Position numbers and translations under genes: made by a program. The notes beneath the pieces are model-generated. The model searched no databases, had not been told where the DNA came from, and saw only the letters and a program-made list of their open reading frames with translations. This document shows, one piece after another, positions 1 to 64,000 of a DNA stretch of 64,000 nt (positions are counted from its first letter, which is position 1; the number at the start of each line of letters is the position of its first letter). This DNA is from Arenicola marina (Eukaryota; Annelida; Polychaeta; Arenicolidae): assembly GCA_964019135.1 (NCBI GenBank), contig OZ025253.1:11103059-11167058 (forward strand), in the 5' to 3' direction.

Positions 1-32
1 CATTATCTTGAAAAAAAAGATTTTTTTACATT

Positions 33-1132
33 ATGTTTAATAATACTTTCTGACCATGTCATACATGTGTGTATTTGGGACCCCTTATCCTAGACCAAAT
101 GAGGTTACTGTAACAGTAAAATGTAGAAAATGGGGCCTCAATATGCACAAAAAACGATAGGCCTATGTTGCAATGTTTTCTTACCCTTGTCATTGACCTT
201 GGTGCTTATCCTTCTTCTATGTCATGTAATAGGTCAAGGTTAATAACATACCTGAAGATGAAGGTCATACCCAGCTGGGAATTATTTTCCCCAAAATGGA
301 ATTTGTTTGATGCTATGAGCAATTTTGACCCCCCCTGGTTTATGAAATGTTCCAGTTCGCCACTATGAACGCCTCGTTTTGGACAGGGTTTGATTGAAAT
401 CTATGCCTAATTGACTTCCGTGGATGAATCAATATCGATCAGAGCAATATCTATAGGAATCGGACACGATTTGACATTGGGAAGTGAAAAATGGACCAAT
501 ATTCAGAAATCAGTAGTATGTTTTCGATCCGTTCGATAGGAAATAATAGTCGTCTGAGTAATATATATGCATGAACAGAACGCTCAGAAGGCGTACTATG
601 TAACTGCTAAAAGGGTACAACCCAAAAGTGCGAAGAAAAGACTTAAAATCAAGACTTTCCTTTTTCCCGCCCAAACCTTGATTTTGGGCGGGAAAGTAGC
701 GTCTTTACTATTTATAGCTATATTAAAGATGTTTTTGCAAATGTTTTCGTCGATTATTATAGTAGACATTACCTTCTTACCAATTTAATGCCTTTCCGGA
801 TGTTTTTTTGGCTCATTTGAACGTATTTGACCCCTCGGAAAGGGGAACATAATTATGTCTTTTTCTACGAACATTGATTGCCTACTTTACATATTATGTG
901 TTAAGTGACAATGAGGAATACTATTAAAACATTTTATAGAGTCAGAACAGGGCAAGAGGGTACAAGTAACATGAAGTCTCTACCAGCATTATTAAGGGCG
1001 CTGTGGCTATTCACAGGGGACCCCCTTTGTTATGTAAATTTTCGATTTTCCCCATGTTTTAAGCCGTGTGACACTCTAAATGATGAAAATAGGTGTTGTG
1101 GATCTTCGGGAGTAAAAAACCCGTAATTTTGA
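33..1132. repeat. Tandem ~1.3-kb repeat unit, copy 1
   Basis: This stretch is repeated at 1342-2408 with an offset that drifts from about 1309 to 1272 bases because of small indels. Landmarks shared by both copies are AGGTCAAGGTTAATAACATA near 230 and 1520, the ATTTTGGGCGGGAAAGTAGC stretch near 681, and GTCTCTACCAGC near 976 and 2248. Short open frames inside it match between copies but have no recognisable domain, so I do not call a gene. Confidence 0.85.
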
Positions 1133-1341
1133 GGGTAACACAGTTACCTTTTCATTATTCCTTTTCATGTTCTGAACACTGTCTTTCAATGTTCCCATTC
1201 GGAAAATATGAGGTTTGATGAAAGATGAAAAGTCAAAGAGCCAAATTTTGTCATTGAAAATGGTCCAAAGAAAGTCAATTTTGTTATTGGAAAATGCGTT
1301 ATGGTAGCTAAAGCAACCAGTTCAACAAGTATGTTCACAGT

Positions 1342-2408
1342 ATGTTCAATAATACTGTCTGACCACCCAATGTGAGTAGTTCAACCCTTTTCCTGTAACA
1401 AATGATGTCACAGTCAAATGTAGAACATTGGGTCCCAATATGCACAATAAACGACTTTTTGCAATGTTTTCTTACCCTTGCCATTGACCTTGACGGTGAT
1501 CCTTCTAGTATGTCATATAATAGGTCAAGGTTAATAACATACCTGAAGATGAAGGTCATACCCAGCTGGGAATTATTTTCCCAAAAATGGAATTTGTTTG
1601 ATGCTATGAGCAATTTTGACCCCCCCTGGTCTATGAAATGTATCAGTTCGCCACTATGAACGCCTCGTTTTGGACAGGGTTGATTGAAATCTATGCCTAA
1701 TTGACTTCCGTGGATGAATCAATATCGATCAGAGCAATATCTATAGGAATCGGACACGATTTGACCTTGGGAAGTGAAAAATGGACCAATCTTCAGAAAT
1801 CAGTAGTATGTTTTCGATCGGTTTGATAGGAAATAATAGTCGTCTGAGTAATATATATGCATGAACAGAACGCTCAGAAAGCGTACTATGTAACTGCCAA
1901 AAGGGTACTCCCAAAAGTGCGAAGAAAAGACTTTCCTTTTTCCCGCCCAAACCTTGATTTTGGGCGGGAAAGTAGCGTCTTTGCTATTTATAGCTACATT
2001 AAAGATATTTTTGCAAATGTTTTCGTCGATTATTATAGTAGACATTACCTTCTTACCAATTTAATGCCTTGCCGGATTTTTTTTGGCTCATTTGAACGTA
2101 TTTGACCCCTCAGAAAAGAGAAAATATGTGTCTTTTCTACGAACAGTTGTTGCCTACTTTACGTAAGTGATAAATGACAATGAGGAATTCTATTATAAAC
2201 ATTGCATAGTGTTAGAACATGGCAAGAGTGGTAAAAGTAACATAAAGTCTCTACCAGCAATATTAAGGGGGCTGTGGCTATTTATAGGGGACTTCTATGT
2301 TACGTAACTTTTCGATCTTCCCCAAGTTTAAGACGTGCGACACTCGACGCTGGAAACGACTGAAATGGGTGTTATTGATGTGAGCGAATGAAAGGCCCTT
2401 AATTTTGA
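1342..2408. repeat. Tandem ~1.3-kb repeat unit, copy 2
   Basis: Second copy of the unit at 33-1132, in the same orientation. The two copies have diverged by scattered substitutions and short indels, so the duplication is not very recent. No coding potential was recognised. Confidence 0.85.
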
Positions 2409-2500
2409 GACACCTCAGAAAGGAGAAACTATGTGCTTTTCTAGGAACATTTATTGCCTACTATACCTAAGTGATAAATGACAATGAGGAATACTTAACG
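2409..2500. repeat. Truncated third copy of the ~1.3-kb unit
   Basis: The segment containing AAGTGATAAATGACAATGAG and the preceding CTCAGAAAGGAGAAA repeats the 3' part of copy 2 (about 2106-2190). Only about 90 bases of a third unit remain. Confidence 0.7.
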
Positions 2501-2561
2501 GAGTGCAGCAATAACTGTAAATGAAATGTGACGATTTCTGGGGTATCATATGCCACATATA

Positions 2562-3304
2562 CAGTGCGCTCCACTTAATCGCACTTCGGTTTATCACAAC
2601 TTCCGTTTAATCGCAACAAATTTCAAATCCAAAGGCCATTTCCTATACATTCCCACAACTTCGGTTAATCGCAACACCAATTTACCTAAAAATGCGCGGG
2701 AATTTCGGATCATTGCAACATTTGAGGTCAAACCGAGGTGTTGTTAGCGGGCATGTAGAGACAACGCGCTATCAGCTGACACTTAACACCTTTCTAGATT
2801 TGTTGTTATAGCCGGATTAACAGGTTGCACCAACAAACACAAGCCACATGCTTTATTCTTTTGGTCTCTTTGTCTTCGGGTGATTGGCATTGAGCAACGT
2901 GTGGCATGTTTGAACAAGAGACGTGATGAGTGCGATCATGTCTATAATCAAAGAAGTGTGCCTCATCTCATTGCCCTTCAACCTGTAAACTGTTCGGGTC
3001 CTCCCTTCGATTATGGAGATGATAGAACTGGAGATGTTGCTTAATATGTGAAATTTCTATAAATCGATTAAGACCCAAAATCCTCAAACAGCTTCTGTAT
3101 CTGAATACATTAATAATGAAAATCTCAAATCTCATTTTTTTAAACAAATGTTTAGCGTACACTTTTGTATCTGATGTGCATATAAACCCCATACGTGTAC
3201 AAACATGAACATGTAGTCCGGACTGACCCGTCAAAATCGCCGACTTCGGATAATCGCAACTTAATTGCTGACAAACGGAATTTGCATTTAACCGAAGTGC
3301 ACTG
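2562..3304. mobile_element. pogo/Tigger-like non-autonomous DNA element
   Basis: The 743-bp segment starts CAGTGCGCTCCACTTAATCG and ends ACCGAAGTGCACTG. It is flanked on both sides by TA (2560-2561 and 3305-3306), the target duplication of Tc1/mariner/pogo elements. Both ends carry multiple copies of a motif like CTTCGGTTAATCGCAAC (near 2585, 2600, 2660, 2710 and 3243), as expected for reiterated transposase binding sites. No transposase frame is present, so it is a MITE or internally deleted copy. Assignment to pogo/Tigger rests on the CAGTG ends and the TA site and is an inference. Confidence 0.75.
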
Positions 3305-3306
3305 TA

Positions 3307-4226
3307 CTATAATGTAAAGATCGACGTTGTGGACAGAGTATAAAGGTTGTCAAACATAATGTAGATCGAGAGAAGGTAGCCTACATTCGTAAGACCAAAA
3401 GCACGTGCAGCTAATGAATATCCAATTAAAGAAACTGATAACCCAATATGTAATCGCCTGGGCCCCCCACTGTTAATTATTCCAGCGTGCCCGACCGTCC
3501 ACTTAATATTTAAGTGCCACCTAATCATTAAGCCTCGACCTGGCCACACACACACCCACGTAGTTTAAACGTATGTCAAGGCGACAAGTGAGTCGATATA
3601 TCCTGATGATTCCTTCCCTGTCGCGGGTCAAGGTAAAATTCATGTTTCTTTTTAAATGGGGTGTAGTAGTGACGTAGTAAGTACCAATGTGAGTGTGTGC
3701 AAAGCGTGCGCAGTGTGTCCGGTGGCAAAGTGTATGCAGATCCAGGGGTGTAATAAAATCTGACTTGGGTTCAAGGTCACCAGGATCTTGGAGGCCCAGA
3801 CCGTGTGGCTTATGACCTCTTCTTTCAAGGTTGATGCACTGACTCTAGTAGTAGTTTAATCCTGACACCCTGACGCCTGACACCCAGGTCAGAGGAAACA
3901 TATTCCAGACGCTGTTTTTGCCCCCTCCAACCCCGCCCCAGTTTGGAAAAAGCCCTTCCCACCCGCAACTCCCGCATCCCTCCTTCGCCTGATTCCATAC
4001 ACACGCTATAATAGCCTCACCCGCTGCCGCGCAGGGAGTAAAGAAAGTGCTTCAGGCACGGAGCGCAACCCCTGTGTCATGTAGCGTATTCTCCGTCTGG
4101 CGCGTCTGCCCCCGGCCGCCACCTTTCTATCCAGATAAGACGGACATCGGACGCAGGTCAGCCAGTGCAGAAGGCGGGAAACTGGTGAAATGTTCGCTAA
4201 AATGCATGCATGGTAGTTGAATACCA
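3307..4226. other. Non-coding stretch, nothing recognised
   Basis: The interval holds moderately GC-rich sequence with short C-rich and G-rich runs. Short frames on either strand have no motif I recognise and no splice-consistent neighbours. Confidence 0.5.
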
Positions 4227-4400
4227 CAGGGGTGGATCCAGAAAATCTGAATAGGGGGGGGGGGGAGGGTTGGCGGTTTCAGGGTCGGATCCAGAGGGGG
4301 CCGGTTTTGGCTTTCATAAGTTAAATGGTATAAATTATATAAATTTCGGTCCTCAAAGGGAGGGCCGGGGCCGCCCCCCCCCCCCCTGGATCCGCCCCTG
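4227..4400. mobile_element. Short GGATCC-ended inverted-repeat element (hAT-like MITE)
   Basis: The element begins CAGGGGTGGATCCAG and ends CTGGATCCGCCCCTG, so the ends are near-perfect inverted repeats. It is flanked by TACCA on both sides (4222-4226 and 4401-4405). A second member lies at 23235-23402 and shares the internal AAGTTAAATGGTATAAAT-type stretch. Ends of this form are common on small hAT-type elements in marine animals, but the 5-base rather than 8-base flank keeps the superfamily uncertain. Confidence 0.75.
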
Positions 4401-4450
4401 TACCATGAAATATGCGTTCGCTATTGAATATAACGTGTGTTTATACTGAA

Positions 4451-4473
4451 TACATATATATATATATATATAT
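4451..4473. repeat. (TA)n microsatellite
   Basis: About ten consecutive TA dinucleotides follow TACA. Confidence 0.9.
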
Positions 4474-4984
4474 TTCATTTAAACTATTTGTGTTCATTGG
4501 TCGGCCTCAATCGTCATAAAATTATATATCAGATCGCGCATCTGTCAGACTTACTATCTACGTCCCATTATCAGCGCGGGAGAGATTTCTTTAATTTGCT
4601 TTATAGCGTTATTCAATGTACTTCAAAGAAATAAAACATATGGCTAAAGTCATGTTATACGATGATGAAAACATGGTCTTCATTCTCACTGTCCGCGGGT
4701 GGGGCATACGAGGACCTTAACCAGATGTTACGCTTAGTTATTTATCCGCAATTCATCATACAAAATGTATCATAAAAATGATGAGTTATTGCGCTACGTT
4801 TTTGGCAATTGAACGTATCAGAATACATAACCCGATGTGCATTACGTCACCAGAACAGACCTACATATATGTTTGCGGGACAGCGCATAAGTGGCCTTTG
4901 CAACGTTTAGTCCGTATCACATCCCAAAAAAATACCTAAACATCTTCTTTTTTCTGCAAACGCATGTCTCAGTTTTTGCAGTTA

Positions 4985-5475
4985 TTACTTCAAAGATGAT
5001 TGTGCACGGTATTGAGACTCAATTTGACCTCGGTTATATGCTATTCGCTTTCTATGGCGATCGCATTTTTTTACTGAAAAACAAGCCGTCCCTCCCACGC
5101 TTACGACTGTCGACTAAACACCCGACAGTAATATATCTTTATACATATATGCGTCGCGCGAGAGCGAAAATCCGAAACAATGGGATGCGTATCAGTAACA
5201 TGGAAATGTAGTGCAATACGCTATAAAATGACAAAATAACATTACTGCACGTGAATCCCACGCTGGTTATGCCGCAGACCCATGAGGCTTGATATGGATC
5301 CCTGGTTGTAGGGTTCCCGAACTTCATTACAGTTAGAAAACTTGTCTACTCTATTCACCAGTCACGATGTATCCAGCTCAAGCCACTCCACCTCTCGGCA
5401 GGTGGTCGGTCGTTATCAGCCTATTAGTTAAGCACAACCACCCCCCCCCCCCTCCGCCCTACTACCCCTCTCTTG
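4985..5475. repeat. Dispersed direct repeat, copy 1
   Basis: This segment is repeated in the same orientation at about 7250-7715. Shared blocks include GTGCACGGTATT, CACGCTTACGACTGTCGACT, AAATAACATTACTGCACGTG and CGTTATCAGCCTATTAGT. The copies differ by substitutions and small gaps. No reading frame is conserved, so it is more likely an old element or local duplication than a gene. Confidence 0.8.
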
Positions 5476-7249
5476 TTAATTGCTTCACGTCATCATGACC
5501 ACTACCACCACCACCGCCAGACAACTCCATACCGCACTCTCAAGTCAATATCTATCTACTCTATCGCGTGTCTTAACTAAGCGCCCAAAGCTGGCATCAG
5601 GGCATCTGGCAGTCGAGCCTCCTTACATCCCTCTGCTCCCAACCCCGTCCCCCCACAACATATATGTCTTAACCTAGCAGCCCACCTCTTTCCTCTGGAG
5701 TATGGGGCTGGCTCCAGGGACAAGATAACGATCTTTGACAGCAGTATCTGGAGGTTTCGGATGCGGATAGGGCGCCTAGGAAGTAGGGTCCTGATATCGT
5801 CCCATTGTAACAGGTGTGGTCTTCACCATCGCTTTCTGACCAGCGCTCTACCATATTCTTCGACGATGATAACCCGATTTTTGTTGGTATGATCGTCAAC
5901 AAACATAACATAAGAGCAAACGAGCCAGTGTAGCTGCGGGACGAGCGTTAAAATGACTACTACTTATTGTACATATATTAAAACTTCCTGACAAATGAAA
6001 ATTGTTGCGTTAATCTTTATATAGTTTCTTTCATTTCATTCTTTCATGCCTTGATTTAGGTTTGTGCGTTTTGTGTTTGTTTGACGCATAGTTATTATCA
6101 TGTTAAAGTGTGAAGTTGGCACACTAGTCCAGCAAAGCAAGGGCATACCTAAAATAAATTGCAATAGTATTAAACGTGTTTTTCCCCTTTGTTGTGTTTG
6201 TTTCTGTTCCCCCGTCACATGTAAATGATTATTCATCTCCATAAAATGTGAAATTTTCTTAAGCCTGGACGCTTGTGCACAAGTAGGCCTACTTTTGGTC
6301 TGGTAGGGGGGTCGTTACACTTCGACTCACTAAGTAGAGCGGCGGAGAGGATTGGGTACTAAACTGAGGGAGGGGTGGAGCACGCGCCCAGTTGTGTGCT
6401 ACTTTCGAAAAGGGGAGACAAGTTGGAATTGTACCCGAAGCTAGGGAATGAGACACATAAGTTTGGGTGGTGCCAAATGTTAGAGCAGGGTACACATCTT
6501 TGAACAGGAGACACCTTAAATTAGGGCTGGGGAGACGACCCAGGTTGGGGGAGAGGAGACACTCCGAATAAGGGTGACTGGGATACTCCTAAATTAGGAG
6601 GGCAGAGAATCCCAAGGTTGGGGTGGTATCCCAAGTTCGGGGAGGGGAGACACCCCGAGTTTTGGGAAGAGGAGACAGTTTTAAGATGTAGTGCGTAAGT
6701 TATTTATGGAACAGTGTAGATTCTGAGGAGATTATAGGTCTTACAGTAAGACCCGTATAATTAGTGTCCCCGTACATACTACGGCGTTCACTCAATGCTG
6801 CCCACCACGAAGGCGCTAGCACTGTTGCTGCGGGCCTCAACCCGATCACCGACCTCCGGGGCCGACCGGTTTAGGATGAGGAAGAATGTGTCTTTAGCCT
6901 GGATCCGCTTGGTGAGCATTCGATGAGCAAACCTATTATACAAGCCTACCCCCCACCCGCCACATTCCCGCCGCCCCCCCACCCCTCCCGATCAAGTTTA
7001 CAACTTGCTTGGACAGCACTGAGGACGAGGGGGTTATTGGTGATGAGGCCTGTCATCGGGCCTCGTCATCTCATTTTACCACTTCAAAGAGAGATTGTTG
7101 CCGTGGCCAAACGTAAATTTTGTAAACCTATGTGACGTATACCCCTTGACGCTAAGTCCGCGCCCAAAAGACAACCGTTACACCATAGTAGTGCTTTGGT
7201 GAAAAATGGGAGCACCTGCCCTTTTCTCGTAATTCCGTTATCGAGGACA
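5476..7249. other. Non-coding stretch with degenerate G-rich repeats
   Basis: No gene is recognised. Between about 6300 and 6690 a degenerate motif of the type GGGGAGACACCCC...TTGGGG recurs at irregular 25-40 base spacing, a decayed G-rich minisatellite. The remainder is unremarkable. Confidence 0.5.
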
Positions 7250-7715
7250 ATTCAAAGATGCTTGTGCACGGTATTAAATTTGACTCAATTGAGTATAGAT
7301 TTCTCGGTTCAATGCTATTCGCTTTCTATGTTGAGCACATTTATTAGCTGTGAAAAATATGCCGTCCCTTCCACGCTTACGACTGTCGACTGAACACAGT
7401 TGCTATATCTCTTATTTATTCGCCGCCCGAGAGTGAAACACCGAAACATACGATGGGAAGCGTGTTAGTGATACGGAAACGTAGCGCAGTAATGATATAA
7501 TGACGAAATAACATTACTGCACGTGAATAAGCACGCTGGTTAGGCTGCAGACATTGATACCTTGAATTATCTGGCTGTAGGGTTCCGGTGTCTACTCTAA
7601 GCACAAGCCACAATGTATCCAGCCCAAACCGCTTAAGCTCTCGGCAGGTGGCCGGTCGTTATCAGCCTATTAGTGAAGCACCACCCCTCCGCTCTACTAC
7701 CCCTCCCCTTTTACC
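7250..7715. repeat. Dispersed direct repeat, copy 2
   Basis: Second copy of the segment at 4985-5475, about 2.26 kb downstream in direct orientation. It ends just before the palindrome array at 7779. Confidence 0.8.
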
Positions 7716-7778
7716 CGCACCACCCACAACATACTTGTCTTATCAGCCCACATTTTTTCTCACACAGGAGACTGCGCG

Positions 7779-8000
7779 GACCCGGGCCTTGATATCAAGG
7801 CCCGGGTCGGCGTGTTTACAGCTTTTCCTGAAGACTCACACCGACCCGGGCCTTGATATCAAGGCCCGGGTCCGCGTGTTTACAGCTTTTCCTGAAGACT
7901 CACACCGACCCGGGCCTTGATATCAAGGCCCGGGTCGGCGTGTTTACAGCTTTTCCTGAAGACTCACGCCGACCCGGGCCTTGATATCAAGGCCCGGGTC
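7779..8000. repeat. Four 30-bp perfect palindromes at exact 64-bp spacing
   Basis: Perfect 30-base palindromes, with core GGCCTTGATATCAAGGCC extended by GACCCG and CGGGTC arms, lie at 7779-7808, 7843-7872, 7907-7936 and 7971-8000. They are separated by near-identical 34-base spacers containing GTTTACAGCTTTTCCTGAAG. Each palindrome is its own reverse complement over all 30 bases and can form a 15-bp-stem hairpin with no loop. The array contains no promoter or gene I recognise. It begins right after a CACACAGGAG and ends abruptly in AT-rich DNA. Confidence 0.95.
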
Positions 8001-8805
8001 TCAAATAATATGAAAAACCTAATGAAAATAAGTGACACGGGCCCGATTTGAAACCATGAAAACATTTCATTCAAATCCCAATTGCTTAAGAAATCCCACT
8101 TGAAATAATAAGGTGTTTTATATCAGCATGGGGAGTCACTATGTTTAAATCAGATCATACCAATACCAATAACAGCATGGACATAAAGTAAACCAATAGA
8201 AGTCAGGAAACTAACGAATGTTTTAATTTGGTTCATCTTTACTATGTGATATGTAGCGATGCACCCACCCTACACATACATGACATATCCCTTCCCAGCA
8301 GTGTCCGCCGTCCATGGGGACTCGTCTGGGCCCGAGGGGCCGGAATCTATCTCAGACCCACGTCATGAAAATCGCCGTCGCCGTCTGGCTTGGAGGGTTA
8401 TGTGTTTCTAAAGAACAGTTGACTTCGACTTAAGAATCACACTTATAATGGGAGAATATTATAAGAATGACCAGAATAATGTCATGGTATTTCAACCTAT
8501 AATGGAGATAATAGGTAATCATGCGCATTTATTATTATTATTATTGTCTATCATTACATTAATCGTTAATCTCCCTATGTTAAAAGTCCCCTACAATCTA
8601 TTTACCAAACAGAACTTGTCAAAAACATTGCATCTAATAAATAAGTTATATTGGTTTTGTAGACACATGGTTAGACATCGTCACAAACACATTTGAATAC
8701 TGGCTATCACCCTTATTGCCGTGATATACATGTTCTATACAAACAGTTATTATTTCTTTCCGTGAGTCATATACCTCTACTCTGATTGCATGGTTATCTA
8801 TTTAG
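8001..8805. other. AT-rich non-coding stretch
   Basis: No gene is recognised. A short ATT-type microsatellite lies near 8525-8545. The interval may contain upstream sequence of the predicted gene starting at 8806. Confidence 0.45.
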
Positions 8806-8883
8806 ATGGACTCGACAATTGTCGTATCTGCCAAGGTCAACGAAAGCCACCGGCAGATACAGGCGACGCTTACACAAAATAAG
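8806..8883 (+). CDS. Predicted exon 1 of a coiled-coil/repeat protein gene
   Basis: An acceptor-like TATCTATTTAG precedes ATG, and the frame MDSTIVVSAKVNESHRQIQA continues to a strong donor AAG|GTAAG at 8884. The exon is 78 bases, phase 0 at its end. Composition (charged, Gln-rich, no Pro) fits an alpha-helix. I do not recognise the family. The ATG could be an internal Met if a further 5' exon exists. It joins in frame to the exon at 9410 and also to the exon at 9288. Confidence 0.5.
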
Positions 8884-9287
8884 GTAAGATGATGGTAACT
8901 ATATAAAAAAACAAAATGCAATAACAGTATTTGGTTCTGTTACTTTCCGCTAGATTGCTGCACAACAAAAGAACCGTAATTTATTTTTACTAGACACTGC
9001 GAGACAGTGCTCGAGAATAAATGGCATCGTGGAGAATACTATAAATCTAAATAAATCTAATTATCACCTTATGATTGAAAGTGAATAGTAGCCTCACGTA
9101 CACGATTTGTTAATATGCACAAACCCTTGAACATATTATACATCAGATACATTATCAATTTTATTCCTTCGTCTAATTTAGATATTTAATTTAGAACTGT
9201 TTTTGATGGCATGAGAATGCGTTTGTAAAATTATTGACATATTCCTACAGACAATTTGAAACTAATGCACTTACTTTTTCATGCCAG

Positions 9288-9357
9288 TTGACTGAACTAC
9301 AGAAATACAAAATTCTTCAAGAAGAACATGCTCTGCTACAGAAAGGATTTCAATGAT
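9288..9357 (+). CDS. Possible cassette exon with an in-frame stop
   Basis: A good acceptor (TTTTTCATGCCAG) is followed by a frame reading LTELQKYKILQEEHALLQKG, clearly helical coiled-coil in character, and then Phe-Gln-stop (TGA at 9354-9356) just before a donor-like GTAAGG at 9358. Joined in phase 0 to exon 1 it would end the protein there. It could be an alternative last exon, a poison cassette, or part of a decayed gene. Confidence 0.35.
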
Positions 9358-9409
9358 GTAAGGCGGTCGTTCTACTTTCATCACTTCATTTACACTGTAG
9401 ATTGTTTAG

Positions 9410-9595
9410 GATACATGTGGAACATTAAGTATGCAAACGAATGAAATAATTCATAAATTTATCGCCCCGTTTCCGGAGACCGTTGTGAAAATAATCACAG
9501 ACTGTGCGGTGAACTTGTCTACGTTGGCAACATACACCAAGGATGGGCTGCAGAATCAAGTGCAGGCACAGATCGAGCAGCTGATGCAACAAATG
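9410..9595 (+). CDS. Predicted exon of the coiled-coil/repeat protein gene
   Basis: After the acceptor ATTGTTTAG the frame runs 62 codons to the donor ATG|GTGGGT, phase 0 at both ends. It includes FIAPFPETVVKIITDCAVNL and a Gln-rich helix ending QIEQLMQQM. No domain is recognised. It splices in frame from 8883 and into 9715. The consistent phases of three exons are the main support. Confidence 0.5.
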
Positions 9596-9714
9596 GTGGG
9601 TATTGCTCACCATTTTCGTCCTTGAAACTGTTTTCCTTATTTATAGATACATCACGTTTATTCTTTTTTCTTTCAAATGCCTCATTGAAATTGCATTATC
9701 TTTATTATCTTGAG

Positions 9715-10379
9715 AAGGAGGATGGGAATGATAATGACAAGGATGATTATCAGAAGGATGATGAGAAGAAGGATGGTGATAATGATCATGAGAAGAATGA
9801 TGAGGAGAAGATTGAGAAGGTGATAATAATGATGAGAAGAAAGATGAGCAGAAGATTGAGAAGGGTGATAATAATGATGAGAAGAAAGATGAGGAGAAGA
9901 TTGAGAAGGTGATAATAATGATGAGAAGAAAGATGAGCAGAAGATTGAGAAGGGTGATAATAATGATGAGAAGAAAGATGAGAAGAAGTATGAGAAGAAG
10001 GGTGAGAAGGACGATTGTCAGTGGGATAAGAATGACGATTGTCAGTGGGATAAGAATGACGATTGTCAGTGGGATAAGAATGACGATTGTCAGTGGGATA
10101 AGAATGACGATTGTCAGTGGGATAAGAATGACGATTGTCAGTGGGATAAGAATGACGATTGTCAGTGGGATAAGAATGACGATTGTCAGTGGGATAAGAA
10201 TGACGATTGTCAGTGGGATAAGAATGACGATTGTCAGTGGGATAAGAATGACGATTGTCAGTGGGATAAGAATGACGATTGTCAGTGGGATAAGAATGAC
10301 GACGAGCCTATGGGTGAGGAGGATAACCATATGAGAGAAGATGAAGTGCAGACCCACGGGGGTCACTCTGAGGGTGGGT
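9715..10379 (+). CDS. Predicted last exon: acidic/Lys repeats then 12 x DDCQWDKN
   Basis: The acceptor TTATTATCTTGAG leads into a Lys/Asp/Glu/Asn-rich frame. An internal 89-base unit occurs twice, and each copy has one GG where its partner sub-unit has GGG. Each therefore shifts the frame by one base, so the opening frame stops at 9912. Two frame shifts downstream, the acidic reading resumes and runs into twelve perfect copies of the octapeptide DDCQWDKN (10010-10297). The end is EDNHMREDEVQTHGGHSEGG, with a stop at 10377-10379. Either the gene is broken, or the two missing G residues are assembly errors. The protein would be intrinsically disordered, with a Cys and Trp every eight residues. 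The antisense frame rich in Ile, Leu and Pro is a shadow. Confidence 0.45.
10010..10297 (+). repeat. 12 identical 24-bp tandem repeats
   Basis: The unit GACGATTGTCAGTGGGATAA plus GAAT occurs exactly twelve times (288 bases) with no substitution seen. All units are multiples of three, so copy number can change without shifting frame. The perfect identity points to very recent expansion or homogenisation. Confidence 0.97.
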
Positions 10380-11810
10380 AACCATAACATGCACTCTATG
10401 GCGGTCTTCTACCACTGCAGCAGTAAATATTTGTCAGGGAATCGCAATACCTTGTGAGTTCTCAGTTGGCTCTTTTAAAGATTAGTTGCTTTTACATTTC
10501 TGTATTTATAAACGATATCTCTTGGGCTAGTAGAGATGTATGTGTTTTATACATGTGTAGTCTTTACTTGATGTGTGATGGTACTTTTGACAGATCAAAG
10601 CAAGCTCCCCGCACGGTGGCGCTACGCAAGCTCCGCTTTTACCGCTGCTGTCGGCCGGGGGCAAATTTTAAGATTCTTGAAAAACGGTCAAATCAGCTGT
10701 CATTTTCTGCAACGCTATAGTTTTCAACAATCAAACATAAAAATAACGAGCTTTGCATATTTAATACAGCAAAACGGATCTTGTACCCTATCGAAAGGTT
10801 ATAATTGTGACGGAACTCTTTTTTTTAATCACCTGATTTCATGCGTGTTTAGGCTTAGGCTGGGTCCCAGCACTTATTTGTAGAAATGCGCGACGCAATT
10901 TTCCTATCTGCGCAGCGCCGCCCTGGCGAGCGAGTGTGAAAATGCGACACGTCTCCACCGATGGCACTCCCACATCATCTGCACATGCTTGCTTCCCGTT
11001 ACTGCGACTGCTTGCTTCCCGTTACTGCGACTGCTTGCTTCACATTTAACTACGCCTGTTCCATAATGTTCTCATTATCACATATTATACCAGCTTATTT
11101 CATTGCTATATTCTTGCCGCTATGTAAAACGACGTTTTTAAAGGGTCATATTTTAAAGACTTTACCTCGTCTTACCATATACTATATGATGAGATTTATA
11201 CACCATCGAACAACAGTTTTATTGATAACAGATTAGGACACATATCGACATATATTGTCTGATCAAGAAAGCATTTGTGAATTATCTGAGGAAACCTGGC
11301 ACCTCTCTGTATTTAGCTTTTGCAACTTTTTTGTGACCAGATGCGCACACTATCGTTTTCAATAACATAAACACAGTACTTTGACACTGTTCTTGTTTCT
11401 TTTTTATAACGCTATACCTTACTCAATCTACGTGACAAGTATTTTAGCGTTTCTATTGCATGCCACCCCCACCCTCCCAAACCCCTTTAAAAATTCATTC
11501 CCAACGTGTGTCGATATTAAGAGTCTGTTGATAATACAATTATCTTTTTCATCACGTACATTAACTGTTATGGGATCAATAACATGTTTATCAACTAGAA
11601 AAATACATCAACATATATAAAAATGGATCTGTTAGCAGCAGCAGGAAACTACTTCATATATAGTTATCCTGCGCAATATCCCCTAATAATGCGTATATAT
11701 AGGCTGATTGTCTCTGGTACAACGACTACTGAGTATATATATTTTTTTTTTCCTAATACTATATAAGTTTATACAAGCTGCCATGACAGACATCGAACAT
11801 TTATACACCA
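10380..11810. other. Non-coding stretch with a small tandem repeat
   Basis: No gene is recognised. At about 10987-11040 a 23-base unit containing GCTTCCCGTTACTGCGACT is present twice plus a partial copy. Several short frames around 10450-10880 lack motifs or splice partners. Confidence 0.5.
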
Positions 11811-11913
11811 GTTAAAGAACGATTTGAAGTGCATTCGCCAAAATAAACCACGAGACGCGATAGGGTCGAGTGGTTTATTTGGGAAAGGCACGACACAGCA
11901 AGAGTTCTTTAAC
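11811..11913. repeat. Foldback element with AATAAA on both strands
   Basis: Outer arms GTTAAAGAAC (11811-11820) and GTTCTTTAAC (11904-11913), and inner arms AAATAAACCAC (11841-11851) and GTGGTTTATTT (11870-11880), form a nested inverted repeat. Each inner arm contains AATAAA, one per strand. The minus-strand AATAAA (11874-11879) lies about 470 bases beyond the stop codon of the minus-strand receptor gene, so it could supply that gene's poly(A) signal. Confidence 0.7.
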
Positions 11914-12344
11914 GTACTTATAAAATTGTTATAACAAGGCATTAGTTTTGCTCATGATTTGCGTGGTTCATTTTCCCTGTCTGGACACAGGGAATCGACT
12001 ATAGTATCAATTGCACTGCACGACTAATACTAATACGTGAGCGAGAATTTGAGAACCAACGGTTCATCAATGTGAAGCCTATGGGGCAGGGTGGGGTGGG
12101 AGGCCGGGGGGGGGGCAGCACTACATATAGTTAGGTTTTTACCATGGGGGTACGTGTCCCGGGGTGGGGGGTAGCACAGGGGGCATGTGCCTCCCCCTTC
12201 CCTTTTAGACCCTAAGATATACCTTACCCCTTTCAAATTATGTTCACCCTGGTTATCTACGTCCCAGATTTTACACACATGTCTTAGGCTTTTGTGTCCC
12301 CCCCCCACTTACAAGAAGTCCTGCTAGAGGTAGATGGCGGTTAG

Positions 12345-12859
12345 TCATGGGCCGGCCTTCATATCAGGGTTAAGGCAAACACAGGTTCCGAAGCCGATCA
12401 CCTCAATCAGGGTCAAGAGGAGGAATGTGTACAGACAGAACTGGTCAAGCACGCTGGCCACCTCTTCCCATTCTGCCTGGTACCTCTGCTCCACCAGGTG
12501 TTCGTCTCCCTGCGCCATCTGCCGGCGGATGTACGCAATGACGTCATCAGGTAGGATGCTATCGCAAGGCATTTCGTCATTTTCGTCGTTAATTGTTTTT
12601 GTTGGCGCAGCCCCCATGGCAAGATTTTCACGAGTGGCGTGCGTGTCTTTCTCTTGGGGAGTAACACGCGAAGTCTGGACAATGTTGGGACGTCTTCTGC
12701 AGCCGTTGAAACGAATGGCGGCCGACATACATCCAAGAACGAGGCTGCGTAAACATCCGGGGACTGGACGGTCTGGAGAGTGATGGCGGACGGAGAGAAT
12801 CCAGATTGTAAGGGCCAGAGACAGACCGGTCTGCCCCATGCTGATGATGATGTAGACAG
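12345..12859 (-). CDS. Receptor exon 6: M3, cytoplasmic loop, M4, stop
   Basis: The acceptor TTACTTCCATCACAG precedes VYIIISMGQTGLSLALTIWI (M3), then SVRHHSP and the cytoplasmic loop. The membrane-associated helix QAEWEEVASVLDQFCLYTFL leads into M4, followed by CLNPDMKAGP and TGA. The split Thr codon (A from exon 5 plus CT) restores the frame. Loop length (about 115 residues) is within the family range. Confidence 0.93.
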
Positions 12860-15800
12860 CTGTGATGGAAGTAAATCACAGCGGACACTAATTATTCGGT
12901 GACATGAAATGGGGAAAAAGGCACACGACAGTAACATATGGGGTCAAGACAGAAAATATTTAAACTTGACCGATCTGATACATTGCCTGATGAATGTTCT
13001 TATGGTAGTCTGTTCACATGTTTCGTTGCACAGAAGGAAAGAAACATTAAACAGCATATAGAGAAGGAAGAAACTGATTAAACAGGCACCTCTGTCTTAA
13101 AGAATCCATGAAGTTACTAAACAATTTTGCCTATTGATCGTCAGCGGTCAAGATAATCTAATAATTTCCATCTCTGTATCACAATTAATGCTATGAATAC
13201 TAAGGTAATAACGTTGTTAACAAGGTAGTATAATATCCATAAAATGGTAATTTGGCCTACAGGTAATGATAATAAGATCATTATGCCTAATAATAAGGGA
13301 GGGGTGGGGGCGCTGTAAAACAATAGCGACCGGTGGGGGTGGGGGGGGGCTGCTGAAATGACCGCGGGTGTCCACCAATGTTTCACAACCGGGGAGTGGG
13401 CACACTCTCTTAAACAACAACCCCTTTAGATCCGCCACTGGGTTGCATCTATGTCTCTTTCCAATGTAATCCGTTGGAAATCCTGACTTTTACAGTGTAT
13501 GCTCAAGTTCCCAATTAACTTATTAGACACCTGTATCGTACCGATAATATAATGGGATTTATTGTGAACCCTGGACTCACTGATGAAGGGCAGCGTCTCG
13601 CCGCTCTTGGGCGTGACCTCCGAGACCATGAGGAGGACGACGGTGTAGGCCAGGAAGACCGTGACGGAGAGAGAGACCTTCTCCCCGGCCTGACTCGGCA
13701 GCAGGAAGACCAGCGCCGACAACAGCGCAATCAGCACGACCGGCACGACCACGTGCATCAGGAAGTAGGTCGGCCGACGCCGGAGGGTCAGCTCGAAGAA
13801 AATCATCGGAAGCTTCATCGTCCTTCGGCCTCCGCCTGGTGCGAGGAGCTCGGCGCCTGACCTCGCCCCGAGAAGCCGCCACCCCTCGTTGGGTTCCATG
13901 TTGACCGTCTTGACGCCGCCTCCGACGCTGAAGCTGATGAGCTCCTCGCCGTGCATCCAGCTGACGAGGGAGACGTTACACCGCTGGGTGTCGAAGGGGA
14001 AGTACAAGAGGTTGACGGAGCACCCTGTCTGCCACTTGAAGCCCGGGCCCCAAAGGACCGTCCCGTTGGAGAAGATGCTGGCGCGGAACATGCTGGAGAG
14101 GGCGAGGTCGTTGCCCTGCTCCACGCTGCAAGGAGTCAACGCGTTTGTTTGAGGACATCTTTATGCACATGTAGACAATATCGGACCGAAAAGCACAGAA
14201 AGATGTGCGACATAAAATGCTCAAAATGCCATTTAAGATTAAGCCTCGATGCTAGGTCTGCTGGTTTGAGGCGTGATGGACAAGCGGTTGAGTTATGTAG
14301 GTTTTTGCGTTCTATGCGTTTTCGTCTCACCATATAAAACATGTATCACATATATATCATGAAAAGAAGGCTTCCGTTAACAGGGAATAGATAAACGCGT
14401 GGGTTTTCTGGAATGTCTCTGTGATCGAGATATGCGGCGCTGTTGCTACTTTATGGAGACTTTGCAGAACAATACTTTTAATAACGGAAACAAATCAATC
14501 GCTTGTCATAAGAATGACGGGAGTGCTTTTTTTATCTTTTAACAAGCAAAACACACAGGCTTGTTTATGCAGCCGTTACAGGAAACTCGTTTTTTACATA
14601 GGGGCAACACCACAGGTATGTAGTCCGTATCTGTCACAGTCTTGCCTGTTAAACAAGGCATATGCAGTCCATATCTGTCACAGACTTGCCTGTTAAACAT
14701 GGCGTATGTAGTCCATATCTGTCACAGCCTTGCCTGTTAAACAAGGCATATGCAGTCCATATCTGTCACAGTCTTGCCTGTTAAACATGGCGTATGTAGT
14801 CCATATATGTCACAGGCTTGCCTGTTAACATGGCGTATGCAGTCCATTTCTGTCACGGACTTGCCTGTTAACATGGCGTATACAGTCCATATCTGTCACA
14901 GTCTAGCCTGTTAAACATGGCGTATAAAGTCCATATCTGTCACAGTCTTGCCTGTTAAACATGGCGTATACAGTCCATATCTGTCACAGTCTAGCCTGGT
15001 AAACATGGCATATGCAGTCCATTTCTGTCACGGACTTGCCTGTTAACATGGCGGATGCAGTCCATATCTGTCACAGTCTAGCCTGGTAAACATGGCGTAT
15101 GCAGTCCATATCTGTCACAGTCTTGCCCGGTAAACATGGCGTATACAGTCCATATCTGTCACAGTCTAGCCTGTTAAACATGGCGTATACAGTCCATATC
15201 TGTCACAGTCTTGCCTGTTAAACATGGCGTATACAGTCCATATCTGTCACAGTCTTGCCTGTTAAACATGGCGTATGCAGTCCATATCTGTCCCAGTCTA
15301 GCCTGATAAACATGGCGTATGCAGTCCATTTCTGTCACCATCTAGCCTGGTAAACATGGCGTATGTAGTCCATATCTGTCACAGTCTTGCCTGTTAAACA
15401 TGGCGTATGTAGTCCATATGTGTCACAGTCTAGCCTGGTAAACATGGCGTATGTAGTCCATATCTGTCACATTCTTGCCTGTTAAACATGGCGTATGTAG
15501 TCCATATCTGTCACAGTCTAGCCTGGTAAACATGGCGTATGTAGTCCATATCTGTCACAGTCTAGCCTGTTAAACATGGCGTATACAGCCCATATGTGTC
15601 ACAGTCTTGCCTGTTAAACATGGCGTATACAGTCCATATCTGTCACAGTCTTGCCTGTTAAACATGGCGTATGCAGTCCATATTTGTCACAGTCTAGCCT
15701 GATAAACATGGCGTATGCAGTCCATTTCTGTCACAGTCTAGCCTGGTAAACATGGCGTATGTAGTCCATATCTGTCACAGTCTTGCCTGTTAAACATGGC

Positions 15801-18800
15801 GTATGTAGTCCATATCTGTCACAATCTAGCCTGGTAAACACGGCGTATGCAGTACATATCTGTCACAGACTTGCCTGTTAAACATGGCGTATGCAGTACA
15901 TATCTGTCATAGACTTGCCTGTTAAACATGGCGTATGCAGTCTATTTCTGTCACGGACTTGCCTGTTAACATGGCGTATGTAGTCCATATCTGTCACAGT
16001 CTTGCCTGTTAAACAAGGCATATGCAGTCCATATCTGTCACAGACTTGCCTGTTAAACATGGCGTATGTAGTCCATATATGTCACAGGCTTGCCTGGTAA
16101 CATGGTGTATGCAGTCCATTTCTGTCACGGACTTGCCTGTTAACATGGCGTATGCAGTCCATATCTGGCACAGTCTAGCCTGGTAAACATGGCGTATGCA
16201 GTCCATTTCTGTCACGGACTTGCCTGTTAACATGGCGTATGCAGTCCATATCTGTCACAGTCTAGCCTGGTAAACATGGCGTATGCAGTCCATATCTGTC
16301 ACAGTCTTGCCTGTTAAACATGGCGTATACAGTCCATATCTGTCACAGTCTAGCCTGTTAAACATGGCGTATACAGTCCATATCTGTCACAGTCTTGCCG
16401 GTTAAACATGGCGTATACAGTCCATATCTGTCACAGTCTTGCCTGTTAAACATGGCGTATGCAGTTCATATCTGTCCCAGTCTAGCCTGATAAACATGGC
16501 GTATGCAGTCCATTTCTGTCACAGTCTAGCCTGGTAAACATGGCGTATGTAGTCCATATCTGTCACAGTCTTGCCTGTTAAACATGGCGTATGTAGTCCA
16601 TATCTGTCACAGTCTAGCCTGGTAAACATGGTGTATGTAGTCCATATATGTCACAGTCTTGCCTGTTAAACATGGCGTATGTAGTCCATATCTGTCACAG
16701 TCTAGCCTGGTAAACATGGCGTATGTAGTCCATATCTGTCACAGTCTAGCCTGTTAAACATGGCGTATACAGTCCATATCTGTCACAGTCTTGCCTATTA
16801 AACATGGCGTATACAGTCCATATCTGTCACAGTCTTGCCTGGTAAACATGGCGTATGCAGTCCATTTCTGTCACGGACTTGCCTGTTAACATGGCGGATG
16901 CAGTCCATATCTGTCACAGTCTAGCCTGGTAAACATGGCGTATGCAGTCCATATCTGTTACAGTCTTGCCCGTTAAACATGGCGTATACAGTCCATATCT
17001 GTCACAGTCTAGCCTGTTAAACATGGCGTATACAGTCCATATCTGTCACAGTCTTGCCTGTTAAACATGGCGTATACAGTCCATATCTGTCACAGTCTTG
17101 CCTGTTAAACATGGCGTATGCAGTCCATATCTGTCCCAGTCTAGCCTGATAAACATGGCGTATGCAGTCCATTTCTGTCACAGTCTAGCCTGGTAAACAT
17201 GGCGTATGTAGTCCATATCTGTCACAGTCTTGCCTGTTAAACATGGCGTATGTAGTCCATATGTGTCACAGTCTAGCCTGGTAAACATGGCGTATGTAGT
17301 CCATATCTGTCACATTCTTGCCTGTTAAACATGGCGTATGTAGTCCATATCTGTCACAGTCTAGCCTGGTAAACATGGCGTATGTAGTCCATATCTGTCA
17401 CAGTCTAGCCTGTTAAACATGGCGTATACAGCCCATATCTGTCACAGTCTTGCCTGTTAAACATGGCGTATACAGTCCATATCTGTCACAGTCTTGCCTG
17501 TTAAACATGGCGTATGCAGTCCATATTTGTCACAGTCTAGCCTGATAAACATGGCGTATGCAGTCCATTTCTGTCACAGTCTAGCCTGGTAAACATGGCG
17601 TATGTAGTCCATATCTGTCACAGTCTTGCCTGTTAAACATGGCGTATGTAGTCCATATCTGTCCCAATCTAGCCTGGTAAACACGGCGTATGCAGTACAT
17701 ATCTGTCACAGACTTGCCTGTTAAACATGGCGTATGCAGTACATATCTGTCATAGACTTGCCTGTTAAACATGGCGTATGCAGTCTATTTCTGTCACGGA
17801 CTTGCCTGTTAACATGGCGTATGTAGTCCATATCTGTCACAGTCTTGCCTGTTAAACAAGGCATATGCAGTCCATATCTGTCACAGACTTGCCTGTTAAA
17901 CATGGCGTATGTAGTCCATATATGTCACAGGCTTGCCTGGTAACATGGTGTATGCAGTCCATTTCTGTCACGGACTTGCCTGTTAACATGGCGTATGCAG
18001 TCCATATCTGGCACAGTCTAGCCTGGTAAACATGGCGTATGCAGTCCATTTCTGTCACGGACTTGCCTGTTAACATGGCGTATGCAGTCCATATCTGTCA
18101 CAGTCTAGCCTGGTAAACATGGCGTATGCAGTCCATATCTGTCACAGTCTTGCCTGTTAAACATGGCGTATACAGTCCATATCTGTCACAGTCTAGCCTG
18201 TTAAACATGGCGTATACAGTCCATATCTGTCACAGTCTTGCCGGTTAAACATGGCGTATACAGTCCATATCTGTCACAGTCTTGCCTGTTAAACATGGCG
18301 TATGCAGTCCATATCTGTCCCAGTCTAGCCTGATAAACATGGCGTATGCAGTCCATTTCTGTCACAGTCTAGCCTGGTAAACATGGCGTATGTAGTCCAT
18401 ATCTGTCACAGTCTTGCCTGTTAAACATGGCGTATGTAGTCCATATCTGTCACAGTCTAGCCTGGTAAACATGGTGTATGTAGTCCATATCTGTCACAGT
18501 CTTGCCTGTTAAACATGGCGTATGTAGTCCATATCTGTCACAGTCTAGCCTGGTAAACATGGCGTATGTAGTCCATATCTGTCACAGTCTAGCCTGTTAA
18601 ACATGGCGTATACAGTCCATATCTGTCACAGTCTTGCCTGTTAAACATGGCGTATACAGTCCATATCTGTCACAGTCTTGCCTGTTAAACATGGCGTATG
18701 CAGTCTATATCTGTCACAGTCTAGCCTGATAAACATGGCGTATGCAGTCCATTTCTGTCACAGTCTAGCCTGGTAAACATGGCGTATGTAGTCCATATCT

Positions 18801-21800
18801 GTCACATTCTTGCCTGTTAAACATGGCGTATGTAGTCCATATCTGTCACAGTCTAGCCTGGTAAACATGGCGTATGTAGTCCATATCTGTCACAGTCTAG
18901 CCTGTTAAACATGGCGTATACAGCCCATATCTGTCACAGTCTTGCCTGTTAAACATGGCGTATACAGTCCATATCTGTCACAGTCTTGCCTGTTAAACAT
19001 GGCGTATGCAGTCCATATTTGTCACAGTCTAGCCTGATAAACATGGCGTATGCAGTCCATTTCTGTCACAGTCTAGCCTGGTAAACATGGCGTATGTAGT
19101 CCATATCTGTCACAGTCTTGCCTGTTAAACATGGCGTATGTAGTCCATATCTGTCCCAATCTAGCCTGGTAAACACGGCGTATGCAGTACATATCTGTCA
19201 CAGACTTGCCTGTTAAACATGGCGTATGCAGTACATATCTGTCATAGACTTGCCTGTTAAACATGGCGTATGCAGTCTATTTCTGTCACGGACTTGCCTG
19301 TTAACATGGCGTATGTAGTCCATATCTGTCACAGTCTTGCCTGTTAAACAAGGCATATGCAGTCCATATCTGTCACAGACTTGCCTGTTAAACATGGCGT
19401 ATGTAGTCCATATATGTCACAGGCTTGCCTGGTAACATGGTGTATGCAGTCCATTTCTGTCACGGACTTGCCTGTTAACATGGCGTATGCAGTCCATATC
19501 TGGCACAGTCTAGCCTGGTAAACATGGCGTATGCAGTCCATTTCTGTCACGGACTTGCCTGTTAACATGGCGTATGCAGTCCATATCTGTCACAGTCTAG
19601 CCTGGTAAACATGGCGTATGCAGTCCATATCTGTCACAGTCTTGCCTGTTAAACATGGCGTATACAGTCCATATCTGTCACAGTCTAGCCTGTTAAACAT
19701 GGCGTATACAGTCCATATCTGTCACAGTCTTGCCGGTTAAACATGGCGTATACAGTCCATATCTGTCACAGTCTTGCCTGTTAAACATGGCGTATGCAGT
19801 CCATATCTGTCCCAGTCTAGCCTGATAAACATGGCGTATGCAGTCCATTTCTGTCACAGTCTAGCCTGGTAAACATGGCGTATGTAGTCCATATCTGTCA
19901 CAGTCTTGCCTGTTAAACATGGCGTATGTAGTCCATATCTGTCACAGTCTAGCCTGGTAAACATGGTGTATGTAGTCCATATCTGTCACAGTCTTGCCTG
20001 TTAAACATGGCGTATGTAGTCCATATCTGTCACAGTCTAGCCTGGTAAACATGGCGTATGTAGTCCATATCTGTCACAGTCTAGCCTGTTAAACATGGCG
20101 TATACAGTCCATATCTGTCACAGTCTTGCCTGTTAAACATGGCGTATACAGTCCATATCTGTCACAGTCTTGCCTGTTAAACATGGCGTATGCAGTCTAT
20201 ATCTGTCACAGTCTAGCCTGATAAACATGGCGTATGCAGTCCATTTCTGTCACAGTCTAGCCTGGTAAACATGGCGTATGTAGTCCATATCTGTCACAGT
20301 CTTGCCTGTTAAACATGGCGTATGTAGTCCATATCTGTCACAATCTAGCCTGGTAAACACGGCGTATGCAGTACATATCTGTCACAGACTTGCCTGTTAA
20401 ACATGGCGTATGCAGTCTATTTCTGTCACGGACTTGCCTGTTAGCATGGCGTATGTAGTCCATATCTGTCACAGACTTGCCTGTTAAACATGGCGTAGGC
20501 AGTCTATTTCTGTCACGGACTTGCCTGTTAATCATGGCGTATGCAGTCCATATCTGTCACAGACTTGCCTGTTAAACATGGCGTATGTAGTCCATATCTG
20601 TCCCAGACTTGTCTGTTAAGCATGGCGTATGCAGTACATATCTGTCACAGACTTGCCTGTTAAACATGGCGTACGTAGTACACATCTGTCACGGACTTGC
20701 CTGTTAAACATGGGGTATGCAGTACATATCTATCACAGTCTTGCCTGTTAAACATGGCGTATACAGTCCATATCTGTCAGAGTCTGGCATGTTAAACATG
20801 GCGTATGCAGTCCATATCTGTCACAGTCTAGCCTGATAAACATGGCGTATGCAGTCCATATCTGTCACAGTCTTGCCTGTTAAACATGGCGTATGTAGTC
20901 TATATCTGTCACAGACTTGCCTGTTAAACATGGCGATCTCTGGAATCCAAATCTGTGAACTGGATACAACCAGTCGGTAGGTGCCGTTGTAATCACGAGG
21001 GTTCCAGCGAAGCAACTCGTCATTCCAGACCTGTAGCCATGGGAATTGCTTCCTGCTATCACATTCACATAGGCTAAGTTGATCATAAGTATCAAGCAGG
21101 AATAGCTTTGATTTGATAGTATTGATTACTTCCTGTGCAGGGACCAAGTGATCGATGGGGTCAGTGAAAGCAAATGTTTTCATATGAATTCCTGGTGACA
21201 GACTGGAGTATTCTTGCCTTTCAAGAAATTGTACTTATGTGATTAGTCATTATTTTTCAGGAAGTAATGGGAAAAGGATTAAGGTGTGTTTCTGTTATAA
21301 AACTTTTCCCACAGCAATTGAATGAAAGCTACACTTGGTCAAAGTCTAACAACCCTGTAATGAGGTTGTTCCAGACCTAAATTTTACTATAGAATGCGCC
21401 TAGACTTGTCTCAGCCCACACATAACTTAGGATTCTGGGCTGCATAGACACCGACCAATCTTCGTCAGTTACCAAGTATCCTAATCAAGCCACTCGCGGC
21501 GTGTAAGCAATATCAGTAGGCAACAATATACATTATTCCAAACTCACCAAGGCCATCCAACCAAACGTCGTCATGACTTGACTCTTCTCATTCTACAAAA
21601 AAAAAACAATATTTAACATATGAACTTCAAATTGACTGGCAATCATTGTCATTCTACTAGAGCCGGGTATAACCAATACGTTTGGCCCGTCATCGACAAA
21701 GCTATCTCAAATTCCGACCTTCGAATTTTAATTAGACCAACACATTAATTAATACACTTCACACAGGCGTTTATAAAATTACGAACATAGTTTGCTGGGG

Positions 21801-22588
21801 TAGGCCTATGGGACGATGCCAACTCTTTATGTCTGAAACGTACAAATATATATTGTCGAAAGTATTGATTACGTAGTGGACAAGGTAATCAAACCTTCCA
21901 ACACAAGTTTCACCATTGTCCTCTCCCATCTCACGCCCGTAAAACTACAGCCAAACAAGGCACTTTTATTAGTTACACAAGACGTGTTTGGCCTTCATAC
22001 AACCAGTATCTGATTACATCATTGATGTCTATTATTATATCAAGACTATAACGTTCATCGGGCGAACGTTGCTGTATTAGCAGCTTCACCTATGTGGTGA
22101 AGGGGTATGTAGATCAAGTAACGTAACAAGTCTTACCAAATTTTCCAATTTTCTCAAGGAGAATGTGGCCTTGACTTTTATCTGACTATTCGCCTTCCGT
22201 ACAGGACGAACATTCCGGTTGTAATTCACCATTAAATCCTGAAATAGGCGGTTTTCTGGAGACATAAAGGACCCTGAAATGGAATTGAAAACCACGTTAA
22301 TTCAGAAGTTGACGTTGAGATACATTAAAATAATATTTTACAGATATTTGCCAGTAGCCCATGTGGACATGTGTATGTCCTAAACATTTCATCATCCGTT
22401 TTCATGGTATATACATATAAATTCCTGGAATGCCGAATGATACAAAAGATAACTGTTGTAATTAGTTTCACAAGTTTCGATATGTAGATTAACGGACTGA
22501 TACCTGTCGCGGTGACGGATTCGATCCTCTCACCAACGTAAACCAGAGTGATTATCACCATAACCATCCACGTCATGACGTCACGCAT
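12345..22588 (-). CDS. Nicotinic acetylcholine receptor-type subunit, complete six-exon gene
   Basis: Exons in order of transcription are 22504-22588, 22137-22273, 21548-21592, 20921-21030, 13581-14125 and 12345-12859. They total 1437 bases, or 478 codons plus stop, with all phases compatible. The protein has a signal peptide, an extracellular ligand-binding domain with Cys-loop CSVNLLYFPFDTQRC, four membrane helices and a short cytoplasmic loop of about 115 residues ending in an amphipathic helix. M2 reads EKVSLSVTVFLAYTVVLLMV, with Glu at -1', Leu at 9', Val at 13' and Glu at 20', the pattern of cation-selective channels. Loop A (WIPEIAMFN) and loop B Trp are kept. The loop C vicinal Cys pair of alpha subunits is absent, so this is a non-alpha-type subunit. 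Exons 3 (45 bp) and 4 (110 bp) match the sizes and positions known for vertebrate nAChR genes. It would form a pentameric plasma-membrane channel; partner and ligand are unknown. The intron between exons 4 and 5 is filled by a minisatellite. Confidence 0.93.
12860..13580 (-). other. Receptor intron 5
   Basis: A 721-base GT-AG intron with donor GTGAGT on the minus strand. It contains poly-G/poly-C rich runs near 13320-13350 and no other feature I recognise. Confidence 0.85.
13581..14125 (-). CDS. Receptor exon 5: Cys-loop, loop C region, M1, M2
   Basis: The exon opens after the acceptor ACTCCTTGCAG with a split Ser codon and reads VEQGNDLALSSMF, then the Cys-loop, SWMHGEELISFS (loop B), the loop C region without a Cys-Cys pair, M1 (FLMHVVVPVVLIALLSALVF) and M2. 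It ends LPFI plus one base at donor GTGAGT. N-glycosylation sequons NGT and NVS lie in the extracellular part. At 545 bases it fuses what are several exons in vertebrate homologues. GC content is clearly higher than the surrounding DNA. Confidence 0.94.
14126..20920 (-). other. Receptor intron 4, GC-AG, 6.8 kb, mostly minisatellite
   Basis: Exon 4 ends ...AACAG and exon 5 starts C-GTG, giving a split AGC Ser codon. The bases right after exon 4 are GCAAGT, a perfect GC-type donor. The only alternative GT (at AAGTCT) would end in phase 0 and break the frame. The first 490 bases at the exon 5 side (14126-14616) are unique sequence. The rest is the 44-bp array. Confidence 0.85.
14617..20935. repeat. 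44-bp minisatellite (~140 units) repeating an exon end and 5' splice site
   Basis: On the minus strand each unit contains CGCCATGTTTAACAGGCAAG or the variant CGCCATGTTTACCAGGCTAG, followed by CTGTGACAGATATGGACTGC-type sequence. Units are 44 bases, with occasional 43-base units lacking one T in the TTTAAC run. The array overlaps the last 15 coding bases of receptor exon 4 (20921-20935), so every unit copies the exon's final codons and the adjacent GC donor. Large blocks recur: 17581-17772 is identical to 19073-19264 (offset 1492), and 15878-16060 recurs at 17721 (offset 1843) and 19213. The array is not CRISPR: there are no unique spacers. Short open frames inside it are by-products of a unit that seldom contains stops. 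Confidence 0.97.
20915..20925 (-). promoter_or_regulatory. GC-type 5' splice site of receptor exon 4
   Basis: Read on the minus strand this is AACAG|GCAAGT. It matches the extended consensus of GC donors (AG before, AAGT after), has the right phase (2) for exon 5, and sits at the intron position conserved in nAChR genes after the loop A 'YNS'-type motif (here FNS). Confidence 0.82.
20921..21030 (-). CDS. Receptor exon 4 (110 bp): loop D/A region
   Basis: After the acceptor CATGGCTACAG the exon reads VWNDELLRWNPRDYNG through SSSQIWIPEIAMFN and ends within the next Ser codon. The length of 110 bases and 37 codons aligns without gaps to the equivalent vertebrate nAChR exon. The last 15 bases belong to the first unit of the minisatellite. 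Confidence 0.93.
21031..21547 (-). other. Receptor intron 3
   Basis: A 517-base GT-AG intron (donor GTGAGT, acceptor TACAG). No other feature was seen. Confidence 0.85.
21548..21592 (-). CDS. Receptor exon 3 (45 bp)
   Basis: Fifteen codons, NEKSQVMTTFGWMAL, lie between a poly-pyrimidine acceptor ending TTGTAG and donor GTGAGT, phase 0 at both ends. They match the conserved 'DEKNQVLTTNIWL' segment of the family, and the 45-base size is the same as in vertebrate nAChR genes. The exon is too short to find by open-frame length. Confidence 0.92.
21593..22136 (-). other. Receptor intron 2
   Basis: A 544-base GT-AG intron (donor GTAAGA). Nothing else was recognised. Confidence 0.85.
22137..22273 (-). 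CDS. Receptor exon 2: N-terminal helix of ligand-binding domain
   Basis: Between the acceptor TTCCATTTCAG and donor GTAAGA the frame reads SPENRLFQDLMVNYNRNVRP and then VRKANSQIKVKATFSLRKL. This matches the family N-terminus with its 'RLxxDLxxxYNxxxRPV' signature. It is 137 bases long, with phase 1 entry and phase 0 exit. Confidence 0.93.
22504..22588 (-). CDS. Receptor exon 1: signal peptide
   Basis: The exon reads MRDVMTWMVMVIITLVYVGE then RIESVTAT and ends in phase 1 at donor GTATCA, joining in frame to exon 2. The hydrophobic core WMVMVIITLVYV is a typical signal peptide. Translation could start at Met1, Met5 or Met8. An acceptor-like TATATTTACAG at about 22616-22626 on the minus strand hints at a 5' UTR intron just upstream. 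Confidence 0.82.
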
Positions 22589-23234
22589 TGCGTCGGCAGC
22601 CTGTTAACTTGCTATCTGTAAATATAAAAGTTCGACATGCGTCGAGTCGCACTTCGAAAAAAAAACGATTACGCCTACAGCAGCCATGTAGGCTCACCGG
22701 ATCAAATAACCAAACCTGTAGATAATTATAGTGGATCCAAACGCTATGTAATTGTTTCAAACACAACAATGATAAGAAGGCCAGAAGCCTATACCGCCTT
22801 GGCAGGTGTAGATCCAATACTTCGTACAAGTGTCAGCATTCTACATGAGCAACTTTGCCGGTATTGGCGATTAGGTGGGAGTTGTATGCGAAAGGACAAC
22901 GAACATTCCTATAATTCTCCTTTGCCGTTACGCTTTCATCGTTACTTTAACGGAAAATGCTAGAAGGGTGATGTTTACATTTACATTTTTGCCAGATGAA
23001 CCAGAAGGTTCTCCGATGGTCTATACCACGTTCAAAGGAGGGCACCATCATTTATTAAATGTGAGATTATCGCGTCTCGTTACTTCATAACCGTTCTAAA
23101 GATTTTGTCCAAGAAAAAAACTATTATAGTAGGCTAGTAAACATTGTCCAAAATAAAAAAAACAGTAGCTTTCGAACCCCCAACTTCCCTGCAATCGAGG
23201 CCAGATTCCGTAATGTACTACACCATGTCCGTCC
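22589..23234. other. Non-coding stretch upstream of the receptor gene
   Basis: It should contain the receptor's 5' UTR and possibly its promoter on the minus strand. No TATA box or other core element was convincing. The open frames on the plus strand here show no motif. Confidence 0.45.
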
Positions 23235-23402
23235 CAGGGGCGGATCCAGGATACATCTGGATAGGGGGCGGGTTTCAAATTCGGATCCAGATATGCTGGA
23301 TTGGCGGGGCGGTTTTCGTTTTCATATGTTAAATGGTATAAATTTCGGCCCTGAAAGAGGGGAGGGGGGTCAGCACCCCACCCCCCCGTGGATCGGCCCC
23401 TG
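23235..23402. mobile_element. Second GGATCC-ended MITE
   Basis: It begins CAGGGGCGGATCCAGG and ends GTGGATCGGCCCCTG. It shares the internal TTAAATGGTATAAATTTCGG with the element at 4227-4400. A direct target duplication is not clear (only a degenerate 8-base match). Confidence 0.7.
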
Positions 23403-25060
23403 TGGCCGCCCACCTGAATAACATTCGTCAACAGATGTCGTCCTTATCCTCATAACAAGCAGAATAGTCCGACAAATGACGAAACACAGCATAGTTGACC
23501 ATAAGGGATGTGTAGGCCTATACCCAGAAAAAAATCATAATGAAGTCATTGTAACAAGCAAAGCTGCGTAAAATGGACAATAGAGCTAGCGGAACCCTCT
23601 GCATTAACATCACATCTCCAAATGACATTTATCAGTCAATCTGTGCGGATGATCTTACCTTCAGTGCTCAGTGTGCGAAATGTTGAACGCTCCGCTGGCG
23701 TCGGATTCAAAACCTCACAAATTGGGCATTGCCGCTGGGGAATGTTCCAGTTCTGGGTATCGATTCATCCTGCGTGCGGGTAGCGACGGGTGTTTGAAGG
23801 GGTGGGGGGCGGGGGGGGGGGGGGCAGATCATGCGTAAAGTAGAGTTTAGAAGGGAAGGCAAGGGGACATCGATAACATATTGAAGTTGCACCCAACATA
23901 TCAATGATTTTGTTCTCAAAAACGTCCTTTGTTTTTATATTTTTATGTTTGGCTGATGCCAGCCAGTAGTTTGTGGGACGCTAACGATCGCGGGACTGTA
24001 GCCTGATATGGCACACCATGCGGGGAGCGCCGGGTGTGAAGGGGAGTGAGGGTGGTGGCAGGGTGGGTGCAGGGGGTGCAGGAGGGCAGGTGGCAAGGGG
24101 GCGCGTAGGGGTCAGATCTCGAGTAGCGTACGGAGCGTTGTGTTTGCCGAATGCTCGTGCTGTGTTTTGCCCGCATCAATAACATCTTAAGATTCCACAC
24201 AAAAGAATAAGAAGCAATGTGTTTTGTTCCACAAAAAGGCCTATATTTGTGTGCGTTTGGCTCATCCATGTAGTTTCTGGGACGAGCGCCCGGGGTTGGG
24301 GATGGGGGTGGGGGTGTCGTGCGTTCACGTGTCGATGGCCGCGTTCGAGAACTGCCGTAACGTCACATACGCCACGATAAAGTACACAACTTTATGAATC
24401 CCATCAGTGTTGTGTATACACAGTTGTTGTAATATCTAGTACAGCGAGAGCAACAATTGAGTTTTCGCTGGATGCGTTGCATACCACATCGTCTCGTCTC
24501 GCTACGCACGGTGCAACCACTACTGTCAGATGGAATAGACTGACCCATACTCCGACATTAAGCCCCAAAAGTTGTCTTATCTCGGTAAAGAAATGTTTTG
24601 TAATGATAAATGTTTGTTTATTACGTGCAGTTGCAAGACCTCCTTGCCGATACAGGTCCATCGTGTATAATCGCATGGCCCACCCCACCAGCTCACAGAC
24701 TACCCATTCTACATTTTGGATCCGACTGTGTCCAAATCAATGTCTCTCTACAAAGTCATAGCCGGGGGGTGCACTTACCGTTGGCGTTATGACGGTTGTG
24801 GCTTCTACATTTCCTCATTGTCCGTTTCGTGATTCCGAGCGACGCACAAACTCTGTCGATTTAACTCGATTTAATGAAAACATAGGGCTATAAAGTCTCG
24901 TTCGCCTAGACTTACTCAGGTTTACTCATTAGCATAGACAGCTTTCCACTTTCGAGGCAGCACATGTCATGTATCAGACTATAAAAGTCAGCGAAGTTCA
25001 CATAAATTTAATACCGATCCCTGAATTCTGACCAACCTAAAGACTTTCTGTTTTCGTCAA
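23403..25060. other. Non-coding stretch with G-rich tracts
   Basis: A run of about 24 bases, nearly all G, lies near 23800-23825, and purine-rich G-tracts lie at 24040-24110 and 24290-24320. No gene is recognised. Confidence 0.5.
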
Positions 25061-25070
25061 ACAGGTCTTG

Positions 25071-25872
25071 TGCTTATATGACACCTTTCTGAATAAATTC
25101 TTTTTTCCTAGCCACAAGATTATAGTTTGTAATAGAATACGAGTTCCAGATAGGGTACCCGGAAGATCTGCTTTGAAGCTTTCTACCACGCCTTAAACAC
25201 GTCGGCCCAAACGGGGTTAGACACAGGATTTCAGTGACTGAGGGCCAGGGAACTTGCCTTAAACACGTCGGCCCAAACGGGGTTAGACACAGGATTTCCG
25301 TGACTGAGGGCCAAGGAACTTGCCATTTGCCATCGGGTTTTACAATACGGTTTATCCACGAAATTTTTCTCTGAAATGATTCCATATGGGTGAGACCTAA
25401 GCCATCATTTTGAAAAATCTGACATACCCTATTCATGGAGACTTTCGCCTTCCCACTTTTCCGGTCGAGTATTTTTTCCCTCATTCTCCTCTTGTATCCC
25501 CTTGATGTTTATATCGGAGTTGCACTGCTCGAGTTTCTTAACTTTATCTCTCACAATTGCATGTTTTTTCTCTAGAGTGTCAATCCTGCAACTGTTAAAT
25601 TGAGAGATATCTTTTGAGTCCTGTATTTCCTTCTTCAGTAAGGCTACAGCTTCTCGCATTTCTGAGAGGCAAAAGATTAGTTCCAGTATACTGTCCAGTT
25701 TGCTGGTCTTTTATGCGCTTGCCATCGTGTTATCATTACTGGTGGCTGCACTGTCATTAGAGTTTACCTCAGAATATTCGAACCAAGCAGCAAGTGTTCT
25801 TTGCTTCTTCTCTCTGTCTGCGTCAATCTTGGAACCGCTGCTATTCCTACGGCGCTTGCTTTTGCTCGGCAT
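25071..25872 (-). pseudogene. Decayed LINE ORF1-like remnant
   Basis: On the minus strand a frame opening MPSKSKRRRNSSGSKIDADR runs into a long coiled coil (MREAVALLKKEIQDSKDISQ and onward) and then KKLEQCNSDINIKGIQEENE. The last part resembles the segment after the coiled coil of L1-type ORF1 proteins ('RRNNIRIxGIxE'). An in-frame TAA breaks the frame before KTSKLDSILEL, and a frameshift lies near 25480. The 3' part contains a 66-base tandem duplication. No reverse transcriptase follows. The family call is an inference from overall architecture, and another coiled-coil gene relic is possible. Confidence 0.45.
25191..25322. repeat. 66-bp tandem duplication
   Basis: Two copies of a 66-base unit beginning CCTTAAACACGTCGGCCCAA (25191 and 25257) differ at only a couple of positions. 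It lies inside the decayed ORF1-like remnant and keeps the frame (22 codons). Confidence 0.95.
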
Positions 25873-27930
25873 GGCACATTTTGAGACAGTCCCCAGGACA
25901 GCTTGACCGGCGAGTCTCGTTGAATGCCGGGCGATAATACGACTCCTAGCATGTTCCAGGAGCTTGTTGACAACTGTCGACCGGTAAGTGTTTCAGCTAA
26001 CTCATTCAAACTGCGTTTCTCGGACCCACGCAGGGCTAGCACGTCCACTCACACGCGGCCACATTGGACCAACAAATACGCTGAAAACGTACAAGTAATG
26101 AAGAAACATTGTCTTGTCGTGATCAAAAATGATACGAAAACATCCAACTGGTCTTATTTTACCATTACCATGTGGTTTAATGACGCATCAGTGTGTTATT
26201 ACTCCATGCACTGCACATTTTGACAGCGGAATGGTTAATTCAATCACTTGCTCTCGCCATTTTTATTCCCGCGGTGGCACGTGAGACTGTGTGACGTCAC
26301 GCGCTGTTTGGGGAACTAGCGAAAGGCCGGATGATGGGCTAAATTTATTGTAAGTATTACATTATATAACGGAAGCACGGCTTATATTTCACAAGATTAA
26401 GAACAATTTAAGGTAGTACGTGAGATCACCGTGGCGCCACCTAGCGAATGCATTTTTTATGTGACCGTTTTTCGACTTGGCGAGTGTTTTTTCTCTTCGA
26501 AATCTCAATATTAATACAATGTACATAACAAGAAATTATATAAAGTAAAAATATCTGGACCATTGGCATTTTTTTTTCGTTTTTTCCCCCAGTTGTCATT
26601 TAACTTACTGACTATTGTGTTTGTACTTGTTATGCTCAGATTCTTGTTTCACTCCACCGATTGTTTAAACATATCTCTATGTGTAGTAATCATGCAGACC
26701 AGTGATTGCATGCAGATAATGAAAAAAATATATATCCATTTTCTGTCTACCATAAAGCATTAATTTATGGAAGAATGTTTACTTGTCAGAGAACTGCAAT
26801 ACCTGGGGATATCGTATGGAAAAGTGTGGCTTACCTGTTAACTACATGAAAATTTGCAAATTTCAGTCATCTTTTACTTATAACATATACCGTAATAAAC
26901 TTGTATTTTCAAATAGAAAGGGGTCAGCAGGTAGTGTTCAGATTTGTGAATACTTTCACATTTTAGTGCAACATAACAAGCATCATGATTCCCAGCTGGC
27001 AAGGAAGAAACAAGAAGCCTCAAGAAGGAGACCATCAGAAGCTGCTGCGCATATTAGGGAATGATTCAGCAAAAGAAAATTGAGGCTGTATTATATATAA
27101 TCATTATGTTGTGACTAATTAATATGCGGGTAAGCTGTAAGTTAGTGAAGATTGTGAGAGTAATACAATTAATTAAATTGCAAAATCACAGCCGCCTGAA
27201 TTTGCGGTTGGGGACTATTACTTTATTCATTCATAATACACATTCCTGGTATTAGCTCCCTATGCAAGGTAAAGAATGTCTGAGCAATTCCCATGAATTT
27301 GTGTTACTGTTGTTTTTTCTCTGGTTATTGACATTCATTACATTAAGCTCCGTCTATCAGATAATATGTGTTGGTGTACATAAAGGTATATGCTAGAAAA
27401 ATATATTTGTTGATGAAATTGCACCTCGTCACACTCTATGATCATAACATTAACTTCTGGCAGATGCAAAGTTTCAATTTTGCTATGGTTCAGCCAGTTT
27501 CAACCAGTTTCCGACCACTTCAAACATGAAAACATATCCATATATTGAGTCAAGTCTTACTAGGCTGTCGTCACTTCCACCTGCCCCGATCCCGAACCTA
27601 TCACACGAGTTATACGTTTTCCTAAAAGCATTCACGAGTTAATAATAATAAAGTAATAAAGTAAATTGTATACCACTTTAATGCTGTCTGTGTATGTAGA
27701 AAGTGAAGGTAATAGAATGTTACGGGAGTCTTAAAATAATGCTATTATAACAACGCTGGATCGTTGTAATTATGGAACGGTAATCATTAGTATTTCAAAC
27801 AAGTCACTTATTATAGGTATATTGACTACCACTGACTAAATAATTAAGGGTCCAAAAATTGGAAGGAATGTATATAGTGTGGCGATTATTTGCACTAAAA
27901 TGCATCGAAGGACCTCGCCAAGCGACTGAA
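25873..27930. other. Non-coding stretch, nothing recognised
   Basis: AT-rich sequence. Frames at 25924-26223 and 26783-27064 have no motif and no splice-consistent partners that I could find. Confidence 0.45.
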
Positions 27931-27934
27931 TGTA

Positions 27935-28055
27935 ATCTATGATAAATATAATATATAATCAATATAATCTATAAAAAATATAATCTAAAATGAATATAAT
28001 CGACGATAAATATAATCTACGATGAATATTATCTATAATGAATATAATCTATAAG
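27935..28055. repeat. AT-rich minisatellite
   Basis: A motif of the form GAATATAATCTAYRAT recurs about six times at 16-18 base spacing. Confidence 0.75.
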
Positions 28056-30269
28056 CTATGTGATGCGATGTTGGGCACGTGGAACGGAAAAAGATCCTGA
28101 AGGAGCTAGCGAGCAAGAAGGCCGGTGTTTGTTGTGATGGTTATGTTTGTTGTCTTACTTATGTATGCTGATAAGCGTTCTGGTATGGTGAAATAAAGGG
28201 ATCAAGAAGAACAATAGTAATTGATCACGGTTAGTCACGGTTCTTGAAATTTGCCCCCGGCCTATACTGCTTGCTAGGATGCAGTTATGATTCATATCTT
28301 CTTTAATCGCCAGGGGTTAGTGATCAATAAGTACCTAGAGGGGTATCATGTATTGCTTGGCTATATGGAGAGGGGTCGATGTAATAAAGTGACGTTATCA
28401 CCCGGCCATCGGGGTCGTCGTGGACTCTCGGACATCAATCCGTTCTTTCAACAGGCGTGTCTCTAGTTGTTAACCCATAGATCTGGAAGGGCGGCCCAAC
28501 GCGGGTAAAACTTCCTGATGACCTCTCGTTCGCGGTATTTTTCTGATCCAACTGATTAAGGTAAGTCACAAACAAAGGTTCAGCAATGTTCCTAAGAAAC
28601 AGGGAAATCAAAATAATGTTACTGAAGTTCTCAATTTAACCACACAGGTACAGACTGAATGTCACCGCCACAGACAATGTGACAGGCGATGTCTGTAACG
28701 AAGCGAATGTCTTCTTTGCTGCCAGACCTAGGTTGTGTCATTTCTGTCTATGTGGGTTTTTTTGCCCCTAGCGTGACAGCACAGGGTCCACAACATAATT
28801 CCGGCCAAACAAAAGCAATATATGTGTGTGTATAGGGCGTGGGGCGGGAGGGGAGGGGGGTGCGTGTCCTGAGCCGTTATTCTATTGTGACAGCCAGCAG
28901 GATGATGTGTAGGTCACTCCATGAGTGACAGTGCGGTCGCCTTATCTTGATCTTATTTCCACCGGGACGTGACTCGACCCCACTTTGTTTAGTCAGCAAA
29001 CACTGCATGTCGGTGTAGCATGCGCTGTGCCTCTCAGGCCGAGAGAACAACTGACCCAAACCCCGTAGACAAACACGTGATATCGCGTGAACATAGAGAG
29101 TCACATGCCATCGGTGTCGTTAATTAACTGGTCTTGAATCATGTGACACGGGACACGGTACATCATGTCACACAGCACAAACATATAATGGCACGTTATG
29201 ATACAACACATGGTAACAGCAAGATGCAGGAAAAACACAAACATATATCAACATATGATAACAGCCCGGGCAATCTGGGGATAGATATATACCCAAAGCA
29301 AATGGCAATAGTAATCAAACCTGCTTTTCCCGATTCCTTGGGCGTCTATGGATGTGGCATTTCCAAAATCCAACAACATTTTTTGAGTGGAACTTATTTT
29401 TGAAAGGGGTGGGTTAGTTTACCCTCTTAACCAGACAATAAGCAACGCATTTGTAAACAAGCATAAATAGACACACATAAATTGTTTTCTTCTTGACAGA
29501 AACAACATAAATCACATGTTTTTAAACCCCACTTATATAGCGTTTCGTTCGTTGATATTATGCGGTGTAGTAAGGTACGTAACCTGGAAATCTCGTAATT
29601 TAACATATCTCGTAACCTTAAATAAATACCAAAAGGAAGACAAATATTCCGCTTTTGTTAACTGTAGATCTCTCACCCATGCTCCAAAAGGCGTTGCTGC
29701 AATTCTTTGGATAAGTTTTGCATACACATATTTACAAGCGTGTTGCTTCTTCATATATGTCACATATACCGTTTTACAAACATCCTTTAGGTTCGTTTGT
29801 CTCAACAAACTTTTCCTTGTTCCTCTAAAAGATGTCTAATATATATGATTGCCGCCTTCAATAAATTAGTATAACAAATAACCTTGTTGTCAACGTCTGT
29901 ATGCGAGTGGAACCATATGACCTTTTGCATAACTTGTGCTATATCATCAATTGGATGGAAGTGAAATTCACACCGGGCTCCTTTGATTTCTCGAATAAAA
30001 TCGTTTCTGATTCATTCATATAAAGGTGTCCTTATTAAGGCTTTATCAATTAGGTTGCATTGCCAGAATAATGAACCCAGCGTTCCAAAATGACCGTGTA
30101 CAAAAACTCAAACACACAAGAATCATTGTTAATAATAAGCTGCACCCATGCGACGTTGTACTGTGAGTTTTGTACATGAATTCACGCTGTCCATATGACA
30201 CAATTAACCGTGGTATTTTATGTCCTGATGTAATTCTCTGACGGTCGTAACTTTTGACTGTATTTGTAG
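28056..30269. other. Non-coding stretch upstream of the BTB genes
   Basis: No gene is recognised. The acceptor-like TGTATTTGTAG ending at 30269 suggests that a 5' UTR exon of the BTB gene lies somewhere in this interval, but I could not place it. Confidence 0.45.
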
Positions 30270-30289
30270 ATTACTCCCACATCAATAAG

Positions 30290-31155
30290 ATGGATGCCGC
30301 AGCCCTACGCCGAGAGCATGTCGGGGGGATAACAGCGGCCAACAGGAAGCTCCACGATACAGGAGCGCTGTCTGACGTCACTGTGACTGTGGGCGATGTG
30401 GCCTTCCCCTGCCACAAGGCTCTCCTGGCGGCTTGGAGCGGCTACTTCCGGTCTATGTTCAGCAGCGACTTTACTGAGAAACAAGCCAGTCACGTGACTT
30501 TGCCTCAGTGGCATATGGTGTCACATGAGGCATTTTATATGCTTCACAAGTGGATGTACCTTGGAGAACTGAGCCTGTCACTGGAGACAGTCGTAGTCAT
30601 TCTGCCAACTGCCTTGTACCTGCAGATGGACAAAACGGTGGACATGTTGACCGACTATATGCGGTACCAGTACTCACGCGGTGTTCCTGTGAGTCGTATG
30701 TTCGATCACCTCAGTCTGGCTCACACTTGTGGAGTGCCGGCCCTGAGAGGTATTGCTCTGGAAGGGATGGCCAGGAACTTTGACGAGGCGGCGGAAATGG
30801 AAGATTTCCTTGCGCTGAAGGCAGACGATTTGCTTGGGCTGATCCGTATGGATGAGCTGAAGGCTCGCAATGAAGACATCGTCTTCAGTGCGGCTTTTGC
30901 CTGGCTTCACCACAGCGACGATCGTCTAACTTATTTACTTGATATCGTAAAGTCACTGAGAGTTGGTCTGGTCAATGTCCGGACAATCCGGCAAGTCCTG
31001 AATATCCAGATCCTGTCTATCAACAGAGAGTGTTGTGACATTCTTCTGGATGTTCTGGTGGCGCGGGAGTCCGACAAAAGGAGTCTAGAGCAACTGAAGG
31101 AAGACCATTCCGAGGCGTTCATTGACAGGACAAACTCGCCGCTTTCTAAAGCAGG
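30290..31155 (+). CDS. BTB-BACK protein exon (kelch-like family)
   Basis: The ATG at 30290 (context ATAAGATGG) starts MDAAALRREHVGGITAANRK. A BTB/POZ domain follows (LSDVTVTVGDVAFPCHKALL ... SGYFRSMF ... LHKWMYLGELSL), about residues 27-135. A BACK domain then covers about 140-250 (FDHLSLAHTCGVPALRGIAL ... LKARNEDIVFSAAFAWLHHS). BTB-BACK proteins usually dimerise and bring substrates to cullin-3 ubiquitin ligases. The exon ends at a strong donor (GCAGG|GTAAGA, phase 2), but an in-frame TAA overlaps the donor (31157-31159), so a stand-alone 289-residue product is also possible. No kelch repeats follow directly. The neighbouring exon at 31554 is a paralogue, so this is half of a tandem duplication. 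Confidence 0.85.
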
Positions 31156-31553
31156 GTAAGACTTTCGGTAGTGATGGGAAATATTTTCAAATATTTATTC
31201 TGTCCAATTCTGCTTCTCCGTGACGCAATAGCTTCATACGTTGTATAATTGTATCAAAGGCTTTACTATGTTAACGTGCACCGTAAGCATTCTGAGAGAT
31301 CAGTAAAGTATTTGCGTTGTCTCTGTATTGCTGGTCTTTACGCTCATTGGAGTAACACCCACTACAGGGACGCACAATCACCGCAGTGACGCTCGCCCAC
31401 AGTTTACTCACGCACTGATTCTTTAAGCTTCCCCAACAAGACCATGTTGATTGGAGAACCATCGGTTCGAACGAGTAGATTCCACTCCGTACCCTTAGTG
31501 TATAAAAGTATTACCGTGTGATATCATGACCTTTTTTCATCCGCTTGAGGAAG
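31156..31553 (+). other. Intron or intergenic spacer between BTB-BACK exons
   Basis: About 400 bases without coding signal. If the two BTB exons are one gene it is an intron. If not, it holds the promoter of the second gene. Confidence 0.5.
31501..31508 (+). promoter_or_regulatory. Possible TATA box
   Basis: TATAAAAG stands about 25-30 bases upstream of an ATGACC (31527). It would fit a separate promoter for the second BTB gene, but the ATG frame differs from the BTB frame by one base, which weakens the idea. Confidence 0.3.
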
Positions 31554-32664
31554 AAGCGTACCCCAGCCTGATATACATCAGTTCTATAGCGACATCTGGC
31601 GGGACGCCTACGTCACCCTTGGGGGCACGTGCCAAAACTTTACTGACGTCACGGTGACGGTTGACGGGGAAGCCTTCCACTGTCACAAGGCCGTCCTGTG
31701 CGGCTGGAGTGGGTATTTTGAGAGGCGTTTTCTGCATGGTGAAGGCAGCGCGAGACTTGACGGGTCGCCCACCGACGAGACGCAGGATATCCCAAGGTCA
31801 TACGAGGTTGACCTGCCGCCAGGCTCTCGCGGTGAGGCGCCGCCTGGTGTAGGTGGACAAGGTGCGGTGAGTGCCACGAGTACAGAGACCGGGACCGGGC
31901 CGAGTTCCCGTGCCGAGGAAGACGGCGTCGATTGGGGTTCAAGAGACTCGCTTCCTATCCTTGATAAACTTCTGTATCCGAATCCGGCGCAGGCGCACGA
32001 CCAACGCCAGGCTTTTTCAGGTATGAAGCATGTATCACTGGCGGGTGGTCACATAACAAAGACTGCCTTCAGCCATGTATTGGATTGGATTTACATAGGT
32101 GAATGCATCGTGACGGCTAAGAATCTTTGTGACGTCATAATGTGCGCGCGCTGCCTACAGATGGACGTTGTTGTGGCGTTGTTGCAAAATTATTTCAATA
32201 GACATCTGAGCGCTTCAGTCGGGAAAGAGATAATGACCGTCTTGCACACAGCCAAGAATTATAACATTAAGGATGTGTATGAAACCTGCCTTAATCAAAT
32301 CGTCCGCCATTTTGAAGAACTCAGCGACAGTGAGGAGTTTAATCGGCTGTTGGATGTTGATACATTACTCCGACTATTGCAAGATGATCGTCTAAAAGTC
32401 AGAGATGAAAATACGGTGTTTAAAGTTGTATTGTCATGGTTACGCTATTCTGCGAGTAACCTCACGCACACTGGTGACGTCATCAAGTCATGTCGCCTCG
32501 GGCTGGTGGAGACAAATTTCCTAAATGATGGTCTTGACGTTGTTTTCTTATCCCGAGACTTGGATGCCTTCAACTGTTTAAGCCAGGTGATAAAGAAAGA
32601 ACCCGGGAGCTTGGATTCCCTTCGGAAGGACCGACCGGTCATGTTTAGAAGGCGAAAGACTCGG
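31554..32664 (+). CDS. BTB-BACK exon of a BTB-BACK-propeller gene
   Basis: The open frame enters upstream of any Met (HQFYSDIWRDAYVTLGG), so an acceptor is needed. A pyrimidine tract (CCTTTTTTCATCC) is followed by a GAAGAAG tandem acceptor; exon starts at 31554 or 31557 are both phase 2, matching the donor of the BTB exon at 31155. The BTB domain is split by an insert of about 90 low-complexity residues after SGYFERRF and resumes at HVSLAGGHITKTAFSHVLDW. BACK follows (LHTAKNYNIKDVYETCLNQI ... LKVRDENTVFKVVLSWLRY). The exon ends KTR at a perfect donor CGG|GTAAGT, phase 0, joining the propeller exon at 32961. The 5' end is the uncertain part. Confidence 0.8.
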
Positions 32665-32960
32665 GTAAGTACTGCCTCTTGGTACCATGCATTGTATGGG
32701 GGCAAGACAACCCCCCCCCCCCCCCAGCCAGTCCCCCCAGACAATTCCACCCCGGACAACGCCCCCCCCCACCCCTCCGACATTCCCCCACCCCCGGACA
32801 ATTCCCCATAGGACAAGTCCCATCCGGACAACTCCCCCTAATTTTGTGTTAAAATTAAGTAACTTACAGTAGCCAGTATGCCCTGGTAATTTTACTTGGT
32901 TGTGTAGGTGTATGTGGGAAATATGTTGCTTAATGCGATGGATACATTATTGTGATTCAG
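32665..32960 (+). other. C-rich intron
   Basis: A 296-base GT-AG intron (GTAAGT ... GATTCAG). About 32709-32835 is a run of C-tracts and repeats of CCGGACAATTCCCC type. Reading through it gives an artefactual Pro-rich tail. Confidence 0.85.
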
Positions 32961-33767
32961 ATCAAGGCATTCTACGACCGTCTGAGGGAGACTTCTCCAG
33001 TGGGAGACAGAGCGGGTGCGGGACGTCTGCGGGATCCCCGTGCGGCCTGTGTCTTCGGCGACCTCGTCCTGGTGGCTGACTGTGGAAGTAACCGACTGGT
33101 GGCCTTCAGTCGCCCGGATTCTGCCGCCAAACACTCCTACGTGTCTCACGTCGACATTAACGACCCATACCATTGTGTGAGTGACAAGGACACATACACG
33201 GTCTACGTGTGCAGCTGGTGTGGGCAAAAAATTACGATAGTGAAGTGGGTTCAACCAGACGATCTTTGTGTGGTCGGAGAGCTGACGGTCGGGGGTAAGT
33301 TGTCTGGACCCACTCACATGGCGCTGGACTCACGTGACAAGAAACACGTGTATGTGGCCTGTCGGGATGGCATACACAAAGTGTCGCTTACAACAGACAC
33401 CGTTGTCATCACTCTAAGCCGCCCATCTGGAGTTACGTGTCGCCCACAGAGAGTGGCGATCATTGACGCTACTCTAATGGTCAACTACGAGGGAGACAAA
33501 ACCCTCGTGCTCTACACCGAGGGCGACACCTCGGGTCACGTGATTAGACCTCTAGGACTTAAGCAACCCGGGGGTCTCGGCGAGGACGGGGTGAACTTCT
33601 TGGTTGGGGACGAGGTCGACAGATGTATCTATGTGATTTCACCCAGCGGTGTGACCCTGACGACCGTGAACACCGGGAACATTGCGCCCCTTCACATCAC
33701 TGTGGACGACGACACCGTGTACTTCACCTCGTACCCCAGTAATGATCGCGTCCAGGCTCTGCGTTAA
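32961..33767 (+). CDS. NHL-like beta-propeller exon, C-terminal part of the BTB-BACK gene
   Basis: Following the acceptor TTGTGATTCAG the frame reads IKAFYDRLRETSPVGD and then repeats of about 40-50 residues with propeller-blade character. Examples are LVLVADCGSNRLVAFS, THMALDSRDKKHVYVACRDG, VNFLVGDEVDRCIYVISPSG and ITVDDDTVYFTSYPSNDRV. The final residues are QALR and TAA. The pattern (a Gly/Pro turn, a hydrophobic strand, D/N-x-x-N-x-R/V) is closest to NHL/SMP-30-type blades rather than classical kelch, whose double Gly is missing. It would be the substrate-binding half of the adaptor. Confidence 0.82.
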   Translation: MKAFYDRLRETSPVGDRAGAGRLRDPRAACVFGDLVLVADCGSNRLVAFSRPDSAAKHSYVSHVDINDPYHCVSDKDTYTVYVCSWCGQKITIVKWVQPDDLCVVGELTVGGKLSGPTHMALDSRDKKHVYVACRDGIHKVSLTTDTVVITLSRPSGVTCRPQRVAIIDATLMVNYEGDKTLVLYTEGDTSGHVIRPLGLKQPGGLGEDGVNFLVGDEVDRCIYVISPSGVTLTTVNTGNIAPLHITVDDDTVYFTSYPSNDRVQALR

Positions 33768-34573
33768 AGGGAACCGCCAGCCTGGCCTCCAACGCTGCTT
33801 TACCCATTCATATAATACCCAATTGTCTATCCTCCAAATTATAGAATTTTTCGTTCTATCTGTAGCTCACTATAAAATTTAGAAGTGATCGCCAGGCAAG
33901 ATCTCGCCGCCTACCCAGGCGGCAGCCCTTTTTGGAGGTGTGTCCGCGATGGACCAATCAGGAGGCGATACTGTAGTTTATTCAAACCGGAAATTGCGTC
34001 TATTGTGTGAGCAAAACAAAAACGCGTGATAATCGCTAATATAAATAGCTGCGATTTTAACTCCAATCATGGCATTGCTACAGAGTCAATCGTCGCAAGA
34101 CATATATCAATTTGTTTGCACAGTACTTTTCCATGAAACACTAAGATCTTCCGCTACTGCGAGGCTTGGAACTGCCGCTGTTCATCTGTAAATCACGGCC
34201 CTGATCTCTCTCTCCGCAAGTTATAACGTAAGGCGGCGCCATATGAATAGTCACAATATGCGTCACTGCTTCCGGCAAAATGGCGCTCTGCTTGAGATTC
34301 CTGGGGGCGAGTTGCACTAATTTTTGTCTCCTTACCAGTCGGCCGAAACGAAGCGTTAACACTCGCCAATTTAATTTTAAGATGTAAACTTTCGGTGCAG
34401 ATCGCGATTAAACTAGGTTGGACACCCGCTTTAAGCTATGTCTGTCGAAGAGAGCCACGCTTTATTGGTATCGGAACATTACCAATATAAGGATTAATCC
34501 TGGGATATACCGTTTTCGTTTTTTCTTTTGCTTCTGAACGTTATAAAAGCAGAATTATACATAAAATAATATA
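33768..34573. other. Non-coding stretch between BTB gene and duplicated segment
   Basis: It should hold the 3' UTR of the BTB-propeller gene. No canonical AATAAA was seen close to the stop. Nothing else is recognised. Confidence 0.45.
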
Positions 34574-34607
34574 GAAATCTTTTATGTAATTTTTTACTAA
34601 CCTTTTC

Positions 34608-34725
34608 AGGGTTATCTTTGATGCAATCAAAGGAGAACGTTGGTTTCTGCAGCTTTATTTGTGCCAGACTGTTTTCCGCTAGGTCTTTCGCCAATGTTCT
34701 GACATTGGCTGTTAACTACAAGTTC
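34608..34725 (-). other. Exon-like open fragment conserved in both duplicates
   Basis: On the minus strand the frame NVRTLAKDLAENSLAQIKLQ then KPTFSFDCIKDNPEK ends at a donor-like AAG|GTTAGT. Copy B (about 46920-47040) keeps the frame with two replacements. An upstream TAG limits it to about 35-40 codons. It has no recognised domain; it may be an exon relic of a gene or transposase. Confidence 0.3.
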
Positions 34726-34894
34726 TGTAGAGTAATATTAACACAATCGATAGAATAATGATAGAATGATGGCCAAACATGCAAAGCAATACATACAAAA
34801 GCATATGGTACATAATTTTAAATTAGAACACATGCCTCATGCAGGGTGGCACCATATAAAACGCTGGGTTAAATTGTTATAATGTTAACTACAT

Positions 34895-34980
34895 ACAGGC
34901 CTTACAACAGCTGGGCCACTTCAACACTCTAGCTCACACAGGCCTTACAACAACTGGGCCACTTCAACACTCTAGCTCAC
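34895..34980. repeat. 43-bp tandem repeat, two units (copy A)
   Basis: Two units of a 43-base sequence starting ACAGGCCTTACAACAGCTGG. The same locus in copy B has three units. Confidence 0.95.
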
Positions 34981-37900
34981 ACAACCCTGGTAAAACTAAG
35001 CCTAATCAGCCATGGGACAATCACAAACAAGGTGTTTATTGGCAGTCACATGCAGTGAAAATTGAAACTGTACCCAATGATGATTTAGTTACTTACTATA
35101 CTGTTTGAACTTGGGGGTTATATACACTACATAGGGGCATAGGTGAGTGATTGTATACAATCAAACTTCATGTTTGCATATCAAGGGAGTACCGGTAAAT
35201 CTTTGTCATGGACGATAACTGATGATCAGTATCAAGAATTTAATAGAGGCCATAATAATAAAATGAAGTACTTCATTTCTCTTGTGAATTAAGCAGCGGG
35301 TATATACACTAGATAATTATCAGCAGATCTCGGCCATTGGCAACTTAAATGTTTTAATCATTTAATAGTGTTATTTTGCCTGCTCTAGTAGATTCTGATT
35401 AGCGATTTCTTTAATACAAAATCTTCATTATATGGATAAAGCCCAACGAGAAATCAATAAATAAGAATATTTGTTCATGAATGTTATAAAAAACAAATAA
35501 TCCATAACCTAGCTGTTCCCCTTCACAAATTATAAATTGACTTAATGCATTATTAGATAAATATGAATTATTATTTCACCATCACATAAATATTAACTAA
35601 GACTATAGATCTAGACTACAAATTGCATGAACATTAAGATAGTTAAAATTAACATTTGTAACAGTGGAATTTCATCAATTTATAAGATCATAAAATTACT
35701 GTAATTTCTTCTTTTCTAAAATTTTGAGTAAGCTTACCCAAAGAATATATCTATTTTTTACACTGTAAAGTGTTTTTCTTTACAGTCCTTTTCGTCCTCA
35801 ACTCGTACAGGAAAAAAATTAATTAGAAAATTTCGTTGTCCGAAGAGTTTCCGTTGCGACTATAATGGATAATTCTACGGAAACTGCATAATTTAAAAAG
35901 TGAAATTTTGAAAATTAAGGTTTGTTCAAATCACGTGATATGTTTGATGTGCAACCTCTAGATATCCACGTTTTTGAAAACAAACAGAGCCGAGCTTACA
36001 CGTTGATAGGAACTTCCCAATTAAACAGGAAAGGAATTATGTCACCCATATTTTGTCAACTCTGTTACCGGACAATATTATAAGTCCCCGTGCCTAAAAC
36101 CTTTTAATAAATACTAGTTCATTCATAATTCGACTTACATTGTATGGGGTCAATATGCCTAACACTTCACTATGAAATTAACTGCTGAAAACCGATGAAG
36201 TTCGATATTAATATGAGTCAAATAATTGTTATGCCCAAACATCACAGTTCTGCGCCAGAGTTGTTACTGCTAATGTTCAGAAAGATCGTTGTATTATTAC
36301 AAATAAAACCTTAACTTTGCCTACCGATAAGAGGGATATCATTAAGAGTATAAATGCCACGAACAGTCTATCACTTCGAATAAGAAATATTTATATTCGT
36401 GTTGTAAGAGAGCTGACATCTGGTAACAGGGCTAACGTCTGGTAACAGATCTGTCATGCGTGTGGTCAATTGCTGAGAATGCCCAACAGAGGTGCCTCTT
36501 AGCCATCCACCCAATGAATTTATAAATGATGTGAACTGTCAACCATTTAGAATTGGAAATGTGTATGGTAACAGAGCTGACATCTGGTAACTGGACACGC
36601 ATACGCTAAAAAGGCCTAAAGGAGATGGCTAACATTCATATTTGCGCGGGTTTTAAGTCGGTGACGGTAATTTTTAGTATCCTTTCAACCTTCGCCCGAG
36701 CAAATTAAGAAAGGCTAGGCACCCTTAGAGATAATATGTAGTCCGTTTTTTTCTGATGGATAAGTTAGCCGTTTAGAAGGTGCACAAGACAATGAGTAAA
36801 AGACGGGTACATGCGTAACTATATCTCTTCGCTGCAATTGTTTCAGGGTAATTATTTTTATGTCGTACCAAATCATCGCGCAAAAGAGGCTTCCTACGCT
36901 AGAAACGTAAGCATGGCATAAACATGGTTTAAAATCAGCCTTGTATGTATCTTAACACAGTTACCCATCATTATACGCAGTCAGTCATAAATAAGGCAAC
37001 TCAGCCTCCAGACCTCTTTATCCAATAGCTGCCTTCTATAAAGACGTCTCCTCCTGATTGCCTACATAAATTATCATTTGAAAGTCGTTTGATGAAACTT
37101 TTGTACTTTAATAAGCGAACGATCATTGTACCACATTGACGCCTATTTGGCCTATCTGCAACTGAGTTTGACAAAACAATAAGTCATAGATAACGGCTTA
37201 AAAACGCTTGGTTCTTATTCTTTATTTCCAAAGGATATTTCAATTAATGGAGAACGATAACAAAATCGGGTAGATGGCCTAATTGCTTTCCCTAAGTACA
37301 TCATTTAGGGTTCAACTCCCACTCACACTCTCTATCAGGTTTCATTGACAGTTTTTACTTTGCCCATTTTATTCCTTTTAGTCCAGTTCAGTTGTTTTCT
37401 CTATAGGTTTGGCTGCAGACACTGCCATTTTGTAAATTAAATAAGTTTTGAACTCTTGCAATGCTAATTTTTTTTTTAAGGTAAGCCACCCATAATAGCA
37501 AGGTAAAAGAACTCTGTATTTGTGATTATTTTATGAAAGTATACCCAATTACACACCTTCTGGTGATTTTTTAGGATATTTTACCATCCCGTTAAAAAAC
37601 TATTCTCCATTTTCCAAGTATACCCCCATATCACAAAATGACCAAAACTTGACACCTACCACGAATATGTAATTTTGCTACAATTCAGCTCAATATTAGG
37701 TCATTATCACCAGTAATAGCTCTTTGGAAAACTTAAACTTCAAACTTAGTGCAATACAGGAATGATATTCCACAATGTAAATAGTAGCCACAAAAAATAA
37801 CAGAATGGCAATAATAAAGTGCAGTTATGCAAAAACAGGACCGTTTTTACCAAAATTCGAAATCACCACCTTCACAAAATTGGCTATAATTTCATCAAAA

Positions 37901-38502
37901 ACGAAAATCTTGACACCAAACCACGTTTAAAAACTTCTAAAAACATAGTTCTTGTAATAAAAATAAAGAAAAATATAGGTAGCCGTGCATATTTCCCGAG
38001 AAACACGTCCTAAAACTTGAAAATGTTATTTCAGAAATATTTTTTGGAGCAGCTTATTTCACACCAATTATCAGTAATTTACGCCTTGTGCTGACATTTA
38101 AAAAAATCTGGTTATATATAATGGTCTCCGATAAATTTATGATCTACACGAATGTTTCTGAACTGTTTACACGTTTTCTCCATGTTTTTTTTCTTGAATA
38201 TTCGGAATTTATCACGAAGAGCCATTCTCGGGGAAATACCCTGTGAATGACGTAACGAGTTAGCGCCGATGTTTGTCGATGTTTACCGAGGTCTTCTCTA
38301 AATCGTCGAAGCTCATTATACGATGTTCTATTTATTTTACCTATGTCACCACTTCTTTTGCTGTGTTTTATTCGTGCTTTGTTTCATTAAGACTGCTTAA
38401 AATATCAGGGCTACAGCCCGGCCGATGTTTGCCGATGTTTACCGAGGTGTCCGCAAGTGTGACCGCAAGTGTCCAACCAAGTTTCTTACGAATGGGAGGA
38501 GG
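34981..38502. other. Non-coding part of copy A
   Basis: Mostly AT-rich. 35131-35458 and about 37475-38455 are missing from copy B. GGTAACAG-GCTGAC-type motifs cluster near 36410-36600. A 34-base direct repeat containing CGATGTTTACCGAGGT lies near 38262 and 38420. No gene is recognised. Confidence 0.5.
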
Positions 38503-39006
38503 CAGTGGCGTGCGATCAATTCTTGAAGGGGGGGGGGGGGCACAAAAATAGAAAATAATGCATGTAAAAGCCTGAGACGTAGGTGAGCATAGAATTTGAA
38601 AGAGGGGGCTGGATAAGGTATATCTTAGGGTCTGAAATAGAAGTGCACGTGCCCTCTGTGCCCCCCACACCTGGCAGGGGGCACATAACTGGAAAACGTG
38701 GGGGGAGGGGCACAGATATATCCTAGGGTCTGAAAGTGGGGGCACGTGCCCCATGGGAGGGCACCTCAGATGGCCTTGATTTTGCATAGAAAGACAGCAT
38801 CCTTCCCAATAAGGGTCCTTGAGAAAAATTACTTTGTAACAGTCCTGGAGGGGGAGGGGGGGGGGGTAAATCCCCTCTTTCTTGGATCGTCCACTTAGAG
38901 ATAGATTTCGTTGGAAGACCAGACTTTTACAGTGCATTGTTTAGTTCCTCAATGTCATGGGGTGAGGTGGTCGCGGCCTAACCCCGGCCCCCTAGATCCG
39001 CCCCTG
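38503..39006. mobile_element. Probable MITE with CAGGGGCG-type ends (copy A)
   Basis: Its left end reads CAGTGGCG and its right end CGCCCCTG; the copy B version has CAGGGGCG at the left, so the ends are inverted repeats. The interior is rich in GGGCACGTGCCC-type palindromes and G runs. No transposase is present. No clear target duplication was found. Confidence 0.5.
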
Positions 39007-39904
39007 CTCGGTGCTATGAGTTTATTAGGCGGTTTGATAAGGGTCCCTCATACCCCTGCTACTAGGAATAAGGTGGCTATCGTAGGGCCTAGCTGTAATG
39101 TCAGAAACAGCTATTACATGATCTAGCTGTCAGCTCTGTGACCCATGCTGTCAGCCCTGTTACCATGTCAGTGGTAGCAGGGCTGACGGTAACAGAGCTG
39201 CCATTTTCGTCAGTTAATGCCGGTCTGCATCGTGTCAGCCGTGATTATCGATCGCATAAAATGTTCTCTTTAATGCTACTTAAGCTATCAATAGGTCCCA
39301 ACTTTTGTTCAGGGGAAATATTGGACCATCTATAAAATGTCTGCGTAACAGTGCTGACCACATATGCTTTACCCTGTTCATAAATGACCTTCGATGTCGT
39401 AAAGAAAACGTTTCTCTCTCAGCGAGGGCCCACGTGTCTGCAAATTTGCTACCAACAGGGACGGAGCACTTCCTTCTCAGCCCACATAATTTTCTAGGTA
39501 ACAGGGCTGACAGAAAATCATGGGACAGGCATACAACGTGACATATTTCTGGAACTGTGGACATAGCTGACATTAGACCACATTTCATACATGCCCTAAT
39601 ATCTATGTAATAACTTCAAATAGAAATCGTAGTGAAATAACGATATTTCAGTCCATTGAGACACCAAGGAATGACAAGACAGGGCTTCTGGGACAGGTCA
39701 TTATTGGCGCTATATGACTTTCATTCCGAATAATATATAAACCGGTGATGGCTAGAATAAAACACATGCTGTTGATGACCTTGATTTAATTGACCAACCA
39801 AATGAAACTATCAGGCCCAAATACGATTTTTTATGATGATTTCCTCGGCAGGACTCTAAGTATTCACTTACCGTAGAATGACCCTTATAGGTCTTTAAAA
39901 AAGG

Positions 39905-40390
39905 TCAAATTCATAAAGGCTGTAGAGTGACGTTTCGGCCCATATTTTCCGCGAGTTGGCCGCGATCGCTCTGAAAATCACTGACGCGAGAAAGCAACAC
40001 TGTGCAATCAAACTTACTTTTGTACAGCAATGTTATCCCTTTTTATGATACAAACAATGATTTTTCATGCTAACACTCCATTGGCAGTAGACGCAACCAT
40101 ACTAAAGCACACGCCATAAAATGATGTAGTTGTCATGGCGCCGAACGGTGCTATGAAAAATACATGTTTTATATTTAAACCAGCCACGAGGACACCATGG
40201 CAACTATAGAGCCTTTCATTGTCTGTGCTTTAGTATATTTGCAGCAATGTGTCTGCTGCCAATGGAGTGCCAGCATGAAGAAATATGGTTTGTATATCCA
40301 GCAGTACAAACGATAGTGATTTCCAAAATGATCGCGGCAACTTCGCGGAAAATATGGGCCGAAACGTCACGCTATGGCATTTGTGGTTGG
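39905..40390. mobile_element. Long foldback element (copy A)
   Basis: The left arm has GACGTTTCGGCCCATATTTT and CGCGATCGCTCTGAAAATCA. The right arm has the reverse complements near 40310-40375. Pairing continues inward (CACTCCATTGGCAGTAGAC near 40075 against TCTGCTGCCAATGGAGTGCC near 40251), leaving a centre of only about 100 bases. The same arm sequence recurs in smaller elements at 41211, 44240, 48147 and 57312. Confidence 0.8.
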
Positions 40391-40468
40391 TATCCTCCGT
40401 CTGCGAAAGGCTGGATTTGCAGCTTTGTTCTTGTTTAAGTAATACGATTTGCGTCGCGGCATTTGCGC

Positions 40469-41760
40469 TTATGACTCAATAATCCTATCTGTGACCGACA
40501 GAGCTTGCCGCAGTCGTCGCATCGATGACCTGTCGATGGTCTTGGTTTGTACTGGGTGCCTAGATTGGCGCTTGAGGTTCAGTTTCGCAAACCAGAGCCA
40601 GTCGTGGGCCACATCTTGCATATAAGATGAACGTTCCCAAGCCAACGAAGATGTCTTTTGTTTCACAAGAGCAAGAATGCTTGGTAGGTTGGCGCTGGCT
40701 AACACGTCAGCATTCGTTACGCTGTCTTGCCAAGTTTTGTCTAAAATGTCTCGCAGGCAACGGAAATGGAACTTATTCAATTTTATTTGTTGGCCACATT
40801 AGGTAGTCCTCGTTTCACTGCCATACAGCAGGCTACTTAGAACACACGCTCTGTAGATTAGAATTTTGGTGCCAATGGTTAGTTTTTAATTTTTCCAAAC
40901 ACGTTTGTTCAACCTACCAAAGGTGAGGGTTGACTTCCCAATGCGACTATTTATTTCCTCGTCCAGGGATAGATTATCCGTGACGGTATTTCTCAGGTAA
41001 CAAAACTTATTAACCACCTCTAAAGGCATGTTATATAGGGTAATCACTGGCGGTGTAATAGCCCCTTGGCTCAGCACGACTGTTTTTTTTAATACTTATA
41101 GTCAAAGCGAATAACGCACACGCATTTGAGAGTCGACTCATGAGTCTCTGCAGCTGGCTTTCTGAATGCGCAACCAGCGCTGCGTCGTCCGCGAATAGCA
41201 GTTCTCTTATTAAAGTCAAAGTCATAAATGCCGTAAACTCAGTGACACGTTTAGGCCCATATTTTCCGTAAGTTTGTATCATTAAAACGGTCTAGTGTTG
41301 CGTTCTCACGTCAGTGATTTTCAGAGCGATCGCAGCATATTCGCGGAGAGTATGGGCCGAAACGTGTGTCTACAGCATTTATGACTTTGACTTTAGGAAG
41401 CGCCTCCGCTTGGACTCGCGCAATCTTGAAATATTGTACAACTTCCCATCCGATCTGGTGTGCAGGTAAACAACCCCGGCATCCTCATAAAATGCATGTA
41501 AAATTAGCATAAAGGAGAAAATGCCAAATAAAGTCGACGCAAGAACACAACCCGGCTTCACGCCAACTCTGACTTGGAAGCTCGCGGAAGTAGCTCCATC
41601 GTACTGTACTGTGCCAAACGAGTGTTCATGAAGCTTAAGCTGTCTGCGGGGGCAGCCAATTGACTACAATCTTCTGCAAAACCCAGATCTGCTGACAGTA
41701 TCAAAAGCCTTGGTGAGATCAACAAAAGCTGCATTTATGACTTTGACTTTATATGTTAAG
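40469..41760 (-). pseudogene. Non-LTR retrotransposon reverse transcriptase remnant (copy A)
   Basis: Minus-strand fragments in several frames follow the RT order. They are AFVDLTKAFDTVSR, then VKPGCVLASTLFGIF, RSDGKLYNISRLR, the catalytic-loop variant RELLFADDAALVAHSESQLQ, NKFCYLRNTVTDNLSLDEEI, and the C-terminal FHFRCLRDILDKTWQDSVTN. Frameshifts separate these blocks, and a MITE (41211-41395) interrupts the RT between the LFGIF and FADD motifs. The element is inactive. The family resembles the endonuclease/RT LINEs common in animals (RTE/CR1/Jockey-like); I cannot place it more precisely. Confidence 0.88.
41211..41395. mobile_element. TA-type MITE nested in the LINE remnant
   Basis: It begins TAAAGTCAAAGTCATAAATG and ends GCATTTATGACTTTGACTTTA. 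Internal arms include GGCCCATATTTTCCG and CGCAGC...TATGGGCC. It is the same family as 48147-48277 and splits a reverse-transcriptase frame. Copy B shares the insertion, so it predates the segmental duplication. Confidence 0.85.
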
Positions 41761-42159
41761 TACTGCGTGAATATCAGATATGTCTTTCCTGCCCGTTATA
41801 CACTTGTCGGCGGCCCATTGTGACACCACCGTCTGAGATAAACCCATCTCGCACTCTAAGACTGGGTACTTGTAGAAACATTCGATATGTCAACTCTCAC
41901 GGTGAAATTTGACTTATCTCATCACGAATCACCTATCCTGCCCTCGCGATCTAAAGCCCCGGCAGGATATCGCAGATTGTGCTGAGATCAACCAATCTTG
42001 CCCTGACCAATATCATATGTATGGCTTACGGAAAAAGTAAAATTGGAGGAGGTGTTTCCAATAAATCCATTGTTTTAACTCCTTTCGTTCAAAGTGGCAT
42101 TCAACAGCACATTAACTCGTCCTTGAAGTAAGTGTCAACGGGGATTTTCCAAGATCCTG

Positions 42160-43509
42160 TTAGCAACAGCGGGGAGGTGTTTGGTAGCTGCCCGTTGGTT
42201 GGCGGTCGAAGGAACAACCACCTTGTCTCTTCTGCCTATCCCAGGTGTAACCGAATAACTCGAAATCCCTGTGATAAATACCCATTAGTCTATCTATCGT
42301 GACGTCATCCACTTCTGTGTAGGCTGTTCGAAAGGCCGCCATGTTGTCCTCCAGCGATTTGGGCTTTCTAACTGATTGGTTCAATACCGGAAGTTGATAC
42401 GGTTTACCGTCCGGACCTGGCATTCTGGAGAGCACCGCGGCCACGTCATCCTGATCCATGGTCTCCAGGCGAATTATGTGGTCGTATTTGGTGAAGCATG
42501 GATCACATTGGTCAGCGATGACAGCCCAGTGGTCGCTGTACATCCATCGGGCTTCATATCCAGCCGCCACCAACTGCACAAACTGGGTGAAGTTTGCGAT
42601 GAAGCTGTTGTCCTCATACAGCGGACCCATACCCTGGGTCATTCCGTACGCTGTAATGGCATCTCGGTGACGGCGCATAACTGGAAATATGCCGCCCTCT
42701 TTTCTAAGCCTCTCCACTTTGTCTTTGTAAGCCGAGTACAGGCGCCCAAACGGATGTCGCACAACCATGAATTTGAAGTAATCTGTCTTTAGGACTCGCT
42801 CCTTTTGCTTTGCTGTGTACTTATGGAAGAACTGAACCCCGGCCTTTTTTAAGGTTCCGCCGCGGTGAATCATAGACAGATTGTCCACGGGGTTGTCGCC
42901 AGGCGCGGGCAGGATATCGGCCAGAGCCACCCCGCTCAGGCTGGCCACCATGACGGCCTTAAAGGTGGTGCACGCCACCTTGGGCACAAAGCAGTACAGG
43001 ACACGATGAGTCTCGTCCACGTACATGTTTTTCTCGTTTCCGGGTCTCCCATCCCTAATCGTTTCGTTGGCAACCGCCTCAAGTGTGCACCCCAACGCCA
43101 CCCAACGAGTCCGGGCGCCACTAGAGCAGGTTGCCAATTCCGACGTCATGTTGTTTTCTGAAAAAGTCAGAATATGGTTTCTGATAACAATATTTTGATA
43201 CTTGCGAGGATTGAATGACATAATTTAAGTATATATTAATTATGACCTTGGGTGGTTGGGTTGAGATCAAGGACGTACGCACATTCACGCGTGCGCTGAT
43301 TATCATTTGCATACTTAGCATATTTAAAACATACCTTTAGGAGAATAAACCAGGCTTTGTCCGTTAGTAGGCGCTGTGGACAAGTATCCGCCTGCGACCC
43401 TCACATGAAAAAGGAGACTGACACAGACGGCGACAAGGACACAGATCACCAGAGTGGCCGCTGACCGCTTGTTGTACCCAGACGGGGCGGCCCTAGTCTC
43501 CGTCTCCAT
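42160..43509 (-). CDS. Carbohydrate sulfotransferase, copy A (two exons)
   Basis: Exons are 43335-43509 and 42160-43157; the intron is GT-AG, phase 1, and the product is 390 residues. The ATG at 43509 (ACCATGG context) starts METETRAAPSG. A short basic cytoplasmic tail is followed by the membrane anchor TLVICVLVAVCVSLLFHV (type II, Golgi), a stem, then the catalytic domain. It carries both PAPS-binding motifs of the HNK-1/dermatan/chondroitin 4-O sulfotransferase family: CFVPKVACTTFKAVM (5'-phosphosulfate loop) and VVRHPFGRLYSAYKDKV (3'-phosphate site). It should transfer sulfate from PAPS to a glycan hydroxyl in the Golgi; the acceptor cannot be told. An upstream in-frame Met at 43665 is less likely. 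The paralogue at 58122-59470 has identical structure. Confidence 0.93.
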
Positions 43510-43960
43510 GGTATCCGGTAACAGATCAGACTGAGACACTGCCGGCAGTAGTGGTGCTCCCACCGTCTTATATGACCGGCTGACACTTGCGAGGGAGTGG
43601 GCCCACAGTATATGCCGGCCAAGCGCCATCTCGCGGTAATATCGCGATTCATGCATACTTGGCATCGATTCTCAATGGATGGAACACGAGAGCTGACAAG
43701 GTTTACATATATCAACAGGTATAAATCAATATCATTTCGTCTAATTGAAAGAATATGGATGCAACCGTTTAGGACGAGAGTCCATTTCAGCGTGTGTAAC
43801 CGCTGTACTACTACGTGTAATTAGCATTAAACGAACGGTGATGGTTATGTTACTTGTATATCCGTGTCTGATGCGTGATGCTTGATTACCTTGCTTGGCT
43901 ACTATATGGGGCTAACCCCGGGCCGGCCGCACAGCCGTCGTAGATATCGCTAGAAATGTT

Positions 43961-44368
43961 TATATGCAAAGGTCGAAGGTCGAAAGAGAAGGTCTGGCGG
44001 ACATTTCGCAACGATGGATTGCTTTTTGGGCGAACATATTGCAACGGGCGGACACCGATGAAATGATTTTTGAGCGGACATTTTGCAACAACATTTGCGG
44101 GCGGATATTTTGCAACGTAACAGGCTCTGTCGGTCACAGATAGGCCTATTCAGTCATAAGCGCAAATGCCGCGACGCAAATCGTATTACATAAACCAAAA
44201 CAAAGCTGCAAAGCCATCGTCTTTCGCAGACGGACGGATGCCAACCACAAATGCCGTAGAGTGACGTTTTGGCCCATAGTTTCCGCGAATTTGCACGATC
44301 ATTTTGAAAATCTCTGAAGTGAGAAAGCAACACTGTGCAATTTTAATGATACCAAACATACGTTTGTA
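43961..44368. repeat. Short repeats and an inverted fragment of the foldback family
   Basis: About 43995-44120 holds four degenerate units around GCGGACATTTTGCAAC. About 44110-44215 is the reverse complement of 40400-40490 (CGCAAATGCCGCGACGCAAA). It runs into arm sequence GTAGAGTGACGTTTTGGCCC near 44250. This looks like a broken foldback copy in the opposite orientation. Confidence 0.7.
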
Positions 44369-44420
44369 TAGGGCATGCAAGTGAATCTCGTTATATGCGT
44401 GCGATACGTCACGAGATCAG
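44369..44420. mobile_element. Solo terminus of the TAGGGCATG element family
   Basis: TAGGGCATGCAAGTGAATCT followed by CGTT matches the left end of the 3.5-kb element at 53791. The match fades after about 40 bases and no right end was found nearby, so this is a truncated relative. Confidence 0.55.
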
Positions 44421-44534
44421 GTTTTGGGGACAACGACTTTATATGCGATCTTAAGTTATCACTGCGTAGCTTATTCGGTATGGGGTGCCAAATAAATCCC
44501 CTCTATTTAATCGGCAAAAGTCGATACTTTTGTA

Positions 44535-44650
44535 CAAAATCCATTCCGTCGAGACGAAATCAATTCTGTTGGGACGAAATCCATTCTGTCGAGACAAAAT
44601 CCCATTCTATCGAGACAAAATCCATTCTATCGAGACAAAATCCATTCTGA
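44535..44650. repeat. ~21-bp minisatellite
   Basis: Five to six units of the type AAATCCATTCTGTCGAGAC, with C/T and A/G variation. Confidence 0.85.
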
Positions 44651-44819
44651 CTTTTTTTTTGACACATTTTTTTCCTTGGTGTTCACGTTATACGAATTTT
44701 AGAGTTTTTTTTTCTCGCAAAATCCATGTTCTATCATTAGTGGCAATTGGCACTATACTTTTTGGTAATCGGTCTCAGTCTATCAATTGACGATAACCGT
44801 TGTATATTTCAAGCAGTTC

Positions 44820-45424
44820 ATGACTTCAGTGCTTGACTCTGGTTTACTTTGGAAAGACCATGTACACTATATAAAGGGCAAAATAGCTAGAGGTTAGGAA
44901 TCCTTACAAAGGCCAGAAAGGTGTTTAAAAGTGAAATCTTACGTATGTTATACTATAGTTTTATATTTCCATATCTTTCGTATGTTATCGAATTATGGGG
45001 AGCTGCATTTGAATCCTATGTTAAGCCATTGAATACTTTGCAGAAATAAGCTATCAGAATCTTATATGGTGTTCCTAAACTTGTTCATACTAAACCAGTT
45101 TTTGTCTGAAATAATCTTCTACCCTAAGCCTCCTTTTATGAATATAAGATGTTATTTTTTATGTACAGGCAATACCATGAGATACATCCAGAAATTATAA
45201 AGAAAATGTTTGTCCGAAACCAAAATGTTCATAAGTATCTAAGAAGATCGTCCAATAACTTACGAGCACCAAAATATAGAAATAATTGTATGAAAATGTC
45301 AGATAGGAATATGGGAACGCCTGTATTTAATAAGTGGTTTACCAGGCTTAACTTTCTATGCTCTATACATGTATTTAAGAGAATGGGAAAAAGTATGTTG
45401 TTAAAAGAAGTTATTGATAATTGA
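44820..45424 (+). pseudogene. Second LINE reverse-transcriptase C-terminal remnant
   Basis: Plus-strand blocks LWKDHVHYIKGKIARG, VFKSEILRMLYYSFIFPYLS, YVIELWGAAFESYVKPLNTL and AIRILYGVPKLVHTKPVF follow the usual order of the region after the RT palm in animal LINEs. MLFFMYRQYHEIHPEIIKKM continues the C-terminus, ending with a stop at 45422. One frameshift and two or three stops interrupt it. It is a different family from the remnant at 40.5 kb and is in the opposite orientation. Confidence 0.8.
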
Positions 45425-46165
45425 GACATAGCATTTGAGATCGTAATTATAACTTGCATACAATTCGTAGCCTAACAATATCTGAGTGATTAAACAATTG
45501 TTTTGCGTACGGCATTATTATGAAAAAATATGTTTAATTTTATATATAAATTATTTTTTGTCTTTTATATTTATTGGGGGTGTGTGTGTGTGGGGGAGGG
45601 GGGCTTTCTCCTTTTTGTTCTTTTTCTTTTTCTTGCACTAGCATATAAGCACCACTTTTGCTCAGTTTGCACATGAAAATGTAATGTATATGTTTTTTAG
45701 ATAAAATAAACCTATTATTATTGCAGCACAAACGTTTCCCTTAAATATCACGTATTTAATGTTATGCCTGTATGTGTTAATTGTGAAATTTCTACTACAT
45801 TGTGATGTACTCAACTATTATGCATATATGTATGTAGGCCTATGAGCATTTTGTTTCAAGTGCAACAAGAGGAATTAAGATAGGCAGTGTGCCTGTTTTC
45901 TAATGGCCAATAAAATATGTTTAAACCAAAGCAGAATTGTCCTTTTTTCAATTTTCTGTTTAACAAAAGGGAAAGCAGAAAAAGGTTTCGGCAATTCCTT
46001 TTCCCATTACTGTTTTGAAACATGAAAAAGCAAAAAAAGGTAAAAGTCATCAGAAACGGTTTGCCCTTTTTGAAAGGAGCAAAACAAAAATAGGTAACAC
46101 TCGCCCGATACCTTTTACCCTTTTGTAACGTGCAAACGAAAACACTCTAGCAAATCTGTTTCGAG
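45425..46165. other. AT-rich non-coding stretch
   Basis: It may be the 3' tail region of the LINE remnant. A (TG)n stretch lies near 45580. No gene is recognised. Confidence 0.45.
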
Positions 46166-46495
46166 CTCGTGATCTATGGCTCCAGACTATGGCTCTTGGC
46201 GACGGGCTATTGCAATGGGCGACGGGCTATGACACTTGGCGCCGGGCTATGGCTCTCGGTGCCGGTCTATGGCTCCCGGTGCCGGGCTATGGCTCCGAGT
46301 TATGGCTCTGAGCGTCAGGCTATGGCTCCTGGCTTCAGGCTATGGCTCCGGGGTATGGCTCTTGGTGCCGGGCTATGGCTCCGGCCTATGGGTCTCAGTG
46401 CCGTGCTATGGCTCCAGGCTATTGCTTTGGGCGTCGGGCTATGGCTCTCTGTGCCGGGCTATGGCTCTGTACGCTGGACTATGGCTCCTTGCGCG
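46166..46495. repeat. ~20-bp GC-rich minisatellite
   Basis: About sixteen degenerate units of GGGCTATGGCTCTCGGTGCC type, with units of 15-21 bases. All three plus-strand frames stay open because the unit rarely makes a stop. I do not call a protein. Confidence 0.93.
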
Positions 46496-47200
46496 GAAAG
46501 ATGTGCATGGCAGCATCTAGAAATTCAAAATATATCGTACATTAATTATAAGATTATATTACATTAAATTTGAACGTGCATAGTGATCGGATCAGTGACT
46601 GCACACTGGGCAAAAGATTTTCATGATAAAAATAATATGCGGATCGCTAGGAATCTAACAAAATAGACATCGAGCTGGCTATTATAACACATCAATGCAT
46701 TTATCTGGTAAACGTTTGGACCCATGCAAAATCCATATGAATAAATCACAAAAACGCATTTCTGCAATGATCAACCAATATAGTTTACCTTCTGCACATA
46801 CTGTTAAGCATATTTTATTTCCTTGAAATGTACGAAATGTGGAAGGAGCCTCCGCCCAGGTTAGTTTATTTATCAGCCACAGTCGCAAATCCACGAAATC
46901 TTTTATGTAATTTTTTACTAACCTTTTCAGGGTTATCTTTGATGCAATCGAAGAAGAACGTTGGTTTCTGCAGCTTTATTTGTGCCAGACTGTTTTCCGC
47001 TAGGTCCTTCGGCAATGTTCTGACATTGGCTGTTAACTACAAGTTTTGTAGAGTAATATTAACACAATCGATAGAAAACTGATAGAATGATGGCAAAACA
47101 TGGAAAGCAAAACATGTTAAATGTTAAAATAGAACACATGCGCCATGCAGGGTGGCACCAGATAAAACGCTGGGCTAAATTGTTATAGGTTTAACTACAT

Positions 47201-47329
47201 ACAAGCCTTACAACAGCTGGGCCACTTCAACACTCTAGCTCACACAGGCCTTACAACAGCTGGGCCACTTCAACACTCTAGCTCACACAGGCCTTACAAC
47301 AGCTGGGCCACTTCAACACTCTAGCTCAC
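47201..47329. repeat. 43-bp tandem repeat, three units (copy B)
   Basis: Three units of the 43-base sequence found twice at 34895-34980. Confidence 0.95.
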
Positions 47330-47817
47330 ACAGCCCTGGTAAAACTAAGCCTAATCAGCCATGGGACAATCAAAACCAAGGCGTTTATTGGCAGTCACAT
47401 GCAGTGAAAATTGAAACTGTACCCCATGATGATTTAGTTACTTGTATACTGTTTGAACTTGGGGGTTATATACACTACCCGCAGAGCGAGCTACAGTCAA
47501 ATAAGAATGTTTGTTGATGAATGTTATAAAAAGCGAACAATCCATTACCTAGCTGTTCCCCTTCGCAAATTATAAATTGACTTAATGCATTATTAGAGAA
47601 ATATGAATTATTATTTCACTATCACATAAATATTAACTAAGAATATGGATTTAGACTACAAATTTCATGTACATTAAGAGAGTTAAAATTAACATTTGTA
47701 ACAGTGGAATTTCATCAATCAAGATCATAAAATTACTGTAATTTCTTCTTTTCTAAAATTTTTTGTAAGCTTAACCAAAGAATATATCTATTTTTTACAC
47801 TGTAAAGTATTGTCAAT

Positions 47818-48350
47818 ATCATTTAACAGTGTATCTTTTTTTAGTTTTGAGCTTGAAGTTAGATTTTTAATATATCTAAACGAAATAGACGCCAGAACGT
47901 TCATTATTTCCACACTGAAGAACATCAGCAAACCGGGAATATGGCCATTTTCATTCGCCGGTTGGCATTTATATGAGCTGTTTTCTCGGCTGTTATGCCT
48001 CCATCTAGTTCCTAAAATGATATTATTGGATAGTCAAGATATCTATCTGTACTAAGTGGGTTTTTGTTTTAAGAAAACACCCTGTTAACCTATGATAAAC
48101 CGTTGAAAATTATACAGCTGTAAGTCAGTACCCGCAGAGCGAGCTACAGTCAAAGTTTGGTATCATTAAAATGGTCTACTGCTGAGTTCTCGCGTCAGTG
48201 ATTTTTAGAGCGATCGCAGCACAATCGCGGAAAATATAGGCCGAAACGTGAGTCTACGGTATTTATGACTTTGACTATAGAGTTTCCCCGGAACACGCGC
48301 ATGCCAGAATTTCCCCTGGAACGGTCTATTGACCCAACAGCATTGTAATG
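47818..48350. repeat. Dispersed repeat, arm 1 (inverted copy at 59704-60062)
   Basis: Shared segments read in opposite directions: TTCCACACTGAAGAACATCA and GCCGGTTGGCATT here, TGATGTTCTTCAGTGTGGAA and AATGCCAACCGGC near 59945-60010. It contains the MITE 48147-48277, which the other copy lacks. Its content is unknown; an 81-codon open frame here is not conserved in the other copy. Confidence 0.85.
48147..48277. mobile_element. 131-bp TA-target MITE with a visible empty site
   Basis: The ends are CAGTCAAAG and CTTTGACTA, with flanking TA on both sides (48145-48146 and 48278-48279). The inverted copy of the surrounding repeat at about 59750 has an uninterrupted single TA at this place. The interior has GCGTCAGTG...GCGATCGC and GGAAAATATAGGCCGAAACG, linking it to the other MITEs of this window. 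Tc1/mariner mobilisation is inferred from the TA target. Confidence 0.88.
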
Positions 48351-48409
48351 TTCCGGTGCACCAAGAGTCAACTCAAGCTTATGTTCCAGAACATTGTAAA
48401 TTTATAGCC

Positions 48410-49195
48410 ACTATAGTCGCAACGGAAACTCTCCGGACAACGAAATTTCTCGTTTACGAGAAAATATTCACTCATTTGAAGAAACAAATACTTTTTGTGT
48501 GAACTTCAAGTCGGGGCCTAATAAGTGTATGTCAACTCACGTTTCCCGAGACACTTGTATATAAACTATAAGCAAATGTTGCTTTGCTGCACTTCGAAGC
48601 AGCCGATCGGCTTGATGGCGCCATTCACTGTTTACTGTGACGTCATTGGGCGATACCATTTACATCTCTATAAGAGGTCATAGGTTTGAATTCCTTTGTA
48701 GTGAATTTATCATTAACTCTGGTTATAAGCATCGACGCCCACCTGAAGTTACCCAGAGTGGACTTGAAATCACTTTGGTATCAATTGAGGATTCATTGCA
48801 CGAAGGCATACGACTCCTGCAAAAGTGGGTAGAGCAGATCAACCACTACCCCCTGACCATTGCATTCAACCTCGGTACCCTCGTCAAATGACGATATGGA
48901 TTTTGCCAACCTGATCTAGGTTTTGAACCAATCAGGTGGCGGTTGGATGACCTTCACCTTTGCAAGACTGACAAGTGAACGATAAAAACATCATCGTCTG
49001 CTCTATTGAATAGCGTGGCAGGTCATGTATTGTGAGGAAAAGAATCACACTACAGGTCGGATAAAAGATTGATTAGACGTCCCTCAGTTCATAGGTAAGG
49101 AATAAGCATAGATTTCGTCCCCAACTCGTACCGTAAAAAAACAATTCGAAAATTCCGTTGTTCGGACAGTTTCTGTTGCGACTATAGTGGGTCAT
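48410..49195. other. Segment bounded by inverted repeats, function unknown
   Basis: CCACTATAGTCGCAACGGAA at 48410 and its near reverse complement at about 49165-49190 bound this stretch. The right-hand version is also present in copy A (near 35840), so only the left part may be inserted. An 84-codon frame at 48637-48891 ends NLGTLVK; I do not recognise it. Confidence 0.4.
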
Positions 49196-51054
49196 TCTAC
49201 AGAAACTGCATAATTTCAAAAGTGAAATTTTGAAAATTTAGTTTGTTCAAGTTTGTTCAAATCACGTGATATTTTCCATGTGTAACCTCTAGATATCCAT
49301 GTTTTTGAAAACAAACAGAGCCGAGCTTACACGTTTACAGGAACTTCCCAATTGAACAGGAAAGGAATGATGTCACCCACATTTTGTCAACTCTGTTACC
49401 GGACAATATTATAAGTCCCCGTGCCTAAAACCTTTTAATAAATACTAGTTCACTGATAATTCGCCTCACATGGTATGTGGTCAATATGCCTAACATTTCA
49501 CTATGAAATTAACTGCTGAAAACCGATGAAGTTCGATATCAATATGCAACAAATAATTGTTACGCCCAAACATCACAGTTCTGCACCAGATTTGTTACTG
49601 CTAATGTGCAGAAAGATCGTTGTATTATTACAAATAAAACCTTAACTTTGCCTACCGATATGAGAGATATCATTAAGAGTATAAATGCCATGAACAGTCT
49701 ATCACTTCGAATAAGAAATATTTATATTCGTGTTGTAACAGAGCTGACATCTGGTAACAGGGCTGACGTCTGGTAACAGATCTGATATGCGTGTGGTCAA
49801 TTGCTGAGAATGCCCAACAGAGGTGCCTTTTATCCATCCACCTTTGCCTGCTTTACGTCAGTGACGGTCATTCTTAATTTATAAATGATGTGAACTGTCA
49901 ACCATTTAGAATTGGAAATATGTATGGTAACAGAGCTGACATCTGGTAACTGGACAGGCATACGCTAAAAAGGCCTAAAGGAAATGGCTAACATTCATAT
50001 CTGCGCAGGTTTTAAGTCGGTGACGGTAATTTTTAGTATCCTTTCAACCTTCGCCCGAGCAAATTAAGAAAGGCTACGCTCCCTTAGAGATAATGTGTAG
50101 TCCAGTTTTTTTCTGATGGATAAGTTAGCAGTTTAGCAGATGCACATGACAATGAGTAAAGGACGGATACATGCGTAACTATATCTCTTCACTGCAATTG
50201 TTTCAGGGTAATTATTATTATTGTTTATTTCGTACCAAATCATCGCGCGAAAGATGTTTCTTACACTAGAAACGTAAGCATGGCGTAAGCATGGTTTAAT
50301 TCAACCTTGTATGTATCTTAACACAGTTAACTATCATTATACGCGGTCAGTCATAAATAAGGCAACTCAGCCTCCAGACCTCTTTATCCAATAGCCGCCT
50401 TCTATAAAGACGGCTCCTCCTGATTGTCTACATAAATTATCATTTGAAAGTCGCTTGATGAAACTTGTGTACTTTAATAAGCGAACGATCATTGTACCAC
50501 ATTGACGCCTCTTTGGCCTATCTGCAACTGAGTTTGACAAAACAATAAGTTATAAATAACGGCTTAAAAACGCTTGGTTCTTATTCTTTATTTCCAAATG
50601 ATATTTCAATTAATGGCGAACTATAACAAAATCGGGTAGATGGCCTAATTGCTTTCCCTAAGTACATCATTTAGGGTTCAAGTCGCACTCACACTCTCTA
50701 GCAGGTTTCATTGACAGTTTTTACTTTGCCCGTTTTGTTCCTATTAGACCAGTTCAGTTGTTTTCTCTTTAGGTTTGGCTGCAGACACTGCCATTTTGTA
50801 AATGAAATAAGTTTTGAACTCTTGCAATGCTAATTTTTTGCGTTTAATGAATGTATTATCCGGTATGTAAAATAAGAAATATGTCGAAAACTAGGTAATC
50901 GTATTGGCGAAGGGAAGGAGGGGGGGTGGGGAGGGGGGAGATCTGGTACAGACCAGAAAGAGTTCATAGTATTTCTAGAAATTTGAAAAGAGGGCTGCGG
51001 GGGGTGGGGGGGTGACCGCAAGTGTCCAACCAAGTTTCTTACAAATGGAAGGAG
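49196..51054. other. Non-coding part of copy B
   Basis: Counterpart of 35870-38500 in copy A, with GGTAACAG-GCTGAC motifs near 49735-49940. At about 50836 the sequence departs from copy A and rejoins it at about 51013. Confidence 0.5.
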
Positions 51055-51575
51055 GCAGGGGCGTGTGATTAATTCTTGAGGGGGGTGGGGGGGGGGGCAC
51101 AAAAATAGAAAATAATGCGTGTAAAAGCCTGAGACGTAGGTGAGCCCGGTGCATAGAATTTGAAAGAGGGGGCTGGATAAGGTATAGCTTAGGGTCTGAA
51201 ATAGAAGGGCACGTGCCCTCTGTGCCCCCCAACCCCCCTGGCAGGGGGCACATAACTGAAAAAGGGGGGATATATCCTAGGGTCTGAAAGTGGGGGCACG
51301 TGCCCCATGGGACGGCACCTCAGATGGCCTTGATTTTGCATGGAAAGACGGCATCCTTCCCAATAGGGGTCATTGAGAAAATTTAAACTTTGTAACAGTC
51401 CTGGAGGGGGGGAGGGGGGGGGAGGGGTGGGGGGGGGGGGGGTAAATCCCCTCTTTTTATGGATCCTCCACTTAGAGATTAAAAGACCAGACTTTTACAG
51501 TGCATTGTCTAGTTCCTAAATGTGGTGGGGTGGGGTGGTCGCGGCCTAACCCCGGCCCCCTAGATCCGCCCCTGC
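51055..51575. mobile_element. Probable MITE with CAGGGGCG-type ends (copy B)
   Basis: Counterpart of 38503-39006, with longer G runs (near 51400-51440). Confidence 0.5.
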
Positions 51576-52487
51576 TCGGTGCTATGAGTTTATTAGGCGG
51601 TTTGATAAGGGTCCCTCATACCCCTGCTACTAGGAATAAGGTGGCTAACGTAGGGCCTAGCTGTAATGTCAGAAACAGCTATTACATGATCTAGCTGTCA
51701 GCTCTGTGGCCCATGCTGTCAGCCCTGTTACCATGTCAGTGGTAACAGGGCTGCCATTTTCGTCAGTTAATGCCGGTCTGCATCGTGTCAGCCGTGATTA
51801 TCGATCACACATGATGTTCTCTTTAATGCTACTTAAGCTATCAATAGGTCTCAACTTTTGTTCAGGGGAAATATTGGACCATCTATAAAATGTCTGCGTA
51901 ACAGTGCTGACCACATATGCTTTACCCTGTTCATAAATGACTTTCGATGTCGTAAAGAAAACGTTTCTCTCTCAGTGAGGGCCCGCGTGTCTGCAAATTT
52001 GCTACCAACAGGGATGGAGCACTTCCTTCTCAGCCCACATAATTTTCTAGGGAACAGGGCTGACAGAAAATCAGGGGACAGGCATACAACGTGACATATT
52101 TCTGGAACAGGCATACAACGTGACATATTTCTGGAAATGTGGACATAGCTGACATTAGACCACCCTTCATACATGCTCTAATATCTATGTAATAACTTCA
52201 AATAGAAATCGTAGTGAAATAACGATATTTCAGTCCATTGAAACACCAAGGAATGACAAGACAGGGCTTCTGGGACAGGTCATTATTGGCGCTATATGAC
52301 TTTCATTCCGAATAATATATAAACCGGTGATGGCTAGAATGAAACACATGCTGTTGATGACCTTGATTTAATTGACCAACCAAATGAAACTATCAGGCCC
52401 AAATACGATTTTTTATGATGATATCCTCGGCAGGACCTTAATTATTCCCTTACCGTAGAATGACCCCTATAGGTCTTTAAAAAAAGT

Positions 52488-52960
52488 CAAATGCAAAAAG
52501 GCCGTGGAGTGACGTTTCGGCCCATATTTTCCGCGAGTTGGCCGCGATCGCTCTGAAAATCACTGACGCGAGAAAGCAACACTGTGCAATCAAACGTACT
52601 TTTGTACAGCAATGTTATCCCTTTTTATGATACAAACAATGATTTTTCATGCTGACACTCCATTGGCAGTAGACGCAAACATGCTAAAGCACACGTCATA
52701 AAATGATGTAGTTGTCATGGCGCAGAACGGTGCTATGAACCATCCATGTTCTATATTTAAACCAGCCACGAGGACACCATGGCAACTATAGAGCCTTTCA
52801 TTGTCTGTGCTTTAGTATATTTGCAGCAATGTGTCTGCTGCCAATGGAGTGCCAGCATGAAGAAATATGGTTTATATATCCAGCAGTACAAACGATAGTG
52901 ATTTTCAAAATGATTGCGGCAAATTTGCGGAAAATATGGGCCAAAACGTCTCTATGGCAT
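52488..52960. mobile_element. Long foldback element (copy B)
   Basis: Counterpart of 39905-40390 with the same arms; scattered differences have accumulated since duplication. Confidence 0.8.
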
Positions 52961-53049
52961 TTGTGGTTGGTATCCGTCCGTCTGTGAAAGGCTGGATTTG
53001 CAGCTTTGTTCTGGTTTAAGTAATACGATTTGCGTCGCGGCATTTGCGC

Positions 53050-53790
53050 TTATGACTCAATAATCCTATCTGTGACCGACAGAGCTTGCCGCAGTCGTCG
53101 CATCGATGACCTGTCGATGGTCTTGGTTTGTACTGGGTGCCTAGATTGGCGCTTGAGGTTCAGTTTCGCAAACCAGAGCCAGTCGTGGGCCACATCTTGC
53201 ATATAAGATGAACGTTCCCAAGCCAACGAAGATGTCTTTTGTTTCACAAGAGCAAGAATGCTTGGCAGGTTGGCGCTGGCTAACACGTCAGCATTCGTTA
53301 CGCTGTCTTGCCAAGTTTTGTCTAAAATGTCTCGCAGGCAACGGAAATGGAACTTATTCAATTTTATTTGTTGGCCACATCAGGTAGTCCTCGTTTCACT
53401 GCCATACAGCAGGCTACTTAGAACACACCCTCTGTAGCTTAGAATTTTGGGGCCAATGGTTAGTTTTTAATTTTTCCAAACACGTTTGTTGAACCTACCA
53501 AAGGTGAGGGTTGACTTCCCAATGCGACTATTTATTTCCTCGTCCAGGGATAGATTATCCGTGACGGTATTTCTCAGGTAACAAAACTTATTAACCCTCT
53601 CTAAAGGCATGTTATTTAGGGTAATCACTGGCGGTGTAATAGCCCCTTGGCTCAGCACGACTGTTTTTTTTAATACTTATAGTCAAAGCGAATAACGCAC
53701 ACGCATTTGAGAGTCGACTCATGAGTCTCTGCAGCTGGCTTTCTGAATGCGCAACCAGCGCTGCGTCGTCCGCAAATAGCAGTTCTCTTA
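53050..53790 (-). pseudogene. LINE reverse transcriptase remnant, copy B, 3' part
   Basis: It contains the same C-terminal blocks as copy A (FHFRCLRDILDKTWQDSVTN, NKFCYLRNTVTDNLSLDEEI and the FADD region). It is cut at 53790 by the 3521-base element. The 5' part resumes beyond the element and MITE at about 57450-57720. Confidence 0.88.
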
Positions 53791-56700
53791 TAGGGCATGC
53801 AAGTGAATCTCGTTTTATGTGTGCGCTGTAATTCTAGTCACGATTTAGGACGTGGAACCAGGCAAACTGCGCGGTGAGCGAGGGGAGAAAAGGGTGGGTC
53901 CCTTCTAGACCTGTTTGCAACTTAAATAAGCACCTGTTAACTATCTAGTGACAATATATTGTTGAAAGACACTTTGAACTTGTATTTTCCCGTATCAATA
54001 ACTGCGGTCAGTAAACTTGGCGCACTACAGGCCGCTGAATACCCAATATTTGTGCTGGCCTGACTGTGTTGCCGACAGCCGAATTACAGATGACAAGCGG
54101 AATAAACTATAATTCGCGAAAATGGGGAAACGGCTATTGTTTTCGACATATCGATTTATCTTGTAATTGACGAACACATATCCCATGTCTCTTAGCATCA
54201 CACTGCTGATGCATATGGGAGATTTTATGAGAAGATACGATAGAGCCACTTGAGCTCAATAGTACTTAATTGTTACCTTACTGCGAATGAATTTATTACA
54301 GTTTTGTCCAAATAAGAAATAAATTATGGCGGCTTTGACAAATTATAACTAAGCTTTATTAACTAAAGCTTTGAATGGGAATAACATTATAAAATAAAAA
54401 TAAATGAACTTAAATATTGTGACAGTATATAAATCCTTAATCACACCATTTGTATTTAGCAAATATTTGATTTTTAGTTTTTTTATTATATTGAAATATT
54501 GGGTTTTTTGCAAGTCAACAATCAAGTGAACATACCAATAAAGCATTGCAAAGTATGTAAATATAAATTAGACCAGAGTACAAAGTATGTGGATGCAAAT
54601 GTCAACTAAATCTATGAGGAAATGAAAAAGTAAACAGACTGCATAAAACTCTAAAACATTTAAAGAAAATTAATGAATTTGCCAATGTCATGAATAATGT
54701 TTGTCATCACAGAAAGTAGAAAGTTGATTGTTATAGCCTACTGAATTGTAATGTCCAGTTATATTTCAAGTGTTGTAAACTGGTCTTTTCACATAATGGA
54801 ACACGTTATAATATATATTATAGCAACCGAGCAGAAGTCTGAAAAAGTGATTATACAACACCACTTTATTTATTATGACACAGAATTTATTAGCAAAGCA
54901 ATATGTCTTGGTGCTCTTGTCACAACTGTAGCTAAATGTTAGAGAAAAGAATAAAAGTAGGAACACATGCCATATACATTGATGATTAGTATCATTTTAT
55001 TGTGATGTTCATACTGGTTAAATGAAAATATATATGTATAAACCTGCCAATAATGTTTAATGTTGCTCGTGTCCTTATGTGCTACTTGTAATTATGGATA
55101 TTTTTCTTAATTTTTTTATTTTTATTTTTATTAGTATACATCATATGTATAGACCTCAGGACAACAGTACCAAAATGGTGCAATTTAATCAAAATTAAGT
55201 TGCATAATCTAAATAGGACATATTATCATTACAGAGTTACGCAGCATTAATTTCAATAGATTTCAATTTGCAAATGTCATGAACAACATTTGTCACCCAG
55301 GGCTGATTTAATGTAGAACACAGTTGATGATTATTAAACCATATAATGTCCTATTTTATTTTAAAAGTCATAAATTTATCTTTTCTTCATTTAAATTGAT
55401 GGAACACAATCTAATACAATATACCGGTAGCAAATGAGAGATTTGAAAAAGCTTATATGTTATATTTATTACAGTACACAGAATTTATTAACCAAGGAAT
55501 GTGCCCTTGTCATTACTGTAGTTGAATGCAGGAGAATTAAGAAATGAAATTGACCTAACAAAATATAAAATATATCTTGATTATCCCTTTATTGTGATTT
55601 TGGATGTTTATGCTGGTTAAATAAAAATGTCTTAATATAATATATATATAAATATATTTCATAATATTACTGAATTCCTTATGGGTTAATTGTTATCAAT
55701 AGTTTTAATAGTTTGTTCTCTTGTTTCTTTATTATATGTTACATGTATAGACATCAGGACAAAGTTAAGTAGCTATGAAAGGTGTAATTTAATCAAATTA
55801 ATTGGACAACCTTAAAAGGAAATGTTATGAATTTGATGAAGTATGAAGTATCTCATTTTTTGTATCTTCACTTAGTTTCTGTATCTGCTACATTTGAAAT
55901 ACTTGCAGATTTTATTTTATACCATATGTTGTCAACCCAATTAAACTGATATGATAGAAGCAAATCCAATGCAAAGAGACAAATAGAAACTTGGATTTAT
56001 TATCATCATGTTTATGCAATGTATGAGCAAAACAGTATTCAATCATGAAGGTTATACACTGAATAATTATTGATTTTGTATGTTTGCATTACAGATTTTT
56101 GATGAAAATCTCCATATATTTAAAGATGCCACAATTTTTAAATCATTTTTGTTTCTTTGTGTGTTTATGTCAAAAAGTAGCAAAAGAAAGTGTAATTTAA
56201 TTAATCCAAACCAAAAGGAAATGTTACAATTAAAGATTTATACAGAACAGAACTATCAGTAAGCTGAACGTAGACACATCAGCTATACAACTTAATAATA
56301 TCAACACAAGTGTCCACCTATACAAATCTAAAAACTTTTTGTTTTATAAATTAAGGCTTAATTTCACCATTCCAATAAAGAATAAGCATAGATTATCTAT
56401 TTTTCCTAGCATATTTGAAAGGACGCGTTAAACTGAGATATGACTGAAGTCACCTGCATACATGTATATACTTCTTGGATATTAAGTTTGCCGAGCCAGT
56501 TTAACTTAGACCCAAAGCATTATATCGGTAAGCCGATGTAATGTACATGTAAGCTAGCTCACTCTGTGGAAATGGAAAAGTCACAGTACTGGTCTATTTT
56601 GTGGTTCTCGTGAAACTGTTTGTCAAAATACCCATCAAGAATATGAATGTAACAGAACGGAAGAAATTTAGAAAGTACATGTAATTTAAGCTAGCTCACT

Positions 56701-57311
56701 CTGTGGAAATGGAAAAGTCACAGTACTGGTCTATTTTGTGGTTCTCGTGAAACTGTTTGTCAAAATACCCATCAAGAATATGAATGTAACAGAACGGAAG
56801 AAATTTAGAAAGATAATGTTAGCACAGTAAATTTACAACGTTGTTCTTTTGAAATTTGCCTATTTGAATGGTAGTTCCATTCAGCATTGAAAAACTGTCA
56901 TTTTGACGACAAAGGCTGTTCATACCTGTCACCCGATCACTCCAGATCAGTGTAAACATTGGGAAATCATCTACCTGTTGTGCGCCTAGTTAACTGAACG
57001 TGGCCAGTATTATGGAAAATGACATGTTCAAAGTGTCATCTACCAACATATCGACACGAAAAAGTTAACAGTTCTTTATTTAAGACGCACGAAAGACGAA
57101 TTGCGACCCACCCCTCGTTTGCCTCGCCGGCCGCGCAGCTTGCCTGGTTCCGCGTCCTATGTCGTAACTAGTATGACAGCCCTCTGCGCGCGGTATCCAT
57201 TGTTACGCAGGGGGCGAGTCAGGCTGCGCACTGAACAAAAAGCACGTGTTCGTTTGTTTGTCCCCAAAATCCCAGGCCGGAAGTAGAACCCGCGAGAACT
57301 GACATGCCCTA
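53791..57311. mobile_element. 3.5-kb inverted-repeat element present only in copy B
   Basis: The left end TAGGGCATGCAAGTGAATCT and right end ACATGCCCTA are inverted. The similarity extends inward as long imperfect terminal repeats: GGACGTGGAACCAGGCAAAC near 53850 pairs with GCTTGCCTGGTTCCGCGTCC near 57137. Removing it restores the copy A sequence exactly (CTCTTA/TTAAAG at 41205-41215). The interior is AT-rich with no recognisable transposase, so it is non-autonomous or a foldback. The superfamily is unknown. Confidence 0.82.
56543..56812. repeat. 137-bp tandem duplication
   Basis: Two near-identical units contain CTAGCTCACTCTGTGGAAAT (56554 and 56691), inside the 3.5-kb element. Confidence 0.95.
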
Positions 57312-57442
57312 TTAAAGTCAAAGTCATTAATGCCGTAAACTCACTGACACGTTTAGGCCCATATTTTCCGTAAGTTTGTATCATTAAAATGGTCTAGTGT
57401 TGCGTTCTCACGTCAGTGATTTTCAGAGCGATCGCAGCAGTT
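57312..57442. mobile_element. Truncated MITE next to the 3.5-kb element
   Basis: Counterpart of 41211-41395. It is intact at the left (TTAAAGTCAAAGTCATTAATG), but its right end is lost in a deletion that also removed adjacent LINE sequence. The junction is GCGGAGA/AAATGCAT. Confidence 0.8.
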
Positions 57443-57720
57443 TCGCGGAGAAAATGCATGCAAAATTAGCATAAAGGAGAAAATGCCAAATAAAGTCGAC
57501 GCAAGAACACAACCCGGCTTCACGCCATTTCTGACTTGGAAGCTCTCGGACGTAGCTCCATCGTACTGTACTGTGCCAAACGAGTGTTCATGAAGCTTAA
57601 GCTGTCTGCGGGGGCAGCCAATTGACTACAACCTTCTGTAAAACCCAGATCTGCTGACAGTATCAAAAGCCTTGGTGAGATCAACAAAAGCAGCATTTAT
57701 GACTTGGACTTTATATGTTA
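57443..57720 (-). pseudogene. LINE reverse transcriptase remnant, copy B, 5' part
   Basis: Counterpart of about 41490-41740 in copy A, containing the degraded VDLTKAFDTVSR and KPGCVLA segments. Confidence 0.8.
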
Positions 57721-58121
57721 AGTACTGCGTGAATATCAGATATGTCTTTCCTGCCCGTTATACACTTGTCGGCGGCCCATTGTGACACCACCGTCTGAGA
57801 TAAACCCATCTCGCACTCTAAGACTGGGTACTTGTAGAAACATTCGATATGTCAACTCTCACGGTGAAATTTGACTTATCTCATCACGAATCACCTATCC
57901 TGCCCTCGCGATCTAAAGCCCCGGCAGGATATCGCAGATTGTGCTGAGATCAACCCATCTTGCCCTGACCAATATCATATGTATGGCTTACGGAAAAAGT
58001 AAAATTGGAGGAGGTGTTTCTAATAAATCCATTGTTTTAACTCTATTCGTTCAAAGTGGCATTCAACAGCACATTAACTCGTCTTTGAAGTAAGTGTCAA
58101 CGGGGATTTCCCAAGATCCTG

Positions 58122-59470
58122 TTAGCAACAGCGGGGAGGTGTTTGGTAGCTGCCCGTTGGTTGGCGGTCGAAGGAACAACCACCTTGTCTCTTCTGCCTA
58201 TCCCAGGTGTAACCGAATAACTCCAAATCTCTGTGATAAATACCCATTAGTCTATCTATCGTGACGTCATCCACTTCTGTGAAGGCTGTTCGAAAGGACG
58301 CCATGTTGCCCTCCAGCGATTTGGGCTTTCTAACTGATCGGTTCAATACCGGAAGTTGATACGGTTTACCGTCCGGACCTGGCATTCTGGAGAGAACCGC
58401 GGCCACGTCATCCTGATCCATGGTCTCCAGGCGAATTATGTGGTCGTATTTGGTGGAGCATGGATCACATTCGTCAGCGATGACAGCCCAGTGGTCGCTG
58501 TACATCCATCGGGCCTCATATCCAGCCGCCACCAACTGCACAAACTGGGTGAAGTTTGCGATGAAGCTGTTGTCCTCATACAGCGGACCCATACCATGGG
58601 TCATTCCGTACGCTGTAATGGCATCTCGGTGACGACGCATAACTGGAAATATGCCGCCATCTTTTCTAAGCCGCTCCACTTTGTCTTTGTAAGCCGAGTA
58701 CAGGCGCCCAAACGGATGTCGCACGACCATGAATTTGAAGTAATCTGTCTTTAGGACTCGCTCCTTTTGCTTTGCTGTGTACTTATGGAAGAACTGAACC
58801 CCGGCCTTTTTTAAGGTTCCGCCGCGGTGGATCATAGACAGATTGTCCGCGGGGTTGTCGCCAGGCGGAGGCAGGATATCGGCCAGAGCCACCCCGCTCA
58901 GGCTGGCCACCATGACGGCCTTAAAGGTGGTGCACGCCATCTTGGGCACAAAGCAGTACAGGACACGATGAGTCTCGTCCACGTACATGTTTTTTTCGTT
59001 TACGGGTCTCCCACCCCTAATCGTTTCGTTGGCAACCGCCTCAAGTGTGCACCCCAGCGCCACCCAACGTGTCCGGTCGGCACTAGCGCACGATGCCAAT
59101 TCCGACGTCATATTGTATTCTGAAAAAGTCAAAATATCGTTTCTGATAGCAATATATGATACTTGCGAGGATTGAATGACATCATTTAAGTATATATTAA
59201 TTATCGCCTTGGATGGTTGGGTTGAGATCAAGGACGTACGCACATTCACGCGTGCGCTGATTATCATTTGCATACTTAGCATATTTAAAACATACCTTTA
59301 TGTGATAAAATCAAACTTTGTCCGTTAGATGGCGCTGTGGACAAATATCCGCCTGCGACTCTCACATGAAAAAGGAGACTAACACAGACGGCGACAAGGA
59401 CACAGATCACCACAGTGGCCGCTGACCGCTTGTTGTACCGAGACCGGGCGGCCCCAGCCTCCGTCTCCAT
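58122..59470 (-). CDS. Carbohydrate sulfotransferase, copy B (two exons)
   Basis: Exons are 59296-59470 and 58122-59119, with the same phase 1 intron and 390-residue length as copy A. It has the type II anchor VVICVLVAVCVSLLFHV, the 5'-phosphosulfate loop CFVPKMACTTFKAVM (Met replaces the usual Val after PK) and the 3'-phosphate motif VVRHPFGRLYSAYKDKV. The frame is intact throughout and most differences from copy A are conservative, so both genes are probably functional. The longer open frame running to 59282 is read-through of the intron. Its Golgi sulfation role is inferred from the family; the acceptor glycan is unknown. The gene lies at the far end of copy B. Confidence 0.93.
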
Positions 59471-59703
59471 GGTATCCGGTAACAGATCAGACTGAGACGC
59501 TGGCGGCAGTAGTGGTGATCCCCCCCTATCATCCTCTGCGACCGGCTGACACTTGCTAGGGAGTGGGCCCACAGTATATGCCTGCACAGCGCCATCTCGC
59601 GGTAATATCGAGTCATACTTGGCATCGATTCTCAATGGCTGGAACACGAGAGCTGACAAAGTTTACATTTATCGACAGGTATAAATCAATATAATTTCGC
59701 CTA

Positions 59704-60395
59704 ACAGCCCGTTCTAGGGGAAATTCGGGCAGGCGCGTGTTTCGGGTGAACTCTAGCTCGCTCGGCGCTGCATAGCATGTAAAAGGCGAGTACTGACTTA
59801 CAACTGCTTAATTTTCAACAGTTTATCATAGGTTAACAGGGTGTTTTCAAAAAACAAAAACCCACGCAGTACAGATAAATACCTCAACTGTCAACTAATA
59901 TAATTTTAAGAACGAGGTGAGGCGTAACGGCCGAGAAAAGCTGATATCAATGCCAACCGGCGAATGAAAGATCATATTCCCGGTTTGCTGATGTTCTTCA
60001 GTGTGGAAATAATTATCGTTCTGGCGTCTATTTTGTCTAGATATATTAAAGATATAATTGAAGAATACATATTGTACAGAATACATAACATGGTACCCGA
60101 TGTATGCCGATTATAACTTGTTATAAAGTAATGATATGGACCGTCTATCTTCTATTATATAATGTAATACTTACAGGAAAGTTAATAGAAACATGTTGTT
60201 GGTTTGTTCTGTGAGTAACAATACCATAGAAACAACCTACCCCTGACAAAAGAAAGCTTGAAGTCGGGCACCTGATTCAACTCCATAGTTATGCATATGG
60301 TAAACGCATGCGAGAATCTGTTTTCTAACCCGTAACACGCAGTGTCTATTTTTGACGATAGATGTCACCTGGGGTATCTGGAGCGGTCTATTGAT
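59704..60395. repeat. Dispersed repeat, arm 2, inserted upstream of sulfotransferase copy B
   Basis: 59704-60062 is the inverted counterpart of 47818-48350. The block through about 60395 interrupts the segmental duplication: copy A passes directly from TTTCGTCTAA to GGATGCAACC at 43736-43763. Confidence 0.8.
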
Positions 60396-60580
60396 AGAAC
60401 ATGGATGCAACCGTGTAATGGACGAGAGCCCATTTCAGCGTATGTAGCGGCTGTAATACTTGTGTAATTAGCATTAAACGAACGGTGATGGTCATGTTAC
60501 TTGTATGTCCGTGTCTTACTTGTGTTACTTGTATGTCCAGGCCGGCCGCACAGCCGTCGTGGATATTTCTAGATATGCTT

Positions 60581-61750
60581 CTATAATAAATCAATCTAAA
60601 GCATGATTAATTACCCGCATACTTCGCCAAACTGTCTCTCAACCATCACATTCTATAAAGGCTGAAATCAAGAATCAAATATAAGTTAATTGGGGGTGGG
60701 GGAGGTGGGGGGGGGGGGCTTATTGCACTGATCCAGTGATTCAGTCACTTTTCAGTGACTGAACATTATTAAAAAAAATTGAATTCTTTCATTGAGATAT
60801 GTAGGCCTCCATACCACATTGTAAAGGGATATTTTGTCATTGTGATTAAATTTTGGATTGACAACCTATAGGGGGTGCAAGGGGTATTTCCGTTACTCGG
60901 GAATGGGGTTTTCATTTCACCCTGCACTGGGAATGGGAAAAATAATTCCTGGTACCCTCGGAATGGGGCATTTGTCGATCGTCGTGACCAAGGATTCACA
61001 TTCATCGTTAGCAGAAAATTTTAATATTATAAACAACCGTGAATCGGGAAATCGCTAATTTATATCATGTATTCGCCTTTCCTGCCTTTGTATATTATAT
61101 CGTTTTAATTTATCGTGATCTGGGAATAAAGAAATGTAATGTTCGTGAAGTGGGATCACGGCACCCCCTTCCCCCTCCCCATCACACACACACACGCACA
61201 CCTGTTATAAGGCTACCTAACATGTGATTTCTAGTAACGCAAATGATTTTGAAGCATTGCGGACTATGCAGACAAGTCGTTTAGATGGATGAATTATTCA
61301 GCGTAATGTCAGCTCTACCGTTAGCTACCATTGGAATATAAATGTCAACGTCCGAGACAGGGAGTTGTCAACTTCCGAGAAATTGAGTTATCCTGTGCGA
61401 TTTTACAATACACATTTAAAATTCTTTTAAACATAGCTCAACGTGTTCTTCGTGTAGCATTGCATGTTATGCATCGGCGGCAGGAATGCTTCACCGTCGC
61501 TGCCTGGACTGTTTAACAGAAGTTTCACGACCGCAAGAGGCCTAATGGCATGGGTTTGCACACCAGTCGGCATTCCTCGCGTCGGGTGATGTGCTTGTGC
61601 GCTACTTTTCTCATATGCAGGTCTCGTGTCAGCTTGTCATAACAGACACGTCGGGCACTTAGATGTATAATTTACTTGTAAAAACCATAAAGTGGATCAA
61701 AGAACCAACATTTATTCGCATTATTGATGAAAAAGTGAAAGAATGTGGAC
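60581..61750. other. Non-coding stretch, simple repeats
   Basis: A G-tract lies near 60690-60718, a degenerate GGGAATGGGG-type repeat at 60895-60970, and (CA)n near 61185-61200. No gene is recognised. Confidence 0.5.
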
Positions 61751-61751
61751 A

Positions 61752-61835
61752 ATTCCGCCGAGAATGGGATGTTTACCGCCGAGAACGGGACGTTCGCCGC
61801 CGAGAACGAGCGTGTTCGCCGAGAAAGAGACGATC
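61752..61835. repeat. 18-bp minisatellite
   Basis: About four units of GCCGAGAACGGGACGTTC type. Confidence 0.85.
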
Positions 61836-62061
61836 GATTACTCCATGTGTGTTTGGAGGAATAAATGACGCCAAACACTCAATGTTTTATGCTTTTAGCG
61901 TTGCTATTGCCTATACTGGACGCTGCAGGCTGGTTCAAACGCGCAACATTTAACATTAAACAATAAATTGAACCAATATTCACAAATATGGCCTTTAACC
62001 GGCGCAATGGTTTAGACAAAAAAGTCCGCCACGCACAAATCTATACTAATAAAATGACGTT

Positions 62062-62168
62062 GTTTGTCTGTCTGTCTGTCTGTCTGGCTGTCTGGCTGTC
62101 TGTCTGTCTGTCTGTCTGTCTGGCTGTCTGTCTGTCTGTCTGGCTGTCTGTCTGTCTGTCTGTCTGTC
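62062..62168. repeat. (TGTC)n microsatellite with TGGC interruptions
   Basis: A run of about 26 tetranucleotides. It is followed by sequence (62170-62430) with no recognised gene. Confidence 0.97.
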
Positions 62169-62436
62169 CCACCTATGCACCCAATGCACCTGCTGCATGC
62201 ACAAGCAGCCGCCTTGGAAAAGTCAACAATGTCGCTGGATTCTTATCGCTTTTCCCGCAGTCACTAAACTGTCGACTGCCACTATATGGCTGGGTGCCAA
62301 CCCTAATAACATTAGTCTCAATGCCTTATCCCCGAATTCAACACCATGTCAGATATCTGTGGCCAGTCGGTACTCGAACTGGTAGCAATGCCCAAACCGT
62401 CATCAAACAACAACATCCCACACCCGCCAGACACCA

Positions 62437-63002
62437 GTTACCGCAGTATCCAACTATACATGCAGTTAAGCGGACTATATGCGGAAACATAGCCAAACAT
62501 CAGATATTGCCGGGTGCATTTTTACAGTTAAGCGGACGCAGTGTACAATGCTAGACATCCGTTACCGCAGTATACAACTTTACAGTTAAGCGGACTACAT
62601 GCGGAAACCGCGCTAGACATCAGTTACCGCAGTATCCAACTTTACAGTTAAGCGGACTACATGCGAAAACCGCGCTAGACATCAGTTACCGCAGTATCCA
62701 ACTTTACAGTTAAGCGGACTACATGCGGAAACAGCGGTAGGCATCAGTTACCGCAGTATCCAACTTTACAGTTAAGGGGACTACATGCGGAAACAGCGCT
62801 AGATGCCAGTTACCGCAGTATCCAACTTTACAGTTAAGTAGACAACATGCAGAAACCGCGCTAGACATCAGTTACCGCAGTATCCAACTTTACAGTTACG
62901 TAGACTACATGCAGAAACAGCGCTAGACATCAGTTACCGCAGTATCCAACTTTACAGTTAAGCGGTTAGGCGGACTACATGCGGAAACAGCGCTAGACAT
63001 CC
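62437..63002. repeat. 62-bp minisatellite, about nine units
   Basis: GTTACCGCAGTATCCAACTT starts at 62561 (variant), 62623, 62685, 62747, 62809, 62871 and 62933 at exact 62-base spacing. A diverged double unit begins at 62437. The last unit carries an 8-base internal duplication (GTTAGGCG). Confidence 0.97.
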
Positions 63003-63620
63003 CACGAGCGGAGCGAGCGGGGCGGCTAGCATCTTAAAATGTTATCAACTTTTATTCGATTAATTATCATGTGTGAGTCTCCTCGATGTGTTGGAGTGAT
63101 AATTGTGCTAGTTCACTATCCCCGGGGGAGGGGTGGGGGGCACTGTAATGTAAAGCTGGTGAGGGGGTTCTGCGCGTGCCCCTTGATGCCTAAGCTAACG
63201 GATATTTGTGCGGATATTTTAAAACTTACGACGCCTCGACCGAGCGGATTTTGGCGGTGAAAAATGGGTCAGTATACCGAGCCCCCCCCCCCCCCCCCCC
63301 CACCCAGCAATGTATTGCAAAGTACGCCCCACGGGGTTCATTTTCTAGGCGCAATTACTCAGCGTACAGAGAAATCCTATGCGAGACACGTACTTGTTAC
63401 ACAAGAACCTTGTCACAAGTTTTGTGTACCGGACGGAATACCCGTCCTTGCACAGAAGTAAATACCCCCACAAATATCATTACGATAACAGTGTGTATGG
63501 TCGGAGGCACTGGTGATATCATAACGGAAACCATACAATTACGGTATCACAACGTCAACTGAACAACGCCTTTGTTGCAGTAAATCTGGGGGGCTCGAAT
63601 TATGATCTAAGGGATCGACT
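63003..63620. other. Non-coding stretch with poly-C run
   Basis: A run of about 20 C lies at 63281-63301. Short frames either side lack motifs. Confidence 0.45.
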
Positions 63621-63767
63621 TATTATCCAAGGAAATCGACTTAATAGACTCCTTAATACCTAGGCGGTGGCTGAATACCTAGGCGGTCGATATAAGACCT
63701 AGACGGTCGACTTAATATCTTGGGGTCCTTACTGATTATCTAGGGGATCGACTTACTATCTGAGGGG
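63621..63767. repeat. Degenerate CTAGG/GTCGACTTA repeats
   Basis: Motifs ACCTAGGCGGT and GATCGACTTA alternate at roughly 20-30 base spacing. Confidence 0.6.
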
Positions 63768-64000
63768 AATTGGGATCGGGGTAGGGGTGGATGGGGAACT
63801 GGGATCGGGGTGGGTGTGGAGGGGGGAATTAGGATCGGGATGGGTGTGGATGGGGACTTGGGATCGGCGTAGGTGTGGGTGTGGAGGGGGAATTAGGATC
63901 GGGGTGGGTGTGGGTGTGGATGAGGAATTGGGATCGGGGTGGGTGTGGGTGTGGAGGGGGAATTAGGATCGGGGTAGGTGTGGGTGTGGAGGGGGAATTG
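63768..64000. repeat. G-rich minisatellite running off the window
   Basis: Units of about 31-37 bases of the type AATTGGGATCGGGGTGGGTG followed by TGGGTGTGGAGGGGG. About seven units are visible and the array continues beyond the window. Confidence 0.93.

Follow-up and report, generated by a model that had tools for sequence, protein, structure and literature searches.

Intron 4 of a nicotinic-receptor-like gene predicted in Arenicola marina consists mostly of a minisatellite (~6.3 kb of its 6,795 bases), in which the end of exon 4, its 5' splice site and the beginning of the intron are repeated in tandem. The array comprises 144 units on the minus strand of the window, by which we mean the whole stretch of 64,000 nucleotides that was analysed. 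It is very probably a minisatellite of the 'mirage' type, seeded at the border between exon 4 and intron 4, grown by unequal exchange, and carried as a tolerated passenger by a gene that uses the outermost donor.

The array and the gene that holds it

Tandem Repeats Finder (TRF) called the array at 14616-20935 with a period of 44, 144.0 copies and 90% matches, and our own segmentation, running from 20934 down to 14614, returned the same number of units, of which 126 are 44 bp long, 17 are 43 bp and one is 46 bp. The preliminary description of this DNA, which had placed about 140 units at 14617..20935, is borne out by both. The unit is made of GCCATGTTTAACAG, which comes from the exon and is preceded by a C, followed by 30 bp from the start of the intron. 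When up to three mismatches are allowed, the window contains 127 occurrences of the 19-base border word GCCATGTTTAACAGGCAAG, whereas shuffles predict 0.02; all of them lie inside the array, and no second copy was found elsewhere in the window.

Table 1. Features of the predicted receptor gene and of the array (positions in the window)
Feature	Positions	Strand	Length (bp)	Description
Receptor exon 1	22504..22588	-	85	start codon; signal-peptide-like by eye; GT donor; phase 1
Receptor exon 2	22137..22273	-	137	gene model
Receptor exon 3	21548..21592	-	45	gene model
Receptor exon 4	20921..21030	-	110	last 15 bases (20935-20921) inside first array unit
Exon 4 donor	20915..20923	-		CAG/GCAAGT
Intron 4	14126..20920	-	6,795	GC-AG, phase 2; mostly array
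Minisatellite	14614..20935	-		144 units; TRF and segmentation
34-unit block, first copy	18784..20319	-		units 14-48; 1 difference over 35 units vs units 48-82
34-unit block, second copy	17292..18827	-		units 48-82
Third related block	15361..16852	-		units 93-126; 6 differences over 34 units vs units 51-84
Intron 4, 3' part	14126..14613	-		not unit-like; acceptor CCTTGCAG
Receptor exon 5	13581..14125	-	545	ligand-binding domain (its end), then first membrane segments
Receptor exon 6, up to stop codon	12345..12859	-	515	gene model

The gene is a prediction from DNA alone, modelled on its reading frame together with splice words and motifs of receptors. The model has six exons on the minus strand, encoding 478 residues plus a stop codon; four of its introns would be of the GT-AG type and intron 4 would be a GC-AG intron in phase 2. 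Two of the exons, of 45 and 110 bp, have sizes that are classic for receptor genes. The ligand-binding domain was recognised by Pfam both in the frame of exon 4 and in exon 5, where a membrane domain was recognised as well, and the membrane-domain match of exon 6 lies under the Pfam cut-off (25.3 vs 28.1 bits). A first, partial model of 442 residues started exon 4 too early, at 21191, so that by the final model intron 3 accounts for its first 53 residues; the protein of this first model was the query of the search against solved chains and of one homologue search. The former returned 275 distinct sequences with E no higher than 0.001. A neuronal alpha-subunit chimera was the best match (E 8.2e-47), and all four of the displayed alignments cross the junction of exons 4 and 5, through which distant homologues align too. 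The organisms named among the homologues were sea slug, mussel, brittle star, nematode and two flatworms in the first protein search, which scored the 7,994 candidates with the most words in common, and crinoid and starfish in the second; no lancelet was named in either of the two. Three introns are described as common to all vertebrate genes of the receptor family (PMC6354393).

Exon 4 ends in 15 bases that are identical to the unit, and the match falls to 5 of 30 over the next 30 bases, while in 20,000 shuffles of the exon the largest suffix match was 10 bases. The longest words shared with the unit are of 6 bases in the rest of the tested exon 4 stretch and of 7 bases in the intron tail, and neither flank of the array is unit-like. 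It had been stated beforehand that the array starts inside exon 4, taking in its last 15 bases and the donor, and the exact suffix bears this out, with the exon number and the border agreeing with our own model. Because exon 4 is homologous receptor coding sequence, the sequence would have passed from the exon to the array and not from the array to the exon. This homology, the end of the match after 15 bases and the flanks that are not unit-like support the earlier claim of seeding at the exon-intron border, and the border of exon 4 with intron 4 appears to be both the source of the array and the place of its expansion. The seed would be one short tandem duplication across the border, comprising 15 exon bases and ~30 intron bases with one shared C at the join, and the simplest history suggested by the anatomy of the array would be this duplication followed by growth.

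A second reading of the exact junction would make intron 4 a GT-AG intron, with its donor CAA/GTCTGT four bases into the unit and its acceptor GAGCAG/GGC ten bases into exon 5. Each unit would then contain 19 exon bases, the donor GT would be kept in 31 of 144 units, and the spliced junction would read AACAGGCAA-GGCAAC, as compared with AACAG-CGTGG for the GC-AG intron. We consider this shifted junction unlikely. It is in frame too, giving a protein two residues shorter, and it would remove a gap of two residues against the alpha-4 chain and against six of the eight homologues that cover the site (the other two show a one-residue gap). Its donor, however, is weak, with a U1 duplex of -1.4 vs -7.9 kcal/mol and a matrix score of 2.7 vs 6.1, and its acceptor is preceded, at a distance of 10 bases, by that of the GC-AG junction, which comes first and has just slightly better pyrimidines (10 vs 9 of 17). 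Moreover, exon 4 would measure 114 bp instead of 110 bp (the classic size), and the protein would have R after N, where alpha-7 and P0003 have N-S and six of the eight homologues N-N. On this comparison of sequences we prefer the GC-AG junction; the border is spanned by the unit under either one.

Growth of the array and other repeats in the window

The interior of the array is homogenised and its edges are exempt. Counted from the exon side, units that occur only once number 10 among the first 12 and 7 among the last 10, whereas the 122 units between them include 8. A block of 34 units is present in two near-identical copies, and a third block is related to them (Table 1). Slippage and unequal exchange had both been named in the preliminary description as ways in which the array could have grown, and the block duplications favour the latter; the array would have been enlarged to 144 units by unequal exchange and block duplication, its edge units being mostly unique still.

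A recurrence of 35 consecutive units with one difference could also arise during assembly from a shorter array, in which case part of the length, chiefly the near-identical 34-unit blocks, would be artefactual, and an aberrant mirage assembly in a draft genome is on record (PMC3087553). We regard this as unlikely, however, since there are six differences in the third block copy and few of the edge units occur more than once, and since duplication by unequal exchange is expected to produce an identical picture.

Across the window, TRF rows were merged by hand into 26 arrays and compared by eye with the genes recognised by partial gene finding (the receptor, BTB/BACK and two sulfotransferases), and the receptor array alone was seen to span an exon border. 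A possible exception is the array at 32766-32808, which sits where a BTB/BACK reading frame ends, in a region (30251-33767, plus strand) where BTB/BACK-domain coding sequences are followed by a frame whose weak match to the NHL repeat stays below the Pfam cut-off. The intervals 34574-43744 and 46895-59704 form a tandem segmental duplication, with 91-96% identity in pieces and a Sulfotransfer_2 (PF03567) gene in both copies; a 43-bp minisatellite inside it differs between the two, with 2.1 and 3.2 copies, respectively. A 62-bp minisatellite of ~9 copies (62425-63001) lies away from any recognised exon. At 10005-10302 a 24-bp unit is repeated 12.4 times almost without change (99% matches), adjoining a degenerate purine-rich array, and at 7779-8000 a 64-bp unit is repeated 3.5 times, its consensus containing the perfect 30-bp palindrome GACCCGGGCCTTGATATCAAGGCCCGGGTC. 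A direct repeat of ~1 kb with 88.6% identity (25-1076 and 1334-2345) possibly represents the remains of a mobile element. Rfam and tRNA scans found nothing.

Donor sites in the units and their predicted use

At donor position +2 all 144 units have a C; the dinucleotide is GC in 143 units, AC in one and GT in none. The donor cores are GCAAG (85 units), GCTAG (57), GCCAG (1) and ACAAG (1), and the full CAG/GCAAGT is found in 30 of 144 units, that is, in the authentic site and in 29 inner ones. These counts agree with the earlier observation that the intron repeats its own 5' splice site more than a hundred times, sometimes in full, with a GCAAG core or its GCTAG variant. The strength of the sites was estimated from U1 pairing and from a matrix of donor frequencies. 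The authentic donor reaches -7.9 kcal/mol, which makes it joint best with 29 others and exceeded by no unit; typed GT references gave -13.7 and -12.7 for the consensus and -5.7 for a third one in a poorer context.

The idea that inner donors are weakened as a protection of the correct choice was not supported, since strong donors are commoner close to the exon: CAG/GCAAGT occurs in 7 of units 1-12 vs 22 of the 131 deeper units (p 0.003, although units are not independent). Masking of inner donors by RNA structure was unsupported as well, the authentic donor ranking 106th of 144 from the most open in predicted accessibility (calculated on a transcript piece starting at 21191). Folding of the region around the exon 4 border (20800-20975) gave -51 kcal/mol vs a shuffle mean of -42, with z -2.40 and 3 of 200 shuffles as good. 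Donor strength by itself cannot explain a correct choice of donor and, because neither strength nor accessibility favours the authentic site, choice of the outermost donor, if made, would have to come from exon definition or from position. We expect that the spliceosome most likely takes the outermost donor, since exon 4 is defined by it.

With splicing to the exon 5 acceptor of the gene model, the full 478 residues are obtained only from the outermost donor. The first stop falls at codon 244 with inner donor 1, at codon 205 with inner donor 2 and at codon 159 with the other 141, in each case before the last exon. The preliminary description had calculated that a donor n units downstream adds 44n bases and is in frame at every third unit; because the units are not all of 44 bp, the in-frame donors number 48 among the 143 inner ones, and none of the 48 leaves the frame open. 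Any inner donor joined to the exon 5 acceptor would thus give a transcript with a premature stop (143/143, as with the partial model). Alternative donor choice, put forward earlier, is ruled out as a source of protein diversity for this haplotype and this acceptor, with no inner donor of the 143 leaving an open frame.

Transcripts of this kind might still be made. If some of them used inner donors, gained a stop and were degraded, the length of the array would set receptor output, and both the 29 inner donors that carry the authentic CAG/GCAAGT, seven of them within units 1-12, and the stop before the last exon from each inner donor are compatible with it. Published mirages, however, are described as not disturbing regular splicing (PMC3087553, PMC3902484), and we see no sign here of selection keeping the array, so that such copy-number-tuned unproductive splicing is very unlikely. 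Slightly less probable again is a splicing dial in which the 29 authentic-like inner donors compete for U1, each yielding a transcript with a premature stop, and in which changes in repeat number, heritable or somatic, adjust how much of a single receptor subunit different individuals or cells produce. Array units may act as decoys for U1 binding, as suggested earlier, with no unit pairing better than -7.9 kcal/mol. Recursive splicing through AG/GC ratchet points in the units, also suggested earlier, is hardly credible, for although an AG abuts a donor-like GC site in most units, the pyrimidine tracts in the one unit checked are weak (9 of 17 upstream bases for AACAG and 6 of 17 for CTGTGACAG, a poor acceptor in spite of having been called acceptor-like), so that the array offers no strong 3' splice site in that unit and a GT in donor position in 0 of 144.

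Instead of being a new splicing device, the array is probably a passenger that the gene tolerates, in keeping with the undisturbed splicing described for published mirages, and neutrality, one of the possibilities listed in the preliminary description, would be its best reading. It nevertheless constitutes a natural test of spliceosome choice, with 144 tandem donors of which 29 have the same nine core bases as the outermost one, 7 of these lying in the first 12 inner units.

Comparison with known systems

The preliminary description knew of no system of this form, and in this it was wrong, since the mirages of amphioxus and the minisatellite of human IFI6 are of this form. Mirages have been described as minisatellites lying across exon-intron boundaries in Adh3 and in the globins BflGb6 and BflGb9 (PMC3087553); PGBD5 has been added as a mirage in a paper that also cites troponin C (PMC3902484). 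In the account of the globin mirage its core is homogenised and its edges are exempt (PMC3087553). The array described here is alike in that its tandem units straddle the exon-intron boundary placed by the gene model, that copies carry a splice signal (GC in 143/144) and that the inside is homogenised with the edges exempt, and its unit length falls within the 10-72 bp range given for the Adh3 mirage (PMC3087553). Its size is different, with 144 units and 6.3 kb, whereas two globin haplotypes have 6 units and 3 units (PMC3087553). The GC donor is a further difference, as is the host, the described mirages being those of lancelet.

The repeat unit of human IFI6 (6-16, G1P3) is short, at 12 bp. 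Like ours, it repeats an exon end, and two of its downstream units are described as acting as donors, giving three mRNA species (PMC4526556). Inner units are used there, whereas none of the 143 inner donors of the present array keeps the frame open to yield an intact protein variant.

Internal tandem repeats at exon-intron boundaries have been described in human segmental duplications, with 30-bp units and 4 repeats on average (PMC2812944). They share with our array a change of repeat number at the exon border, where intron structure is altered (PMC2812944); neither exon change nor intron gain is seen in our array. In the Rogers model, introns are gained by tandem duplication of AG/GT sites (cited in PMC3087553; PMC4974935). 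The raw event would be the same here, a tandem duplication bearing a splice site, but an existing intron has been lengthened instead of a new one being created. The array belongs to a type of repeat known from lancelets, of which it is a very long example, and, going by the copy numbers given in these sources (that of Adh3 aside), it extends the mirage class to a GC-AG intron and to a longer array within the existing category.
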